A stretch of 64,000 bases of DNA from Flavobacterium flabelliforme. Lineage in GTDB: Bacteria > Bacteroidota > Bacteroidia > Flavobacteriales > Flavobacteriaceae. The first letter of the stretch is position 1. Each line of letters starts with the position of its first letter. Both the position numbers and the translations under genes were made by a program. Positions 1-64,000 of this stretch are shown in pieces. The notes under the pieces are model-generated. The model made no database searches, was not told the origin of the DNA, and saw only the letters and a list, made by a program, of their open reading frames with translations. Where the stretch lies: contig NZ_JAGFBU010000001.1 in assembly GCF_017948675.1 (NCBI RefSeq), forward strand, positions 310,001 to 374,000, written 5' to 3'.

Positions 1-672
1 GGTGATTGCGATCCTATGGATGTTTTTCCGCAGACTATAAAAAGAAGTATTGATCTTATTGATTATTATATCGTTGAAAATGATAAAACTGCTCGAAAGT
101 CTATTAAAACAGTAAATCCGGAGAAGAAACAATCAGAATTAAAACTTTTTGTTTTAAATAAACACACGGAAACTAAAGAACATTTAGACTTTATAAAACC
201 CCTGTTAGAAGGCATTAATATGGGGTTAATGAGTGAAGCAGGTTGTCCTGGAGTTGCTGATCCTGGTGCTGTTATAGTAAAATTAGCGCATGATAGAGGG
301 ATTCAAGTAATTCCATTAGTGGGACCATCTTCTATTCTTTTAGCGATGATGGCCTCAGGAATGAACGGACAAAGTTTTACTTTTCATGGCTACTTACCTA
401 TCGAGAAAGACGAAAAGAAAGCCAGTTTTAAAACACTAGAAAGAATATCTTTCGAAAAAAATCAATCACAAATTTTCATCGAAACACCGTATAGAAATAA
501 CAAATTACTGGAAGATTTAATACAAACCTTACATCCTGACACGCATTTGTGTATCGCAACAGATATTACTTTGCCAACAGAGTACATTAAGACCAAGAAA
601 ATTGCGGCTTGGAAAAAAGAGACAATCGATTTACACAAGCGTCCAACTATTTTTATCATTCATAAAATGTAA
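1..672 (+). CDS. RsmI-family SAM-dependent methyltransferase, 5' end outside window
   Basis: The reading frame is already open at base 1 (Gly-Asp-Cys-Asp-Pro precedes the first in-window Met at 16), so the true start lies upstream and this copy is cut by the window edge. The visible protein has the tetrapyrrole-methylase/RsmI fold signatures: a Gly-rich SAM segment (MSEAGCPGVADPG, about residues 74-86 counted from the in-window Met), then VPLVGPSSI-like and MASGMNGQSFTFHGYLP segments. RsmI proteins 2'-O-methylate C1402 of 16S rRNA. This shorter Bacteroidota type is related, but its substrate is not proven. The gene ends just before a strong hairpin at 751-807. Confidence 0.8.
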   Translation, partial: GDCDPMDVFPQTIKRSIDLIDYYIVENDKTARKSIKTVNPEKKQSELKLFVLNKHTETKEHLDFIKPLLEGINMGLMSEAGCPGVADPGAVIVKLAHDRGIQVIPLVGPSSILLAMMASGMNGQSFTFHGYLPIEKDEKKASFKTLERISFEKNQSQIFIETPYRNNKLLEDLIQTLHPDTHLCIATDITLPTEYIKTKKIAAWKKETIDLHKRPTIFIIHKM

Positions 673-750
673 ATATCAGAGTCAATTTTAAAGACTATAA
701 AAGTTTATTTTACTTTCCTTAAAGTATTGTAACACTACCCAAATAGTAAA

Positions 751-807
751 TCATTAATTCTAATTATAAAATGTCTATTTTTATAATTAGAATTAATGAT
801 TTTTTTT
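751..807 (+). terminator. Perfect 21-bp hairpin plus T-run, abutting the next start codon
   Basis: Arms 751-771 and 779-799 are perfect inverted complements, separated by the 7-nt loop tgtctat, and are followed by eight T residues (800-807). This is a textbook intrinsic terminator shape for the upstream methyltransferase gene, although the stem is AT-rich. The T-run ends immediately before the ATG at 808, and an upstream in-frame ATG (796) lies inside the 3' arm. Confidence 0.7.
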
Positions 808-1935
808 ATGAGCAAACTTCCCAATATTGCCACGAGTATATTTACAGTAATGTCGAAAATGGCTTCAGAACACAAAGCCATTAATTTATCTCAAGGTTTT
901 CCAAATTTTCCAGTTGACAAAAGATTAACAGAAATTGTTGCTAAACTCGCTACCGAAAATGTACATCAATATACGCCCATTTCTGGCTATCCGCCGTTAT
1001 TATCAAAAATAGCTGCACTTACTAAGAAATCCTATTCAAGAGTTGTTCATCCTGAAACCGAAATTTTAGTAACGGCAGGAGCAAGTCAAGGAATTTTTAC
1101 AACTATTACCGCTTTACTAAAAACAAATGAGGAAGTACTAATTCTAGATCCGAGTTATGATTGTTATGAAGCACCCGTACTACTTTGCAATGCTAAGCCA
1201 ATTCGAGTAGCTTTGAACGATGATTACACTCCCAATTGGGAAATTATAGACAAAGCATGCTCTTCGAAAACGAAGATGATTATCATTAATAATCCACACA
1301 ATCCAACTGGAAAAATTTTAAAAGAATCTGACTTCCAATCATTAGAACTTTTACTAGAAAAATACCCAAACATTTTAGTCCTATCCGACGAAGTTTATGA
1401 ATACATCACTTTTGAAGAAAAGCATATTTCAGCCAATACAAGAGAAAAATTGATCAATCGTTGTATTGTAGTTTCTTCTTTTGGGAAATCATTTCATATC
1501 ACCGGATGGAAAATAGGGTATTTGATTGCGCCTGAACACTTAATGAAAGAAATAAAAAAAGTACATCAGTTTTTAGTTTTTAGTATAAATAGCATTTGCC
1601 AAGTGGCCATTAGCGACTATTTAGACGTAGTTTCTACTGATGATATTAAGAAAATGTACCAAGAAAAACGAGACTATTTCAGAGGATTATTACACGGAAG
1701 TCGTTTTGAACTCATGCCCTGCGAAGGAACTTATTTTCAAGTTGCTTCCTATTCTGCTATTTCAAACGAAAATGATGTTGATTTTTGTAAACGATTAATC
1801 ACTGAATATGGCGTTGCTGCCATTCCAATCTCTACTTTTTATGGAGATGGAAAAGACTTAAAGTTAATTCGCTTTTGTTTTGCAAAAGACAATGCCACAT
1901 TAGAAGAAGCTGCTAAAAGATTATGCACGATATAA
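808..1935 (+). CDS. Methionine/kynurenine-type PLP aminotransferase (class I/II)
   Basis: A 375-residue fold-type I aminotransferase. It has the N-terminal INLSQGFPNFP motif of the methionine aminotransferase (YbdL-like)/kynurenine aminotransferase branch, an NNPHNPTGK substrate/PLP segment, a DEVYEY segment, and the PLP-binding lysine in SSFGKSFHITGWKIGY (Lys227 by this start). It probably transfers the amino group of methionine or aromatic amino acids to a keto acid in the cytoplasm. I chose the ATG at 808 because the in-frame ATG at 796 is inside the terminator stem and adds only MIFF, while family members begin close to SKLPNIATSIF. No ribosome-binding site is visible. The SDR gene follows 78 bases later. 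Confidence 0.88.
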   Translation: MSKLPNIATSIFTVMSKMASEHKAINLSQGFPNFPVDKRLTEIVAKLATENVHQYTPISGYPPLLSKIAALTKKSYSRVVHPETEILVTAGASQGIFTTITALLKTNEEVLILDPSYDCYEAPVLLCNAKPIRVALNDDYTPNWEIIDKACSSKTKMIIINNPHNPTGKILKESDFQSLELLLEKYPNILVLSDEVYEYITFEEKHISANTREKLINRCIVVSSFGKSFHITGWKIGYLIAPEHLMKEIKKVHQFLVFSINSICQVAISDYLDVVSTDDIKKMYQEKRDYFRGLLHGSRFELMPCEGTYFQVASYSAISNENDVDFCKRLITEYGVAAIPISTFYGDGKDLKLIRFCFAKDNATLEEAAKRLCTI

Positions 1936-2013
1936 AAGTGCTGATTTATTTATTTTTATTATGCATGCATACTATTTGATTTCGTTATATTTACAATTCA
2001 AAAAATAGAAATT

Positions 2014-2895
2014 ATGAGTTATACAGATAAAATGTTACGCGATGATGCTCTTAAAGGCAAAGTGATTGTAGTAACCGGTGGCGGAAGTGGTTTAGGAAAA
2101 GCAATGACCCAATATTTCCTTGAACTTGGCGCTAAAGTTGCCATTACATCCAGAGATTTAGAAAAATTAAAAAACACGGCTAAAGAACTAGAAGCAGCAA
2201 CTGGCGGATCTTGTCTTCCTATACAATGTGATGTGCGTCATTATGAAGAAGTAGAAAACATGCTACAAGAAGTTTTGAAAACTTTTGGTAAGGTAGATGT
2301 TTTATTAAATAATGCAGCTGGAAACTTTATCTCTCCTACCGAAAGATTGTCTGCAAACGCTTTTGATACCGTTATTGATATTGTTTTAAAAGGAACCAAA
2401 AACTGTACACTTGCTTTTGGAAAACATTGGATTGATACCAAACAAAAATCATCTACTGTTTTAAATATTGTAACTACTTATGCTTGGACGGGTTCCGCTT
2501 ATGTAGTTCCTAGTGCTACTGCAAAAGCAGGAGTTTTAGCCATGACCAGAAGTCTTGCTGTTGAATGGGCAAAATACGGAATTCGCACCAACGCGATTGC
2601 TCCAGGACCATTCCCTACAAAAGGAGCTTGGGACCGATTATTACCAGGTGACTTAGCGGAGAAATTTGACATGGCAAAAAAAGTGCCTCTACAACGTGTT
2701 GGTGATCATCAGGAATTAGCCAATTTAGCAGCTTATTTAGTTTCTGACTTTTCAGCTTATGTAAATGGAGAAGTAGTAGTTATTGATGGTGGAGAATGGC
2801 TTAAAGGTGCCGGACAATTTAATTTGTTAGAAGCAATTCCAGAGGAACTTTGGGATCAACTCGAAATGATGATCAAAGCAAAAAAAAATAAATAA
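2014..2895 (+). CDS. SDR oxidoreductase of the 2,4-dienoyl-CoA reductase type
   Basis: A 293-residue short-chain dehydrogenase. The Rossmann motif TGGGSGLGKAM is near residue 21 and NNAAGNF near residue 98. In place of the usual YxxxK there is a Ser-Ala-Thr-Ala-Lys-Ala-Gly-Val arrangement followed by MTRSLAVEWAKYGIRTNAIAPGP, as in DECR1/peroxisomal 2,4-dienoyl-CoA and enoyl-CoA reductases. That pattern and the GPFPTKGAW segment favour NADPH-dependent reduction of unsaturated acyl-CoA in fatty-acid breakdown. The exact substrate is inferred. A terminator follows directly. Confidence 0.82.
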   Translation: MSYTDKMLRDDALKGKVIVVTGGGSGLGKAMTQYFLELGAKVAITSRDLEKLKNTAKELEAATGGSCLPIQCDVRHYEEVENMLQEVLKTFGKVDVLLNNAAGNFISPTERLSANAFDTVIDIVLKGTKNCTLAFGKHWIDTKQKSSTVLNIVTTYAWTGSAYVVPSATAKAGVLAMTRSLAVEWAKYGIRTNAIAPGPFPTKGAWDRLLPGDLAEKFDMAKKVPLQRVGDHQELANLAAYLVSDFSAYVNGEVVVIDGGEWLKGAGQFNLLEAIPEELWDQLEMMIKAKKNK

Positions 2896-2908
2896 TACGC
2901 ATAAAAAG

Positions 2909-2934
2909 AGAGCCTCACAAAGGCTCTTTTTTTT
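2909..2934 (+). terminator. Intrinsic terminator after the SDR gene
   Basis: AGAGCCT (2909-2915) and AGGCTCT (2921-2927) form a stem with the loop CACAA, followed by a T-run to 2934. It overlaps the stop codon of the convergent gene at 2933. Confidence 0.85.
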
Positions 2935-3247
2935 ATCTATTCTCTGCAGGAGCAATGGCGCTTAAAATCTCACTTTGCAGTAAACCACTACCACCTCCAT
3001 AATGCTGAACTATTTTTATAGTGGGATTTACCTTTGTAAAATAAGAACGCAATTCAGACTCCCTTTCTTGTTCAATGCCAGGGCCCAATAATACAATAGA
3101 AAAATTCGTTTGCATAAAAACTTGTTTCGCTTTTTCATCACATAACATTCCAACTCCGTTCCAGTTGTCATTTGAATTAATAAGTCGGATTACGATATCG
3201 AGTATTTGAGCATTTCTTCCTATGTATAAAATATTAATAATTTCCAT
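2933..3247 (-). CDS. Small receiver-like protein lacking a phospho-acceptor aspartate
   Basis: A 104-residue hypothetical protein with an alternating beta/alpha pattern typical of the CheY/receiver fold: NILYIGRN (strand 1), WNGVGMLCDEKA (strand 2), FSIVLLGPGI (strand 3), PTIKIVQHYGGGSG (strand 5 region). Where a receiver would have its phosphorylated Asp at the end of strand 3, this protein has Leu-Gly-Pro-Gly. I infer a non-phosphorylatable, receiver-derived domain. No output domain is present and function is unknown. The start codon sits 12 bases after the yceI terminator hairpin. Confidence 0.6.
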   Translation of the reverse strand: MEIINILYIGRNAQILDIVIRLINSNDNWNGVGMLCDEKAKQVFMQTNFSIVLLGPGIEQERESELRSYFTKVNPTIKIVQHYGGGSGLLQSEILSAIAPAENR

Positions 3248-3259
3248 AGTTTTACTTTA

Positions 3260-3300
3260 AAAACAACAAATCCCCAAAAATTTTGAGGATTTGTTGTTTT
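3260..3300 (-). terminator. Terminator after yceI, just upstream of the receiver-like gene
   Basis: The arms 3260-3275 and 3285-3300 are 16-bp complements with one G-U pair in the minus-strand transcript, around a 9-nt A/T loop, and T residues follow. The hairpin ends 12 bases before the receiver-like gene's ATG. Confidence 0.75.
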
Positions 3301-3316
3301 ATTCTTTAAATAAAAA

Positions 3317-3847
3317 TTATTGTTTGATAAATTGTAATTCAATAACCAAACGTACTTCTTCACCAACTAAAACGCCACCCGTTTCAAGTGCTGAATTCCA
3401 GTTTAATCCCCAATCTTTTCTATTAATTTTCCCTTCTAATGAAAAAGCTAATTTTGTATTTCCCCAAGGATCTTTCATTAAGCCACTAAATTCTGCAGGT
3501 AATTTTATAGATTTAGTAACACCGTGCATCGTTAAGTCACCAGTTAAATCGTATTCAGAATCTTTAATTTTTGTAAACGATGTTGCTACAAATTTAATTT
3601 CCGGAAACTTTTCAGCATCAAAAAAGTCAGCACTTACTAAGTGTGTGTCTCTATCTGCATTACCTGTAGCTATTGAGTCAATTGCTCCGGTAAATTGAAT
3701 TTTAGCATTTTCAAAATCAGTTTCATCAGATTCAATAGAAGCATCAAATTTGGTAAACTTACCTGAAACATTAGTAAACATCATGTGTTTTACTTTAAAA
3801 CCAATTTCTGAATGTGTAGGGTCTATTGCCCATTTTGTTGTTGTCAT
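3317..3847 (-). CDS. YceI-family protein
   Basis: A 176-residue protein with the YceI lipocalin-like signature from its start: TKWAIDPTHSEIGFKVKHMM, then VSGKFTKFD, FTGAIDSIATGNADRDTHL, FDAEKFPEIKFVA, and the C-terminal RKDWGLNWN and VRLVIELQF segments. YceI proteins bind isoprenoid or amphiphilic ligands in a beta-barrel. Unlike E. coli YceI there is no signal peptide, so it is probably cytoplasmic. It lies 38 bases downstream of the pirin gene and is probably co-transcribed with it. Confidence 0.9.
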   Translation of the reverse strand: MTTTKWAIDPTHSEIGFKVKHMMFTNVSGKFTKFDASIESDETDFENAKIQFTGAIDSIATGNADRDTHLVSADFFDAEKFPEIKFVATSFTKIKDSEYDLTGDLTMHGVTKSIKLPAEFSGLMKDPWGNTKLAFSLEGKINRKDWGLNWNSALETGGVLVGEEVRLVIELQFIKQ

Positions 3848-3885
3848 ATTAGTATTATTTAAATTAATTATTTTTATTTGTTAAA

Positions 3886-4638
3886 TTATAATTCCATTGG
3901 TACTTCCATCAATAAAATTTCTGCTCCTTCGGAATCAGCAGTTATTTTGATAGATTCCGTATCCCAAATTCCTAAACCATCACGTTCATTAAGATGAATG
4001 TCTCCTACCGTAAAATCGCCTTTCAAAACAAAAGCATAAATTCCGTTTCCTGATTTTTTTAATGGATAAGAATTGGAGAATCCTTTATCAAATCTCCCTA
4101 TATGAAACCAAGCATCTTGATGAATCCAAACCCCTTCATCCTCTGGATTTGGAGATAATATTTGCTGTAATTTATTATGGCGATCTTTTAGATCAAGAGT
4201 AATTTGGTCATAACGCGGAGTTACATTTTTTTTGTTAGGATAGATCCAAATCTGCAAAAACTTAACTAATTGATTCTGATTCTTATTTTTCTCACTGTGA
4301 AATATCCCTGTTCCAGCACTCATAATCTGTATATCGCCTTCTTTGATAACAGTGGTATTTCCCATACTATCTTGATGTTCTAAATCACCTTCTAGCGGAA
4401 TAGAAATAATCTCCATGTTATCGTGCGGATGTTTTCCAAAACCCATTCCCTGATTTACTCTATCATCATTAAGCACTCGCAAAACACCAAAATTCATGCG
4501 ATCCTTATTTTGATAATTCGCAAAACTAAAAGTGTGATAGGACTCTAACCAGCCATGATTGGCATGACCTCGAGAATCGGCTTTATGCAAAATGTAATTA
4601 GCAATTTTATGGTTTGCGGTAGTATCTTTATTTTCCAT
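3886..4638 (-). CDS. Pirin-family bicupin protein
   Basis: A 250-residue pirin. The N-terminal cupin carries the metal ligands in GKHPHDNMEIISIPLEGDLEHQDS and the GDIQIMSAGTGIFHSE motif. The C-terminal cupin has GIYAFVLKGDFTVGD. Pirins (YhhW/YhaK-like) bind Fe or Ni, and some have quercetin-dioxygenase activity; the substrate here is unknown. I chose the start at 4638 (MENKD), which removes 17 N-terminal residues of the longest frame. Those codons overlap a promoter-like CAACTTTG at 4664-4671. The adjacent Crp/Fnr gene is upstream on the same strand. Confidence 0.88.
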   Translation of the reverse strand: MENKDTTANHKIANYILHKADSRGHANHGWLESYHTFSFANYQNKDRMNFGVLRVLNDDRVNQGMGFGKHPHDNMEIISIPLEGDLEHQDSMGNTTVIKEGDIQIMSAGTGIFHSEKNKNQNQLVKFLQIWIYPNKKNVTPRYDQITLDLKDRHNKLQQILSPNPEDEGVWIHQDAWFHIGRFDKGFSNSYPLKKSGNGIYAFVLKGDFTVGDIHLNERDGLGIWDTESIKITADSEGAEILLMEVPMEL

Positions 4639-4663
4639 TGTCGTTTTCTTTAATTTTATGGTA

Positions 4664-4671
4664 CAAAGTTG
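4664..4671 (-). promoter_or_regulatory. Putative -7 element for the pirin-yceI unit
   Basis: CAACTTTG followed by TACC on the minus strand is one mismatch from TAnnTTTG. It lies about 25 bases upstream of the chosen pirin start, which fits a short leader. Confidence 0.4.
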
Positions 4672-4727
4672 CGTCAAAAAAAAAGCCAATACATTGAACT
4701 AGGACAAGAAATAAAAAAAACTGAAAT

Positions 4728-5309
4728 TTAATGTTTTGCCATTTTTGTTCTTATTTTACTCAAAAATTCAGCCGAAATACCCAAATAAGACGCTATGTAA
4801 TGTTGAGCAACACGTTGCGGAAGTGCTGGATAATGTTCTAAAAACTCTATATATTTTTCTGTAGCAGTTTTAGAAATAGTATTAAAAAGTCGTTCTTGAG
4901 TAACGGCCAAACTGCGTTGCATCAAAATTCGAAAAGCACGTTCAAACTTTGGTGCTTTACTAAAAAGCTCTTCTTTCGTTTCGGGATTAAACATAAAGAA
5001 CTCACAATCTTCTATAGTTTCAATATAAACTCTACTCGGATTTTTTTCATAGATACTAAACGAAATATCACTGATCCAAGCATTTTCAATGGCAAACTGA
5101 AGAATAACTTCAAAACCATTGGCATCAATATAATACTTTCGAACACAGCCTTTAATAACAAAAGCTTCAAAATTGCACATTTCACCTTCATGAAGCAAAA
5201 TCGTTTTTTTAGGAACAGCTTTAAACTCCATTAAGGAATTAAAAATAGCTAATTCATTAGTGTCAAAAGAGACGTATCTTCCTATATTAGTATTGATTTG
5301 TGAATGCAA
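4728..5309 (-). CDS. Crp/Fnr-family transcriptional regulator
   Basis: A 193-residue protein with an N-terminal cyclic-nucleotide-binding (cNMP) beta-roll (LLHEGEMCNFEAFVIKGCVRKYY, residues ~38-60) and a C-terminal winged helix (ATEKYIEFLEHYPALPQRVAQHYIASYLGISAEFLSKIRTK). The arginine and glutamate ligands of true cAMP pockets are not evident, so the effector is uncertain. In this family such genes often control a neighbouring redox or detoxification gene. Here it sits directly upstream of pirin-yceI, 89 bases away, which makes local regulation plausible but unproven. Confidence 0.85.
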   Translation of the reverse strand: MHSQINTNIGRYVSFDTNELAIFNSLMEFKAVPKKTILLHEGEMCNFEAFVIKGCVRKYYIDANGFEVILQFAIENAWISDISFSIYEKNPSRVYIETIEDCEFFMFNPETKEELFSKAPKFERAFRILMQRSLAVTQERLFNTISKTATEKYIEFLEHYPALPQRVAQHYIASYLGISAEFLSKIRTKMAKH

Positions 5310-5421
5310 AGTGAGTAGTTTTAGAAACTAAAGATAAAAAATGTTTATCAAAAATGAATACTAGACCTATTAAATTAGCAAATATTTCTACTAAAACAAA
5401 ATTCACTCCCGATTAAATTCC

Positions 5422-5429
5422 TACTTTTG
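5422..5429 (+). promoter_or_regulatory. -7 promoter element of uridine kinase gene
   Basis: TACTTTTG matches the Bacteroidota -7 consensus TAnnTTTG exactly and is followed by TACC. It is 27 bases upstream of the udk ATG. No convincing -33 TTTG is visible. Confidence 0.55.
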
Positions 5430-5456
5430 TACCACTATAAATATAACAGAAATTTT

Positions 5457-6065
5457 ATGCTCATTATTGGAATTGCAGGTGGTACGGGAAGCGGAAAAAC
5501 AACCGTTGTACATCAGATTATGAATGAATTACCCGAAACAGAAGTCGGTATTATTTCTCAAGACTCGTATTACAAAGAAAATCACGGTCTCTCTTTTGAC
5601 GAAAGAGCTTTAATTAACTTTGATCATCCTCGCGCAATTGATTTTGAATTATTGGTAGCACATCTCAAAGAATTAAAGGAAGGAAATAACATCAATCAAC
5701 CCGTATATTCTTTTGTAACACACAACAGAACCGATGATACTGTTTTTACTCATCCCAGAAAAGTGATGATTGTAGAGGGAATATTAATTCTCGCAAACCC
5801 AGAGTTAAGAGAACTTTTTGATGTAAAAATATATGTTCATGCTGATTCTGACGAAAGATTAATTCGCCGTCTGAAAAGAGATATCGCAGAACGCGGACGG
5901 GATATGACAGAGGTTATTAACAGATATCAAACTACATTAAAACCAATGCACGAACAGTTTATAGAGCCTACAAAAGCATTTGCTGATATCATTATTCCAA
6001 ACGACAAATACAATACAGTAGCCATAGATGTAGTCCGGGCAGTGATTAATCAAAAAATACTATAA
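5457..6065 (+). CDS. udk: Uridine kinase
   Basis: A 202-residue P-loop kinase with the Walker A motif GGTGSGKT at residues 8-15, then SQDSYYK, NFDHPRAIDFELL and the RRLKRDIAERGRD lid segment. It phosphorylates uridine and cytidine with ATP or GTP in pyrimidine salvage. I placed the start at 5457 (MLIIGIAGG): this gives the usual family length and leaves room for the -7 box at 5422. The upstream in-frame start at 5427 would put the promoter inside the gene. The FtsB-like gene follows after a 123-base spacer containing a structured repeat. Confidence 0.92.
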   Translation: MLIIGIAGGTGSGKTTVVHQIMNELPETEVGIISQDSYYKENHGLSFDERALINFDHPRAIDFELLVAHLKELKEGNNINQPVYSFVTHNRTDDTVFTHPRKVMIVEGILILANPELRELFDVKIYVHADSDERLIRRLKRDIAERGRDMTEVINRYQTTLKPMHEQFIEPTKAFADIIIPNDKYNTVAIDVVRAVINQKIL

Positions 6066-6096
6066 ATTAGTCGTATTTTTAAATTTATTAATGATT

Positions 6097-6176
6097 AGGA
6101 GCTATTCCCGCTTTTCATTTCAATCTTTTTCCCTCTAAAGAACGAGGAAAAAAGGATTTCCATTACAATCGGGGCT
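6097..6176 (+). repeat. Structured intergenic element between udk and the FtsB-like gene
   Basis: An 80-base GC-richer patch. AGC plus CCCG at 6100-6110 can pair with CGGG plus GCT at 6170-6176. An inner stem CTTTTTCCCTC (6125-6135) pairs with GAGGAAAAAAG (6144-6154) with one mismatch. Its ends, gctattcccg and cggggcta, resemble a class of dispersed intergenic hairpin repeats I recall from Flavobacterium genomes. That resemblance is from memory, and only one copy is present in this window. Confidence 0.4.
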
Positions 6177-6188
6177 AAAAATAAAAAA

Positions 6189-6512
6189 ATGAAAAATCCA
6201 TATAAAGACAAACCTTGGTTTAAATTTTTAAGTAACAAATACGTTTGGGTACTGATGTTCTTTTGTATATGGATGACTTTTTTAGATAATTATTCTTATT
6301 TTGATCATCGAATTTTAGACCAGCAAATTCAAGATCTTGAGGATAATGCTTCCTATTATAAAGAAGAAATAAGGAAAGATCAGGAGAACATTAAGCAATT
6401 AAAAAACTCCGAACAGATAGAAAAATACGCCCGCGAAAAATACTATATGAAAAAAGATAGTGAAGATATTTATATCATAGAATTTGAAGGCGACACAATT
6501 GAAAAAAAATAA
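6189..6512 (+). CDS. FtsB/DivIC-like septum formation initiator protein
   Basis: A 107-residue membrane protein. A short basic N-terminus is followed by one transmembrane helix (KYVWVLMFFCIWMTFLDNY, ~residues 17-35), then a coiled coil rich in Q/E/K (QIQDLEDNASYYKEEIRKDQENIKQLKNSEQIEKYAREKYYMKKDSEDIYII). The ending AREKYYMKKxxEDIYII is the classic DivIC/FtsB C-terminal motif. It would act in the FtsQLB-like divisome subcomplex in the inner membrane. It lies 44 bases before the methylmalonyl-CoA mutase small-subunit gene, probably in one transcript. Confidence 0.85.
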   Translation: MKNPYKDKPWFKFLSNKYVWVLMFFCIWMTFLDNYSYFDHRILDQQIQDLEDNASYYKEEIRKDQENIKQLKNSEQIEKYAREKYYMKKDSEDIYIIEFEGDTIEKK

Positions 6513-6556
6513 TTAAGTTTTGATTATTAAAAACCATCACATAATAAACGAATAAA

Positions 6557-7927
6557 ATGGCTGCTACTCTTTTCGATGATTTCAATCCCATTTCTTCTAA
6601 ACAGTGGAAACAAAAAATTCAATTTGAACTCAAGGGAGCTGATTACAATGAAACCTTAGTTTGGAATTCTCCAGAAGATATTCAGGTAAAACCGTTTTAC
6701 CATAAGGATGAACTGGCTAAAACATTTTCTGTTGCTACAAAAGCGACTCAATTTAAAATATGTCAAAACATCTTTGTGTATGATGTAGAAAAATCAATTG
6801 AAAGAGCCATAAATACACTAAGTCGTGGCGCAGACAGTATTCGATTTTCCATTGAAAATGAATCGATTGATATTACCAATTTATTGGAGAATTTGCCGTT
6901 ATCTAATGTTACTGTTTATTTTAACCTAAGCTTTATTTCAACCGATTTCGTAAAAAAGATTGACGCTTTTGCTGCCAAAACTAACACAACTATCTTTTGT
7001 AATCTAGATCCAATTGGACAATTAGCCAAAGACGGCAATTGGTTTACGACCAAAGAAAAAAATAATTTTGAAACACTGAATTTACTTTCAAGACAAACTA
7101 AAGCGATTTCTTTAATCAGCATTAATTCTTCTTTGTATCAGAATGCTGGTGCAACTATTGTTCAGCAAATTGCCTATAGTTTAGGTCATGTCAATGAATA
7201 TTTTAATAGAATAGAGTCGATCGAGCAACCTATAGTTTTTAAAGTAGCAGTAGGAACAAACTACTTTTTTGAGATTGCAAAATTACGTGCATTGAGACTA
7301 CTGTTTAATCTTATCGCTAAAGAATACAACCATAATTTAGATTGTAACATTATAGTTTCACCTACAAAACGAAATAAAACATTATACGATTATAATGTAA
7401 ACATGTTACGTACTACAACCGAATGTATGAGTGCTATTATTGGCGGTGCGAATGCTATTGCTAATTTACCTTACGATGCTTTATACCATAAAGACAATGA
7501 ATTTGGTGATCGAATAGCCAGAAACCAATTGTTGATTTTAAAAAATGAAAGCTATTTTGATAAAGTAAATAATCCAGCTGACGGAAGTTATTATATAGAA
7601 AACCTTACCAATCAATTAGCGGAAAAATCGCTAGCGTTATTCAAAGATATTGAGGCAAATGGTGGTTTTCTTAAACAACTGAATGACGGAATTATCAAAA
7701 GAAAAATTCAAGAAAGTGCCGATGCCGAGCAAGATTTATTTGATACGGGAAAAGAAATATTATTAGGAACCAACAAGCATCCTAATAAACAAGATAGAAT
7801 GAAAGAGGATTTAGAATTGTTCCCTTTCGTAAAGCAAAATCCAAGAAAAACATTAATCAAACCGATAATCGAAAAGCGTTTAGCGGAAAGCTTAGAACAA
7901 GAGCGTTTGAAATTAGAAGATAATTAA
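6557..7927 (+). CDS. mutA: Methylmalonyl-CoA mutase small (beta) subunit, short form
   Basis: A 456-residue homologue of the non-catalytic beta subunit. It has a TIM-barrel MM_CoA_mutase domain from WKQKIQFELKGADY to NPADGSYYIENLTNQLAEKSLALFKDIE. The C-terminus stops shortly after the barrel (ending KLEDN) and has no cobalamin-binding domain; the DxHxxG motif is absent. Classic beta subunits such as that of Propionibacterium are substantially longer. It pairs with the next gene, 46 bases downstream, to form the heterodimer converting succinyl-CoA and (R)-methylmalonyl-CoA. Confidence 0.88.
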   Translation: MAATLFDDFNPISSKQWKQKIQFELKGADYNETLVWNSPEDIQVKPFYHKDELAKTFSVATKATQFKICQNIFVYDVEKSIERAINTLSRGADSIRFSIENESIDITNLLENLPLSNVTVYFNLSFISTDFVKKIDAFAAKTNTTIFCNLDPIGQLAKDGNWFTTKEKNNFETLNLLSRQTKAISLISINSSLYQNAGATIVQQIAYSLGHVNEYFNRIESIEQPIVFKVAVGTNYFFEIAKLRALRLLFNLIAKEYNHNLDCNIIVSPTKRNKTLYDYNVNMLRTTTECMSAIIGGANAIANLPYDALYHKDNEFGDRIARNQLLILKNESYFDKVNNPADGSYYIENLTNQLAEKSLALFKDIEANGGFLKQLNDGIIKRKIQESADAEQDLFDTGKEILLGTNKHPNKQDRMKEDLELFPFVKQNPRKTLIKPIIEKRLAESLEQERLKLEDN

Positions 7928-7973
7928 ACGTTTTAAAAAATTGATTAGCAAGTTTTAATTTGGCAAAATAGAA

Positions 7974-10115
7974 ATGAGAAAAGACATACAACATATAAAA
8001 CTAGGACAGCCTGAAGATAAAGCAGTACGTGCAGACGAAAAAAGTTTTCTAACTGCTGAAAATATTGAACTGAAACAAACCTACTCCGAAAAAGATACAG
8101 AGAATCTTCATCATCTTGATTTTGGAGCTGGCTTTGCGCCAAATTTACGCGGACCTTATGCCACTATGTATGTTCGAAGACCCTGGACAGTTCGTCAATA
8201 TGCGGGATTTTCAACAGCGGAGGAAAGTAACGCTTTTTACAGAAGAAATTTAGCGGCTGGTCAAAAAGGACTTTCTATCGCTTTTGATTTACCTACACAT
8301 CGAGGTTATGATTCAGATCATGAGCGAGTAGTTGGTGATGTAGGAAAAGCTGGTGTTGCTATCGACTCTGTAGAAGATATGAAAGTATTATTCGACCAAA
8401 TTCCGTTAGATGAAATGTCTGTTTCTATGACGATGAACGGTGCCGTTTTACCCATTATGGCTTTCTACATAGTAGCTGCCGAAGAACAAGGAGTGAAACC
8501 GGAATTACTTTCTGGAACGATTCAAAATGATATTTTGAAAGAGTTTATGGTGCGTAATACGTATATTTATCCGCCAACGCCGTCTATGAAAATCATTGCT
8601 GATATCTTTGAATATACCAGTAAAAAAATGCCGAAATTTAATTCAATTTCAATTTCTGGATACCACATGCAAGAAGCGGGAGCTACTGCTGACATTGAAT
8701 TGGCTTACACCTTAGCGGACGGATTAGAATACATTAGAACTGGTTTAGCAACCGGAATGAAAATTGACGAATTTGCACCAAGATTATCCTTTTTCTGGGC
8801 AATTGGAATGAACCATTTTATGGAAATTGCCAAAATGCGTGCAGGAAGAATGATATGGGCAAAATTGGTCAAACAATTTGAACCAAAAGATGATAAATCA
8901 TTAGCACTTAGAACGCATTGCCAAACTTCTGGTTGGAGTTTAACTGAACAAGATCCTTTTAACAATGTAGCACGAACTTGTATTGAAGCAGCAGCAGCAG
9001 CATTTGGCGGAACACAATCGCTACACACCAATGCGCTGGATGAAGCTATTGCATTACCAACTGATTTTTCTGCTAGAATTGCTAGAAATACACAATTGTA
9101 TTTACAAGAGGAAACAAAAATCACTAAAACAGTAGATCCTTGGGCAGGAAGTTACTATGTAGAAAGTTTGACCAATGAAATCGCTGAAAATGCTTGGAAA
9201 CTAATAGAAGAGGTTGAGGAATTGGGAGGAATGACCAAAGCAATCGAATCTGGAATTCCAAAATTGCGCATAGAAGAAGCAGCTGCGAGGAAACAAGCAC
9301 GTATTGATAGTGGACAAGATATTATAGTTGGAGTCAATCAATATCGATTAGAAAAAGAAGACCCTTTGCAAATATTGGATGTAGATAACCAAATGGTTCG
9401 CAAACAACAATTAGAGCAATTAGACCGCATTAAGGCAACTAGAGATTCTGAAAAAGTGCAAAATTCTCTAAAAAAATTAATACTATGTGCTCAAACTGGC
9501 GAAGGTAATTTACTAGATTTAGCTGTTGATGCTGCTCGAAATAGAACCACATTAGGAGAAATTAGCGATGCATTAGAAACAGTTTTCGGAAGATATAAAG
9601 CACAAATTAAATCCTTTAGCGGTGTGTATAGTAAAGAGATAAAAGACGACAAAAGTTTTGAAAAAGCAAAACAAATGGCTGATGAATTTGCTAAGCAAGA
9701 GGGACGAAGACCTCGAATCATGATAGCAAAAATGGGGCAAGACGGTCATGATCGCGGAGCCAAAGTTGTTGCTACTGGTTATGCTGATGTTGGTTTTGAT
9801 GTTGACATAGGTCCTCTTTTTCAAACCCCTGAGGAAGCAGCTAAACAGGCCATAGAAAATGATGTTCACATTTTAGGTGTTTCTTCATTAGCTGCAGGGC
9901 ATAAAACATTAGTTCCTCAAGTGATAGAAGAGCTTAAAAAATATGGTCGCGAAGATATTATGGTAGTTGTTGGAGGAGTGATTCCCGCACAAGATTACCA
10001 GTTTTTGTTTGACTCTGGTGCTGTAGCGGTTTTTGGACCTGGAACAAAAATCAGTGAAGCAGCAATTAAAATATTAGAAATTTTAATGGGAAGTTTTGAA
10101 GAAAGCAAAGAATAA
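7974..10115 (+). CDS. scpA: Methylmalonyl-CoA mutase large (alpha) subunit, B12-dependent
   Basis: A 713-residue catalytic subunit. The N-terminal TIM barrel includes the [18 protein letters not shown] substrate region and [18 protein letters not shown]. The C-terminal cobalamin domain (residues ~565-700) has the base-off motif DGHDRG with the Co-ligating His near 592, plus a [16 protein letters not shown] segment. It carries out the radical carbon-skeleton rearrangement of methylmalonyl-CoA to succinyl-CoA, used in propionate, odd-chain fatty acid and branched amino acid breakdown. No epimerase or MeaB chaperone gene is in the window. A strong bidirectional terminator follows. Confidence 0.95.
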
Positions 10116-10130
10116 TATTTTTACTGTTTT

Positions 10131-10172
10131 AAAAAAAAGAAGGCTATCAAATAATGATAGCCTTCTTTTTTT
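10131..10172. terminator. Bidirectional terminator between convergent genes
   Basis: GAAGGCTATCA (10139-10149) and TGATAGCCTTC (10155-10165) pair around the loop AATAA. They are extended by an A-run on the left and a T-run on the right, so the hairpin can end transcripts from both strands (scpA and the lysozyme-like gene). Confidence 0.9.
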
Positions 10173-10187
10173 ATTCTATATACTATT

Positions 10188-10829
10188 TTAAATATTTTTT
10201 GCTTTTGCATTTACGTCAGCAACAATGAATGAAGTATCATAGCCACCAAACATTTTCATATAACTTCTTATTGAAGTTCCATAGGCATCCGTAAAATTGC
10301 GTTTTCCATTGTAACGAAAGAATTTCTTTACAGAACCAGCACCACCAAGATGAGCAGCTGCTAATATTCCTGATTCTGTAATGCGAAGACCATTCATAAC
10401 AGTACCTTCGTATTTTTCAATTTCATTTTTTAATTCCCATTTATTCTTAGCTAAAAGAGCCAAAAAAGCTTTTTCTTGCAATTCAGGACTATTCAGAAAA
10501 GCAACTCTATCATTAATACCTACAGATTTTAATGTTTCAATACCAAATTGGTATTTTCCCATATAACCTAAGGAATTAATTTTTTTGTATTTACTTTCAG
10601 ATTCTTTAAAGCCAACTGCTTCTCTGAATCCAACAAAGAAATTACCAGTAAAAGGGATACTTAAATTAGTGTACTCCTCCGCTTCTTGAGATGGATATAA
10701 GTAGTGTGTACCATCTTCTTCATTTATTAGAAACCAGGGGTGGGTTTCTAAATTAGCAGGTTTAAAACCTAAACTTAAAAAAACTGTAATAACAGTTAGA
10801 CTTGTATAAAAATACCATTTCTTTATCAT
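10188..10829 (-). CDS. Secreted lysozyme-like (transglycosylase-like) protein
   Basis: A 213-residue protein with an N-terminal hydrophobic signal/anchor (KKWYFYTSLTVITVFLSLGF). Its core resembles SLT/lysozyme-like folds: FREAVGFKESESKYKKINSLGYMGKYQFG, with Glu in GFKES as the likely catalytic acid, followed by a TESGILAAAHLGGAGSVKKFF motif typical of phage-type lytic enzymes. It probably acts on peptidoglycan in the periplasm. Activity is inferred from motif resemblance only. It has its own promoter element at 10876 and is separate from the DUF2279 gene upstream. Confidence 0.65.
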   Translation of the reverse strand: MIKKWYFYTSLTVITVFLSLGFKPANLETHPWFLINEEDGTHYLYPSQEAEEYTNLSIPFTGNFFVGFREAVGFKESESKYKKINSLGYMGKYQFGIETLKSVGINDRVAFLNSPELQEKAFLALLAKNKWELKNEIEKYEGTVMNGLRITESGILAAAHLGGAGSVKKFFRYNGKRNFTDAYGTSIRSYMKMFGGYDTSFIVADVNAKAKNI

Positions 10830-10875
10830 AAATTGTTTTTCTTCAAACGCTGTCCCGTTATGAAATTTCTACGTG

Positions 10876-10883
10876 CAAAGATA
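10876..10883 (-). promoter_or_regulatory. -7 promoter element of lysozyme-like gene
   Basis: The minus strand reads TATCTTTG followed by CACG, an exact TAnnTTTG match, 46 bases upstream of the start. A small palindrome CTGATAATCAG lies upstream at 10901-10911. Confidence 0.5.
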
Positions 10884-10925
10884 CAATAAAATTATTTATA
10901 CTGATAATCAGATAGTTAAAGTTTT

Positions 10926-11843
10926 CTAAAAATAGATTAAGTGGTATTTTACATCGTTAAAACGCTTAAACTCAATTGTTGGGGCTGGAACCTTAATAGT
11001 ATTTATAACAGAAAAAAGAGTTTTAAGTAAAGAAGAATTTGTGTTAATTTTTGTAAGATTAATATCTAAACTTAGATAAAACTGCCTAAATGGCCTTGTA
11101 CCAGTTGAAGAATAAATACTATTATTTTTTTGATTTGCTGAAATCATTACTTCTGCTCCATAACCAACAGCCAGATTTAGCCATTTAGGAATTTTAGTTC
11201 CTTTTGCAAAAGAATATAAATTAAAGGAAAGCCAATATGTTTGACCATTATAATCCTTTAGAATTTGTTCAGAAAAAGAACTTCCCAAAACATCAGGTCT
11301 TAAATCAGCATATTTTGTAGTGTGAAAAGAGAATTTTGGGGTTATACGTTGTTCGTTCCAGATTAACTCTTGTGAAACATATAAAGCCGTTCCCGAAGCA
11401 TTCGCTATAATATCTCCAGTAGAGGCTCCCCATTGTGATGAATATCCATCTAATACCTCAACAGCGGTAAGAAATACAAATCCCAAACCCGATCCGTAGA
11501 GTAACTGTTTTCTCTTAGAAACTCCACTCCATTTTAGCATTTCTGAACTCAATCGACCCAAATGGTAGGAAGAAAATGCATGCCCTGCTTTATCCATTTG
11601 TAGCCAGTCTGAATTGTCATTTATAAAATGAAAATTTGATCTGGGATAATCAGCATACCAAAGTTGATTTAAACCGATCAAAGTTCCCGCACCAATTGCA
11701 ATTTCTGAAATAATAACAGTATTTTTTCTGATATGATTTAAAGAATCTGATGGCCTTAATGTATTTTCAAATGGACTCTTTTGAGAATAGCCCATTTGAA
11801 AATATATTAAAATAAAAAAAAGAAGTGGTACTTTAAATTTCAA
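10926..11843 (-). CDS. DUF2279 (YfiM-like) family protein, exported
   Basis: A 305-residue protein with a signal peptide (KVPLLFFILIYFQMGYSQ). A DUF2279 core contains DKAGHAFSSYHLGRLSSEML, then a hydrophobic GSGLGFVFLTAVEVLDGYSSQWGASTGDIIANASGTALY stretch; the Lys/His and Asp-Gly-Tyr residues are conserved in this family. The C-terminal half looks beta-rich. The family is uncharacterised and is probably at the outer membrane or periplasm. It starts 2 bases after the mltG stop, so it is surely the last gene of the dapF-GNAT-mltG unit. Confidence 0.8.
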   Translation of the reverse strand: MKFKVPLLFFILIYFQMGYSQKSPFENTLRPSDSLNHIRKNTVIISEIAIGAGTLIGLNQLWYADYPRSNFHFINDNSDWLQMDKAGHAFSSYHLGRLSSEMLKWSGVSKRKQLLYGSGLGFVFLTAVEVLDGYSSQWGASTGDIIANASGTALYVSQELIWNEQRITPKFSFHTTKYADLRPDVLGSSFSEQILKDYNGQTYWLSFNLYSFAKGTKIPKWLNLAVGYGAEVMISANQKNNSIYSSTGTRPFRQFYLSLDINLTKINTNSSLLKTLFSVINTIKVPAPTIEFKRFNDVKYHLIYF

Positions 11844-11845
11844 AA

Positions 11846-12886
11846 CTATCTTTTGACTCCTTGACTGTTAATCCAGTCAGAATATTTTTTTGCATTTAAA
11901 TTATGTTCAGCTAATGTAGCAGCAAATTCATGATATCCAAAACGTTCAATACTTGCACAAAAATAAATAAAGTCATTTTTCTCTGGGTTCAATACCGCTT
12001 CAAGAGCAGTAATATCAGGCATAGCAATAGGCCCTGGAGGTAGTCCCAAATTTTTATAAGTATTATAAGGATGACTCATTGTCAAATCATTATAAAAAAC
12101 TCTTTTAATAATTTGCTCAAAATCATTCGATTTCTTTTTGATGGCATAAATTACCGTAGGATCAGCCTGAAGTGGCATTCCTGCTCTTAAACGATTTAAA
12201 TAAACACCTGCAATCCTTGGTCTTTCGTCTTTTTTAACCGATTCTTTATGAACGATAGAAGCTAATATTGTTGCTTCAATTGGGGTTAAACCTTGTTTTT
12301 CTGCTTTAGCCACTCTTTCCTTAGTCCAAAAACTACGGTATTCCTTGATCATTTTATCACGGAACTTAACCGCAGTGGTGTTCCAGTATACTTCGTAAGT
12401 ATTTGGAATAAACATCGCTAACACATTTTCTTCATTAAATCCGTTTTCCTTTAAAAAAATAGAATCTTTAAAAGAAGTAAGTAGGGAAAGACTGTCTGCT
12501 TCAATTTGTGAACCCACACGTCCGGCTAAATCCTCAATACGCTCTTGATTATTAAAAGCTAATTTCACAGCAGAATTAAGTCTCATTGTTTTTACTAGCG
12601 CAAAACTATTCATGTCTTTTGTTAATAAAAAACGACCTGGAATCACATTGTCGGAATACCCTCGTTTATCTGCAACCAAATCAAAACGACCCATATTTTC
12701 TACGTAAGGTGCAAGTATTTTTTGTACATCCTTATAGTTAGAATCAGTAGGAACATATACATACACTTCGTTTTCTGAGAATTTTGTATTCGGCGAAAAA
12801 ATTTGGTTTAAGAGAATAAAACCGTAAATTAATAATACCGTTATTAAAGCAACAGCTACTATTGTTATAATTTTTTTTAATTTCAT
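11846..12886 (-). CDS. mltG: Endolytic transglycosylase MltG
   Basis: A 346-residue YceG/MltG protein. An N-terminal transmembrane anchor (IITIVAVALITVLLIYGFIL) is followed by a LysM-like region and the catalytic domain with ILASIVHKES (catalytic Glu in HKES), ERPRIAGVYLNRLRAGMPLQADPTVIYA and YNTYKNLGLPPGPIAMP. MltG cleaves nascent glycan strands at the inner membrane and sets their length. I prefer the start MKLKK at 12886; an in-frame Met three codons upstream is possible. It lies between the GNAT gene and the DUF2279 gene. Confidence 0.92.
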   Translation of the reverse strand: MKLKKIITIVAVALITVLLIYGFILLNQIFSPNTKFSENEVYVYVPTDSNYKDVQKILAPYVENMGRFDLVADKRGYSDNVIPGRFLLTKDMNSFALVKTMRLNSAVKLAFNNQERIEDLAGRVGSQIEADSLSLLTSFKDSIFLKENGFNEENVLAMFIPNTYEVYWNTTAVKFRDKMIKEYRSFWTKERVAKAEKQGLTPIEATILASIVHKESVKKDERPRIAGVYLNRLRAGMPLQADPTVIYAIKKKSNDFEQIIKRVFYNDLTMSHPYNTYKNLGLPPGPIAMPDITALEAVLNPEKNDFIYFCASIERFGYHEFAATLAEHNLNAKKYSDWINSQGVKR

Positions 12887-12950
12887 TTGTGGCATTTTAT
12901 TTTGTAGAATATCTATTTAAAAGCTTTGGTAACTGATTTTTAAATAAAAA

Positions 12951-13484
12951 TCAGAAAGTAGTATTGATCAATTGAAAAAGAGCTTCGTCTTTGTATTTTC
13001 CTTTTACAAAAGTCCATTCTTTTTTCACACCAATCATTTCGAATCCAAATTTAGTAAAAAGCGCTTTACTTGCTACATTTTCAGTACCAATATTTGCATA
13101 TAATTGATGTAAATTTAAATTAGAAAATGCATATTCAATTAATAGCTCTAATGCTTCAGAACCAATGTTTTGATTTCTGTTTTCAGCGCCTTGTAAAACA
13201 ATACCCACTCCTGCTCTATTATTTTTTGGATCAAAATCAAATAAATCTACTAATCCTAATGCTGGAAAATCTTGATCTTTGCAAATAGCCAAACGCAATT
13301 GCTTGGCTTCGTAAATATCTTGATGTGCATTCTCTAAATATTGTTTCACTAAAAAACGACTATATGGGGTGTGAGTATTACTAACTTCCCAAATAGTTTG
13401 GTCATTTTCTATTGCATAAATAAACTCTAAATCATTTGGTTCTAATGCACGAAGATAAATAGTACTGCCTTTTAATGTTTTCAT
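12951..13484 (-). CDS. GNAT-family N-acetyltransferase (RimJ/RimL-like)
   Basis: A 177-residue acetyltransferase. It has the N-terminal IYLRALEPNDLEFIYAIEN pattern, the AGVGIVLQGAENRNQNIGSEALELLIEYAF acetyl-CoA segment and the C-terminal NIGTENVASKALFTKFGFEMIGVKKEW signature. The substrate (protein N-terminus, small amine or antibiotic) cannot be told. The start at 13484 (MKTLKGSTIYLRALEP) avoids the overlap with dapF that the longer frame (13514) would need and leaves a 10-base gap. It is co-directional with dapF and mltG. Confidence 0.85.
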   Translation of the reverse strand: MKTLKGSTIYLRALEPNDLEFIYAIENDQTIWEVSNTHTPYSRFLVKQYLENAHQDIYEAKQLRLAICKDQDFPALGLVDLFDFDPKNNRAGVGIVLQGAENRNQNIGSEALELLIEYAFSNLNLHQLYANIGTENVASKALFTKFGFEMIGVKKEWTFVKGKYKDEALFQLINTTF

Positions 13485-13494
13485 TTTTACGTTA

Positions 13495-14277
13495 TTAAAT
13501 TTCAATAATTCCATTAAAAACGAATTTTGCCGGCCCTTTAAGCATTACTTTTTTGAAAACAGAATCCTCTTTTACAAAAGAAACGATTAATTTACCACCT
13601 TGTACATTCAAATTTACACTACAAGAATCTGTTTTACCCAGTACATTCATTGCTATAGCAACTGCTGTAGCACCTGTTCCGCAAGATAGTGTTTCATCTT
13701 CTACGCCTCTTTCATAAGTTCTTAAAGTAAAAGTACTTTCGTCAATTTGCTTGACAAAATTGATATTACTTCCTTCTTTTCCATACAATTCACTGTATCT
13801 AATTTGAGAACCGTTTTCTTTTACATTATACTGTTCTAAATTGCTGACTAACTGAACATGATGTGGAGATCCTGTATTAAGGAATACAAATTCCGGATTA
13901 ACATTCACATCAGAAACATCAATCATTTGAAGTGCAACTAATCCATCGTCACTAATATGAGCATGATGTAAGCCATCTGTTGCCATGAAAGTAGTTGTTT
14001 TTTGGATCACATTTAATTTTTTAGCAAAAGCAACTAGACATCTACCTCCATTACCGCACATTGAACTTTGATTACCATCAGAATTGTAATAGACCATTTT
14101 AAAATCTGTTTCGGTATCGTTTTCCAACAAAATCAAGCCGTCTGCACCGATGCCAAAACGTCTGTCACACAATTGAGCAATTAGTTTTGTATTCTCTTTT
14201 GGAAAAAATTTGGTGCGATTATCTACCATTACAAAGTCATTGCCTGTTCCTTGGTATTTAAAAAATTCTAATTGCAT
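13495..14277 (-). CDS. dapF: Diaminopimelate epimerase
   Basis: A 260-residue protein with both halves of the DapF fold. The two catalytic cysteines lie in SSMCGNGGRC (Cys74) and LSCGTGATA (Cys199). The start FKYQGTGNDFVMVDNR is diagnostic. It interconverts LL- and meso-diaminopimelate for peptidoglycan and lysine synthesis, in keeping with the following mltG gene. The start is set at 14277 (MQLEFFKYQG); the longer frame adds eight poorly conserved residues overlapping the leader. It is the first gene of an apparent four-gene unit. Confidence 0.94.
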   Translation of the reverse strand: MQLEFFKYQGTGNDFVMVDNRTKFFPKENTKLIAQLCDRRFGIGADGLILLENDTETDFKMVYYNSDGNQSSMCGNGGRCLVAFAKKLNVIQKTTTFMATDGLHHAHISDDGLVALQMIDVSDVNVNPEFVFLNTGSPHHVQLVSNLEQYNVKENGSQIRYSELYGKEGSNINFVKQIDESTFTLRTYERGVEDETLSCGTGATAVAIAMNVLGKTDSCSVNLNVQGGKLIVSFVKEDSVFKKVMLKGPAKFVFNGIIEI

Positions 14278-14298
14278 TTTAGGATGTATTAATTTACA

Positions 14299-14306
14299 CA
14301 AAAGTA
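14299..14306 (-). promoter_or_regulatory. -7 promoter element of the dapF operon
   Basis: The minus strand reads TACTTTTG, an exact TAnnTTTG match, ending 21 bases upstream of the dapF ATG. No clear -33 TTTG is seen. Confidence 0.55.
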
Positions 14307-14413
14307 CGAACTATTAATGAAATGTTAATCATTGTTAAAGAGCGTTAAACTAGAAATTATGGAATGATTTTAGTGTTAATTTTACGTATAAAATATTTTA
14401 AAACGAATTTAAT

Positions 14414-15814
14414 ATGAAAAAATTTTCAACACTTTTATTGGTTTCGTTATTAAGTGGAACAGTAACACTAAGCGCTTACAAAGTATTATTTGAAACAAAT
14501 GGGTATTTTTCTCAGCAGAAAAATGGAACCGTAACCACTGCTCCAGATTCTTATTCTAAAAAAATAGGATTATCAGCTGATGTGCTCGATTTTACTGAAG
14601 CTGCAGATAAGACAATTCATACCGTTGTTCACGTTAAGAACGTTTCTAGAAGAACGGTAAGCAATCCGATCTTAGAATATTTTTATGGATACAAAGGAGG
14701 ACAATCTCAAGAACAAGTAGGAACAGGATCTGGAGTAATAATTTCAGAAGATGGATATATTGTTACTAATAATCATGTAATACAAGGAGCATCTGAAATT
14801 CAAATTACCTTGAATAATAAAAAATCGTATCAGGCAAAATTGATTGGAACCGATTCAAAAATGGATATTGCCTTATTGAAGATTGATGCTAATGAAAAAT
14901 TACCGTACACCGTTTTTGCCAATTCAGATTCTGTTAAAGTTGGAGAGTGGGTTTTAGCAGTAGGAAATCCTTATAATTTAACCTCAACAGTAACTGCCGG
15001 AATTGTTTCAGCGAAAGCGCGAGACCTTAACACTAGCGGAATACAATCGTTTATACAAACAGATGCGGCTGTAAATCCTGGAAACAGTGGTGGTGCATTA
15101 GTAAATACTCGTGGTGAATTAATTGGTATTAATACCATGATTTCTTCGATGACAGGATCGTATGTTGGATATTCATTTGCTGTACCCTCCAACATTGCAA
15201 GAAAAATAATCGAAGACTTGATGGAATTTGGTAATGTTCAAAGAGGAATTTTAGGGGTTGAAGGTGGGGAATTAAACGGAATCGCATCTAAAGAATTAGG
15301 TATTTCTCAAACACAAGGTTTTTACATTAATAAGGTAACTAAAAATTCTGGTGCCGAAAAATCTGGATTAACAAAAGGAGATGTTATCATCAAATTAGAC
15401 GATCAAAGCATTTCCACTTTTGCAGATCTTTCTGGATACATTAATACAAAAAGACCCAATGATAAAATACAAGTTACTTATATTAGAAATGGAAATACAA
15501 AGGTCGTTCCTGTAATTCTAAGTAAAAATGAATTTTTTAGTACTGAATTTAAAGGAATCGAATTAGAAAACTTAGACGCAGCAGACAAAAAGAAATTTAA
15601 AATTGATTATGGTGTCAAAATAAAATCGATCACAAGTGAAAACTTGAAACAATATGATGATGAATTAAGAGGAAATATTATCTTGAGCATTGATAATGTA
15701 AAAGCAACAGATATTGAAACTGTAGCTAAGATTATTAATAAAAAAGAAGAAAATCAAACTGTACGTTTAGAAATGATTAATAAAAATGGAGAAGTAATCC
15801 GTGTTATCATTTAA
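14414..15814 (+). CDS. HtrA/DegP-family periplasmic serine protease
   Basis: A 466-residue exported protease. The N-terminal signal/anchor is KKFSTLLLVSLLSGTVTLS. The trypsin-like domain has catalytic His121 (VTNNHVI), Asp151 (MDIALLKID) and Ser225 (NPGNSGGALV). Two PDZ domains follow (~265-365, with LGVEGGELNG and GFYINKVTKNSGAEKSGL, and ~375-466). It acts in periplasmic protein quality control. It is transcribed divergently from dapF, with about 136 bases between the start codons. Confidence 0.92.
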   Translation: MKKFSTLLLVSLLSGTVTLSAYKVLFETNGYFSQQKNGTVTTAPDSYSKKIGLSADVLDFTEAADKTIHTVVHVKNVSRRTVSNPILEYFYGYKGGQSQEQVGTGSGVIISEDGYIVTNNHVIQGASEIQITLNNKKSYQAKLIGTDSKMDIALLKIDANEKLPYTVFANSDSVKVGEWVLAVGNPYNLTSTVTAGIVSAKARDLNTSGIQSFIQTDAAVNPGNSGGALVNTRGELIGINTMISSMTGSYVGYSFAVPSNIARKIIEDLMEFGNVQRGILGVEGGELNGIASKELGISQTQGFYINKVTKNSGAEKSGLTKGDVIIKLDDQSISTFADLSGYINTKRPNDKIQVTYIRNGNTKVVPVILSKNEFFSTEFKGIELENLDAADKKKFKIDYGVKIKSITSENLKQYDDELRGNIILSIDNVKATDIETVAKIINKKEENQTVRLEMINKNGEVIRVII

Positions 15815-15852
15815 ACTAAAATAAAGTTATTGTTAAATACCAAATTGTAATT

Positions 15853-15888
15853 AAGTCTCCTAAATTTATTTTTAGGAGACTTTTTTTT
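15853..15888 (+). terminator. Terminator after the HtrA gene
   Basis: AAGTCTCCTAAA (15853-15864) pairs with TTTAGGAGACTT (15871-15882), loop TTTATT, followed by T residues through 15888. Confidence 0.9.
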
Positions 15889-15946
15889 AAAATTATTACA
15901 AGTAACTTTTCAGCAAGTTTTTTTTAAACTTTCTTAATAAAATAAA

Positions 15947-17674
15947 TCATGTATTTATATTTAAATTATTTTCTAGTTTTCCGTATCGACTTCCTAACTT
16001 ATTTTTCAATCTTTGTTTTGATTTCTTTATCGCGTCAATGGTAACACCTAACAATTCAGCTATTTCACTATTACTAAAATTAAGTTTTTGCAACAATAAA
16101 ATACGCATATTAGAATCGGTAATTTCTTTAAATTCAGATAAAATCATTTGATAAAAATCAGGAAACTCTTTTTTAAATTCCCTTTTAAAGAGTAACCAAT
16201 TATTTTCTGTCATCAAATGAGACTCTAATAGAGCAGTTAATTTTCCGTTTTTTTCTTCCAAATAATAGGAAGAAGAGTGTTGAATAGCACTTATTTCACT
16301 TTTCAATTTCTTAATTTGAATATTCTTATTTTTTAAATAATCAATTTGCGTGTTTAAATTTTCATTTGCCTCCGACAATTTTTTTTCCATTTCAAGCATA
16401 TTCATCTCTATTTGAATTACCTTTTGATTGTATTCTAACTGTCTATTTTTAATTTTTCTTTTAAAATTAAAGTAAATAAATAAAGTTAAAAACATAATTA
16501 GTAAAGCAGTAATCAAGTAAATATTTTTAAAAAATGATTCGTTTTGATATTTCAGTTTAGAAAAATTTATTTTCTGCTCGAATTTTGTCTTCTTTATATT
16601 CCAGTTTGCTGTACTAACAGCCATTTCTCCGTCAGTATTTCTTAAGGAATCTTCTAAGGTTATTAATTGGCGTCTAAGTGCTAATTCTCCTTCAGTCTTA
16701 TGCTGTTTTTGCATAATTGATAATTGAAGCTTAATTATTTTATATTCTGAAACATTAAAATAAGATTTTGATTTCGCAATATATGTTGCTTTGTTAAGAA
16801 ACTTTTCTGCCATTTCCAATTCATTACAATCAAGATACAGCTCCGATAACAAAATGGATGCATACATTGTATTTTTATCGTTTTTGCAACTTTCTGATAG
16901 TAAAATATCTTGATTTATTAACGAAATTGCTTTTTTAAGATTCCCTTGTTTTTGGGATACTAATGCCAAATATCCTAATGACTTAGCGTAACTTAATGTG
17001 TCTTTAATTTGTTTAGATAAATGAGCAGTTCTATTAAAATAATAAGCGGAGTTCTTTAAGTCATTTTTATATAAATAATTGGATCCAATAGCATTTAAAA
17101 CATCTAAATATTCAGAAGAATTTTTAGATGTATAATTCTTGGCTAATTTTAAATAATATTCTGAATCTTCATAATCCCCAAAAGTCTGTAAAATCCAACC
17201 TATTTTTTTAAAAGATAAGCCAGGCAAAATCATCTCAGAGGGTTTTATACTTTGTATTTGTTTAATTACTTCTAACAAAATAGGTGTTAGCTTTGAATAG
17301 TCTCTGTAATTATACAAATAGTTAACATAATTAATTTGTGTCCAAATTACTATAGCTACATCTGTTTGTTTTTTGGCTAATGAGATCGACTTTAAAAAAT
17401 GAAAGTCACTAAATTTATTAATTTTATCAAAATCCTTCAGAGCACCATTGGCCAATAGTGCATGATAAACAACTTCGAATTCTGCAGTTTTTAATAAAGG
17501 ATTTAAATATTTTTTTAAAGAAAGACTATCTTTTCCAAAATTTTCATTTTGAAGCAGTATCTGTTCAATCGTTTTATTTTTATTCTTAAACAGCGTTAGA
17601 GTCGAGACCTGAGCCTTACTTTGTAATAATACAAAGACAAATAACAAAAAAAAGTTGCATCTTTTTTTATGCAT
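15947..17674 (-). CDS. TPR-transmembrane-HTH regulator
   Basis: A 575-residue protein. The signal peptide is CNFFLLFVFVLLQSKAQ. A TPR superhelix occupies ~residues 100-330 (helical pairs such as NSAYYFNRTAHLSKQIKDT and KSLGYLALVSQKQGNLKKA). A transmembrane helix (~382-402, NIYLITALLIMFLTLFIYF) is followed by a coiled coil (~408-470). The C-terminal helix-turn-helix LNFSNSEIAELLGVTIDAIKKSKQRLKNKLG is of the LuxR/sigma-70 region 4 type. The topology suggests a periplasmic sensor with a cytoplasmic DNA-binding domain, common in Bacteroidota. It lies directly downstream of the giant-protein locus and is a candidate regulator of it (inference). Confidence 0.82.
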   Translation of the reverse strand: MHKKRCNFFLLFVFVLLQSKAQVSTLTLFKNKNKTIEQILLQNENFGKDSLSLKKYLNPLLKTAEFEVVYHALLANGALKDFDKINKFSDFHFLKSISLAKKQTDVAIVIWTQINYVNYLYNYRDYSKLTPILLEVIKQIQSIKPSEMILPGLSFKKIGWILQTFGDYEDSEYYLKLAKNYTSKNSSEYLDVLNAIGSNYLYKNDLKNSAYYFNRTAHLSKQIKDTLSYAKSLGYLALVSQKQGNLKKAISLINQDILLSESCKNDKNTMYASILLSELYLDCNELEMAEKFLNKATYIAKSKSYFNVSEYKIIKLQLSIMQKQHKTEGELALRRQLITLEDSLRNTDGEMAVSTANWNIKKTKFEQKINFSKLKYQNESFFKNIYLITALLIMFLTLFIYFNFKRKIKNRQLEYNQKVIQIEMNMLEMEKKLSEANENLNTQIDYLKNKNIQIKKLKSEISAIQHSSSYYLEEKNGKLTALLESHLMTENNWLLFKREFKKEFPDFYQMILSEFKEITDSNMRILLLQKLNFSNSEIAELLGVTIDAIKKSKQRLKNKLGSRYGKLENNLNINT

Positions 17675-17736
17675 TGATTTCTTAAAATTTCATGGTAACA
17701 GATTAATAAATAGAGATTTATTTATAAGAAATCAAT
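17673..17736 (-). promoter_or_regulatory. Inverted repeat spanning the regulator's start codon
   Basis: ATTGATTTCTTA (17673-17684) and TAAGAAATCAAT (17725-17736) are perfect 12-bp complements 40 bases apart; the first arm includes part of the start codon (17672-17674). Nested inside is AATAAAT (17705-17711) / ATTTATT (17716-17722) with loop AGAG. It could be an autoregulatory operator or an mRNA structure that hides the start codon. Confidence 0.45.
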
Positions 17737-18025
17737 TTAAACTGACTTAAAACAAACTAATCAATTAAGATATAATTTACAAATAAAGTAATTACTATTA
17801 AAAAAACCTAAAATATAATATTTACATATTAAAAAATTATTAAAGTATAATTAGATTGTTTTTTGAAAATTGTAGTTAATTAAAAAACAAAAATCTAATT
17901 CAGCTATAAAAGTTTGAAAAGTGTGAATTAATAAAAATAAAAAAACCTTCAAAATCAAAAAAATGAAGGTTTTTAATAAAATTAATTTTAGTGCTTCAAA
18001 AAAGCTGATTTATATTGTTTGGCAA
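17737..18025. other. Intergenic region upstream of the regulator gene
   Basis: Very AT-rich, with no open reading frame I can support. It must hold the regulator's promoter, but no clear TAnnTTTG is visible. The only clear element is the terminator at 17941-17984. Confidence 0.6.
17941..17984 (-). terminator. Terminator of the collar/LamG operon
   Basis: AAAAACCTTCA (17941-17951) pairs with TGAAGGTTTTT (17974-17984) around a long A/T loop. On the minus strand it is followed by a T-run. It lies 41 bases after the lipoprotein stop and separates the operon from the regulator gene. Confidence 0.7.
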
Positions 18026-18415
18026 TTATTCGACTAATTCAAAATCACCTTGAGTAATATAGTTAAAAGAAGATTTATAATCAGTTCCTATTATGTAGGC
18101 TGAATTATTCCCTTCAGCTAATTCAATTGGATTGATTTGGGCGCCACTCATTGTAAAATTCATAGTGTATAAAACTCCGTTCACAGAGTAATCTACTTTT
18201 AAGGGTATTCCATTTGCATTAGACTTAGATGTCGTTTGAATTTTTACTGCATATTTTAAATTAGAATTATTACATTCATTAACAGAAATTGCTGTTCCAT
18301 CTGCGTGTACAAAAGAAATCTCAGAGGCATAAATAGTATTAGGAACTTCTTCAGTAGAACAACTAAAAAAGGTGATAATTAACAGTGCTAGAATAAGAAA
18401 ATATTTGTTTTTCAT
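18026..18415 (-). CDS. Small lipoprotein of unknown function
   Basis: A 129-residue protein with a lipoprotein signal peptide: KNKYFLILALLIITFFSC, with the lipobox Cys at residue 19 followed by STEEVP. The mature part is short and beta-rich (YSVNGVLYTMNFTMSGAQ, LAEGNNSAYIIGTDYKSSFNYITQGDFELVE). I recognise no family. Two bases separate it from the stop of the preceding 301-residue gene, so it is the last gene of the operon that starts with the tail-collar gene. It may be an anchoring or assembly partner (inference). Confidence 0.7.
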   Translation of the reverse strand: MKNKYFLILALLIITFFSCSTEEVPNTIYASEISFVHADGTAISVNECNNSNLKYAVKIQTTSKSNANGIPLKVDYSVNGVLYTMNFTMSGAQINPIELAEGNNSAYIIGTDYKSSFNYITQGDFELVE

Positions 18416-18417
18416 GA

Positions 18418-19323
18418 TTATTTCTTTTGTTTGATGATTATTTCTTTATTCAATCCTGCAATCTCAATTTGATATGTTCCCGATATTAAATTATTAAAAA
18501 AGGTTTCACCATTAATTATACTTTTCCTGTCAATAATAGCACCGTCTTTTGATAAAATTGTTTCTGCGTTATTCTCTGGATAAACCACTTTTATCTCACC
18601 ACCTGCATAACATACTACATCTTTTTTATAAAATTTTGCTGCTCCTACTTTCAAGTAAACTATCCATTTTTTTAAAACAGATCGATTCTCTGATAGTACT
18701 TGAAATACAACTGGTTTACTAAAATCTATACTATTTGATCCTGGAATTTGAATTGTATTTTCTAAATATAACTGGGCTCCAGTACTTAACTCGAATAATG
18801 AATTAAGTGTTGAAATATTTACTACATTATCAACAAAAATTGTAATATTAGATCCAACTATAGTTTTATTACTTATTTTCAAATCCTTAAATCCAAAATC
18901 AACAATATCAGCTTCATTGTTTAAAGTTGGACTTGCAAAACTGAAGGCTTGAAAAAGATTACCAAAATGTTTATTGTTTTCAAATACTTTTGAATTTTCT
19001 ACATTTTTAATTGAATTACTTACCGAATCATAAATTTTAAAACTGATATTTTCGTTCTCTGTATTAGAAAAAACAGTTAGATAAACAAAGTATTTTTTTT
19101 CACTTGCAACATAAAGTAATGAGGCAACACCGCGGCATTCTCCGTTTACGAAAGCTGCAACTTTATCATTGGGACTAGACAAATCTCTACCATCAACAGT
19201 AACAAAGCCTTCAAAAGACATGGTGTACTGAAAATTATTTTCATTTACTACCCAGTTTGGAGATTGCCCAAATGCATTTATACTTATAAAAATAAGTAAT
19301 AACGTATGTATATAATTTTTCAT
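18418..19323 (-). CDS. Secreted protein sharing a module with the giant LamG protein
   Basis: 301 residues with a signal peptide (YIHTLLLIFISINAFGQ). Residues ~22-130 (PNWVVNENNFQYTMSFEG, then DKVAAFVNGECRGVA, KKYFVYLTVFSNTENENISFKI) match a segment near the C-terminus of the giant neighbour (about its residues 2326-2430). A middle region ending in VFQVLSENRSVLKKWIVYLKVG resembles Ig-like/DUF5018-type repeats. The C-terminus (SGTYQIEIAGLNKEIIIKQ) loosely resembles the end of a T9SS sorting domain but is short. The start at 19323 fits the signal peptide; the longer frame would begin inside a strong hairpin. Confidence 0.75.
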   Translation of the reverse strand: MKNYIHTLLLIFISINAFGQSPNWVVNENNFQYTMSFEGFVTVDGRDLSSPNDKVAAFVNGECRGVASLLYVASEKKYFVYLTVFSNTENENISFKIYDSVSNSIKNVENSKVFENNKHFGNLFQAFSFASPTLNNEADIVDFGFKDLKISNKTIVGSNITIFVDNVVNISTLNSLFELSTGAQLYLENTIQIPGSNSIDFSKPVVFQVLSENRSVLKKWIVYLKVGAAKFYKKDVVCYAGGEIKVVYPENNAETILSKDGAIIDRKSIINGETFFNNLISGTYQIEIAGLNKEIIIKQKK

Positions 19324-19337
19324 ATTAAATTGATTAT

Positions 19338-19378
19338 AAACTCTTAAAAGTAGCAATAAATGCTACTTTTAAGAGTTT
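19338..19378 (-). other. Perfect 18-bp hairpin inside the operon
   Basis: AAACTCTTAAAAGTAGCA (19338-19355) and TGCTACTTTTAAGAGTTT (19361-19378) are perfect complements around ATAAA. It lies between the giant gene and the next gene. On the transcript strand it is not followed by a T-run, so it is more likely an mRNA stabiliser, processing site or partial attenuator than a full terminator. Confidence 0.7.
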
Positions 19379-19391
19379 AAAGATTTTACAA

Positions 19392-22300
19392 TTAATTTTT
19401 TATTACTTTAAAAGTTTCTATTTTTCCGTCAATTTTTATTTGTAAGATGTAAACACCTTGAGCAACATTAGGAACTATTTCTACAACACTTTCTCCAACT
19501 TCTACTTGCATATTTTTAGTGAAAAGCAGTTGATTTGCCATAGAAAAAAGCTGAATAGAAATTTCTTGTTTTTTATCTGCATTTAACTTTATATTTAATT
19601 GCGATTCAAATGAATTTGGATACACACTAACTTGGGTAGAAACTGCTTCTAAAACAATAGGTGACAACACAGTACCAAGTACTTCGTTCCCTTTAAAAAC
19701 AAATGATTTAGAAGTAGTTTTTTTATTGAATCCATCGCCAATAGAAAAAGATAACTTTTGAGGATTTTCTCCAAAAATTGTGATAAAACTAAGTTCTTTG
19801 CCATTCACTATTTGATTTTTGGCAATTCCTTTAAGCACTCCTCTATCATCATACACAAACAGTTCATTGTAGCCTTTTGGCAATAAAACAATAGCATTCA
19901 TATTCTCAGAGTATTGTTTAAACTCCGTTCTAATACCCTCTTGTTCGTTGTCTAAAACCCCTTTGGATATTGTTCTTGCGTTATCTTGATAATAAGGGTA
20001 TTTAAAAACCTGCTGTTTTGCTGACTTCATCATATATCCTTTTCCAGTTTCTAAGTACTTTAGTGTACCATGCCATCCGATAATTGGATCATATACCGCA
20101 AATAAATTTTGAGATTTTATTACATCACCATCAGTCGCTTCAAAATAAGCTAAAGCCTCATTAGTTGCTCTATTTGATGCTAGAGGATAAGGGAGCCAGT
20201 TCCAATTTTCTTTAATTGGAAAACTCCATTTAGATAAATCTACCCGTTTTCCTTTGATCTCTAGTATTTGCTCATTACTGGTATTAAACTTATACATTTT
20301 AGAAGCAAACAATCCTCCATTAGCACTTATGGATCCAGACCACTGGCTGTTTGAAGGTTTTGATAAGTCCTTAAAATAGGTTTCAAGTTGTGCCGGAGAA
20401 TGGCTCAAAATGCGGTTGGAAGTTTCTAGGACTAGACCTTTAGTTAGTTTGTTTATATCTGAAAAGCTCTCATCATAAATATTTAAGGAGGTCCATGTCC
20501 AGCCTTTATTAAGTACAATTTGTTGTTCAATCAAACCTGTATTTGAAAATATACTTGATTTACTTAAAGTTCCAATTACATCATTATCTAAAAAAGTAAT
20601 AGCCATTTTAGAATCTATAGTTGCTTCTAAGACCTTACCTTGTGAGGCATCCCATATTTTAAACCTCAACTCTTCACCAGAATTAGTATTGCTGTAAACT
20701 GTTAAAAAGACAAAATATTCTTTATACAACTCGTTATAAACAAGCTTAACTGTTCCTCTAACTTCATCCTTATGAAAAACTGCAATTTTATCATGAGAAT
20801 CAGTTGATAATAGTTCATCAACTTTTATTTTACCAATGATATTCATACTATAGTCAAAAAGCTTAGGATCTACAGACCAATTTGGTTCTTGAGCTAATAC
20901 TCTTAGTTTTAAGGGTAACTTTTGATCGTAAGCAAAATCTGTTTGCAAATATAAATTCTCTACATACTCCCCTACTGCGATTTCTTTATCAATAGTAGCC
21001 GTTACAATTATTTTACTATTAGGCTCAATAACACCCGATTTTTTAGTCAATGTTAACCAAGTTGGGATATTATTAATCGTAAAAGGATGTTTTTTTCCAC
21101 CTTTATTAATCAATGTAATTTCAAAAACGCTCTCTTTGTTACTGTTCTTTTCAATGTCAACTATTTCATTAAATCCTTCAGCAAACCAACTTACTTCATT
21201 GCGATTAACATAAGCAGTCCAGGTAACTGGAGATTGTTGCATGTTATTTACACCATCAAACATTCTATGAACGGTAATATCTAATGTCTGCCCTTCTAAT
21301 GATGCCCAATCGGTGACAATAGGAGCAATAATCATTTCACCGTCTTTGATTACATGAGTAGTCAAAAATTTAACTAACTGTCGTTCTGGCTTAATTGGTG
21401 GAACATCATTAGCATATTGCAGGTTTCCGCTACTTAAATTAGCATTACTTACCACTACAGTCTCATTAGCATCAGCATGATAATATCTTGGACCTTTTGC
21501 GATAGCTGGTTCAGGAACATTCATTCGGGCATACAATAGTAACCCAATACTTTCTACATCAACTTCATTGTAACTATCTCGTTCTATTTGTTCTAAATTA
21601 CGTAAGGTATTCCATAAACGAAATTCATCTAATTTACCGGTAAAAATTCTATCAACTGTTTCTTTACCTGATAGGTCACGTGATCCTCTAGCACCCATCC
21701 AAATCTTATTACCAGAGAAACCTCCAATTTCACTCATTGGGTTAGAAGATACCAGTTGTGTATCGACATACGTTTTTAATGAACCAACTCTATTGAATAA
21801 TAATGTTACATGATGCCACTGATTATCAGTAATGCTTTTTGTTGTTAGAACATATGTTTTGCCTTCACTTTGAAGAAGTAATGAACCCGAATTATTCATT
21901 TCAAGAGACCACTTATTAGTTAATCCATTACTTTGAACAACATCTGAACCATCTCCTTTTCCATTTGAGAATAAGGTTGCTTGTTGTGCAGTTCCTGTTT
22001 TAATCCAAAACTCCATCGTAGCATCCATTTCTTTAGTCAATTGAACAAAATTTACATTATCCATAACTAAATATTGTCCGCTATTAAAATCATAGGATGT
22101 TCCCTTAGGCTTAATGTCCCAGGATGCACTTATTGTAGCGTGTTTGAAACGAACTAAATCTTTAGCGATCAAACCTCGACCTTCATTCATTGGCCAATAT
22201 CCGTTTAAATTGGCTTCATTACCTGAAAGTTTAGCATACATTTTTGCATAAGACTCATCTCTACTTATAGTTTTATTCCAAAAACGTAGATCATGTAAAT

Positions 22301-25300
22301 TCCCTATAAAAGTATTTCCTCCAAGCACTAAAGGATTATTATTAGCAAACTGCATATTAGTATTTCCAGTACTACTACCAATTTCTGAATCATCTTCAAA
22401 GATTCTCAAATCACCGTTACTACTTTTATAAGTAAAAGAATAGTGATGAAATAAATTATCCTTTTTAATTTTTGCTAAAGTTGTGATTCCTCCTAATGTA
22501 AAAGAAAGACCATCTGTATCTTTGAGACCTATAGTTAACCCATCCTTTTGTGAAATAATAGAAGTTGCTGCAGTAGTTTTGGTTGCATTATTCATCCAAA
22601 ACTCAAACGTTAAATCACCTGGAATAATTTTTGGATCATTAATTACTACCGTATTGGCATTCCCTTCAAAATATAAAGAAACATTATGATCAATAGGCAA
22701 CTGATTTGTCTGACCTTTTATTTCAATAGTACTTACCGCTGAATTATAAGATATATTTTCGTTAAAGCTAATCTTTAAATCTTCACCTGTTCCTAATATC
22801 CCATTAATAGGTAGAGGAGTTCCGAAAAGCTGTGGAGAATGTAGATCTACTCTTCCTGTAATAATATCCGATATAAACTCGGTATCATTAGTACATGTAC
22901 TTCTAGCTCTTATCTCATAATTTCCATCTATTAATCCTAAATTAGCAATATCAAAACTATAAACTAAATTAGTAGCTGCACCAATTTCAGTTATTTCAGT
23001 TTCATTATTTGCTATAGCTTCATCATAAAAAGTTTTGCTACCGTAATAGGTTTTCAATCGGACCCAATTAGGGCTTGAAGCTAAACGATATTCTAAATCA
23101 ATTTTCTTGAAACTTTTAAATTTAGTACTATACCCCATCAAATTAATTGACAAAGGTTTTGTGGTTCCATCCGTGTTAAAAGCTTTTTCTTTATTAAGTA
23201 CCCAATTATTTAATGGTGCACTTACTATTACACTTGAACAAGAGGGCATAAAATGTGCCGAAATAAGAACTTCGGAACTTACATCCTCACCATCGCATAA
23301 TGATTGCAAACGAACTTTAATATCTTTATAATCATAAATATCTGAAATAGACTTTCCTAATGTCAATTTATAAACAACTGTTTTTCCGTAAGGTACACGT
23401 ACGATAGTACCATTGGGTTCAATATTTGTAATTGCATTGTTAGGATTTGTCGTATTGTCTACAATTAATAAGAAATCTGTGTCCGAACCTGTTGCGCTGT
23501 TGTTTTCTAATTTTAATTCAAATTCTGCTTTTTTGGTTTCTGCAATGTTACTTACATTATTATCAACAACAGAAAGTATTGGAACTTCCACTTTTTGAGT
23601 AGCAAAACTTAATTCTTCTCGCATATCATCAGCAAGCTCACTAATTATAGTTGCAAAAGGATTATAAGTATTTTTGTTATAAAAATGAGAAAGTTCAGCT
23701 CCTTCATGCGGACAAGAAGTTTTACCACCTTGTGTAATAAAAACAGGTCCGTTACCGTCAAATAAGTTTACTACATCAACACTTAAATAATTAGATTTAT
23801 CATTATCTTTTAAGGTATAACTTATTTGTGTAGTTGATGTACTTTCTTGATTATCAGTATTACTAATGTTTTGATTAGAACTACCTGACACGTTTTTTAT
23901 AAAACCAAGATCATTTAGTGTCATTCCAAAATCTAATGAGAATTTTTCATCTAGACTTAGTGTAATATTTAATGAACTTCCTTTTACAATTCCTGATTCT
24001 ATAGTTTTTGAAATTTCTCCAACACCTGCATCAAAAGAGATGTTTTCTGCAAAATTTTTATTTACTAAAGCCTTAAATTCAGCAAGATCATTTATTTTTC
24101 CTGCAGATGAACTAATATTATCAAGCAATCCTTTCTTGTAGGTATTACGATCATTTTTTGCGATATATTTACTTTTCTCATTATTCATAATAATGGTTCT
24201 CCATAAATTGATATCACTCTCGTATGAACTTTTCTTTTTTACTCCAGGATCCGTTTCTTTAATAACACCCTTGTTAATATTATCAATTATAGTTTGTATC
24301 TCAGGAATAATCGTGTTGAGAATATTTTTTTGTGAATACACAAAAAAGGTAGGTGAAGGTTCCTCTACAAAAGACATTGCTTTTTGTTTACTAATAAAAA
24401 CACTTTCTCCTTTACTGTTTATTAATTTAGAGGAATCTGGGCTTATACTGGTTTTTGTCGCCTGTACATCAGCATAGGAACCATAGAAATAGTTTGAGGA
24501 ATTCCCTATATAAAGATCACCATCAGAGCCATCAAAACTAGGATCATCACTTGTAGAAATGGTTTGATTAAAGGTATATGTTTTGGTTAAAGAACTACCG
24601 AATTCTGACGAAGTAGTTAATCCTATTGAACCACTTACGTCAAGAATTGTTTTTACTTCTGTAACTGGCCCAAGTAAACCACCACCAAAAGCAAATGTTG
24701 CTCCTAAAGAAGTTTTTATACCAGCACTTAATTCATTTGAAATCGAAATCATTTCATCTGTAGTCACAGAAAAACTTTCACCCTTGTTTATGGATGCAAA
24801 ACTATTTGACCCAGGAGGATCTCTTAAAATGATATCAGGAACAGTAGGTCCTTTTGTTACAAATGTTTTACTACCATCGTCTTTTCCGCCTAAAATAATT
24901 CCTATTGGTTTAAAATTCTTTACGTTATAATCCTTTTCATTTAGTCTATACTTTAAAGTACTTGTAATTTCAAATGGAGGAGTTATTGAAGGTACTCCTG
25001 CTTTAAAAGTATAGGTAAGCTTATTGCCATCTACAGTTACATTTTCTGAATTTACTAAAGCAAGATTATTGTTTTTAATTAACTCACCATCAGTTACGGG
25101 AACTGAAACTTCAACAGCTGGTAAACTATTTTCTAATGGATCCTTATTGACATATCGTTCAAATCGATTCATTACAATTTTATAAGGATGAAATTGAGAA
25201 TAAACAGGATTAGTAAAACCATCTGTTGAAATAGATTCTTCTTTCCCTAATTTCACTGTTAAATCCGAAGTTTGTTCAATCACCTCTAATTCTGGAATAG

Positions 25301-27866
25301 CTCTGTAAGTAAAACTTTTTTCGTAATGATAAGGTTTTCCTTTTATTGTTTTTTCTACACTCTCATCTTTATATACATATTCTGGAATTTTTGAATCTGG
25401 AATTTTTGAAAAATCGAACTCTTCCCTCGCTTTTAAAATCTTAATATCTTGAGAATTATTTACAATAAATAAATCTTCAGGCTCTACTTTATATTTCAAA
25501 GGCATCACAGATATTCTATACTCACCAGAGGCTACATTTGTTGTGAAACTATAGCTAGTTTCGGGTGTGGCAGATGCACCATTTGGCTCATATCCAAAAT
25601 TAAATTTAGCTTTTCCAATATTGTTTTTAGCACTAATTTCAAGTGTTTTTGTAACTCCAAGATTTGTAACGGATTTTGTCACTAAACCAGATTCACCAAA
25701 TCCAATAGGTTTGGCTGCCTCTACGGTTCCGCCTACTACTTTACCAACCGCCACAACCCTTGTAGTGTCAATAAAACAAACAGGTTCATTAAAGTCTTCG
25801 AAAAACTCCTTTAAGTCATTTGTATCTGCAGGGAAACGACCATTATAGGTAAATTGATGTCCCTCTTTTTTTACGGTAATATAATGTTTACCTATTGGTA
25901 CACTAATATCAAATTCTCCTTTACTATCGGTTACAACAGGCAGATTATTTGCATCTAATACAATATTTCCGTCTATATATACATTAGCTCCTTCTGTAAA
26001 AATGTTAGCATAAACATCTAAAAAATCATCCGATTTATCTGTAGGAGTTCCAGCATCATTTTTCCAATATGTTCCTTTAGAAAATTTTTCACCATTAATT
26101 TCATAATAATTATACCCTTCATCTAATATATTGTTTCCTCCAGATATAAAATTACTATTGGAGCCTTTTCCATATAGGCTAACATAGGAAGGAAAAACAT
26201 CACGCGTATCAAATTGTACCTTTCCTTTAAAACTAAAAGAGGATTGATCTATAAAATCAATTTTATTGACTACCTCTGATCCTTGTCCTAAGTATACTAA
26301 TTGTTGAATAGGGTCAAATTTATGTTGTCCGTATAAAGGTGTAATGTTATAAGATTCCCCAGTACCTGAATATTGTATCGCTGTAATTTGATAATTTCCT
26401 TTACTATCTGTTACGCCCAAGATACCTAATTGAGAGGTAGAAGGATAATTTTCTGCAGCGGTCTCCCAAGTAACCCTATCTTCAGCGGGTTTTTTATCAT
26501 CCCATAATTTACCATGATTTTTATTGTAAGTAAAACCATTCCTAGATAAATCATAAGCATAAGCACCCACTTTTTCATTAGCTCTTAGATATGAAACCAT
26601 TTTAGAATCGTTTCCACTAATAAAACGGGAATAATCCGTTCGAATTGTAGCTGCCTCCAATGGCATTTTCCAAATTCTAACTTCATCAATATAAAAAGCA
26701 TATCCTCCTCCTATTTTTATACTATCCCAAACTTTACCTTTAAAACTCGTTGTAGCAGTAGGAATAGTAACATCAAAATACGGAGCAACATAAGCACCAT
26801 CAACTCCTCTTAGTTTACTATCCACCTCTGTTTTATAAGATTGATTAATTGGTCTACCATTTATATATAATAATGGAATTTTCCCTTCATTTAATACTAT
26901 TGAAAAATGAACGAAAGAAGTATTGAAGTCAGCCATCTTAACCAGAACATCATTACCTCTTGAATTTATTTTTCCTGAAGGAAAATAATTCATCAAAGTA
27001 TATTTATCTCCCCCAATAGTAACATCCATTGAATTACTTTGCACATTAAGCTTTACTGTAGCTTCAATAGTTTCGATCGGATTAGTACTTTGAATATTAA
27101 ATAATTTAATAGCTGGTTCAGCATTACTTGTAAATGCTATTTTTGGTTTTATCCAAGCTTGAAAAGTAGCTGAATTTCCTATTGTTGTACTTAAATTCTC
27201 TAGACTAATAAAAGTTGTAGCTGGAATAAGCAGCGAACTACCTTCACTTAATGCGCTTCCGCTAGGAGTTGCAGTTACAATAGCATCTTTTACAGGATTT
27301 CCTCCTTTATAACTTATATTACCCGTTACAACTGCTGTAGGATTTCGATAACCTATGCCTGTAATAAAAGTGTTATACAAACTTGATATAGCACTCACAC
27401 CTTCAGCTTGTACTTTATATTCGTATAAAACACCTCCTTCAACATATTTATCTTCATATGTGGTTTCAGTAGGAGAAAGGCCAACCACTAATGTAAAAGG
27501 TTTTTTATTGAGTTCTGTAAAGACTCTACGGTAAATCTTTATACTTTTTACTAAATTAATATTTGCTTTTAAATCCCAATTAATTACTACTTTATCACCA
27601 AAAAACCCTTTTGACACGTCAAAAGATTCTTCTGCGAAAGTGTTATATATATAAAGAACATCCCATGGGAAACGAACATCAGCAGGCTGAAGAAGTCGTA
27701 TATCGCTTCCTTTTTTTACTCCCAAAAAAGGAACACCAACCTGTATCGTATATCTATCATTTTGAATAGCTTGTGAAACTGGGACTACTTTAGCCCCTTT
27801 ATTATTCTGGGCCCACAGTCCTGTTACCAGAAAAAAGAGTCCGAGTGCTGTTAGTATTTTTTTCAT
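19392..27866 (-). CDS. Giant multi-LamG surface protein with T9SS sorting domain
   Basis: 2824 residues, all in one frame. Signal peptide at 1-20 (LTALGLFFLVTGLWAQ). LamG/concanavalin-like domains lie at ~210-420, ~1735-1900 and ~1930-2120, each with an FxxWxK or FEFWM strand and an LRFWN/FRLWN/VRIWK motif. Carboxypeptidase-regulatory-like segments are near 185-205 and 540-680. A BACON/Ig-like stretch lies at ~2250-2325, the module shared with the next gene at ~2326-2430, and a GWTWTSLN/ENWNWLPYPL region at ~2440-2620. The type A T9SS C-terminal domain (~2745-2824) starts VSVYPNSFES and ends FKVIKN. It is predicted to cross the outer membrane by the type IX system and stay at the surface. LamG domains suggest glycan or protein binding; function is unknown. 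Confidence 0.85.
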   Translation of the reverse strand: MKKILTALGLFFLVTGLWAQNNKGAKVVPVSQAIQNDRYTIQVGVPFLGVKKGSDIRLLQPADVRFPWDVLYIYNTFAEESFDVSKGFFGDKVVINWDLKANINLVKSIKIYRRVFTELNKKPFTLVVGLSPTETTYEDKYVEGGVLYEYKVQAEGVSAISSLYNTFITGIGYRNPTAVVTGNISYKGGNPVKDAIVTATPSGSALSEGSSLLIPATTFISLENLSTTIGNSATFQAWIKPKIAFTSNAEPAIKLFNIQSTNPIETIEATVKLNVQSNSMDVTIGGDKYTLMNYFPSGKINSRGNDVLVKMADFNTSFVHFSIVLNEGKIPLLYINGRPINQSYKTEVDSKLRGVDGAYVAPYFDVTIPTATTSFKGKVWDSIKIGGGYAFYIDEVRIWKMPLEAATIRTDYSRFISGNDSKMVSYLRANEKVGAYAYDLSRNGFTYNKNHGKLWDDKKPAEDRVTWETAAENYPSTSQLGILGVTDSKGNYQITAIQYSGTGESYNITPLYGQHKFDPIQQLVYLGQGSEVVNKIDFIDQSSFSFKGKVQFDTRDVFPSYVSLYGKGSNSNFISGGNNILDEGYNYYEINGEKFSKGTYWKNDAGTPTDKSDDFLDVYANIFTEGANVYIDGNIVLDANNLPVVTDSKGEFDISVPIGKHYITVKKEGHQFTYNGRFPADTNDLKEFFEDFNEPVCFIDTTRVVAVGKVVGGTVEAAKPIGFGESGLVTKSVTNLGVTKTLEISAKNNIGKAKFNFGYEPNGASATPETSYSFTTNVASGEYRISVMPLKYKVEPEDLFIVNNSQDIKILKAREEFDFSKIPDSKIPEYVYKDESVEKTIKGKPYHYEKSFTYRAIPELEVIEQTSDLTVKLGKEESISTDGFTNPVYSQFHPYKIVMNRFERYVNKDPLENSLPAVEVSVPVTDGELIKNNNLALVNSENVTVDGNKLTYTFKAGVPSITPPFEITSTLKYRLNEKDYNVKNFKPIGIILGGKDDGSKTFVTKGPTVPDIILRDPPGSNSFASINKGESFSVTTDEMISISNELSAGIKTSLGATFAFGGGLLGPVTEVKTILDVSGSIGLTTSSEFGSSLTKTYTFNQTISTSDDPSFDGSDGDLYIGNSSNYFYGSYADVQATKTSISPDSSKLINSKGESVFISKQKAMSFVEEPSPTFFVYSQKNILNTIIPEIQTIIDNINKGVIKETDPGVKKKSSYESDINLWRTIIMNNEKSKYIAKNDRNTYKKGLLDNISSSAGKINDLAEFKALVNKNFAENISFDAGVGEISKTIESGIVKGSSLNITLSLDEKFSLDFGMTLNDLGFIKNVSGSSNQNISNTDNQESTSTTQISYTLKDNDKSNYLSVDVVNLFDGNGPVFITQGGKTSCPHEGAELSHFYNKNTYNPFATIISELADDMREELSFATQKVEVPILSVVDNNVSNIAETKKAEFELKLENNSATGSDTDFLLIVDNTTNPNNAITNIEPNGTIVRVPYGKTVVYKLTLGKSISDIYDYKDIKVRLQSLCDGEDVSSEVLISAHFMPSCSSVIVSAPLNNWVLNKEKAFNTDGTTKPLSINLMGYSTKFKSFKKIDLEYRLASSPNWVRLKTYYGSKTFYDEAIANNETEITEIGAATNLVYSFDIANLGLIDGNYEIRARSTCTNDTEFISDIITGRVDLHSPQLFGTPLPINGILGTGEDLKISFNENISYNSAVSTIEIKGQTNQLPIDHNVSLYFEGNANTVVINDPKIIPGDLTFEFWMNNATKTTAATSIISQKDGLTIGLKDTDGLSFTLGGITTLAKIKKDNLFHHYSFTYKSSNGDLRIFEDDSEIGSSTGNTNMQFANNNPLVLGGNTFIGNLHDLRFWNKTISRDESYAKMYAKLSGNEANLNGYWPMNEGRGLIAKDLVRFKHATISASWDIKPKGTSYDFNSGQYLVMDNVNFVQLTKEMDATMEFWIKTGTAQQATLFSNGKGDGSDVVQSNGLTNKWSLEMNNSGSLLLQSEGKTYVLTTKSITDNQWHHVTLLFNRVGSLKTYVDTQLVSSNPMSEIGGFSGNKIWMGARGSRDLSGKETVDRIFTGKLDEFRLWNTLRNLEQIERDSYNEVDVESIGLLLYARMNVPEPAIAKGPRYYHADANETVVVSNANLSSGNLQYANDVPPIKPERQLVKFLTTHVIKDGEMIIAPIVTDWASLEGQTLDITVHRMFDGVNNMQQSPVTWTAYVNRNEVSWFAEGFNEIVDIEKNSNKESVFEITLINKGGKKHPFTINNIPTWLTLTKKSGVIEPNSKIIVTATIDKEIAVGEYVENLYLQTDFAYDQKLPLKLRVLAQEPNWSVDPKLFDYSMNIIGKIKVDELLSTDSHDKIAVFHKDEVRGTVKLVYNELYKEYFVFLTVYSNTNSGEELRFKIWDASQGKVLEATIDSKMAITFLDNDVIGTLSKSSIFSNTGLIEQQIVLNKGWTWTSLNIYDESFSDINKLTKGLVLETSNRILSHSPAQLETYFKDLSKPSNSQWSGSISANGGLFASKMYKFNTSNEQILEIKGKRVDLSKWSFPIKENWNWLPYPLASNRATNEALAYFEATDGDVIKSQNLFAVYDPIIGWHGTLKYLETGKGYMMKSAKQQVFKYPYYQDNARTISKGVLDNEQEGIRTEFKQYSENMNAIVLLPKGYNELFVYDDRGVLKGIAKNQIVNGKELSFITIFGENPQKLSFSIGDGFNKKTTSKSFVFKGNEVLGTVLSPIVLEAVSTQVSVYPNSFESQLNIKLNADKKQEISIQLFSMANQLLFTKNMQVEVGESVVEIVPNVAQGVYILQIKIDGKIETFKVIKN

Positions 27867-27875
27867 AATTACAGC

Positions 27876-28760
27876 TTATAATTTAATAATATAATTTACA
27901 CCGTAGTTTACTGGACGCGTTTCTGTAGTACCCGTATTAGCTGTATTTCCCGTAACATTATGGGAGTGATTACCTGCAGGCAACAGCGTACCTAGGTTTT
28001 TTACATCTACCTCACCCTTGGTAGAATCTATACCTGAAGCGGTAGTACTTTCATTCCCAGTAGTATTACGTGAAAGTCCAGTGAAAGAACCATTAGTGTG
28101 ATTGTGTTCTCCGGTTGTTGATGTAGTCAAACTTACATTATGCAAATGGCTTTTTAAATCATCTTGTTGTACCGTTTTTAAAGCCGGTCCTGTTTGTCCT
28201 GAACCAGCAGTACCAGTACCTCTAAGGAACATACCTAGTAAATTGGGTGCGTTTGAATTTCCTAACATTGCGATTAAATCAGTAGCTGTGTTTGGCAAAG
28301 GTTTTCCATCACATAAAACCCATCCTTGCGGGGCTATAATTCCTATAAAAGGCATAATACTACCTGTAGGAACGCCATTATTTGCAGAAATAGCATAGGG
28401 AACGTGGCGTAGAGGCTCGTCAGAAATTAGCTCATCGCCTTTTTCAATTTTAAGAGAAACGACTTTATTTGCAAATAATGCATTATTTACAGCCGTAGGA
28501 TCTACTACATCTGAAAAAACACCAAAAGCATCCGTTGTCAAATTTTTTGTTACAGAATAGATAACCTTTTGAATACTTGATGCGTCAAGGTAGTAGAAAG
28601 TAAATTTAAGATTTATTGGTTGACTTACGATAGCCGTGTTATTTTCACCACGAGCAATTCCTTGTATTGCAATTCCAGCTTGAGATACTGACGTTTGAGC
28701 GAAATTCGCTGTTATAGCACAAAACAAAAATAATGTTGATAATAGTAATTTTGATTTCAT
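27876..28760 (-). CDS. Secreted protein with phage tail-collar domain
   Basis: 294 residues with a signal peptide (KLLLSTLFLFCAITANFAQ). The N-terminal region includes GIAIQGIARGENN, a leader module I associate with Bacteroidota tail-fibre-like proteins. The collar domain (~128-185) reads GSIMPFIGIIAPQGWVLCDG, then PNLLGMFLRGTG. The Gly/Thr/His-rich end contains repeated HxH pairs (HLHN, HNHT, HSHN) and finishes TRPVNYGVNYIIKL, as in T4 gp12-like tail-fibre tips whose HxH motifs bind metal. A signal peptide and the absence of other phage genes argue for a bacterial surface role. It is the first gene of the operon, 9 bases before the giant gene. Confidence 0.85.
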   Translation of the reverse strand: MKSKLLLSTLFLFCAITANFAQTSVSQAGIAIQGIARGENNTAIVSQPINLKFTFYYLDASSIQKVIYSVTKNLTTDAFGVFSDVVDPTAVNNALFANKVVSLKIEKGDELISDEPLRHVPYAISANNGVPTGSIMPFIGIIAPQGWVLCDGKPLPNTATDLIAMLGNSNAPNLLGMFLRGTGTAGSGQTGPALKTVQQDDLKSHLHNVSLTTSTTGEHNHTNGSFTGLSRNTTGNESTTASGIDSTKGEVDVKNLGTLLPAGNHSHNVTGNTANTGTTETRPVNYGVNYIIKL

Positions 28761-28829
28761 AATTTATATTTTTTAAAATTTAATTGTTTACCTGTTTTCG
28801 CATACTATATAGAATACCTGTAATACATT

Positions 28830-28860
28830 GGTAAAATTATTTTTAATAAATAATTTTACC
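28830..28860 (-). promoter_or_regulatory. 13-bp inverted repeat overlapping the predicted operon transcription start
   Basis: GGTAAAATTATTT (28830-28842) and AAATAATTTTACC (28848-28860) are perfect complements around TTAAT. The predicted start site of the collar operon falls within it, so it looks like a repressor operator or a 5'-end hairpin. Confidence 0.5.
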
Positions 28861-28891
28861 TAAAAATAGAGGGGGACAAAAAAGGGACAAA
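28861..28891 (-). promoter_or_regulatory. Promoter of the collar/LamG operon
   Basis: The minus strand reads TTTG, 19 bases, then TATTTTTA (28861-28868), one mismatch from TTTG-N19-TAnnTTTG. The spacer and -33 box carry a direct repeat of TTTTTGTCCC, one helical turn apart. Confidence 0.5.
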
Positions 28892-28899
28892 AATAAAAA

Positions 28900-28924
28900 T
28901 AACTAACTATAAACTAGTTAGTTA
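28900..28924. promoter_or_regulatory. Palindrome upstream of the operon promoter
   Basis: TAACTAACTA and TAGTTAGTTA are perfect 10-bp arms around TAAAC. The centre is roughly 55-60 bases upstream of the predicted start of the collar operon, a typical activator position. Confidence 0.5.
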
Positions 28925-29249
28925 TGATTATTAAAGAGTAATAAACAATAATAAAATACAAATAATACTCATTAAAAAAATCTCTAAAATTCTCTTACCC
29001 GTAAGAACACATTACAAATCATTACCAAAAACTCTTACTGAATAATTTAATTAAAGTAATATTTCAATTCATCTAATTCTAATGTAATCTTGAGCAGATA
29101 CGGATTTATAAAAAAGATTTCTTTAAAAATTTTTATATCTAAAATCTTAAATCACCTTTTTAAACTTTCAAGAGTAACACAAATTTAAAATGACAAATAT
29201 TTTTTTATAAATATTTCGAAAAACAAGTTACGAAATCGATTGAAATGGG
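28925..29249. other. AT-rich spacer between divergent collar operon and GAPDH
   Basis: I see no open reading frame, hairpin with a T-run or repeat here. It separates two divergent promoters; any further control sites for either gene would lie in this stretch. Confidence 0.6.
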
Positions 29250-29257
29250 TACTTTTG
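29250..29257 (+). promoter_or_regulatory. -7 promoter element of the GAPDH gene
   Basis: TACTTTTG followed by CACC is an exact TAnnTTTG match, 48 bases upstream of the ATG. Confidence 0.6.
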
Positions 29258-29305
29258 CACCAAATTTTAAAAAATACACTAACTTATTTTCATTAAATTT
29301 TCAAC

Positions 29306-30754
29306 ATGGCTACTACAACTTTATACGAAAAAGAAGTCTCTTTTCAAGCCGACAGGCGACGTGCAGGAGTAAAACTTATCAAAATCATTAGTGATTTATG
29401 GTACGATAAATCCATAGAAATGGTTTTATTCCGCAATCAATTAATAGATCGAAATGTAAGCGATATCATCAACCTACATGGTTATGCTGGTGAATTCGTT
29501 GGAAAACCAATTTCTATCTTCGATTCTGTTAAAATTGCAAAAGCTATTTTAGAATTGGATCTACCACCTGCTAAACTAGATATCGGAAAACTAGCCTATG
29601 AATTTGCTTTAGAAGAAGACAAATATCCTGATGCCAAATATTTTGTTATTGACAAATTAAAAAATGCAAAAAACTCTGAGGAAATTCATCCAAAAGATGT
29701 GGTTTTGTATGGTTTTGGTAGAATTGGTCGATTATTGGCTAGAGAATTAATGTCAAAAACAGGTAAAGGAAGCCAGTTAAGATTGAGAGCTATTGTAACA
29801 CGTGATAAAAATGATGCTACAACACTTGAAAAAAGAGCTTCTTTATTAAGATATGATTCGATTCATGGTGATTTTGAAGGCTCAGTAACTGCTGACATAG
29901 AGAACAACGCTTTGATTATCAATGGAACAACTGTACATATTATTACAGCTAATTCTCCAGAAGAAATTGATTATACTCTTTATGGAATCGACAAAGCTTT
30001 AGTTATTGACAATACGGGTGCATTTACTACTCACGAAGCTTTAAGCAGACATTTGGTATCAAAAGGTGCTGATAAGGTATTACTAACCGCTCCTGGAAAA
30101 GGGGTTCCAAATATTGTTCATGGAGTTAATCAGAACGAATATAATCCTGACGAAATTGATATTTTTTCTGCAGCTTCTTGTACAACTAATGCAATCACTC
30201 CTATTTTAAAAGCAGTTGAAGATACATTAGGCGTAGTAAAAGGACATTTAGAAACTATTCATGCCTACACAAATGACCAAAATTTAGTAGACAACATGCA
30301 TAAAAAGTACCGTCGCGGAAGAGCAGCGGCTTTGAACATGGTAATTACTGAAACAGGGGCTGGAAGTGCTGTTGCAAAAGCATTGCCATCTTTAGAAGGA
30401 AAACTAACCTCAAATGCAATTCGAGTTCCTGTTCCTAACGGTTCATTAGTAGTTTTGAATCTTGAAGTTTCAAAAGCAACTTCAGTTACTGAAATCAATG
30501 CGATAATGAAAAAATATGCTCTAGAAGGAGAACTTGTTGAGCAAATTAAATATTCAATGAATAATGAGTTGGTTTCTTCAGATATTGTTGGAACTTCTCA
30601 ACCTGCCATTTATGACAGTAATGCTACTATAGTTTCAAAAGATGGTAACAATATTGTTTTATACATATGGTATGATAACGAATACGGTTACAGCCACCAA
30701 GTAATAAGATTAGCAAAATATATTGCTAAAGTAAGACGTTTTACTTACTACTAG
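29306..30754 (+). CDS. Glyceraldehyde-3-phosphate dehydrogenase with N-terminal extension
   Basis: 482 residues. The NAD(P)-binding Rossmann motif YGFGRIGRLLAREL starts only near residue 136, so about 130 residues precede the normal enzyme. The catalytic domain is complete: active-site Cys in SAASCTTNAITP (near Cys291), then HAYTNDQNLVDN, RRGRAAALNMVITETGA and the C-terminal WYDNEYGYSHQV. It converts glyceraldehyde-3-phosphate to 1,3-bisphosphoglycerate (or the reverse). The N-terminal region is helical and charged (DRRRAGVKLIKIISDLWYDKSIEM) with no motif I recognise. Bacteroidota carry this long form, possibly for gluconeogenesis. Single-gene unit. Confidence 0.9.
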   Translation: MATTTLYEKEVSFQADRRRAGVKLIKIISDLWYDKSIEMVLFRNQLIDRNVSDIINLHGYAGEFVGKPISIFDSVKIAKAILELDLPPAKLDIGKLAYEFALEEDKYPDAKYFVIDKLKNAKNSEEIHPKDVVLYGFGRIGRLLARELMSKTGKGSQLRLRAIVTRDKNDATTLEKRASLLRYDSIHGDFEGSVTADIENNALIINGTTVHIITANSPEEIDYTLYGIDKALVIDNTGAFTTHEALSRHLVSKGADKVLLTAPGKGVPNIVHGVNQNEYNPDEIDIFSAASCTTNAITPILKAVEDTLGVVKGHLETIHAYTNDQNLVDNMHKKYRRGRAAALNMVITETGAGSAVAKALPSLEGKLTSNAIRVPVPNGSLVVLNLEVSKATSVTEINAIMKKYALEGELVEQIKYSMNNELVSSDIVGTSQPAIYDSNATIVSKDGNNIVLYIWYDNEYGYSHQVIRLAKYIAKVRRFTYY

Positions 30755-30838
30755 CCAACTATATACAGGTTGTAGATACTGATTGTGATTTTTAGTCTTA
30801 ATCCTCATACTCAATAAAAATAATAATACAATCTAAAT

Positions 30839-30887
30839 TAAATATAAAATCCGTCTCGTTTTAATAACGGGACGGATTTTATATTTA
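30839..30887. terminator. Long hairpin between convergent GAPDH and permease genes
   Basis: The arms 30839-30860 and 30866-30887 pair over 22 bp with a single G-U, loop TTAAT; the core is ATCCGTCTCGTT with AACGGGACGGAT. The flanking tracts are A/T-rich on both sides but lack a long pure T-run. Confidence 0.7.
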
Positions 30888-30965
30888 ATTTATTTATACA
30901 TCAAAAATAAAAACCTCTCACGAACTAAAGTTAAATAGATGATCGTTTATAACTAGATAGAAAAA

Positions 30966-32372
30966 CTATTCTTTTGCTTTGGTTAGATAATAAATTGGAA
31001 TCCCAGCTAACATTATTAGCACACCCCAACCGCAAGTACTTGTTTTTACAACCAATAATGCAATACAAATTGCTGTAGAAACCACAATGTAAAATCCTGG
31101 TAAAAAAGGATAACCAAAAGCTCTATAAGGACGTTCTACATTTGGTAACTTCCTACGAAGGATGAATATTCCTAATATAGTTAGCATGTAGAAAATCAAA
31201 ACTACGATAACCACAAAATCTAATAAATCTCCATATTTTCCAGTCAAACATAACACAGAAGCCCAAAGACATTGTACCCAAATCGACCAAGCTGGAACAC
31301 TTGCTTTATTAAGTTGAGCGGCTTTTTTGAAAAACAGACCATCTTGAGCCATCGTATAATAGACCCTTGCTCCTGCCATGATCATTCCGTTATTACAAGC
31401 AAAAGTGGAAATCATAATCATTACCGCAATTAGAAATGTTCCTATCGGACCAAAGATATATTGCGACGCTACAACTGCAACTCTATCAGACTCGGCTGTT
31501 GCAATGCCTTGCATAGGCACAACTGCTAGATACATTAAATTTGCTAGCACGTAAATTACACAAACGATAACTGTCCCTAGGAATAAACTCAAACCTACAT
31601 TCCGTTTAGGGTTTTTAATCTCGCCTGCAATAAAGGTAACTCCCTCCCAAGCTCCACTTGAGAATAGTGAACCGACTAATGCTGCAGATATAGCAGAAAT
31701 CAATGCCATACCGCTTATTGGCAACCAGTTCCCAGTTTCTACATTGAACGATTGTGAAGCCCAAGCATTGGTCCAATTTGCATCCCATACCTCAGCCTTA
31801 GCTGCCATGAAACCAAAAATTATCAAACCCGCCAATGAAACAATCTTAATCAAAGTAAGAACTGTTTGTAATATTTTAGAGTTTTTTACACCGCGACTAT
31901 TAATATAACTCAAAAAAATAATGGTAATTATAGAGAGAACTTGCGCAGCATTTAGCTTAAAACTTCCTATTTCGTATAAAATATTTTTATCACTTAAAGG
32001 CGCGTATAAATAAGCTGAAAATTTTGCAAAAGCAACGCCAACTGCGGCAATAGTACCTGTTTGAATTACAGCGAAGAAACTCCAACCGTATAAAAAACCA
32101 ACTAACTTTCCGTATGCTTCCTTGATATAGACATATTGCCCTCCTGCCTTTGGAAACATAGCACTCAATTCTCCATAACTAACTGCTGCAATAACTGTAA
32201 TCACACCAGTAAGAACCCACATAGCAATAAGCCAACCTGCAGATCCTAATTGGCGCACCATGTCTGAACTTACAATAAAGATTCCTGAACCAATCATGGA
32301 TCCTACAACGAGCATTGTTCCGTCTAGTAATCCTAATTCTCTTTTAAAATCTTCGGGTTTATTTTCTTCCAT
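30966..32372 (-). CDS. APC-superfamily amino acid permease (LAT-like)
   Basis: A 468-residue, 12-helix transporter. The first helix carries the substrate-site motif MLVVGSMIGSGIFIV, followed by GWLIAMWVLTGVITVIAAVSYGELSAMFPKAGGQYVYIKEAYG, a typical APC helix 2-3 region, and later FSSGAWEGVTFIAGEIKNPKRNVG. It probably moves amino acids across the inner membrane by proton symport or exchange; the substrate is unknown. I chose the start MEENKPEDFK (32372). The longer frame adds a 20-residue segment that overlaps the promoter. Confidence 0.9.
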   Translation of the reverse strand: MEENKPEDFKRELGLLDGTMLVVGSMIGSGIFIVSSDMVRQLGSAGWLIAMWVLTGVITVIAAVSYGELSAMFPKAGGQYVYIKEAYGKLVGFLYGWSFFAVIQTGTIAAVGVAFAKFSAYLYAPLSDKNILYEIGSFKLNAAQVLSIITIIFLSYINSRGVKNSKILQTVLTLIKIVSLAGLIIFGFMAAKAEVWDANWTNAWASQSFNVETGNWLPISGMALISAISAALVGSLFSSGAWEGVTFIAGEIKNPKRNVGLSLFLGTVIVCVIYVLANLMYLAVVPMQGIATAESDRVAVVASQYIFGPIGTFLIAVMIMISTFACNNGMIMAGARVYYTMAQDGLFFKKAAQLNKASVPAWSIWVQCLWASVLCLTGKYGDLLDFVVIVVLIFYMLTILGIFILRRKLPNVERPYRAFGYPFLPGFYIVVSTAICIALLVVKTSTCGWGVLIMLAGIPIYYLTKAKE

Positions 32373-32398
32373 ATAATCGTTTTTGGTTTTGGTTTCGA

Positions 32399-32428
32399 TA
32401 AAGATATATCTTTTTTTAAAAATGCAAA
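32399..32428 (-). promoter_or_regulatory. Promoter of the amino acid permease gene
   Basis: The minus strand reads TTTG (32425-32428), 18 bases, then TATCTTTA (32399-32406), one mismatch from the consensus. It is 26 bases upstream of the chosen start. Confidence 0.5.
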
Positions 32429-32471
32429 TCATAAAATTAAATCACATGACATCAAGCAAAAAAAATGTAAT

Positions 32472-32513
32472 AAAAAAAGACGCTATCTTTACCAATAGTG
32501 GAAGATAGCGTCT
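32472..32513 (-). terminator. Terminator after the CDGSH gene
   Basis: AGACGCTATCTT (32478-32489) pairs with AAGATAGCGTCT (32502-32513). The minus-strand transcript then runs into seven T residues. Confidence 0.85.
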
Positions 32514-32586
32514 ATTATTCTATATTAATCCAAAATGCAGACAGGATTATTTAAATTTATAAAAGAAATATTTAGAAATAAATCTT

Positions 32587-32814
32587 TTATTTTGCTTTAA
32601 CCGGTGGCAAATCAAATGCTAAGGCATCATGTTCAAATGCATTGCGGTGCGAACCATCACAAAAAGGTTTGTTTTTAGATAAACCACAACGACAAAGTCC
32701 TAGAGCAGTTCTTCCCTCTAATCCGTATACATTACCATCAGCATCTATTATTTCAAAATCTCCTTCGATTTTTATAGATCCGTTACGATTAATTGTAAGT
32801 TTTGTTTTGCTCAT
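32587..32814 (-). CDS. CDGSH iron-sulfur domain protein
   Basis: A 75-residue protein with one CDGSH motif: CRCGLSKNKPFCDGSH supplies Cys41, Cys43, Cys52 and His56, the 3Cys-1His ligands of a [2Fe-2S] cluster as in mitoNEET. The N-terminal 35 residues form a small beta domain (KTKLTINRNGSIKIEGDFEI). It is likely to be a soluble cytoplasmic electron- or cluster-transfer protein; the partner is unknown. A -7-like AATCTTTG lies at 32838-32845. It stands alone with its own terminator. Confidence 0.93.
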   Translation of the reverse strand: MSKTKLTINRNGSIKIEGDFEIIDADGNVYGLEGRTALGLCRCGLSKNKPFCDGSHRNAFEHDALAFDLPPVKAK

Positions 32815-32923
32815 ACTATTTTATTTTTTTTAATGTCCAAAGATTGTAATTATAAGTTGATCAATCAAGACCGTTTAAGTTTTTTATAACCGCTTGCCAC
32901 AATTTACAACGGTTCTATTTAAT

Positions 32924-32957
32924 AAAAAAACCACCAAAATTAAATTTTGATGGTTTT
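32924..32957 (-). terminator. Terminator after the TlpA-like gene
   Basis: The arms 32927-32940 and 32944-32957 pair (AAAACCACC with GATGGTTTT, one G-U) around a short loop. The minus-strand transcript continues into a T-run. Confidence 0.8.
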
Positions 32958-33018
32958 AATCGAGAGTAGTTATTAAAAAGATAAATCATCATTTTAAAAC
33001 TACCTCAACCTAATTACA

Positions 33019-34023
33019 TTATTGTAATAAAGCGTCAAACTCAGCCTCAATTGTAGGACTAGAAGGACGTTGTGCATCGGCTTTAACTATTTTTCCATTG
33101 GGATCAATTAATATAAATCTAGGAATTCCTGTTATATTATAGTCTTTAACAAATTGAGAATTCCAGTCATTATCAGCAAAAACTTGTACGCCACCTAATT
33201 CTTTATCTTTAATTAATTTGCGCCATTTTTCTACATCCTTTAATTGATCAATTGATAAACTTACAAACACAATATTTTTTTGATGGTATTTTTCCTCTAA
33301 TTTTTTTAAAAAGGGAATTTCAGCACGACATGGAGCACACCAAGTTGCCCAAACATCAATATATACATATTTACCTCTAAAATCCTCTAATTTAGTTTTC
33401 CCTCCTTTATAATTGTCATACTCAAAAGTTGGAGACACAGCGCCATCCATTTTTTTAGTTTTCATTGCTTCATCATAATATTTTGCCATACTCACCAATG
33501 ACTTATCAATATTTTTCTTTTGCAATGTTACAAAATTGGCATCTAATTTTTTGTTGTCCAATACTAGTAAATCAACAATTTTTTTATCATTTATGCTTTT
33601 AGTAAAAATCTCTTCAGATGAAGCCAAAAGTGAATCGTAATCATATGCTGCATCTTTTATAGCGTTTTGCGCTAATATATTATTCTCTAAAGCTCCTTTA
33701 CCACTATAAACAATAGATTCATCAAATTTCTTAGCATCCATTTTTAAACTTAGATCATATCCGTTCTTCAAAAATAATTGCGTGTATTCTTTACCATCAA
33801 ACAACATATAAAACCCTTCCTCTACAGGAAATGAATCTTTAAAAAAACCATCTTTATTTACTGAAATCTTTTTTATTTCTTTTCCGTTGTTGCTGTCTAA
33901 GAAACTTATAGCATCGGTATTTCTGTTCGCAATTTCAGCTTTAAAAGACAAAGCAGTTTTAGATTGTCCTATCACATTTGCAGTAGTAATAAATGTTAAT
34001 GCGATAAAAAGTAATTTTCTCAT
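33019..34023 (-). CDS. TlpA-like thioredoxin-fold protein, exported
   Basis: 334 residues with a signal peptide (RKLLFIALTFITTANVIGQ). An N-terminal DUF4369-like beta domain (~25-100) is followed by a helical linker and a C-terminal thioredoxin domain with the CAPC active site at Cys229/Cys232 (YIDVWATWCAPCRAEIP) and the cis-Pro segment ITGIPRFILID. In Bacteroidota such proteins reduce disulfides in the periplasm, for example in cytochrome c maturation or oxidative defence. The specific client is unknown. Single-gene unit with a promoter at 34049. Confidence 0.88.
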   Translation of the reverse strand: MRKLLFIALTFITTANVIGQSKTALSFKAEIANRNTDAISFLDSNNGKEIKKISVNKDGFFKDSFPVEEGFYMLFDGKEYTQLFLKNGYDLSLKMDAKKFDESIVYSGKGALENNILAQNAIKDAAYDYDSLLASSEEIFTKSINDKKIVDLLVLDNKKLDANFVTLQKKNIDKSLVSMAKYYDEAMKTKKMDGAVSPTFEYDNYKGGKTKLEDFRGKYVYIDVWATWCAPCRAEIPFLKKLEEKYHQKNIVFVSLSIDQLKDVEKWRKLIKDKELGGVQVFADNDWNSQFVKDYNITGIPRFILIDPNGKIVKADAQRPSSPTIEAEFDALLQ

Positions 34024-34048
34024 TGAGTTATAATTTTATTATTCGCTC

Positions 34049-34056
34049 CAAAAATA
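34049..34056 (-). promoter_or_regulatory. -7 promoter element of the TlpA-like gene
   Basis: The minus strand reads TATTTTTG, an exact TAnnTTTG match, 25 bases upstream of the start. Confidence 0.5.
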
Positions 34057-34349
34057 ATTTATTAAAATTAAGTCATATTATTAATTAACATAAAATTAAT
34101 GATAAGTATTCCTTATAACATCTTTTTTAATAAAATATATAAATAGAATTTATAAATTAATAGATATCCTTTATTTAAATACTAAAAAATGACATAAAAT
34201 ATCATCAGATATTATATTTGTTTTTAAAATTCTAAATATTATAAAATTGAAAATATCACATCAAATTGTGTAATGTTTTTTAAGTTTAAGTTCACCAACT
34301 TTGTAATCAAGCATATAAATAATTGTTGAAACATAAAAAATAAAATATC
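34057..34349. other. Spacer between divergent TlpA-like and PNPOx-like genes
   Basis: Very AT-rich with no open reading frame I can support. A -7-like CAACTTTG (34296-34303, one mismatch) on the plus strand is the best candidate promoter for the PNPOx-like gene. Confidence 0.5.
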
Positions 34350-34859
34350 ATGAGCGATAATGAAACTAAACACACTATTGAAGGCGTTGATAAATTGAAA
34401 GAACTAGTAGAAGCGATTCGTATTTGTCTTTTTTCAACTAAACTAAAAACTCAAGATGGTGCAACTACAAGACCAATGAGTGCTGTAAAAGTATGTGATC
34501 AAGGAAATATTTATTTTTTTAATCAAAAAGACAGTGATAAAAATAAAGAAATTGAGGAAGACCCAAAAGTTCAATTATTTTTTTCACATCCTGCGAAGGG
34601 AAGCTATTTAGTAGTTAATGGAACTGCATCAATTACTACAGATCGAAAAAAGATTGAAGAATTATGGAATCCTGCAGTAGAAATTTGGTTTGAAAAAGGA
34701 AAAGACGATCCCAACATATCTATTATAAAAGTTACTCCATCCAGCGCCTATTTTTGGGATACCGATGGCAATCAAATGATCAATATCTTAAAGATGGCAG
34801 CATCATTTGTTACAGGAACTAATTTAGTGAGTGGTTCTGAAGGGGAAATTGTAATTTAA
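34350..34859 (+). CDS. Pyridoxamine 5'-phosphate oxidase-like protein (general stress protein 26 type)
   Basis: A 169-residue split-barrel flavin-binding protein: DKLKELVEAIRICLFSTKLKTQDGATTRPMSAVKVCDQGNIYFFNQ is the PNPOx-like start, followed by VQLFFSHPAKGSYLVVNGTASI, EELWNPAVEIWFEKGKDDPNISIIKVTPSSAYFWD. That matches the general-stress-protein-26 branch rather than the true PdxH. It probably binds FMN or FAD; the reaction is unknown. Single-gene unit ended by a strong bidirectional terminator. Confidence 0.88.
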   Translation: MSDNETKHTIEGVDKLKELVEAIRICLFSTKLKTQDGATTRPMSAVKVCDQGNIYFFNQKDSDKNKEIEEDPKVQLFFSHPAKGSYLVVNGTASITTDRKKIEELWNPAVEIWFEKGKDDPNISIIKVTPSSAYFWDTDGNQMINILKMAASFVTGTNLVSGSEGEIVI

Positions 34860-34860
34860 T

Positions 34861-34893
34861 AAAAAAAACGCTCTACAAGTAGAGCGTTTTTTT
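34861..34893. terminator. Bidirectional terminator
   Basis: CGCTCTA (34868-34874) pairs with TAGAGCG (34879-34885), flanked by A7 and T9, so both the PNPOx-like gene and the convergent LysM gene can use it. Confidence 0.9.
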
Positions 34894-34908
34894 TTATTTC
34901 CAATAAGT

Positions 34909-36285
34909 CTATTGAAGAACTCGATTGATCTGAGTGAAATTTTTCTGATAATATTTTTCTTTAGTAGATGAAATGATAACTCCACTACTCACAGAGGAAT
35001 GAATAAACTTAATTTCACCTTCATTAACTTCAACAACCATTCCTACATGGTTAATTTGACTTCTTCCATTTGTTTTAAAGAAAATTAAATCGCCTTTTTG
35101 TGCTTCTTCTGTATTAATTTTAGTTCCAATTCCAGATTGTTCTCGAGAAGTTCTTGGCAACTTGATATCAAAAGCTCCAAAAGTTGTACACATAAGTCCT
35201 GAGCAATCAAACCCAGATTTTGTTGTTCCTCCTGTGCGGTAACGTGAACCTATATTTTGTGAAGCACTTTCAATTAATTCATCCAAAAACTCATGATCAA
35301 ATGTTGGTTTTATTGAATTATTAAAATCAATCTTAGTATTTTGTATAGTTGCATTAGCATCTGCTACTGCATTATTTTCTAAATATAGATTAGCAGCAGT
35401 TATACTCAATTTATGACCTACACGGAGTTTATTTTTTATCTCCGGATTCTGTCTTTCTAACTCCTTTACTGTTATTCCATATTCTTTTGCAATTGCAAAT
35501 TTTGTTTCCTTTGGCATCACTTCTCTAATTATAGTATTCAAAGAATTATTTTCTTTAATAACATCTATAGAAGCTACCATATTAGTATCATTTTTTATCT
35601 CCTGATTACTTGTATCCATTGCTATTTGAGCAACTGCATTTCCAGGTATAAAAACTTTTTGCCCCACTTTAAGAGATTTAACTCCTAATCCTGGATTGAC
35701 TTTGTCAAAATCCTTAATGGTGATTCCGTATTTTTTTGTAATGGAGTATTTAGTTTCTTTAGGTAAAACTTCCCAAATAAAAGTAGATGATGACACAACT
35801 GGAGTGGCTGCTATTTCTTGCTTTATTACAATATCTTTTGTTGATTCATATACAACATCAACAGGAATTGCGTTAGCTGGAATATTTATTTTTTGCCCAA
35901 TTTTTAAATCTGAAGAAGCAAGAGTTGGATTAATTTGATTTAATTCTTTAATACTTATTCCATATTGCTTTGCTATACCATAAAGGGTTTCTTTAGCTTG
36001 AACTTGATGTTCTTTTCCAGTATAATTTTGAACAACTTGACTTGAAGTGGTAACTGTCTTAGTTGAAGAGGCAACAGGAATTAATAATATTGAATTTAGT
36101 TTTAGAAGATTTTTAGCTTTGGGATTTAATTTTAAAATCGCACTTTGTTTTACTTCATATTTCTCTGCAATGCTGGATATAGTTTCTCCTTTTACGATAG
36201 TGTGTTTTGTTATTTTTTCTTGTGAAAAAAGCACGATGCTATTTAAAAAAACTAGTATTACAATTACTCTTAAACTCATATTCAT
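34909..36285 (-). CDS. LysM-repeat NlpC/P60 cell-wall peptidase
   Basis: 458 residues: a signal peptide (LRVIVILVFLNSIVLFSQ), four LysM domains (~26-70, ~91-137, ~170-214, ~256-298, each with a GETI/KETLYGIAKQYG-like turn and a KVGQKIxIP end) and a C-terminal NlpC/P60 domain (~330-458). The catalytic Cys is in GFDCSGLM near residue 361 and the His in INHVGMVVE near residue 411. It should bind peptidoglycan through LysM and cut stem peptides in the periplasm or at the surface. It has a long 624-base region upstream. Confidence 0.93.
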   Translation of the reverse strand: MNMSLRVIVILVFLNSIVLFSQEKITKHTIVKGETISSIAEKYEVKQSAILKLNPKAKNLLKLNSILLIPVASSTKTVTTSSQVVQNYTGKEHQVQAKETLYGIAKQYGISIKELNQINPTLASSDLKIGQKINIPANAIPVDVVYESTKDIVIKQEIAATPVVSSSTFIWEVLPKETKYSITKKYGITIKDFDKVNPGLGVKSLKVGQKVFIPGNAVAQIAMDTSNQEIKNDTNMVASIDVIKENNSLNTIIREVMPKETKFAIAKEYGITVKELERQNPEIKNKLRVGHKLSITAANLYLENNAVADANATIQNTKIDFNNSIKPTFDHEFLDELIESASQNIGSRYRTGGTTKSGFDCSGLMCTTFGAFDIKLPRTSREQSGIGTKINTEEAQKGDLIFFKTNGRSQINHVGMVVEVNEGEIKFIHSSVSSGVIISSTKEKYYQKNFTQINRVLQ

Positions 36286-36909
36286 TTATTTCAAATTACT
36301 TATCCCTGGATATTTTTATGACGATTTCGGGATATAATTATTAAATTTCGCCATTATGAATTTCTAAAAAATTAGGAAATTCTCTACATAAAATTGCTTT
36401 ATAACTTCATAGAAAATATCTATTGATTAATGTACAAACAGTAGAATTCTAATAAATGCTAATATAGAATTATTTATCAAAAAACACACTATTTTGTTTC
36501 AAAATTTTCAAACATTCTTATATAATAACGGTATTTTCAAGTTTTTCCGCTGTTTTTTGAATATTTCAATAGCCTTAAACTATAATATACTTAGATTTTT
36601 ATTTTTTATTACTATAGTAGTAACCTTATTATAATAAATCGGTATTCTTAAATGAAAGAACTAATCAAGGATTAAAAAAACATTCTTTTTTTTTATAAAT
36701 AAAATTAGACTCCCAAATTTATTGTGGTTTTGTAAAAAATAAAATGAGTCAAAACCTTTTAAAATAACATAAAAAAAAATTCAAAATTAAATGTAAAAAA
36801 AATGTTTAGTACTTAATTTGCAGTTTTTAAAAAACAACAAACCAAGTCCTAAACACTTTATATTGTAATAATGTTTTTTTTTTAAAAGATCAATTTAAGA
36901 TTTTTTAAA
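36286..36909. other. Long AT-rich non-coding region upstream of the LysM gene
   Basis: No open reading frame of useful length and no strong hairpin. Two similar sites are visible: TATAATAACGGTATT at 36531-36545 and TATAATAAATCGGTATT at 36630-36646, about 100 bases apart. No exact TAnnTTTG upstream of the LysM gene; TAATTTG near 36312 is one base short. Clear terminator evidence after the aconitase gene is lacking. Confidence 0.5.
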
Positions 36910-39171
36910 TTATGCTTCAGCTGCAATTAAATTTAGTGCCGAACCAGCAACAAACCAACCAATTTGTCCTTCATTATAGGTATGATTTGCCATTATAACA
37001 TCTGTTGTTCCGTCAGTATGGACAAATTCTAATGTTAATTGTTTTTCTGGAGCAAATTCTACTAAATCTAAGAAATTTATAGTGTCATCTTCCTGAATTT
37101 TATCATAATCCGCTTCGTTTGCAAAAGTCAATCCTAACATTCCTTGTTTTTTAAGGTTCGTTTCGTGAATTCGAGCAAAAGACTTAACCAAAACCGCTTT
37201 AACACCAAGAAAACGAGGTTCCATAGCAGCATGTTCACGAGAGGAACCTTCACCGTAATTATGATCTCCCACAACTACTGAAGGAACACCAGCCGCTTTA
37301 TATGATCGTGCTACCGAAGGAACAGTATCATAAATACCGGTTAACTGATTCTTAACTGTATTTGGTTTTTGATTGAAGGCGTTAATAGCACCAATCAACA
37401 TATTATTGGAAATATTATCTAAATGTCCACGGAAACGCAACCACGGTCCAGCCATAGAAATATGGTCTGTTGTACATTTTCCAAAAGCTTTGATAAGCAA
37501 TTTAGCCCCTGTAATGTTTTTTCCATCCCAAGGTGCAAATGGAGCCAATAACTGTAAACGTTCTGAATCTGGATTTACAGAAACTACTATATTCGAACCA
37601 TCGTGAGCGGGTGCTTGAAAACCGGGATCAACCACATCAAATCCGTTAGGTGGTAATTCATCTCCAGTTGGTTCTTCTAAACGAACTTCTTCACCATCTT
37701 CGTTAATTAAAGTATCTGTCAAAGGATTAAACCCTAAATCTCCTGCAATTGCCATAGCAGTAACTAATTCTGGAGACCCTACAAAAGCTAATGTATTTGG
37801 ATTACCATCCGCTCTTTTTGAGAAATTACGGTTAAAAGAATGCACAATTGTATTTCTTTCTTCTTTCTCTGCTCCTTCTCTATCCCACATTCCGATGCAA
37901 GGTCCGCATGCATTTGCAAAAACAGTAGCACCAATTTTCTCGAAAGTATCAATAAATCCATCACGTTCGATTGTGTAACGAATAGTTTCAGAACCTGGAT
38001 TTATAGTAAACTGCGCTTTTGTTTTTAACTTTTTATCTGCAACTTGTCGTGCTAAAGAAGCTGCACGTGAAATATCTTCGTAAGAAGAGTTAGTACAAGA
38101 ACCAATTAAGCCAACTTGAATTTGTAATGGCCAATCATTTTTAATAGCTTCTTCTTTCATTTTAGAGATTGGAGTGGCTAAATCAGGAGTAAATGGACCA
38201 TTTAAATGAGGCTCTAATTCAGATAAATTAATCTCGATTACTTGATCAAAATATTTCTCTGGCTCGGCATAAACTTCAGGATCACCAGTTAAATAAGGCG
38301 CAATTTTATCTGCAGCATCGGCAACATCTGCTCTGTTAGTAGCACGTAAATAACGCCCCATCGAATCATCGTAACCAAAGGTTGAAGTGGTAGCTCCAAT
38401 TTCAGCACCCATATTACAAATTGTACCTTTACCAGTACAAGACATCGCTATCGCTCCTTCACCAAAATATTCAACAATAGCGCCAGTTCCTCCTTTTACA
38501 GTCAGAATACCAGCTACTTTTAAAATAACATCTTTTGGTGCAGTCCAACCTGATAGTTTACCAGTTAATTTTACTCCAATTAATTTAGGAAATTTTAATT
38601 CCCAAGCCATTCCTGACATTACATCTACTGCATCGGCTCCACCAACACCAATGGCAACCATTCCTAAACCACCTGCATTAACCGTGTGAGAATCGGTACC
38701 AATCATCATTCCGCCTGGGAAAGCATAATTTTCAAGAACTACTTGGTGAATAATTCCAGCTCCTGGCTTCCAAAAACCGATACCATATTTATTAGAAACT
38801 GATGATAAGAAATCAAAAACTTCATTACTTTGTGTTTTGGCTCTAGCCAAATCTTTCTCTGCTCCTACTTTTGCTTGAATTAAGTGGTCGCAATGTACCG
38901 TAGTAGGAACTGCTACTTTGGGTTTTCCAGCGTGCATAAATTGCAATAATGCCATTTGTGCAGTTGCATCTTGACAAGCGACTCTATCCGGAGCAAAGTC
39001 AACATAATCAGTGCCTCGCGTAAAAGCCTGAGTAGGTTTTCCTTCCAAAAGGTGATTGTACAAAATTTTCTCAGTTAAAGTAAGTGGACGACCAACTATT
39101 TTTCGTGCTTCGTCAACACGACTTGTCATGTTATCATACACTTTTTTAATCATTTCAATATCAAAAGCCAT
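36910..39171 (-). CDS. Aconitate hydratase, mitochondrial-type
   Basis: 753 residues. The [4Fe-4S] cysteines are in [12 protein letters not shown] and [14 protein letters not shown]. The C-terminal swivel domain has [19 protein letters not shown], with a substrate-binding arginine. Length and the early segment [13 protein letters not shown] match the mitochondrial aconitase branch rather than E. coli AcnA (IRP-like). It isomerises citrate to isocitrate in the TCA cycle. It lies downstream of the unrelated AcnB gene on the same strand, separated by a terminator and a tandem repeat. Confidence 0.93.
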
Positions 39172-39301
39172 AGTATATAGGTATAATTATTATTCATTTT
39201 TTAAACACTACAAGTTACAAAAAAATAGTATAGCTCACAAAAGTTAGGAGTCTGAATATTTCTAAACAAAAAGTTAAACTACTAAATGTTATTTAATCAC
39301 A

Positions 39302-39374
39302 AATAATCAAGATAAAGAATAATCAAGATAAAGAATAATCAAGATAAAGAATAATCAAGATAAAGAATAATCAA
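39302..39374. repeat. 16-bp tandem repeat, about 4.6 copies
   Basis: The unit aataatcaagataaag starts at 39302, 39318, 39334 and 39350 with no mismatches, followed by a partial copy from 39366. It lies upstream of the aconitase start (39171) and downstream of the acnB terminator. Confidence 0.95.
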
Positions 39375-39410
39375 AATGAATTTGCATTTTAGCAAAGTGT
39401 AAAAACAAAA

Positions 39411-39433
39411 AAAGCCTGAATTAAATCAGGCTT
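39411..39433 (-). terminator. Terminator after acnB
   Basis: AAGCCTGA (39412-39419) pairs with TCAGGCTT (39426-39433). On the minus strand the stem is followed by a T-run (the A-run just left of it). Confidence 0.85.
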
Positions 39434-39459
39434 TTAAATAATATATAAAATATAGAATA

Positions 39460-42231
39460 TTATTTAACTAACAATTTATGAGAAGGTGCAAATTGAGTTA
39501 AATTAATTCCTTTTACTGCCGTTTTATATTCATCTATTGTAGGTGTTCTACCTAAAATAGTCGAAAGCACTACTACAGGAGTTGATGAAAGTAACGACTC
39601 CCCTTTTTTACCTTCACTATCCTCAACAACTCTTCCTTGAAAAAGACGTGTAGAAGTTGCCATTACAGTATCTCCTTTTGCTGCTTTTTCTTGGTTACCC
39701 ATACAAAGGTTACAACCAGGACGTTCTAAATATAACATCTTTTCATATGAAGTACGAGCAACACCTTTTGGAGCATTATCATTGAATTCAAAACCAGAAT
39801 ATTTTTGTAAAATATCCCAATCTCCTTCAGCTTTAAGCTCATCTACAATATTATAAGTAGGAGGCGCTACAACTAATGGTGCTTTAAACTCAACTTTACC
39901 ATATTGTTCGTCAATATTCTTAAGCATTTGAGCCAAAATTTTCATATCACCTTTATGTACCATGCAAGATCCAACAAATCCAAGATCTACTTTTTTCACT
40001 CCACCATAAAAAGACAACGGTCTAATGGTATCGTGCGTGTATCTTTTAGAAACGTCAGCATTGTTAACGTCTGGATCTGCAATCATTGGCTCATTGACTA
40101 TATCTAAATCAATAACAACTTCAGCATAATATTTAGCATTTGCATCCGGTACTAAAGCTGGTTTTACACCTGATTTAATTTCCTCGATTCTGTTATTTGC
40201 TATATTGATCAATCCTTGAAGGACTTGTTTTTCATTATCCATCCCTTTATCGATCATGATTTGAATTCTACCTCTTGCAATTGCAAGTGATTGAATCAAA
40301 GTATCATCTTCAGAAATACAAATAGAAGCTTTCGCTTTCATTTCTGCAGTCCAGTCTGTAAAAGTAAAGGCTTGATCTGCAGTCAAAGTCCCTAAATGAA
40401 CTTCAATAATTCTTCCTTGGAAAACATTCTCTCCACCAAAAGTTTTAAGCATTTGAGATTGTGTAGCATGAACCACATCACGGAAATCCATGTAAGTTTT
40501 CATTTCTCCTTTGAAAGTAACTTTTACAGATTCCGGAATTGGCATTGAAGCTTCACCAGTAGCCAGTGCCAATGCAACTGTTCCTGAATCTGCACCAAAA
40601 GCAACCCCTTTGGACATTCTGGTATGAGAGTCACCACCAATGATAATTGCCCACTCATCTACAGTAATATCATTTAAAACCTTATGTATAACATCGGTCA
40701 TTGCAGGATAAACTCCTTTTGGATCACGTGCAGTAATTAAACCGAAGTCATTCATAAATTTCATTAATCGAGGAATATTTGCTTTCGATTTATTATCCCA
40801 AACGGAAGCAGTATGACAACCTGATTGGTAAGCACCGTCAACGATTGGAGAAATAACCGTAGCAGCCATAGACTCTAATTCCTGAGAAGTCATCAAACCA
40901 GTGGTGTCTTGCGAACCTACAATATTTACAGTAACACGAACATCAGAACCAGCGTGTAAAACTTTACCCGGAGTGTTTCCAACTGCATTTTTATTAAATA
41001 TTTTTTCTACAGCCGTAAGACCTTGCCCTTCAATAGTAACTTCTTTCGATGGTGCAAATACTGGCACAATACCAATACCTAAAACCTTTGATGCAAAAGT
41101 TTGCAGTTTTTTTCCAAATACAATTGCATACGAACCACCCGCTTTTATAAACTCCATTTTCTGAGGAGTAAATGCCTTAGAAATATCGATTAATTCTTGA
41201 TCGCCATTATATAATTTCTTAGTTTTTGTATTAATAGTAAGTACTGTTCCGGTAGCAACAGAATAGGCTTCCTCTAAAATAACATCACCATTTTCATTAC
41301 GAATTGCATTGCCGTTTTCATCTAGTTTTTTAACCCAGTTTTTAAGATCCAAACCAATACCGCCCGTAACATCTACAGTGGTTAGGAAAATAGGAGAAAT
41401 TCCATTTGTCCCAGCAACAATAGGAGCAACATTAATAAAGGGAACATATGGACTTGCTTGTTTTCCTGTCCAAAGTGCTACGTTATTTACACCCGACATC
41501 CTTGAAGAACCCACACCCATAGTTCCTTTTTCAGCAATTAACATCACACTTTTATCTGGATGCTGCATTTGTAAAACTCTGATTTCATCTTGAGCTTCAG
41601 GAGAAATTAAACATTTCCCGTGCAATTCTCGATCCGATCTTGAGTGCGCTTGATTTCCTGGAGAAAGTAAATCTGTTGAGATATCTCCCTCACCAGCTAT
41701 GTAAGTAACTACTTTAATTTCTTCAACTACTTCTGGAAGTTTAGTAAAAAATTCCGCTTTAGCATAACTTTCTAAAATTGCTGCAGCAATAGGATTTCCT
41801 TCTTTGAAAGCTACTTCTAAACGATTTGTATCTGCTTCGTATAAGAAAAATTGTGTTTTAAGAACTTCAGCAGCATCATTTGCGATAGCAGCATCACTCC
41901 CTAAAGCTAAATCTAGCAAAACCTCTATAGAAGGACCACCTTTCATGTGAGATAATAACTCAAAAGCAAAAACAGGAGTAATTTCTTTAACGACTGCTGT
42001 TCTTAGAATAATTTCCTTTAGAAATACCGCTTTTACAGCAGCAGCAGGAGTAGTTCCAGGAACTACATTATAAATAAAGAACTTAAGAGATTCTTCTCTA
42101 TTGGCATTATCTATTTCTTTAATTTGTGCAATGATTGCGCTTAGCAATTCAGAACCATCAATTGGCTTAGGATGAAGACCCTGAGCTTTTCTTTCTTCGA
42201 TTTCTTTGAGATAATCGTTATAAATGTTCAT
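39460..42231 (-). CDS. acnB: Bifunctional aconitate hydratase 2 / 2-methylisocitrate dehydratase
   Basis: 923 residues, longer than E. coli AcnB (865). The AcnB-specific N-terminal HEAT-like helical domain is present (EIEERKAQGLHPKPIDGSEL through ~160), then the swivel (GVGSSRMSGVNNVALWTG) and catalytic domains with Fe-S cysteines in DLGFVGSCMVHKGD and ERPGCNLCMGNQEKAA. Besides citrate/isocitrate it can hydrate 2-methylaconitate in the 2-methylcitrate cycle, so it may link to propionate metabolism. A consensus promoter and a leader hairpin lie just upstream. Confidence 0.93.
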   Translation of the reverse strand: MNIYNDYLKEIEERKAQGLHPKPIDGSELLSAIIAQIKEIDNANREESLKFFIYNVVPGTTPAAAVKAVFLKEIILRTAVVKEITPVFAFELLSHMKGGPSIEVLLDLALGSDAAIANDAAEVLKTQFFLYEADTNRLEVAFKEGNPIAAAILESYAKAEFFTKLPEVVEEIKVVTYIAGEGDISTDLLSPGNQAHSRSDRELHGKCLISPEAQDEIRVLQMQHPDKSVMLIAEKGTMGVGSSRMSGVNNVALWTGKQASPYVPFINVAPIVAGTNGISPIFLTTVDVTGGIGLDLKNWVKKLDENGNAIRNENGDVILEEAYSVATGTVLTINTKTKKLYNGDQELIDISKAFTPQKMEFIKAGGSYAIVFGKKLQTFASKVLGIGIVPVFAPSKEVTIEGQGLTAVEKIFNKNAVGNTPGKVLHAGSDVRVTVNIVGSQDTTGLMTSQELESMAATVISPIVDGAYQSGCHTASVWDNKSKANIPRLMKFMNDFGLITARDPKGVYPAMTDVIHKVLNDITVDEWAIIIGGDSHTRMSKGVAFGADSGTVALALATGEASMPIPESVKVTFKGEMKTYMDFRDVVHATQSQMLKTFGGENVFQGRIIEVHLGTLTADQAFTFTDWTAEMKAKASICISEDDTLIQSLAIARGRIQIMIDKGMDNEKQVLQGLINIANNRIEEIKSGVKPALVPDANAKYYAEVVIDLDIVNEPMIADPDVNNADVSKRYTHDTIRPLSFYGGVKKVDLGFVGSCMVHKGDMKILAQMLKNIDEQYGKVEFKAPLVVAPPTYNIVDELKAEGDWDILQKYSGFEFNDNAPKGVARTSYEKMLYLERPGCNLCMGNQEKAAKGDTVMATSTRLFQGRVVEDSEGKKGESLLSSTPVVVLSTILGRTPTIDEYKTAVKGINLTQFAPSHKLLVK

Positions 42232-42281
42232 AATAGCAGTATTTCAATGTTAAAGGCAGATTATTCTGATTGACTCAAAAT

Positions 42282-42306
42282 AAAAAACCAAATAGTTAGG
42301 TTTTTT
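42282..42306 (-). promoter_or_regulatory. Leader hairpin of acnB
   Basis: AAAAAACC (42282-42289) and GGTTTTTT (42299-42306) pair. On the transcript the stem lies just after the predicted start site and is followed by A then TTTT, so it may act as an early attenuator or a 5' stabiliser. Confidence 0.45.
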
Positions 42307-42317
42307 TTATTGTTATG

Positions 42318-42348
42318 CAAATTTAGTTATTTCATATGATATTAGAAA
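42318..42348 (-). promoter_or_regulatory. Promoter of acnB
   Basis: The minus strand reads TTTC (42345-42348), exactly 19 bases, then TAAATTTG (42318-42325): TTTG-N19-TAnnTTTG with one mismatch. It is 87 bases before the start codon. Confidence 0.6.
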
Positions 42349-42530
42349 GAATTTAATAAAACACATCTTTCCAAAAATTATTATTATTAAATAGCCAAAT
42401 TCATTGTATAAAGTTGCGAAAAAAACAAAATAATTGTTTTAAATTATAATATTATCATTGAATTTACTAATCTCTTTTACTATCTGTAATAGTAGTATTT
42501 TAGCTTGACACTTAAAAAAAAATTATAAAT
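42349..42530. other. AT-rich spacer between PAS and acnB genes
   Basis: No open reading frame or symmetric element that I can support. It is bounded by the acnB promoter and the terminator at 42531-42575. Confidence 0.5.
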
Positions 42531-42575
42531 AAAAAACTGGAATTGCATTTTATTAAAATACAATTCCAGTTTTTT
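42531..42575 (-). terminator. Terminator after the PAS gene
   Basis: AAAAAACTGGAATTG (42531-42545) and CAATTCCAGTTTTTT (42561-42575) are perfect complements, and the inner ATTTTATTAAAAT extends the stem. Confidence 0.9.
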
Positions 42576-42598
42576 ATTTTTGTTTATTTAATATAAAT

Positions 42599-43228
42599 CT
42601 ACCTTCCAAACAATCTTGAGAAAAAACCTCTATTACCAGAGTCTTCTTCTACCTCTAATTCTTCTCTTTTTAAAGAATTCTGAGTTTTTTCATAATCTAA
42701 AATGCATTCCTCTACAAACTCTACATAGGTTCTTTTTTTCTCTTCTAAAAAACCAATTAAGTAACGCTCACTCGCTTCCATTCCACTCGCTTGCTCAATT
42801 TGCAACAATCTTTTATACAAGGGCTCAATGTGTTTACTAATTACTTCTTGAGGAACAGCTTTTCTTCTTCCAAAATAATGAGTAATCTCTCCATTAGAGT
42901 CTTTAGAAATTTCGAAATCAGTTACTACCCAATAGTATCTTCCAGATTTAGCTAAGTTTTTAACAACCGCATAAAAATTCTTTCCCGCTTTTAAGTTATC
43001 CCAAAGTACTTTAAAAATTACTCTAGGCATATCTGGATGCCTTATCATACTATGAGGTTGAGACATTAATTCGTAATCCTCGTATCCACTAACATCAACA
43101 AAAACTTCATTGGCATATTCTATAATTCCTTTAGAATCTGTCTTACTCATAATTGTTTGGGTTTTATCCCAAGAAACCTCTTTATCAATTGGAATTGGTC
43201 TTGTAAAAATCACATTGTTCTGGCTCAT
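42599..43228 (-). CDS. PAS-domain protein, Aer-like sensor without output domain
   Basis: A 209-residue soluble protein. The PAS domain (~20-130) strongly resembles that of the aerotaxis receptor Aer: SKTDSKGIIEYANEVFVDVSGYEDYELMSQPHSMIRHPDMPRVIFKVLWDNLKAGKNF. It is followed by a helical region (~140-190) and a C-terminal GFFSRLFGR tail. HAMP and methyl-accepting domains are absent. It may bind flavin or another redox ligand; this is inference. The gene stands alone with its own promoter and terminator. Confidence 0.82.
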   Translation of the reverse strand: MSQNNVIFTRPIPIDKEVSWDKTQTIMSKTDSKGIIEYANEVFVDVSGYEDYELMSQPHSMIRHPDMPRVIFKVLWDNLKAGKNFYAVVKNLAKSGRYYWVVTDFEISKDSNGEITHYFGRRKAVPQEVISKHIEPLYKRLLQIEQASGMEASERYLIGFLEEKKRTYVEFVEECILDYEKTQNSLKREELEVEEDSGNRGFFSRLFGR

Positions 43229-43259
43229 ATTAAAGTATATTTTGTGAATAAATTATACG

Positions 43260-43288
43260 CAAAAGTATGATTACAATCACAAACCAAA
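43260..43288 (-). promoter_or_regulatory. Promoter of the PAS gene
   Basis: The minus strand reads TTTG (43285-43288), 17 bases, then TACTTTTG (43260-43267): both elements exact. It is 31 bases upstream of the start. Confidence 0.65.
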
Positions 43289-43398
43289 TATGATTATTAT
43301 CATGACATATAAAAAAAATCAACAAAATAATCCTAATTTGAAATTAGAAAGTTTAAGCTTTAATGATACACAAATAATAGATTATTGCTACTTACTGA

Positions 43399-44352
43399 TT
43401 ACATCAATTTAGCAATAATCATTTCTTCGGTTATCCCCTCTGCATCTGCTTTGTAATTTTTAATAATACGATGACGCAAAATTCCAGTTGCAACAGCTTT
43501 AACGTCCTCTATATCTGGAGAAAACTTACCATTAAAAGCAGCATTTGCTTTAGCAGCCAAGATTAAATTTTGTGAAGCTCGCGGACCCGCACCCCAATCT
43601 AAATAGTTTTTAACAAACTCATTTGAAAGCGGATTATCAGGTCTAGTTTTACTTACCAACGCAACAGCATACTCAATTACATTATCAGCTACTGGGATTC
43701 GGCGAATTAAATGCTGAAAATCAATTATTTCCTTTGCCGTAAATAATGCATTTATAGTAGTTTTAACATCCGAAGTTGTACGCTTTACTACTAAAACCTC
43801 TTCTTCAAATGAAGGGTATTCTAATTTTATAGCAAACATAAATCGATCCAGTTGCGCTTCAGGCAAAGGGTAAGTTCCTTCTTGCTCGATAGGATTTTGA
43901 GTAGCTAGAACAAAATAAGGCAAATCTAACTTGTAATTTTCTCCCGCAATAGTAACAGAGCGTTCTTGCATTGCCTCAAGTAAAGCCGCTTGAGTCTTAG
44001 GAGGTGTTCTGTTAATTTCGTCTGCTAAAACTATATTTGAAAAAATAGGCCCTTTTATAAATTTAAAGTTTCTGTTTTCGTCTAAAATTTCACTCCCTAA
44101 AATATCAGAAGGCATTAAATCTGGTGTAAATTGAATTCTTTTAAAATCTAAACCTAAGGCTTGAGCCAGCGTATTTACCATTAATGTTTTTGCCAATCCA
44201 GGAACACCCACCAACAAAGCATGGCCTCCAGAAAAAATGCAAAGCAAAATTTGATCTACTACTAAATCTTGGCCTACAATTACTTTTGCTATTTCATTTT
44301 TTAATTCATTTCTCTTTTGAACTAAGTTTTGTATTGCAACGACGTCTGACAT
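43399..44352 (-). CDS. MoxR-family AAA+ ATPase
   Basis: 317 residues. Walker A is GVPGLAKT at 49-56, Walker B is IVLADEINR, followed by the MoxR sensor segment TPPKTQAALLEAMQERSV and the TQNPIEQEGTYPLPEAQLDRF motif, then an AAA lid. MoxR ATPases act as chaperones for VWA or metal-centre proteins. The usual DUF58 and VWA partner genes are not next to it; the upstream neighbour is a SurA-like chaperone gene. A terminator-like hairpin ends 19 bases before its start codon. Confidence 0.92.
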   Translation of the reverse strand: MSDVVAIQNLVQKRNELKNEIAKVIVGQDLVVDQILLCIFSGGHALLVGVPGLAKTLMVNTLAQALGLDFKRIQFTPDLMPSDILGSEILDENRNFKFIKGPIFSNIVLADEINRTPPKTQAALLEAMQERSVTIAGENYKLDLPYFVLATQNPIEQEGTYPLPEAQLDRFMFAIKLEYPSFEEEVLVVKRTTSDVKTTINALFTAKEIIDFQHLIRRIPVADNVIEYAVALVSKTRPDNPLSNEFVKNYLDWGAGPRASQNLILAAKANAAFNGKFSPDIEDVKAVATGILRHRIIKNYKADAEGITEEMIIAKLM

Positions 44353-44371
44353 TTATTAAGTATTTAAAATT

Positions 44372-44413
44372 AAAAAGAGTTAGCATTATGAAAACATAAA
44401 ACTAACTCTTTTT
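44372..44413 (-). terminator. Terminator after the SurA-like gene, in the MoxR leader
   Basis: AAAAAGAGTTAG (44372-44383) pairs with CTAACTCTTTTT (44402-44413); 12-bp arms with an 18-base loop and a T-rich tail. It lies between the SurA-like stop and the MoxR start. Confidence 0.7.
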
Positions 44414-44444
44414 ATTTATTTAACGAAAAATTATTTAAGCTCTT

Positions 44445-44463
44445 GTTACTTCTACGAAGTAAC
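44445..44463 (-). other. Short hairpin just after the SurA-like stop codon
   Basis: GTTACTTC (44445-44452) and GAAGTAAC (44456-44463) pair around TAC. There is no T-run, so this is a likely mRNA 3' structure rather than a terminator. Confidence 0.5.
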
Positions 44464-44469
44464 ATCCAA

Positions 44470-45882
44470 TTATTTTTTTAACCAATTATTTGTAAAATCA
44501 CAGTCTCTGTATTCACCAATAATTTTAATATAGGTTTCTTTAATTTTTTCATCAAACCATTTACCTATAGCAGTAATTTGTTTACTTTTTAATGCTAAAT
44601 CTTTTATTTTAATATAATCTTTAGCATAATCTGCTGCATGCTCATCAATTCTATTAGTTACAGTAATCAATTTAAATTTTTTCTTACCTTCTTCAGTTTG
44701 ATCTAAAATTGGTTCAGAAATTTGATTGGTTTTCAAATTAGAAACTTGGCTATAAAAAACAGGATCCATTTTTGTTAATTCAAAACGAGTATCTTGTGTT
44801 TTAGGATTAATCAGTGCACCACCATTAGCTCTTGTTTCTTTCTCATCAGATAAAGTTCTCGCCGCTTCAGCGAATGTAATTTCTTTATCTTCAATTCTCT
44901 TTTTAATCAAAGTAATTTTCTCTTTAGCCTCCGCCAAAGAAGCTTCGGTAGCAACAGGAGCTAATAAAATATGTCTCAATTCTATCTCTTGTCCTTTAAT
45001 CTTCTCTACATATATAATATGAAAACCAAAATCAGTTTCAAAAGGAGCAGAAATCTCACCTTCTGCCAAACTAAAAGCAACATCTTTAAATTCTTTTACA
45101 AATGGTGTCTTACGATTCATTTTATAATATCCTCCTGTTGCTCTAGATCCAGGATCTTGAGAATATAAAACTGCTTTTGTAGAAAAACTCGACCCTTCTT
45201 CTATTTCTTTTTTGAAACCATTTAAACGGTCAATAACTTTTTGCTTATCTTCAGCCGAAACCTTTGGAGTAACAACAATTTGTGCTACTTCTAATTCTAC
45301 ACCAAAGAATGGCAAATCATTTTTAGGAATTGTTTTGAAGTAATTACGTACTTCTTCTGGAGTAATTTCTACTGCATCTACAATTTTCTTTTGCATTTCA
45401 GAAGTTAACCTACCTTCTTTTAAGATATCAGAAAAGTAGCTTCTGAATTCTTCTTCAGAATCTTTTTTATAATATTGAACTACTTTTTCCATAGATCCGA
45501 TTTGCTCAACCATATAACGTAATCTATCTTCCATCATACCTTTAACCTCAGAATCTGTAACAACAATACTATCCTGAACAGCCTGATGAGCATATAATTT
45601 ATCCTCTAATAACTTCCCTAACATTTGACATCTTGTGATGTCTTTTACAGATCCGCCTTGAGCTGAAATTTCTAGAAATGACTTGTCAATATCTGAATCT
45701 AAAATGATATAATCACCAACTGTTGCAATAATGCCATCTATTTTAAGCTTTCCTGTTGATTGCTTTTTAATTATTGGAGAGGAAACCACGGAATCTTTAA
45801 TAATCTCTTGAGCACTTGTAACGAAACTTGTAAAAACTAAGAGAAAAAAGGCAAGTGCAAATCTATTATTAATGAATTTCAT
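44470..45882 (-). CDS. SurA-like periplasmic peptidyl-prolyl isomerase
   Basis: 470 residues: a signal peptide (FALAFFLLVFTSFVTSAQ), an N-terminal SurA_N chaperone region (IDGIIATVGDYIILDSDIDKS, diagnostic) and two parvulin/PpiC domains (~185-290 and ~293-400, each with a GG turn such as RATGGYY or ANGGALI). It assists outer-membrane protein folding in the periplasm. I chose the start at 45882 (MKFINNR); the longer frame adds seven residues ahead of the signal peptide. A promoter at 45976 leaves a leader of about 90 bases. Confidence 0.9.
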   Translation of the reverse strand: MKFINNRFALAFFLLVFTSFVTSAQEIIKDSVVSSPIIKKQSTGKLKIDGIIATVGDYIILDSDIDKSFLEISAQGGSVKDITRCQMLGKLLEDKLYAHQAVQDSIVVTDSEVKGMMEDRLRYMVEQIGSMEKVVQYYKKDSEEEFRSYFSDILKEGRLTSEMQKKIVDAVEITPEEVRNYFKTIPKNDLPFFGVELEVAQIVVTPKVSAEDKQKVIDRLNGFKKEIEEGSSFSTKAVLYSQDPGSRATGGYYKMNRKTPFVKEFKDVAFSLAEGEISAPFETDFGFHIIYVEKIKGQEIELRHILLAPVATEASLAEAKEKITLIKKRIEDKEITFAEAARTLSDEKETRANGGALINPKTQDTRFELTKMDPVFYSQVSNLKTNQISEPILDQTEEGKKKFKLITVTNRIDEHAADYAKDYIKIKDLALKSKQITAIGKWFDEKIKETYIKIIGEYRDCDFTNNWLKK

Positions 45883-45975
45883 TGGTGTTTTATTTATTGG
45901 CATTGGTATAATTTAATATTAAAAGGGAATAAAGTGTGCTATTATTAGTTTTTATAAAGAACTAAATATTTTCGG

Positions 45976-45983
45976 CAAATATA
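45976..45983 (-). promoter_or_regulatory. -7 promoter element of the SurA-like gene
   Basis: The minus strand reads TATATTTG, an exact TAnnTTTG match. Confidence 0.5.
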
Positions 45984-46371
45984 CAGTTTTAAGAATCAAG
46001 TTTATAAAGTACATAATACAATAGACATTTTCAAATTTTAAAACAAACAAAAATAGTAATTCAATTAGATAATACAAGTTTCCTAAGTAGTATTAACAAA
46101 AAATTATATCGCATTTTTTTCATTACTCAAACTCTTTAGATTGCTTATAATAAAACAGCAAAAATTACCCTAAAATACTGTAGCATTTATTTAAAAAAAG
46201 ATTAGTTCAATAATTAAGACTGCATAAAAACATCTTGATTAATTGAAATAAATTAAAAAAAAGATATTAAAAATAATATTAAATAAGTCAATTATTAATC
46301 TTGCATTAAATTTTGAAAATCCAACAGAGTAATTAAAGGATAGTATTTTTTTAATTGGCATTTATAAATAG
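45984..46371. other. Spacer between divergent SurA-like and prfC genes
   Basis: About 390 AT-rich bases between two divergent promoters. I see no open reading frame, repeat or hairpin with a T-run that I can support. Confidence 0.5.
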
Positions 46372-46379
46372 TACTTTTG
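46372..46379 (+). promoter_or_regulatory. -7 promoter element of prfC
   Basis: TACTTTTG followed by CACCC is an exact match. A TTTT stands 19 bases upstream in place of -33 TTTG. The leader is very short (start codon at 46398), which supports that start choice. Confidence 0.6.
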
Positions 46380-46397
46380 CACCCTATTTATATAAAT

Positions 46398-47987
46398 ATG
46401 GGCTTTTTAGAAGAAATACAACGCAGAAGAACTTTCGGGATTATCTCACATCCTGATGCAGGAAAAACAACACTTACGGAAAAATTACTACTTTTTGGTG
46501 GTGCTATTCAAGAAGCTGGTGCTGTAAAAAATAATAAGATAAAAAAAGGTGCAACGAGTGACTTTATGGAGATTGAACGCCAAAGAGGTATTTCCGTTTC
46601 CACCTCTGTCCTAGCATTTAATTATAAGGACAAAAAAATAAACATTCTGGATACTCCAGGACACAAGGATTTTGCCGAGGATACTTTTAGAACATTAACA
46701 GCTGTTGACAGTGTTATTGTAGTAATTGACGTAGCTAAGGGTGTGGAAGAGCAAACAGAAAAATTAGTAGCTGTTTGTAGGATGCGAAAAATTCCAATTA
46801 TCGTGTTCATCAACAAATTAGACCGAGAAGGAAAAGATGCTTTTGACTTAATGGACGAAGTAGAACAAAAACTAGGTTTAAGGGTTACCCCTTTGAGTTT
46901 CCCGATAGGAATGGGTTACGATTTTCAAGGTATTTATAATCTTTGGGAGCAAAACATTAATTTATTTAGTGGAGACAGCAGAAAAAACATCGAAGAAACG
47001 ATCGCTTTTTCAGATGTACAAAGTCCTGAATTAGAAAAAATTATAGGTCAAAAACCAGCCAATACACTTAGAGAAGAAATAGGATTAATTGACGAAGTAT
47101 ATCCAAAATTTGATCGTCAGGAATATCTAGATGGTAAATTACAACCCGTATTTTTTGGTTCTGCTTTAAATAATTTTGGAGTAAGAGAATTATTGGACTG
47201 CTTTGTTCAAATTGCTCCTTCACCAAGACCAAAAGATTCAGAAACGCGATTGGTTGATCCAAAAGAAGAAAAAATGACCGGTTTTGTATTTAAAATCCAT
47301 GCTAATATGGATCCTAAACACAGAGACCGATTGGCTTTCATAAAAATTGTTTCTGGAACTTTTGAAAGAAACAAACCGTATTATCACGTACGCCAGAAGA
47401 AAAATTTAAAATTCTCTAGTCCAAATGCTTTTTTTGCTGAGAAAAAAGAAATTGTAGATATTTCTTATCCGGGTGATATTGTAGGTTTACATGATACTGG
47501 AAACTTCAAAATTGGAGATACATTAACTGAAGGAGAAATCATGAGTTTCAAAGGAATTCCAAGTTTCTCACCGGAACACTTTAGATACATCAACAACGCT
47601 GATCCAATGAAAGCTAAACAATTGGACAAAGGGGTTGATCAGTTAATGGACGAAGGTGTTGCGCAGTTATTTACGCTAGAAATGAACAACAGAAAGATCA
47701 TTGGAACTGTTGGAGCACTACAATACGAAGTTATTCAATATCGTTTAGAGCATGAATATGGCGCTAAATGTACGTATGAAAATTTTCCTGTTCACAAAGC
47801 GTGTTGGGTAAAACCAAACGATCTTAAAAGCGATGAGTTTAAAGAATTTAGACGTATTAAGCAAAAATTCTTGGCGCACGATAAATATGGACAACTCGTA
47901 TTCCTTGCAGATTCAGATTTTACGATTCAAATGACTCAAAACAAATATCCAAATGTTAAGTTATTCTTTACATCAGAATTCGAATAA
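46398..47987 (+). CDS. prfC: Peptide chain release factor 3
   Basis: 529 residues, the RF3 length. The GTPase motifs are ISHPDAGKTTL (G1), FMEIERQRGISVSTS (G2), DTPGHKDF (G3) and NKLDREG (G4). The RF3-specific C-terminal region includes GALQYEVIQYRLEHEYGAKC and RIKQKFLAHDKYGQLVFLADS. It recycles RF1/RF2 from the ribosome after termination. I chose the start at 46398 (MGFLEEIQRRR), since the longer frame would begin inside the -7 element. It is followed by a very long terminator hairpin. Confidence 0.95.
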   Translation: MGFLEEIQRRRTFGIISHPDAGKTTLTEKLLLFGGAIQEAGAVKNNKIKKGATSDFMEIERQRGISVSTSVLAFNYKDKKINILDTPGHKDFAEDTFRTLTAVDSVIVVIDVAKGVEEQTEKLVAVCRMRKIPIIVFINKLDREGKDAFDLMDEVEQKLGLRVTPLSFPIGMGYDFQGIYNLWEQNINLFSGDSRKNIEETIAFSDVQSPELEKIIGQKPANTLREEIGLIDEVYPKFDRQEYLDGKLQPVFFGSALNNFGVRELLDCFVQIAPSPRPKDSETRLVDPKEEKMTGFVFKIHANMDPKHRDRLAFIKIVSGTFERNKPYYHVRQKKNLKFSSPNAFFAEKKEIVDISYPGDIVGLHDTGNFKIGDTLTEGEIMSFKGIPSFSPEHFRYINNADPMKAKQLDKGVDQLMDEGVAQLFTLEMNNRKIIGTVGALQYEVIQYRLEHEYGAKCTYENFPVHKACWVKPNDLKSDEFKEFRRIKQKFLAHDKYGQLVFLADSDFTIQMTQNKYPNVKLFFTSEFE

Positions 47988-48000
47988 TAATAATTCTATA

Positions 48001-48060
48001 TTTAAAACATAAAAAAAACGCTAATTTAAAAATTAGCGTTTTTTTTTATGTTTTAAAATG
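48001..48060. terminator. Very long bidirectional terminator
   Basis: The core CGCTAATT (48019-48026) pairs with AATTAGCG (48031-48038). It is extended by A8/T9 and then by TTTAAAACAT with ATGTTTTAAA, giving a stem of over 30 bp with a bulge. It serves prfC and the convergent small secreted-protein gene. Confidence 0.9.
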
Positions 48061-48067
48061 ATTTCAA

Positions 48068-48427
48068 TTAAGCAATCATACTATCCAAATCTACTGCTTT
48101 TTTTAAAAAAGCTTTGATCAATAAACGATTAGGTGCTGTTCCGGAAATAATCACTTGTTTTTTAGTATTGTTCCCTTCTGTCGAAATTGAACTTTTTGGA
48201 TCTTGTTTGGACCCCATAAACCACAAAACAAAGTTCATGCTATTTGAAGAGGAAACTGTAGAAACATTTTCTTTTTTAGTTGAAGGAGAAATAGTAACTG
48301 ATGCATCTACAAGGAAATCATTTTCAGTTTGAGCTGAAACAGAAGTACTACTTATTAACATAAAAACGAATAACATAAGACCTGTAAAAATGGTTTTTTT
48401 ATTTATTTTTAAAGAAGAGTATTGCAT
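48068..48427 (-). CDS. Small secreted protein of unknown function
   Basis: 119 residues with a clear signal peptide (TIFTGLMLFVFMLISSTSVSAQ, cut near residue 33). The mature part is short, Ser/Thr-rich (PSTKKENVSTVSSSNSMNFVLWFMGSKQ) and ends in a helical KAFLKKAVDLDSMIA. I recognise no domain. The central FVLWFMGSKQDPK stretch is the most distinctive. A good promoter at 48476 and a bidirectional terminator support it as a real, single-gene unit. Confidence 0.65.
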   Translation of the reverse strand: MQYSSLKINKKTIFTGLMLFVFMLISSTSVSAQTENDFLVDASVTISPSTKKENVSTVSSSNSMNFVLWFMGSKQDPKSSISTEGNNTKKQVIISGTAPNRLLIKAFLKKAVDLDSMIA

Positions 48428-48475
48428 GTAAATCTGTTTTTAAATGATATTTTAATCGCTATCTTATTTCGAGTG

Positions 48476-48504
48476 CGAAAGTATAGCATTAAAGAGATAG
48501 CAAA
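48476..48504 (-). promoter_or_regulatory. Promoter of the small secreted-protein gene
   Basis: The minus strand reads TTTG (48501-48504), 17 bases, then TACTTTCG (48476-48483), one mismatch from TAnnTTTG. Confidence 0.5.
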
Positions 48505-48800
48505 AAATAATTCCGACAAACCACCTGAATACTCGTTTAAAGGACATATTCCTATTTAAAATTAAATTATCAAAAACAAAACAAGGTTAAAATCACTAAT
48601 TTTTTAATTTACAAAAAGTAATATTTAGCTTCTTAGACACTATTGCGAAAGAGATTAAGATTTTTTTGGTCTAACTTACTTTTAAACGACCAGAGAACAA
48701 TAAAACTTATAATTCAGTTATTGGTACTTTAAAAAGGAATGTGTCTTTGATAGTTAAATCATACACGTTTCAGACAAAAAATTAAAGAATAGCTTTAAAA
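48505..48800. other. Non-coding spacer
   Basis: About 300 bases between the small secreted-protein promoter and the rpoC-operon terminator. No open reading frame or repeat is supported. Confidence 0.5.
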
Positions 48801-48834
48801 CAAAAAGGCTTTCACCGAAGTGAAAGCCTTTTAA
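48801..48834 (-). terminator. Terminator of the rpoBC operon
   Basis: AAAAGGCTTTCAC (48803-48815) pairs with GTGAAAGCCTTTT (48820-48832). The transcript-strand loop is TTCG, an extra-stable tetraloop, and the stem is followed by a T-run. Confidence 0.92.
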
Positions 48835-48838
48835 AATA

Positions 48839-49150
48839 TTATGCTTGTCCCGCGGGACCAAAATTAAGCGGAATTGGAACTTGTTCCGTTTCTTTGATTT
48901 CGCCATGAGCTACTTCAAATCGATGGATATTTTCCCCAATAGCTTTAAATAATCTTTTAGCATGTTGTGGTGTCAAGACAATTCTTGATTTTACCTTAGC
49001 TTTAGGTATACCAGGCATGATACTTACAAAATCTAAAACAAATTCAGATGAAGAGTGATTGATAATAGCCAAATTAGAATAAATTCCTTCAGCCGTTTTT
49101 TCGTCTAACTCAATATTAATTTGCTCTTGTTGTTGATTAGAATTACTCAT
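48839..49150 (-). CDS. DUF3467 protein at the end of the rpoBC operon
   Basis: A 103-residue DUF3467 protein: INIELDEKTAEGIYSNLAIINHSSSEFVLDFVSIMPGIPKAKVKSRIVLTPQHAKRLFKAIGENI covers most of the family. It has no membrane segment or signal peptide. The start codon is 3 bases past the rpoC stop, and the operon terminator begins right after its own stop, so it must be expressed with RNA polymerase. The function of the family is unknown. Confidence 0.88.
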   Translation of the reverse strand: MSNSNQQQEQINIELDEKTAEGIYSNLAIINHSSSEFVLDFVSIMPGIPKAKVKSRIVLTPQHAKRLFKAIGENIHRFEVAHGEIKETEQVPIPLNFGPAGQA

Positions 49151-49153
49151 ATC

Positions 49154-52100
49154 TTAGTAAATATATTCCTCTTTATTAGCCATCATATCATTGTAATCCT
49201 CTTTAGAACCTACAATAGTATTATCATATTCTCTCATACCAGTTCCGGCAGGGATTCTATGTCCAACAATAACATTTTCTTTCAATCCTTCTAAGTAATC
49301 GATTTTACCTGCAACAGCAGCTTCATTCAATACTTTAGTAGTTTCCTGGAACGATGCAGCAGAAATAAATGATTTCGTTTGAAGCGAAGCTCTGGTAATA
49401 CCTTGTAATACTGGTGTTGCAGTTGCAGTAACAACATCACGAGCTACAACAAGATTTTTATCTGTACGTTTCAATAGAGAGTTTTCATCACGCAAATCAC
49501 GAGGCGTAATTATTTGTCCTTCTTTAAGCGCACTAGAATCTCCAGCATCTTCAACCACTTTCATACCATATAATTTATCGTTTTGAACGATGAAATCTTT
49601 AGTGTGAATCAATTGGTCTTCTAAGAATAAAGTATCACCTGGATCCTGAACTCTTACTTTACGCATCATTTGACGTATTACTACTTCAAAGTGTTTGTCG
49701 TTGATTTTTACCCCTTGTAGACGGTATACTTCTTGAATTTCATTAACCAAATACTGTTGAACAGCTGCTGGTCCTTGAATTCTTAAAATATCATCTGGAG
49801 TAATAGCTCCATCAGACAATGGCACACCAGCTCTTACGAAGTCATTTTCTTGAACTAGAATTTGGCTTGATAATTTAACCAAGTATTTTCTAATATCTCC
49901 GAATTTAGATTCGATAACAACCTCACGGTTACCTCTTTTGATTTTTCCAAAAGAAACAACACCATCAATCTCAGAAACCACAGCTGGATTAGAAGGATTA
50001 CGAGCCTCTAACAACTCTGTAATTCTAGGTAAACCTCCTGTAATATCTCCTGATTTAGAAGAACGACGAGGGATTTTTACCAATACCTTACCTGCTTTAA
50101 TTTTCTCACCGTTATCAACCATCAAGTGGGCTCCAACTGGTAAGTTGTAAGAACGAATCAATTCACCATCTTTACCGTAAACCAATAAAGTTGGGATTAA
50201 TTTATTAGCTCTTGATTCAGAAATTACTTTTTCTTGGAAACCAGTTTGCTCATCAATTTCAACCATGAATGATTGACCTTGCTCTAAATCTTCGTAAGCA
50301 ATTTTACCAGTAAACTCAGAAACAATAACTCCATTATATGGATCCCATTTACAGATTACATCTCCTTTTGCTACAGACTGACCGTCTTTAACAAAAATAC
50401 TTGAACCGTAAGGGATATTATTAGTACTTAATAAAATACCTGTTTTCTCATCAATTAATTTCAATTCAGTAGAACGAGAAACTACAATATCAACTGCATT
50501 ACCTTCACTATCTTCTCCTTTAACCGTTTTCAAATCTTCGATTTCAAGTCTACCAGCGAATTTAACAACAATACTAGATTCTTCAGAAATACCTCCCGCA
50601 ACCCCTCCAACGTGGAAAGTACGAAGTGTTAACTGTGTTCCTGGTTCTCCAATAGATTGAGCTGCAATTACACCAACTGCTTCTCCTCTTTGTGTCATTT
50701 TTCCAGTAGCTAAGTTTCTACCGTAACATTTAGCACAAATACCTTTTGTAGCTTCACAAGTTAATGGTGAACGAACTTCAACTTTCTCGATTGGAGAAGC
50801 GTCAATTGCTTTCATTATAACTTCTGTGATTTGCTCACCAGAATGAATTAAGATTTCATTATTCAAAGGATTAACTAAGTCTTGTAATACTACACGACCT
50901 AATATTCTTTCTCCTAATGACTCAACTATTTCTTCATTTTTCTTCAATGCTGAAACTTCAACACCTCTAAGAGTACCACAATCATCGATATTAACAATAA
51001 CATCTTGAGATACATCATGCAATCTACGAGTCAAGTAACCAGCATCCGCTGTTTTCAACGCCGTATCCGCAAGTCCTTTACGAGCACCGTGAGTAGAGAT
51101 AAAGTACTCAAGGATTGAAAGTCCTTCCTTAAAGTTAGAAAGAATCGGGTTTTCAATAATTTCTCCACCACCAGCAGTCGATTTTTTAGGCTTAGCCATC
51201 AAACCACGCATACCAGTTAACTGACGAATTTGTTCTTTAGATCCCCTTGCTCCAGAATCAAGCATCATATACACTGAGTTGAAACCTTGTTGGTCTTCTC
51301 TAATGTTTTTCATTGCTAACTCTGTTAATTGAGCATTCGCTGAAGTCCATACATCAATAACTTGGTTGTAACGTTCGTTATTAGTAATAAGACCCATGTT
51401 ATAGTTCATAGAAATACCTTGAACTTGTTCTCTAGCGTCAGCAATCAATTTTGGTTTTTGATCTGGAATTCTAATATCACCTAATGAGAATGACAAACCA
51501 CCTTTGAAGGCAAATTTGTACCCCATGTCTTTCATGTTATCCAAGAAAGCTGCAGTTGTAGGCACATCAGTAGAACTTAAAACGTGACCAATAATATCTC
51601 TTAAGTTTTTCTTAGTCAATACATCATTGATATATCCAGCTGCTTCCGGTACTACTTCATTAAATAATACACGCCCAGCAGTTGTTTGAATGATTTGGTA
51701 CACTAAATCACCAGCTTCATTAAAGTGTTTTGCTCTAATTTTAACTGAAGCATTCAATTCTAATCTTCCTTCATTCAAAGCAATATTTACTTCTTCAGCA
51801 GAATAGAAAGTGATTCCTTCTCCTAAAATTTTCTTTTCAGGAGTTGACAAACGTTCTTTGGTCATATAATATAGACCCAAAACCATATCCTGAGAAGGTA
51901 CTGTAATTGGCGCTCCATTTGCAGGATTCAGAATATTGTGAGAACCCAACATTAAAAGTTGTGCTTCCAAAATAGCTTCTGGTCCTAAAGGCAAGTGAAC
52001 TGCCATTTGATCCCCATCAAAATCCGCATTAAATGCAGTACAAACTAAAGGGTGCAATTGGATTGCTTTTCCTTCAATTAATTTTGGTTGGAATGCTTGA

Positions 52101-53467
52101 ATACCTAATCTGTGCAAAGTAGGAGCACGATTCAGTAATATTGGGTGACCTTTAATTACATTTTCAAGGATATCCCAAACTACTGGCTCTTTCTTATCTA
52201 TTATTTTTTTAGCTGATTTTACAGTTTTTACAATTCCTCTTTCTATCAATTTACGGATAACGAAAGGTTTGTATAATTCTGCTGCCATATCTTTAGGGAT
52301 ACCACATTCAGATAATTTTAATTCAGGCCCAACAACAATTACCGAACGGGCAGAATAATCCACACGTTTACCAAGTAAGTTTTGACGGAAACGTCCTTGC
52401 TTACCTTTAAGGGAATCAGATAATGATTTTAATGGTCTGTTTGATTCTGTTTTAACAGCAGATGCTTTTCTTGTATTATCAAATAATGAATCTACAGATT
52501 CTTGCAACATACGTTTTTCGTTTCTTAAGATAACTTCTGGAGCTTTAATCTCCATTAATCTTTTCAAACGGTTGTTACGTATAATTACACGACGGTATAA
52601 ATCATTTAAATCTGAAGTTGCAAAACGACCTCCATCAAGTGGCACAAGCGGACGTAATTCTGGTGGAATAACTGGAACTACTTTCATAATCATCCATTCT
52701 GGACGATTCTCACGGTTCAAGTTAGACTCACGGAAAGATTCAACAACTTGCAATCTTTTTAATGCTTCCGTTTTACGTTGTTTAGACGTTTCATTGTTTG
52801 CATTATGTCTTAATTGGTAAGACAATTGATCTAAATCAATTCTAGCCAATAAGTCCATAATACACTCTGCTCCCATTTTAGCAACAAATTTATTAGGATC
52901 AAAATCATCCAAATATTGGTTGTCAGCAGGAAGAGTATCAAGAATGTTCAAATATTCTTCTTCTGTAAGGAAGTCTAATCTTTGAACTGATTCCCCTTCT
53001 GCATTTTTAGCAATACCTGCTTGAATTACTACATATCTTTCGTAGTAGATGATCATATCTAATTTCTTAGATGGAAGTCCAAGAATATAACCAATTTTAT
53101 TAGGAAGAGAACGGAAATACCAGATATGAGCAATTGGCACAACAAGGTTGATGTGACCTACTCTATCTCTACGTACTTTTTTCTCAGTAACTTCAACACC
53201 ACAACGGTCACAGATGATCCCTTTGTAACGAATTCTTTTATATTTACCACAAGCACATTCAAAATCCTTTACAGGTCCGAAAATACGCTCACAGAAAAGT
53301 CCATCACGCTCTGGTTTGTGCGTTCTGTAGTTGATAGTTTCTGGCTTTAAAACCTCTCCTCTTGACTCTTTCAAGATAGATTCTGGCGAAGCTAATCCTA
53401 TCGAAATTTTATTGAATCTTTTTACAGGATTCTTGTCTTTATTATTGTTATTTCTATTATTGATCAT
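49154..53467 (-). CDS. rpoC: DNA-directed RNA polymerase subunit beta'
   Basis: 1437 residues. The N-terminal zinc ribbon is [20 protein letters not shown], the catalytic NADFDGD loop lies in [14 protein letters not shown], and the second zinc site is near [13 protein letters not shown]. The bridge-helix/trigger-loop region ([25 protein letters not shown]) is intact. I placed the start at 53467 (MINNRNNNN) rather than 53542: the extra 25 residues read from the repeat-rich spacer and do not look conserved. It lies 298 bases after rpoB and is followed by a DUF3467 gene. Confidence 0.96.
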
Positions 53468-53765
53468 AGTTTTTACTATTGATTTATTTGCAATTAAAAA
53501 TTGATTTTTATAATAGTCGAAAGTTTGAAAGTTATAAGTCAAAAGTCACATAGGGCTTTAAAAACTTTATAACATTAGACTTTAAGACTATTAAAACACC
53601 TCGAGTTACTTCTCTAAACTTCAAACTAGTTTTGAAGCGCTAGTTATAAAAAACAGTGTTTTTTATAAAAAATCGGAACGGTTTACGGGTATAAATCCTA
53701 AAAACTTATATAAATGCCAAAGTAGAGATGCGATTAATCACATCTCTACCGTAACAAATTTTAAT
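53468..53765 (-). other. Structured spacer between rpoB and rpoC
   Basis: Three inverted repeats are visible: GTAGAGATG/CATCTCTAC (53722-53730, 53741-53749) just after rpoB; TTATAAAAAACA/TGTTTTTTATAA (53644-53668) with a single-base centre; and CTTCAAA/TTTGAAG, including CTAG, near 53621-53639. At 53516-53547 there is a run of short AAGT-type direct repeats (aaagtttgaaagtt, aagtcaaaagtc). None is a clear terminator. Confidence 0.6.
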
Positions 53766-56700
53766 CTATTCTTCTAAACGAATGTCAAGTCCAAGACCTT
53801 TTAATTCGTGCATCAATACATTGAATGATTCTGGCAATCCTGGTTCTGGCATAGACTCTCCCTTAACGATTGCTTCGTAAGTTTTAGCTCTACCAATTAC
53901 GTCATCCGATTTAACTGTCAAGATTTCACGTAAAGTACTTGATGCTCCATAAGCTTCAAGTGCCCAAACCTCCATCTCTCCAAAACGTTGACCTCCAAAT
54001 TGTGCTTTACCTCCAAGTGGTTGTTGTGTAATCAAAGAGTACGGTCCGATAGAACGGGCGTGCATCTTATCATCAACCATGTGTCCAAGTTTCAACATAT
54101 AGATAACTCCAACTGTCGCTGCTTGGTGGAAACGTTCTCCAGTACCACCATCATAAAGGTGTGTATGTCCAAAACGTGGTATTCCAGCTTCGTCAGTCAA
54201 TTCATTAATTTGATCTAAAGTTGCTCCATCAAAAATTGGTGTAGCAAATTTTCTACCCAAGTTTTGTCCAGCCCAACCTAATACCGTTTCATAAATTTGA
54301 CCAATGTTCATACGTGAAGGTACCCCAAGTGGGTTCAATACGATATCAACTGGCGTTCCGTCTTCCAAGAAAGGCATGTCTTCATGACGAACGATACGAG
54401 CAACAATACCTTTGTTACCGTGACGTCCTGCCATTTTATCCCCAACTTTCAACTTACGTTTTTTTGCAATATATACTTTAGCTAATTTCAAAATTCCAGC
54501 TGGCAACTCATCACCAACAGTAATTGTGAATTTCTCTCTACGTAATGCACCTTGTAAATCGTTCAATTTAATTTTATAGTTATGAATTAAATCATTAACC
54601 ATTTTATTAGTTGCATCATCAGCAACCCATTGACCTTTACTTAAGTGAGCAAAATCTTCAACAGCATAAAGCATTTTTTGAGTATATTTTTTACCTTTTG
54701 GTAAAACTTCTTCACCCAAATCATTCATTACCCCTTGAGATGTTTTTCCGTTTACGATCAAGAACAATTTCTCTACTAATTTGTCTTTTAATTCAACAAA
54801 CTTAGTTTCGAATTCCATTTCAAGTGCTCCTAAAGCATCTTTATCTTGCGTACGTTTACGTTTATCTTTAACTGCTCTTGCGAACAATTTTTTGTCTAAA
54901 ACAACACCATGTAAAGAAGGAGACGCTTTTAATGAAGCATCTTTTACATCACCTGCTTTATCCCCGAAGATTGCACGAAGCAATTTCTCTTCTGGAGTAG
55001 GATCTGATTCTCCTTTTGGAGTAATTTTTCCGATAAGAATATCGCCAGGTTTAACCTCTGCTCCAATTCTAATCATACCATTTTCATCTAAATCTTTAGT
55101 AGCTTCTTCAGAAACGTTCGGTATATCGTTCGTTAATTCTTCGTTACCTAATTTAGTATCTCTCACTTCTAATGAATAATCATCAACGTGAATAGATGTG
55201 AAAATATCATCACGAACTACTTTCTCAGAAATAACGATTGCATCCTCAAAGTTGTATCCTTTCCATGGCATAAACGCCACTTTCAAATTACGACCTAAAG
55301 CCAATTCACCATTTTGAGTAGCATATCCTTCAGATAATACTTGTCCAAGAACCACTCTATCCCCTTTTCTTACGATAGGTTTAAGGTTGATACTTGTTCC
55401 TTGATTGGTTTTTCTAAATTTAATTAGATTGTATGTTTTCTCATCAGATTCAAAACTAACCATTCTTTCTTCCTCAGTACGGTCGTATTTGATAGTGATG
55501 ATGTTTGCATCTACATATTCTATAACTCCATCTCCTTCAGCATTAATCAATACTCTAGAATCAGAAGCTACTTGACGCTCTAAACCAGTTCCAACAATAG
55601 GAGCTTCAGGACGAATTAATGGTACGGCCTGACGCATCATGTTAGATCCCATCAAGGCTCTATTCGCATCATCATGTTCTAAGAAAGGAATCAAAGAAGC
55701 AGAAATTGAAGCAATTTGATTTGGAGCTACATCCGTATAATCAACTCTTGTAGGTTCAATTACAGGGAAATCACCTTCTTGACGTGCAATTACGTCTTCA
55801 GCAGTAATTTTACCAGTACCATCCATTTGGATATTTGCCTGAGCAATCATCATTCCTTCTTCTTCTTCTGCGCTTAAGTAAACTGGAGTAGACTCTAAAT
55901 CTACCACTCCATTAGTTACTTTACGGTAAGGTGTTTCAATGAAACCCATTCCGTTTACTTTAGCATAAACACCAAGAGAGGATATCAAACCAATGTTTGG
56001 TCCCTCCGGAGTTTCAATCGGACATAAACGACCGTAATGCGTATAGTGAACGTCACGTACCTCAAATCCAGCTCTCTCTCTCGAAAGTCCACCAGGTCCT
56101 AGTGCAGATAATCTTCTCTTGTGCGTAATCTCAGCAAGTGGATTCGTTTGATCCATAAACTGTGACAACTGGTTTGTACCAAAGAAAGAGTTGATAACTG
56201 ATGATAATGTTTTAGCATTAATCAAATCAATTGGCGTAAACACCTCGTTATCTCTAACGTTCATTCTCTCACGAATAGTTCTAGCCATACGCGCTAAACC
56301 AACACCGAATTGTTGAGACAATTGTTCTCCAACTGTTCTAACACGACGGTTTGATAAGTGATCAATATCATCAATCTCTGCTTTAGAGTTGATCAATTCG
56401 ATCAAATATTTCACGATAGTTATGATATCTTCTTTGGTCAAGACTTGCTTTTCCATTGGAGTATCTAAACCTAATTTTTTATTAATTCTATAACGACCAA
56501 CTTCACCTAAGTTATAACGTTGATCAGAGAAGAATAATTTATCTATAATACCACGAGCAGTTTCTTCATCAGGCGGTTCTGCGTTACGCAATTGTCTGTA
56601 GATATGCTCAACAGCTTCTTTTTCAGAGTTTGTTGGATCTTTTTGTAACGTATTATGAATGATGGCATAATCACCTTGATTAGCATCTTCTTTATGTAAC

Positions 56701-57578
56701 AAAATAGATTTAACGTTAGAATCAATGATTTCTTCCACATTATCTTTATCGATAATTGTATCTCTATCAAGGATTATTTCGTTACGTTCGATAGAAACAA
56801 CCTCACCAGTATCTTCATCTACGAAATCCTCATGCCATGTATTTAATACACGAGCCGCTAATTTTCTACCGATATATTTTTTAAGACCTGTCTTAGAAAC
56901 TTTAATTTCCTCAGCAAGGTCAAAGATTTCAAGGATATCCTTATCTCTTTCGAAACCAATTGCACGGAATAAAGTAGTTACAGGTAATTTTTTCTTTCTG
57001 TCAATATAAGCATACATTACGCTGTTTATATCTGTAGAAAATTCTATCCAAGAACCTTTAAAAGGAATTACTCTGGCAGAATATAATTTAGTTCCATTTG
57101 CGTGGAATGATTGACCAAAGAAAACACCTGGAGATCTATGTAATTGCGAAACAACTACACGTTCAGCACCATTGATAACAAAAGTACCACTCGGCGTCAT
57201 GTAAGGAATTGTACCAAGATATACATCTTGAACAATTGTTTCGAAATCCTCATGTTCTGGATCTGTACAATATAGTTTTAACCTTGCTTTTAAAGGTACA
57301 CTATACGTAAGACCTCTTTCTATACACTCTTGAATAGTGTAACGTGGTGGATCTACAAAATAATCAAGGAATTCTAATACAAAGTTATTTCTTGTATCAG
57401 TAATTGGGAAGTTTTCCATGAAGGTATTGTAAAGCCCTTCGTCGCCTCTTTCGTCAGATTTAGTTTCTAATTGAAAAAAATCTTTAAACGATTTAACCTG
57501 AACATCTAGAAAATCTGGATATTGAGGTATGTTTTTTGTAGAGGCAAAATTTAATCTTTCAGTCTGATTTGTAATCAT
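53766..57578 (-). CDS. rpoB: DNA-directed RNA polymerase subunit beta
   Basis: 1270 residues, the size usual for Flavobacteriaceae. The rifampicin-region motif is [45 protein letters not shown], followed by the C-terminal [14 protein letters not shown] and [24 protein letters not shown] motifs. I chose the ATG at 57578 (MITNQ) over an in-frame TTG one codon upstream. It lies 274 bases after rplL, behind a hairpin that may set its level relative to the ribosomal protein genes. Confidence 0.97.
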
Positions 57579-57794
57579 CAATGGAGAAATTTTGATTAAA
57601 AAAAGTAGTTTTTGTGCAAAACACTGTTTAATTTATAAAACAATCTATACTTTTTTTTTATAATCGATACATCTTTAAAAATAATTCAAGAGAGACTCTT
57701 TCCTATATTTTCTTTCATCGTATTGATTTAAAAACCTATTGTATTTATGCTATTTTATAATAAAACTTAAAAATAATTTTATTATACGAAAAAT

Positions 57795-57830
57795 GGTTTA
57801 GGCCTTGGAAAAACATCCAAGACCTAAACC
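57795..57830 (-). terminator. Probable attenuator between rplL and rpoB
   Basis: GGTTTAGGCCTTGGA (57795-57809) and TCCAAGACCTAAACC (57816-57830) pair with one G-U. On the transcript the stem is followed by ATTTTTCG, a short T-run. The position between rplL and rpoB matches the known partial terminator in E. coli. Confidence 0.7.
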
Positions 57831-57852
57831 TTATTCTTAAAACAGAGATAAA

Positions 57853-58221
57853 CTATTTAAGTTCAACCTCAGCTCCAGCTTCTTCTAAAGATTTTTTAAG
57901 ACCTTCAGCCTCTTCTTTAGTTACACCTTCTTTAACTGTACTTGGTGCGCTATCAACTACATCTTTAGCTTCTTTCAAACCTAAACCTGTAAGTTCTTTA
58001 ACTAATTTCACAACAGCTAATTTAGAAGCACCAGCTGCTTTTAATACTACTGTAAACTCAGTTTGAACATCTTCAGCAGCAGCTTCACCACCACCTGAAA
58101 CTACTACAGCTGCAGCAGCTGGTTCGATTCCGTACTCATCTTTTAATATTGTTGCTAATTCGTTAACTTCTTTAACTGTAAGGTTAACCAATTGTTCTGC
58201 GAATTGTTTCAAATCTGCCAT
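57853..58221 (-). CDS. rplL: 50S ribosomal protein L7/L12
   Basis: 122 residues. An N-terminal dimerisation helix region ([23 protein letters not shown]), an Ala/Gly-rich hinge ([18 protein letters not shown]) and the C-terminal domain [67 protein letters not shown]. It forms the ribosomal stalk that recruits translation GTPases. It lies 89 bases after rplJ. Confidence 0.97.
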
Positions 58222-58285
58222 TTTTTCTATCGTTTTAAAATGATTTGTAAAAATATAATTTATTTATTGTGCGCTTTTTTAAATA

Positions 58286-58308
58286 AAATTAGAGTAGAAC
58301 TCTATTTT
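58286..58308 (-). other. Hairpin between rplJ and rplL
   Basis: TAGAGT and ACTCTA (58290-58295, 58299-58304) pair around three bases, flanked by A/T runs. A weak intra-operon attenuator or processing site is possible. Confidence 0.45.
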
Positions 58309-58310
58309 TA

Positions 58311-58823
58311 TTATGCTTCCACTTCTTCTGAAGCCTCTTCGCCTTTTGCGAATTGGTTTTGAAGTGCAGAAATAACTCTTTGAGCTGGTGATTGCAATAA
58401 TCCAATGATTTCGCCGATAAGCTCTTCTTTAGATTTAATAGTTGCTAATGCATCTAATTGATCATCTCCAATGTAAACTTCAGCATTAATATAAGCTCCC
58501 TTCAATACAGGTTTAGCCGATTTTTTGCGGAAATCTTTGATTATTTTTCCAGGTGCGTTAGCAACATCTGAAATAAAGATAGCGCTACTTCCAGTTAATA
58601 CTGATGGTAAATCACCATAATCATTATCAGAAGCTTCCATTGCTTTTGCAAGCAAAGTATTCTTAACAACCTCTAATTTTATACCTGCTTTAAAACAAGC
58701 TCTTCTTAAGCTTGAAGTAGCCTCTGCATTAAGTCCAGAAATATCAGATACATAAATAATATTTGTACCGGCTAACTGTGCAGTTAAATCTTCAATCGCG
58801 ATTGATTTTTCTTCTCTAGTCAT
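58311..58823 (-). CDS. rplJ: 50S ribosomal protein L10
   Basis: 170 residues. The L10 signature EEKSIAIEDLTAQLAGTNIIYVSDISGLNAEATSSLRRACFKAGIKLEVVKNTLLAKAM is at the N-terminus, and the C-terminal helix that binds L7/L12 is rich in Glu/Ala. In most bacteria L10(L12)4 represses its own operon. It is 22 bases after rplA. Confidence 0.97.
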   Translation of the reverse strand: MTREEKSIAIEDLTAQLAGTNIIYVSDISGLNAEATSSLRRACFKAGIKLEVVKNTLLAKAMEASDNDYGDLPSVLTGSSAIFISDVANAPGKIIKDFRKKSAKPVLKGAYINAEVYIGDDQLDALATIKSKEELIGEIIGLLQSPAQRVISALQNQFAKGEEASEEVEA

Positions 58824-58845
58824 ACTAAAAATTTTTAACTACCAA

Positions 58846-59535
58846 TTATACTGCTTTAGGATCCAATGCAATTGCAGGACTCATCGTGCTAGTTAGGTAA
58901 ATACTTTTGATGTAAGTTCCTTTAGCCGCAGTTGGTTTAAGTTTGATTAATGTTTGAATAATTTCGTGAGCATTGTCAATAATTTGTTCAGCCCCAAAAG
59001 AAACTTTCCCAATTCCTGCATGCACAATACCAGTTTTATCAACTTTGAAATCGATTTTACCAGCTTTAACCTCTGCAACAGCTTTTGCAACATCCATAGT
59101 TACAGTACCTGTTTTAGGGTTAGGCATTAAACCTCTAGGTCCTAAAATACGACCTAATGGACCTAATTTACCCATAACAGAAGGCATAGTGATGATAACA
59201 TCAACATCTGTCCAACCGTCTTTAATTTTTTGTAAATAGTCATCAAGACCAACAAAGTCAGCTCCAGCAGCCAAAGCTTCCGCTTCCTTATCTGGAGTAA
59301 CTAATGCCAATACTTTAACATCTTTACCAGTTCCGTGAGGTAATGTTACCACACCTCTTACCATTTGATTCGCTTTTCTTGGATCTACACCCAAACGAAC
59401 TGCGATATCAACAGACTCATCAAATTTTGCAGAAGCAACTACTTTTATTAATGCCGCAGCATCTTTAAGAGAGTATAATTTGTTCTTTTCAATTTTTGAA
59501 GCAGCCTCTTTTTGCTTTTTTGTCAATTTTGCCAT
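58846..59535 (-). CDS. rplA: 50S ribosomal protein L1
   Basis: 229 residues with the L1 motifs [35 protein letters not shown] and [26 protein letters not shown]. It forms the L1 stalk at the ribosomal E site and is often an operon autoregulator. It is 13 bases after rplK. Confidence 0.97.
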
Positions 59536-59548
59536 GTCTTTCTCTTAA

Positions 59549-59986
59549 TTAAAAAGGAGCTTCTCCTGATACAGTTATACCCATAGATCTAGCTGTTCCA
59601 GCAATCATGCTCATAGCAGATTCGATTGTGAATGCATTTAAATCTACCATTTTATCTTCAGCAATTGCTTTGATAACATCCCAAGTAACGCTAGCTACTT
59701 TTTTACGATTTGGCTCACCAGATCCAGACTTTAGCTTTGCAGCTTCCATTAACTGGACTGCCGCTGGAGGAGTTTTTACAACAAAATCAAATGATTTGTC
59801 TTTATACACAGTAATTTGTACTGGGCATATTTTGCCGGCTTTATCTTGTGTTCTAGCATTAAATTGCTTACAGAACTCCATGATGTTCACACCAGCAGCT
59901 CCTAAAGCAGGTCCAACCGGTGGCGACGGGTTCGCAGCACCTCCCTTAACTTGTAGTTTAACTACCTTACTAATTTCTTTAGCCAT
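59549..59986 (-). CDS. rplK: 50S ribosomal protein L11
   Basis: 145 residues. The N-terminal motif [34 protein letters not shown] and the C-terminal [10 protein letters not shown] are typical. It binds the GTPase-associated centre of 23S rRNA. It lies 68 bases after nusG, the first ribosomal gene of the block. Confidence 0.97.
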
Positions 59987-60054
59987 TTTTTAAAAAATTT
60001 AACACTGCAATCATTGGAAGCGATTGCGATGGATATTATAGATGTAACAAAAAA

Positions 60055-60606
60055 TTATACTTTTTCAACTTGCATAAAACTCAACTCCAATGGTGTTTTT
60101 CTTCCGAAAATCTTAACCATTACTTCCAGTTTACGCTTCTCTTCATTAATTTTTTCAACAGTTCCGTTAAATCCATTAAAAGGTCCATCAACAACCTTAA
60201 TAGTTTCTCCAACGTTGAAAGGAATAGAACGAGTATCTGTATTAACAGCTAATTCATCTACCTTACCTAACATTCTGTTTACTTCTGAAATTCTCAAAGG
60301 AACAGGCTCACCACCCTTAATTTCCCCTAAAAAACCAATAACACTTGTTATAGACTTAATAATATGAGGTATTTCTCCAACAAGATTAGCCTCGATCATA
60401 ACATAACCAGGGAAATAAACCTTGTCTTTGATTATTTTTTTTCCTTCTTTTACGGTAACCACTTTCTCAGTAGGAACTAAAACTTGCGAAACATAATCAG
60501 TCATTTCTAATCTTGCGATCTCAGTCTCAATATATGCTTTTACTTTATTTTCTTGTCCACTTACTGCTCTAACGACATACCACTTTTTAACATTATTATC
60601 TGCCAT
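60055..60606 (-). CDS. nusG: Transcription antitermination/elongation factor NusG
   Basis: 183 residues. The NGN domain starts KKWYVVRAVSGQENKVKAYIETEI, with FPGYVMIEAN in the middle, followed by a C-terminal KOW domain (VGETIKVVDGPFNGFNGTVEKINEEKRKLEVMVKIFGRKTPLEL). It binds RNA polymerase and couples to Rho or the ribosome. It follows secE by 11 bases, the usual secE-nusG pair. Confidence 0.96.
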   Translation of the reverse strand: MADNNVKKWYVVRAVSGQENKVKAYIETEIARLEMTDYVSQVLVPTEKVVTVKEGKKIIKDKVYFPGYVMIEANLVGEIPHIIKSITSVIGFLGEIKGGEPVPLRISEVNRMLGKVDELAVNTDTRSIPFNVGETIKVVDGPFNGFNGTVEKINEEKRKLEVMVKIFGRKTPLELSFMQVEKV

Positions 60607-60617
60607 AACAAAAAAAT

Positions 60618-60815
60618 TTAAGCTTTTATCCAGTTAAAAAATCCAGCTAAAGCTTTTGCGAAAATTTCATCAACTCCCCAAGTTGCCAAGGCGAATAATA
60701 CTGAAAAAACGGCAACAACAATCGTTAGACGTTGCACCTCAGGCCATTCTGGCCAAGTTACATTTGACTTTAATTCCTCAAATGCTTCCGATATATAATT
60801 TACAACTTTTGTCAT
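60618..60815 (-). CDS. secE: Preprotein translocase subunit SecE
   Basis: 65 residues, the short single-helix form. EAFEELKSNVTWPEWPEVQR is the conserved amphipathic helix with the VxWPxxxE motif, followed by one transmembrane segment (LTIVVAVFSVLFALATWGVDEIF). It is part of the SecYEG channel. It begins 16 bases after tRNA-Trp. Confidence 0.95.
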   Translation of the reverse strand: MTKVVNYISEAFEELKSNVTWPEWPEVQRLTIVVAVFSVLFALATWGVDEIFAKALAGFFNWIKA

Positions 60816-60831
60816 TATGATTAGTTTTTTG

Positions 60832-60902
60832 CACGGGCGGAGGGATTCGAACCCCCATCAACGGTTTTGGAGACCGCTATTCTACCCTTGAACTACGCCC
60901 GT
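60832..60902 (-). tRNA. tRNA-Trp (CCA)
   Basis: On the minus strand a cloverleaf with acceptor ACGGGCG/CGCCCGT, discriminator G and the anticodon loop CTCCAAA gives anticodon CCA. The T-arm contains GGTTCGAATCC-type sequence. The 3' CCA is not encoded. Confidence 0.95.
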
Positions 60903-60908
60903 ATGTTA

Positions 60909-60948
60909 AAAGCCAGTTAGATTTCAGTTAAGAAAATTAACTGGCTTT
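60909..60948 (-). terminator. Hairpin between tuf and tRNA-Trp
   Basis: AAAGCCAGTTA (60909-60919) and TAACTGGCTTT (60938-60948) pair around an 18-base loop. The transcript continues TTTTAAC, a weak T-run, so partial termination or processing is likely. Confidence 0.55.
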
Positions 60949-60963
60949 ATATAATTTTTAGGA

Positions 60964-62151
60964 TTAACCTACAATTTCAGTTACTTGACCAGCACCTACT
61001 GTTCTACCACCTTCACGGATAGCGAAACGTAAACCAACGCTCATTGCGATTGGGCTTAATAAAGCTACATTGATAGTTAAGTTGTCTCCTGGCATTACCA
61101 TTTCAACACCTTCTGGAAGAGTAATAACTCCTGTAACGTCAGTTGTACGTACGTAGAACTGTGGACGGTAGTTATTATGGAATGGAGTATGACGTCCACC
61201 TTCTTCTTTTTTCAAGATATAAACCTCAGCTTTGAAAGTAGCGTGTGGTTTTACTGATCCTGGCTTAATGATAACCATTCCTCTTTTGATAGATTCTTTA
61301 TCAACACCTCTTAACAATAAACCTACGTTATCTCCAGCTTCACCTCTATCAAGGATTTTACGGAACATCTCAACTCCTGTAATAGTAGAAGTTAATTTTT
61401 CAGCCCCCATACCAATGATTTCAACAGCATCACCTGTATTAGCAATACCAGTTTCGATACGACCTGTAGCAACAGTTCCACGACCAGTAATTGTAAATAC
61501 GTCCTCAACTGGCATCAAGAAAGGCTTTTCAGTATCTCTGATTGGCTCTTCGATCCAAGCATCAACAGCTGCCATCAATTCAAGAATTTTAGGTACCCAA
61601 GTTGGATCATTATTCAATCCTCCTAAAGCAGAACCTTGGATTACTGGACAGTTATCACCATCATATTCATAGAAAGACAATAAGTCTCTAATTTCCATTT
61701 CAACTAACTCTAACAACTCAGCGTCATCAACCATATCCACTTTATTCATGAATACAACCATTCTAGGAATACCAACTTGGCGACCTAAAAGGATATGCTC
61801 ACGAGTTTGAGGCATTGGTCCATCAGTTGCAGCTACCACAAGAATAGCACCATCCATTTGAGCAGCACCAGTAACCATGTTTTTTACGTAATCCGCGTGA
61901 CCTGGACAGTCAACGTGAGCGTAATGACGATTAGCAGTTTCATATTCAACGTGAGATGTATTAATTGTAATACCTCTTTCTTTTTCTTCAGGAGCATTAT
62001 CAATTTGATCAAATGATCTTGCTTGACAGTAACCAGCATCAGATAATACTTTTGTGATTGCTGCTGTTAAAGTAGTTTTACCGTGATCTACGTGTCCGAT
62101 CGTACCAATATTTAAGTGTGGTTTCGAACGGTTAAAGGTTTCTTTTGCCAT
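60964..62151 (-). CDS. tuf: Elongation factor Tu
   Basis: 395 residues. GTPase motifs: GHVDHGKT (G1), [12 protein letters not shown] (G3) and NKVDMVDD (G4), followed by the beta-barrel domains II and III ([35 protein letters not shown]). It carries aminoacyl-tRNA to the ribosome. It is preceded at 53 bases by tRNA-Thr and followed by tRNA-Trp, which suggests a tRNA-tuf-tRNA transcript. Confidence 0.98.
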
Positions 62152-62204
62152 TTTACTTAATTTTTAATCTTGTTATATATTAATTTTTATTTCTTACTTA
62201 CTTG

Positions 62205-62276
62205 AGCCAACTACGGGAATTGAACCCGTGACCTCTTCCTTACCAAGGAAGCACTCTACCTCTGAGCTAAGTCGGC
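62205..62276 (-). tRNA. tRNA-Thr (GGT)
   Basis: Acceptor GCCGACT pairs with AGTTGGC (one G-U), discriminator T. The anticodon stem CTTCC/GGAAG encloses TTGGTAA, giving anticodon GGT. The T-arm is intact (plus-strand ggaattgaaccc). CCA is not encoded. Confidence 0.95.
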
Positions 62277-62458
62277 AGAGAATGATGTTATGGTTTTAAA
62301 CAATCAATTGTTTTACCAATTGAAATCTTTCCACACACTCTTATTCGGATTAACTCCCAAAAGGTCGTTGATCCTGCACCGAAGTTTTCGGTGCTCAAAC
62401 TTTTAAATCAAATTTACTAGAAAGAAAACTTTCGGATAAATCATTATTTAAAAGATTG
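62277..62458 (-). other. Spacer between tRNA genes with GC-richer structured patch
   Basis: A 182-base stretch. GCACCGAA (62376-62383) and TTCGGTGC (62387-62394) form a perfect 8-bp hairpin. CAATTG occurs twice (62305-62310, 62317-62322). The segment 62325-62396 is clearly richer in G/C than nearby intergenic DNA but shows no tRNA cloverleaf and no open frame. Confidence 0.5.
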
Positions 62459-62539
62459 TGGGGAGAGCAGGATTCGAACCTGCGAAGTTTACACAGCAGA
62501 TTTACAGTCTGCCCTCGTTGGCCGCTTGAGTATCTCCCC
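62459..62539 (-). tRNA. tRNA-Tyr (GTA)
   Basis: Acceptor GGGGAGA pairs with TCTCCCC, discriminator A. The anticodon stem GCAGA/TCTGC encloses CTGTAAA, giving GTA. The long variable arm marks a class II tRNA. CCA is not encoded. Confidence 0.95.
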
Positions 62540-62591
62540 TTTTTCTTATCAATAAAACCATGAACATTTTCCAATCGTATTGGAAATTTAG

Positions 62592-62665
62592 AGCCGGCGG
62601 AGGGACTCGAACCCACGACCTGCTGATTACAAATCAGCTGCTCTAGCCAACTGAGCTACGCTGGC
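62592..62665 (-). tRNA. tRNA-Thr (TGT)
   Basis: The anticodon stem GCTGA/TCAGC encloses TTTGTAA, giving TGT. Acceptor GCCAGCG against CGCCGGC pairs except for an A-C mismatch at position 4-69. Discriminator T. CCA is not encoded. Confidence 0.93.
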
Positions 62666-62673
62666 AATATCAA

Positions 62674-62702
62674 TAAAAAAAGTCCGCTATTTCTAACGGA
62701 CT
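62674..62702 (-). terminator. Terminator after hpf, overlapping the tRNA promoter start site
   Basis: AGTCCG (62681-62686) and CGGACT (62697-62702) pair; the minus-strand stem is followed by a run of T (A-run at 62675-62680). The expected start of the tRNA transcript lies in the same bases. Confidence 0.7.
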
Positions 62703-62703
62703 G

Positions 62704-62733
62704 CAAATGTAGAGATTTTATCTATGAATCAAA
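62704..62733 (-). promoter_or_regulatory. Promoter of the tRNA-tuf unit
   Basis: The minus strand reads TTTG (62730-62733), 18 bases, then TACATTTG (62704-62711): both elements match exactly. Confidence 0.7.
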
Positions 62734-62756
62734 ACATTTTTTTAAAAAAATTTATA

Positions 62757-63059
62757 TTAAATATGAGAACTTATCTTTTCTTTTCTTTTTACTAACAATC
62801 TCTCTAACGATTCTGAGGAAAGTTCTATAGCTTCTTCAAATGTTTTACATTGTTTTTTTACCAGAAAATCATCACCAGGAACATTAATTTTTATCTCTGC
62901 AATCTTATTCTCCTTGTCACTTGTGTTTTCAACTTTTAAAAAAACATCGGCAGAAACGACTTTGTCATAATACTTTTCAAGTTTATCTAATCTATCTTGA
63001 ACAAAATCTACTAGCTTTTTGTCAACTGTAAAGTTAACTGCATGAACACTTACCTTCAT
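62757..63059 (-). CDS. hpf: Ribosome hibernation promoting factor (short HPF/RaiA family)
   Basis: 100 residues: KVSVHAVNFTVDKKLVDFVQDRLDKLEKYYDKVVSADVFLKVEN is the S30AE fold, with later AEIKINVPGDDFLVKKQCKTFEEAIELSSESLERLLVKRKEK. It is the short form without the dimerising C-terminal domain. It binds the 30S subunit to silence ribosomes in stationary phase. It is 34 bases after xerC and probably co-transcribed. Confidence 0.92.
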   Translation of the reverse strand: MKVSVHAVNFTVDKKLVDFVQDRLDKLEKYYDKVVSADVFLKVENTSDKENKIAEIKINVPGDDFLVKKQCKTFEEAIELSSESLERLLVKRKEKISSHI

Positions 63060-63093
63060 AATTTTCTTTTTTAATTATTAATCATTCTCAAAA

Positions 63094-63990
63094 TCACTTT
63101 CGTCCACGAGGATGAGCATCTCTATGCACACTTTTAAGCCCCGCTAAACTATTATGTGTATAGACTTGGGTAGAAGCAAGGCTAGAATGCCCTAACAACT
63201 CTTTAACTGAATTCAAATCTGCACCATTATTAAGTAAATGCGTCGCAAAAGTATGTCTGAGTATATGCGGGCTTTTTTTTACCTTTTCTGATACAGTACT
63301 AAAGTAAGTATTTATTAATCGATACACAAAAGTTTCATTCAATTTTAACCCTTTTTTATTGAGAAAAAAATAATCGTCATCTACAATTACAGACAAACCA
63401 ATCCTTTCCTTTAAATATAACGAAAACTGACCCAGAACTACAGGCAAAATAGGAATTAGACGTTCTTTATTTCGTTTTCCTAACACCTTAATCAAAGCAT
63501 TGGAAAGATCAACACTTTCAATCTTTAATTGAATTAGTTCTGCCCTTCGGATACCTGTTGTATAAAACAAATCAATTATCAATTTATCTCTAACCTCTTC
63601 AAAACCACTTCCGTTTTGCATTTGATTTAAAACAGCATCTACTTCGTTTTCAGAAAATGGAATTTGAATATTTTTAGAAACTTTTAGCGCCTTATGTTTG
63701 ACTAACGGACTAAGCGGAATTTGTTTTATCTTCAATAAAAACTTGTAATAAGCTTTTAAAGAAGCCATTTTTCTATTTACAGAACCATTGGTGACTCCTT
63801 CATCAACTAACGAAATAATCCAATTTCGTATGTCATTGTAATCGACATGATCTATATTTTCTTGATTATAATTAACTTTGCTAAAAGACTGAAAAGAACT
63901 AATATCAGCACAATAAGCCATTAAAGTATGAGGTGAATACTTTTTCTCGAACTGTAGATAATCCCGAAATGCATCTTGATTTGTAGCCAT
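63094..63990 (-). CDS. xerC: Tyrosine recombinase XerC-type
   Basis: 298 residues with the full tyrosine-recombinase set: Arg148 (TGIRRAEL), Lys172 (GKRNKER), His242 and Arg245 (PHILRHTFATHLL), His268 (LLGHSS) and nucleophile Tyr277 (TQVYTH). The N-terminal SAM-like core-binding domain is present. The length and the hpf/tuf context fit the housekeeping Xer recombinase that resolves chromosome dimers at dif, rather than a mobile-element integrase. The start at 63990 is near the window end, but the frame looks complete. Confidence 0.92.
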   Translation of the reverse strand: MATNQDAFRDYLQFEKKYSPHTLMAYCADISSFQSFSKVNYNQENIDHVDYNDIRNWIISLVDEGVTNGSVNRKMASLKAYYKFLLKIKQIPLSPLVKHKALKVSKNIQIPFSENEVDAVLNQMQNGSGFEEVRDKLIIDLFYTTGIRRAELIQLKIESVDLSNALIKVLGKRNKERLIPILPVVLGQFSLYLKERIGLSVIVDDDYFFLNKKGLKLNETFVYRLINTYFSTVSEKVKKSPHILRHTFATHLLNNGADLNSVKELLGHSSLASTQVYTHNSLAGLKSVHRDAHPRGRK

Positions 63991-64000
63991 AAAAAAACCG

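Follow-up and report, generated by a model that had tools for sequence, protein, structure and literature searches.

What a secreted protein with the tip of a phage tail fibre does directly before the gene of a giant secreted protein is the question raised by four minus-strand genes at 18026–28760 of the window, that is, the whole 64,000-nt stretch of Flavobacterium flabelliforme DNA that was analysed (NZ_JAGFBU010000001.1). These genes encode exported proteins, namely a collar protein of 294 aa, a giant of 2824 aa, a third protein of 301 aa (P3) and a lipoprotein of 129 aa (P4). A sequence-only reading of this DNA had proposed that the collar protein may be a tip, trimerisation or chaperone partner of a giant adhesin delivered by the type IX secretion system (T9SS).

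Layout and genomic surroundings of the cassette

The collar gene (27876–28760; ORF, Pfam and structure alignment) is followed on the minus strand by the genes of the giant (19392–27866; ORF, Pfam and NCBIfam profiles), P3 (18418–19323 from its ATG, the mechanical ORF beginning further up, at 19356) and P4 (18026–18415; lipobox and the residues after the lipid Cys). The ORF coordinates agreed with the single direction and the gaps of 9, 68 and 2 bases that had been reported for the four exported proteins; the signal peptides, like the lipobox (FFSC), were assigned by visual inspection. The gap between the giant and P3 genes contains a hairpin of 19 pairs (19337–19379, minus strand; −25.8 kcal/mol, z −8.2) with no T-run after it. 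Hairpins with z ≤ −3.6 were found at this boundary in 11 of the 14 loci folded, and in 0/8 of the gaps folded at the collar–giant boundary. An intrinsic terminator with an 8-pair stem, a loop of 12 and a T-run is located 3′ of the lipoprotein gene (17944–17971, minus strand), and is absent from a terminator scan that was limited to loops of 3–8. The four genes are likely to form a single predicted transcription unit. PADLOC and Rfam searches found nothing.

The cassette lies outside any prophage. The earlier remark that it has no phage neighbours held for the 15 neighbouring genes scanned (5 with Pfam and 10 with PHROGs), among which a phage structural cluster was absent; the five scanned with Pfam are rpoB, rpoC, two aconitases and a permease. 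A phage tail protein that forms part of a virus would stand amid phage structural genes, and no such setting was seen in the cassette and these 15 neighbours. The neighbouring gene at 34912–36285 matched phage tail and lysis families of PHROGs, LysM families included, and, going by the LysM names, its product may be a cell-wall peptidase.

Domain make-up of the encoded proteins

On sequence alignment, the collar protein is a chimera of an N-domain of Bacteroidota secreted proteins and a T4 gp12/gp37 tip. A signal peptide (residues about 1–21, read by eye) is followed by the N-domain of Bacteroidota type (about 22–127) and the gp12-like tip (about 128–294), which carries HxH motifs at 205/207, 219/221 and 265/267. 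The Pfam Collar profile (PF07484) matched with 31.9 bits (cut-off 24), confirming the identification of a tail-collar protein. The kinship of this domain with phage short-tail-fibre tips was also borne out, as the C-terminal half aligns with T4 gp12 and gp37 to its end; residues 130–295 matched the gp12 structure 1ocy with E = 4.8e-12 and the alignment reached the C-terminal strand, and 2xgf aligned too. Thus, the half spanning 130–294 shares its HxH motifs and C-terminal strand with the T4 tips and PF07484, whereas a signal peptide and the Bacteroidota N-domain stand in place of the fibre of phage collar proteins. Among 410 phage records matching the collar protein, none covered 80% of it. 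The residues H205 and H207 were kept in 52/52 collar sequences and three HxH motifs in 45/52, compared with a mean of 0.22 motifs after shuffling. Between the second and third of these motifs lies the most variable part, a loop (222–264) with a mean pairwise identity of 0.13, against 0.31–0.59 in the other parts of the protein; this variability may also be a mere absence of constraint. The structural model, which is monomeric and of intermediate quality (pTM 0.44, with pLDDT < 50 in residues 222–251), matched the gp37 tip in Foldseek at low TM-scores (0.23 and 0.31). A recognised T9SS signal was absent from the window's collar protein by NCBIfam profiles.

The giant consists of a signal peptide, LamG domains, a core of Ig-like and mixed folds (680–1560), a module shared with P3 (2319–2407) and a T9SS type A signal (2748–2824). 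Its description as a multi-LamG protein with a type A sorting domain was upheld by Laminin_G_3 in three stretches (E = 4.6e-33) and by TIGR04183 with 38.7 bits (cut-off 23), and the Pfam profile PF18962 stayed under its own cut-off in the same region (23.5 vs 27). SprA, the T9SS component searched, is encoded in the host genome (SprA_N, E = 3.1e-147). The length of the giant was 2805–2954 aa in 43 of the 48 complete giants from collar loci. Fold searches of the core returned mostly Ig- and macroglobulin-type matches that covered mainly model residues 178–864, and, as regards multi-domain folds of the class II fusogen or complement type, the best of those listed were to a single Ig-like domain (model residues 747–862; HAP2, Z 11.0; complement C4, Z 10.7). 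The core also holds two low-confidence stretches in which hydrophobic residues alternate; a pore-forming reading of these was unsupported, with ranks of 6 and 12 in an amphipathicity scan within the giant. No pore-forming domain stood out among the fold-search matches listed for the core. MACPF was present in 2/120 Flavobacteriaceae and is absent from this genome.

P3 comprises a signal peptide, the giant-shared module, a middle domain and a conserved C-terminal module of 75 aa, in which a Cys is invariant across 16 aligned relatives. The sharing of a module with the giant was reproduced at 39% identity over 89 aa (E = 4e-16). The window's P3 showed no recognised T9SS signal with NCBIfam, and its end compared with the giants' signal gave 20.6% in hhalign. 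At other loci, P3 genes carry T9SS signals of type A (L085, a collar locus, and L025) or of type B (L097, L132 and L135); cadherin repeats accompany the signal in L135, and PorP/SprF comes next in L132. The P3 C-terminus was also considered as a general new sorting signal, but this found no support, as matches with E < 1e-10 were confined to the five of 249 genomes that have the cassette; another 38 genomes of this set gave weaker ones (E up to 1e-3). The fourth product is a lipoprotein by its lipobox, as had been proposed. It follows the Bacteroidetes surface-export rule of a polar or basic residue and then two acidic ones just after the lipid Cys (PMC5080379), with CSTEE and residues STEEV after this Cys. 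Among its relatives, 19 of the 20 parsed have 2–3 acidic residues at +2 to +6 and one has none, while 5/25 were unparsed.

Conservation across Bacteroidota

The four genes are a conserved cassette. The giant core was followed in 80 loci chosen by similarity, 68 of which were testable upstream. A collar gene preceded the core in 52/68, in 49 of these 52 at a distance of −4 to 61 bases, and was absent in 16/68, mostly from Bacteroidales/Prevotella; P3 was present in 46 of the 47 collar loci whose downstream DNA could be examined. Two loci (L024 and L025) stand outside the 80-locus count, being on the same contigs as L071 and L092. Giant ORFs are broken or shortened in L047, L050, L060 and L074, of which L050 was scored as lacking the collar gene and the rest as having it. 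Loci with the collar gene at a contig end (L052, L053 and L063) were scored as having it. A fusion of collar, giant and P3 in a 3367-aa ORF (L021) proved to be an artefact of reading through a stretch of N.

The gene order is found again in relatives far more often than chance would give, and order and spacing are kept in Flavobacteriaceae, Sphingobacteriaceae, Cytophagales and Prolixibacteraceae. The sequence-only reading had suggested a search of Flavobacteriaceae for co-occurrence of the collar gene with the giant. In 249 genomes of this family, all 6 near-full-length collar matches (5/249 genomes) lay within the cassette, the giant being readable in 3/5, and a collar gene occurring without the giant in most relatives was not the pattern there. 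On the core tree, two changes suffice to explain collar presence (54 scorable rows). The distances of collar, core and P3 were concordant (Mantel r 0.79, 0.82 and 0.73; 0/2000 permutations each; 38 loci), which is also expected from shared descent, and nearest neighbours of collar and core agreed exactly in only 15/38 loci. The Cyclobacterium cassette (L062) has Flavobacteriaceae cassettes as its nearest in collar, core and P3, and by these similarities looks as if it had moved as a unit.

Collar relatives were also found apart from this giant. In two genomes of other families (G365 and G473), they directly precede SpvB/TcdB-mid/RHS proteins (L124, with a Tlde1 domain at the end, and L125, respectively), without this giant adjoining. 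In L130, the slot before a giant is occupied by a protein bearing the S74 fibre chaperone domain, whose N-domain match is weak (18.0 bits) and is not among the matches at E 1e-4.

Proposed working of the cassette and its alternatives

The cassette probably builds a sticky or recognising structure at the cell surface. We give about an even chance to a surface-assembly cassette in which a trimeric, metal-bearing collar tip works with the T9SS-exported giant, and P3 and the lipoprotein assist. Going by their signal sequences, all four proteins would enter the periplasm via Sec, and the type A signal of the giant would take it across the outer membrane via the type IX system. The collar protein, whose gene comes immediately ahead of that of the giant, would fold as a trimer with metal in stacked HxH sites like T4 gp12/gp37, as its homology and motifs suggest, and would join the giant as a head touching the target. 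The variable loop 222–264 may set what is bound, and P3 and the surface lipoprotein probably help to anchor or cap the assembly. The simplest guess for the exit of the collar protein from the periplasm is that it may be carried out along with the giant. The partnership of collar and giant put forward by the sequence-only reading stands in part. The linkage across genera, the gp12/gp37 alignment, the type A signal and SprA speak for it, whereas the collar protein without a T9SS signal, the 16/68 giant loci without collar and the collar genes before SpvB-RHS proteins in two genomes speak against it. Like known T9SS type A cargo, the giant has a Sec signal and TIGR04183 with SprA in the genome, but it is accompanied by exported partners, of which collar and P3 are without a recognised T9SS signal.

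Because the collar protein lacks such a signal, it may act as tip or as chaperone. As a periplasmic assembly factor or chaperone, it would keep the giant fit for export and itself stay inside. A signal peptide with no recognised T9SS signal, synthesis just before the giant and the S74 fibre chaperone domain in the pre-giant slot of L130 agree with this role, but the conserved HxH and the hypervariable loop better suit a binding tip, and we know of no chaperone activity of collar domains; we regard it as unlikely. A still less probable reading is an attack system, in which the collar head would aim the giant, and the giant would damage the membrane of the target or bring in a toxin. The collar relatives before SpvB/TcdB-mid/RHS proteins and the two alternating stretches of the core would fit it, but the ranks of these stretches fail to single them out, no pore-forming domain is conspicuous among the fold matches listed, Pfam and NCBIfam showed no toxin domain in either the giant or P3 of the window, and the giant ends in a sorting signal. 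Bacteroidetes polymorphic toxins are likewise large secreted proteins, two SpvB-RHS proteins being preceded by collar relatives, but the giant differs in that sorting signal and in having no match up to E 1 to the TANFOR domain (TIGR02542) or to SpvB, TcdB-mid and RHS domains. The TANFOR class is given as Bacteroidetes polymorphic toxins in PMC7073777.

SprB-type adhesins with PorP/SprF likewise have small genes next to that of a giant surface protein, and an adhesin of this kind for motility or biofilm, with the collar gene a mere passenger, would agree with the P3 relatives with type B signals that follow giants in L097, L132 and L135, one of them with PorP/SprF next. The giant here, in contrast, has a type A signal, LamG domains and a collar partner, and its length, unlike that of repeat adhesins, hardly varies. 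Neither the giant nor P3 matched TIGR04131, which marks type B adhesins, and no PorP/SprF match was seen in the four genes of the cassette or the one that follows; this explanation too is improbable. That the four genes are co-expressed with products acting separately appears very improbable. The giant persists without collar in other lineages and contact between collar and giant is a prediction from sequence, but order and spacing are kept across four lineages and one cassette seemingly moved as a unit.

The preferred reading, a collar tip working with the giant, could be one case of a general scheme in Bacteroidota, in which an N-domain with a phage-fibre head, encoded directly ahead of a giant secreted protein, would give that protein its target. 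This exchangeable scheme is doubtful, and is held at lower weight because the N-domain match of the L130 S74 protein is weak. Its heads might tentatively be collar/gp12 and perhaps S74, and its giants T9SS LamG giants or SpvB-RHS toxins; it is a similarly speculative thought that cells have adopted a phage tip to aim surface machines of their own making. If the proposed working is true, phage receptor-binding tips serve in surface structures that the cells make themselves, the type IX system gains cargo complexes that include proteins without a known signal, and “tail collar” genes of Bacteroidota that may otherwise pass as prophage debris are accounted for. The cassette is small, recurrent in cultured species (among them the non-pathogens Flavobacterium hydrophilum and a Lutibacter) and clear in predictions. 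In the literature searched, with subscription journals mostly outside its scope, no text mentioned both “tail collar domain” and “type IX secretion”, and apparently none of the matches listed from it describes the cassette. In Foldseek, the collar model also matched C24 of Bizionia argentinensis (PDB 6ov6; E = 2.0e-3) at low TM-scores (0.20 and 0.23), a protein which, going by its title, is a putative prophage fibre tip (Pellizza 2020, cited in PMC9478572).

Organization and conservation of the cassette

The minus strand of the window contains, between 17944 and 28760, a four-gene cassette together with its terminator. The cassette starts with the collar gene (27876-28760, 294 aa), followed by the giant (19392-27866, 2824 aa), a third gene named P3 (18418-19323, 301 aa) and the lipoprotein gene P4 (18026-18415, 129 aa), and the terminator lies 3' of P4 at 17944-17971. 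The open reading frames bore out the four-gene order, with intergenic gaps of 9, 68 and 2 bases, that had been read from the sequence alone. The genome contains one Collar-domain match and one copy of the giant, and it encodes SprA. The cassette had also been claimed to have no phage neighbours, and the 15 neighbouring genes scanned, five with Pfam (rpoB, rpoC, two aconitases and a permease) and ten with PHROGs, formed no phage gene cluster. The gene at 34912-36285 matched phage tail and lysis families of PHROGs, LysM families included, and probably encodes a cellular cell-wall peptidase. Downstream of the cassette on the same strand, 15947-17674 encodes a possible regulator, a TPR protein whose C-terminal part matches HTH domains weakly.

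The genomes of 84,980 species were searched in a single scan with a four-row alignment of the giant core (residues 680-1560), and 94 relatives were found. The best 80 of these 94 were kept and represented 78 loci, which together with the window and locus L023 made a sample of 80 loci chosen by similarity and not at random. The upstream region could be tested in 68 of the 80 loci, the remaining 12 ending too early, and a collar gene on the same strand was present in 52 and absent in 16. The collar-giant gap was -4 to 61 bases in 49 of the 52 collar loci; the outliers were L060 (2295 bases) and L074 (-77), with broken giant ORFs in both, and L075 (126). The region after the giant could be tested in 64 loci, and 56 of these have P3 there. 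Of the 47 collar loci among them, 46 have it, and the one without a P3 call is L074, where the ORF is split and P3 follows its second half. P4 was found in at least 24 loci, 23 of them collar loci, a count that is a lower bound because one query sequence was used. The collar-giant-P3-P4 arrangement is a conserved cassette, and no description of it was found in the literature searched, as judged by titles and the beginnings of abstracts. PMC7073777 deals with TANFOR toxins. L028 has two successive collar-giant pairs (18332-22712), and two tandem collar genes precede one giant in L024/L071 (the same contig), L040, L051 and L075.

In 38 loci, the three distance matrices, computed for collar, core and P3, agreed with each other (r 0.79, 0.82 and 0.73; 0 of 2000 permutations each), a correlation that shared descent by itself also produces. 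The nearest neighbours of collar and core were identical in 15 of 38 loci, and the nearest neighbour of the collar was among the top three of the core in 25. All three genes of the Cyclobacterium cassette (L062) had Flavobacteriaceae cassettes as their nearest, and sequence comparison suggests that this cassette moved as a unit by transfer. In L039 and L058, collar, core and P3 pointed to different neighbours.

Apart from L079, L092 (Flavicella), L094, L097 (Reichenbachiella) and L050, the giant of L050 being cut short, the 16 loci without a collar were of Bacteroidales and Prevotella types. The median giant length was 3147 aa in these loci, fragments included, versus 2858 aa in collar loci. 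When the presence of the collar was mapped onto a tree of 58 cores, it required two changes over 54 scorable rows and three when the four unknown rows were scored as collar-less (shuffled mean, 14.1); the root of this tree is a midpoint only and gives no order of collar gain or loss. Relatives of the giant, many of them distant, occurred in 18 of 295 genomes of a class-wide sample. Within Flavobacteriaceae, genome G002, with the same contig as Flavicella sediminum (L025 and L092), encodes a giant together with a P3-like protein, the collar being absent.

The giant, P3 and P4

The proposed multi-LamG giant with a type A sorting domain was confirmed by Laminin_G_3 (E 4.6e-33, three stretches) and by the T9SS type A model TIGR04183 (38.7 bits versus a cut-off of 23), the Pfam model for the same signal scoring below its own cut-off. 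The complete giants of collar loci (n = 48) measured 2805-2954 aa in 43 cases and 3099 and 3121 aa in two, and three were broken or short. An alignment of 46 giants chosen as complete and longer than 2700 aa showed few gaps and even identity (0.29-0.56 per 100 residues), in which the giant differs from repeat adhesins. The core was modelled with Ig-like parts (pLDDT 81.4, pTM 0.68). A single Ig-like domain accounted for its best structural matches, to HAP2 (Z 11.0) and complement C4 (Z 10.7), and this points to a common fold rather than kinship. Residues ~1035-1100 and ~1285-1340, flanking the helical part of the core, show alternating hydrophobics with partly low model confidence.

The third protein shares a module with the giant, as had been noticed earlier (39% identity over 89 aa, E 4e-16). 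P3 of collar loci (n = 46) was 299-324 aa long in 34 and 397-998 aa in 12. Its last 75 residues contain an invariant Cys in 16 aligned proteins and match Ig-like and prealbumin-like families weakly. The C-terminal module was detected at E < 1e-10 in precisely those five of the 249 Flavobacteriaceae genomes that have the full-length collar matches described below, and more weakly in 38 others. The window and L023 encode short P3 proteins in which no sorting signal was recognised; the long P3 of collar locus L085 has a type A signal, and that of L082 scored under the cut-off. The P3-like genes of collar-less loci carry a type A signal in L025 and type B in L097, L132 (16583-17716, followed by PorP/SprF) and L135 (14452-18917, with cadherin repeats). 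L135 also has a gene resembling the PorP/SprF of L132 by appearance. P4 contains a lipobox, and two to three acidic residues after the Cys were found in 19 of 20 parsed relatives, which fits the Bacteroidetes lipoprotein surface-export rule given in PMC5080379.

The collar protein and its proposed role

The profile of the collar protein aligned with two T4 tips, that of gp12 over residues 130-295 (1ocy, E 4.8e-12) and that of gp37 over residues 131-295 (2xgf, E 7.5e-11). The HxH sites of gp12 and gp37 bind metal. H205 and H207 were present in all 52 aligned collar sequences, which contained three HxH motifs in 45 cases, four in 1, two in 5 and a single one in 1, shuffled sequences having a mean of 0.22. 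No match among 410 phage records covered 80% of the protein; the 20 phage matches listed aligned within residues 100-294, and the matches to five viral contigs lay from residue 96 onward. The protein thus seems to join an N-domain of Bacteroidota character to a tip of phage type. The mean pairwise identity was 0.13 over residues 222-264, between the second and third HxH motifs, and elsewhere 0.31 (signal peptide), 0.43 (N-domain), 0.49 (collar part), 0.39 (first to second HxH) and 0.59 (end). The monomer model (pLDDT 77.3, pTM 0.44) was poor over 222-251, and its top Foldseek match was the gp37 tip (E 9.9e-4) with low TM-scores.

In a reverse, blind test, the collar protein was searched against 249 Flavobacteriaceae genomes. 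Some match was found in 34, and matches over at least 270 of the 294 residues came from six proteins of five genomes (G000, G248, G102, G123 and two in G185). This co-occurrence check, advised by the sequence-only reading, placed all six in the cassette context; in G102 and G123 a stretch of ~8.6 kb between collar and P3 reads N (loci L021 and L022), and the giant is inferred there from size and flanks. In the class-wide sample, with up to 8 candidates scored per genome, 163 of 295 genomes had a collar-profile match at E <= 1e-6; the matches listed were mostly of the N-domain alone, and full-length collars among them belonged to G000, G365 and G473, with an interrupted one in G526. At L124 (G365, 4732-13383) the full-length collar is followed after 471 bases, and at L125 (G473, 5661-11828) after 7, by an SpvB/FG-GAP/TcdB-mid/RHS protein on the same strand, the one of L124 ending in a Tlde1 domain; at neither locus is the giant the next gene, and distant giant relatives of both genomes lie on contigs other than the collar's. 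Thus the situation weighed earlier, a collar occurring without the giant in most relatives, was not seen in Flavobacteriaceae; the G365 and G473 collars show that the association with this giant is not universal.

The directly observed order, spacing, homology, motifs, variability and sorting signal of the giant are best accounted for by a collar that would be a trimeric tip protein working with the T9SS-exported giant. We infer that such a trimer would be placed at the surface, where it would carry metal, contact the giant and bind a target. The strongest rival is that the collar would serve as a chaperone for the giant. At L130, the gene at 9507-11333, just before a collar-less giant, has a Peptidase_S74 fibre chaperone at its end, and the start of this protein resembles the N-domain weakly (18.0 bits). 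Three loci (L124, L125 and L130) give a hint, to be taken as a lead, of a wider scheme in which an N-domain with a phage-type head stands ahead of large secreted proteins.

Intergenic hairpins and neighbouring regulators

Between the giant and P3, the window has a 19-pair hairpin at 19337-19379. Giant-P3 gaps of at least 28 bases, measured between ORFs as called, some with upstream start codons, were found in 16 loci, of which 14 were folded (L047 and L079 were left out). A z of -3.6 or lower was reached in 11 of the 14 despite differing sequences, L034, L058 and L076 falling short of it, versus none of eight folded among nine collar-giant gaps of 40-61 bases, where the closest was -3.52 (chance 0.0005). 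Strong giant-P3 hairpins of differing sequence recur over the gaps of L026-L078.

No response-regulator-like gene was seen in the window. Of the 45 loci whose sequence extends far enough to show such a gene, 16 have one near the collar, recognised by motif (L023, L027, L033-L038, L041, L047, L066, L067, L069, L073, L080 and L082), on the opposite strand in one. The regulator domains were checked in L023 only, where a histidine kinase precedes the regulator.
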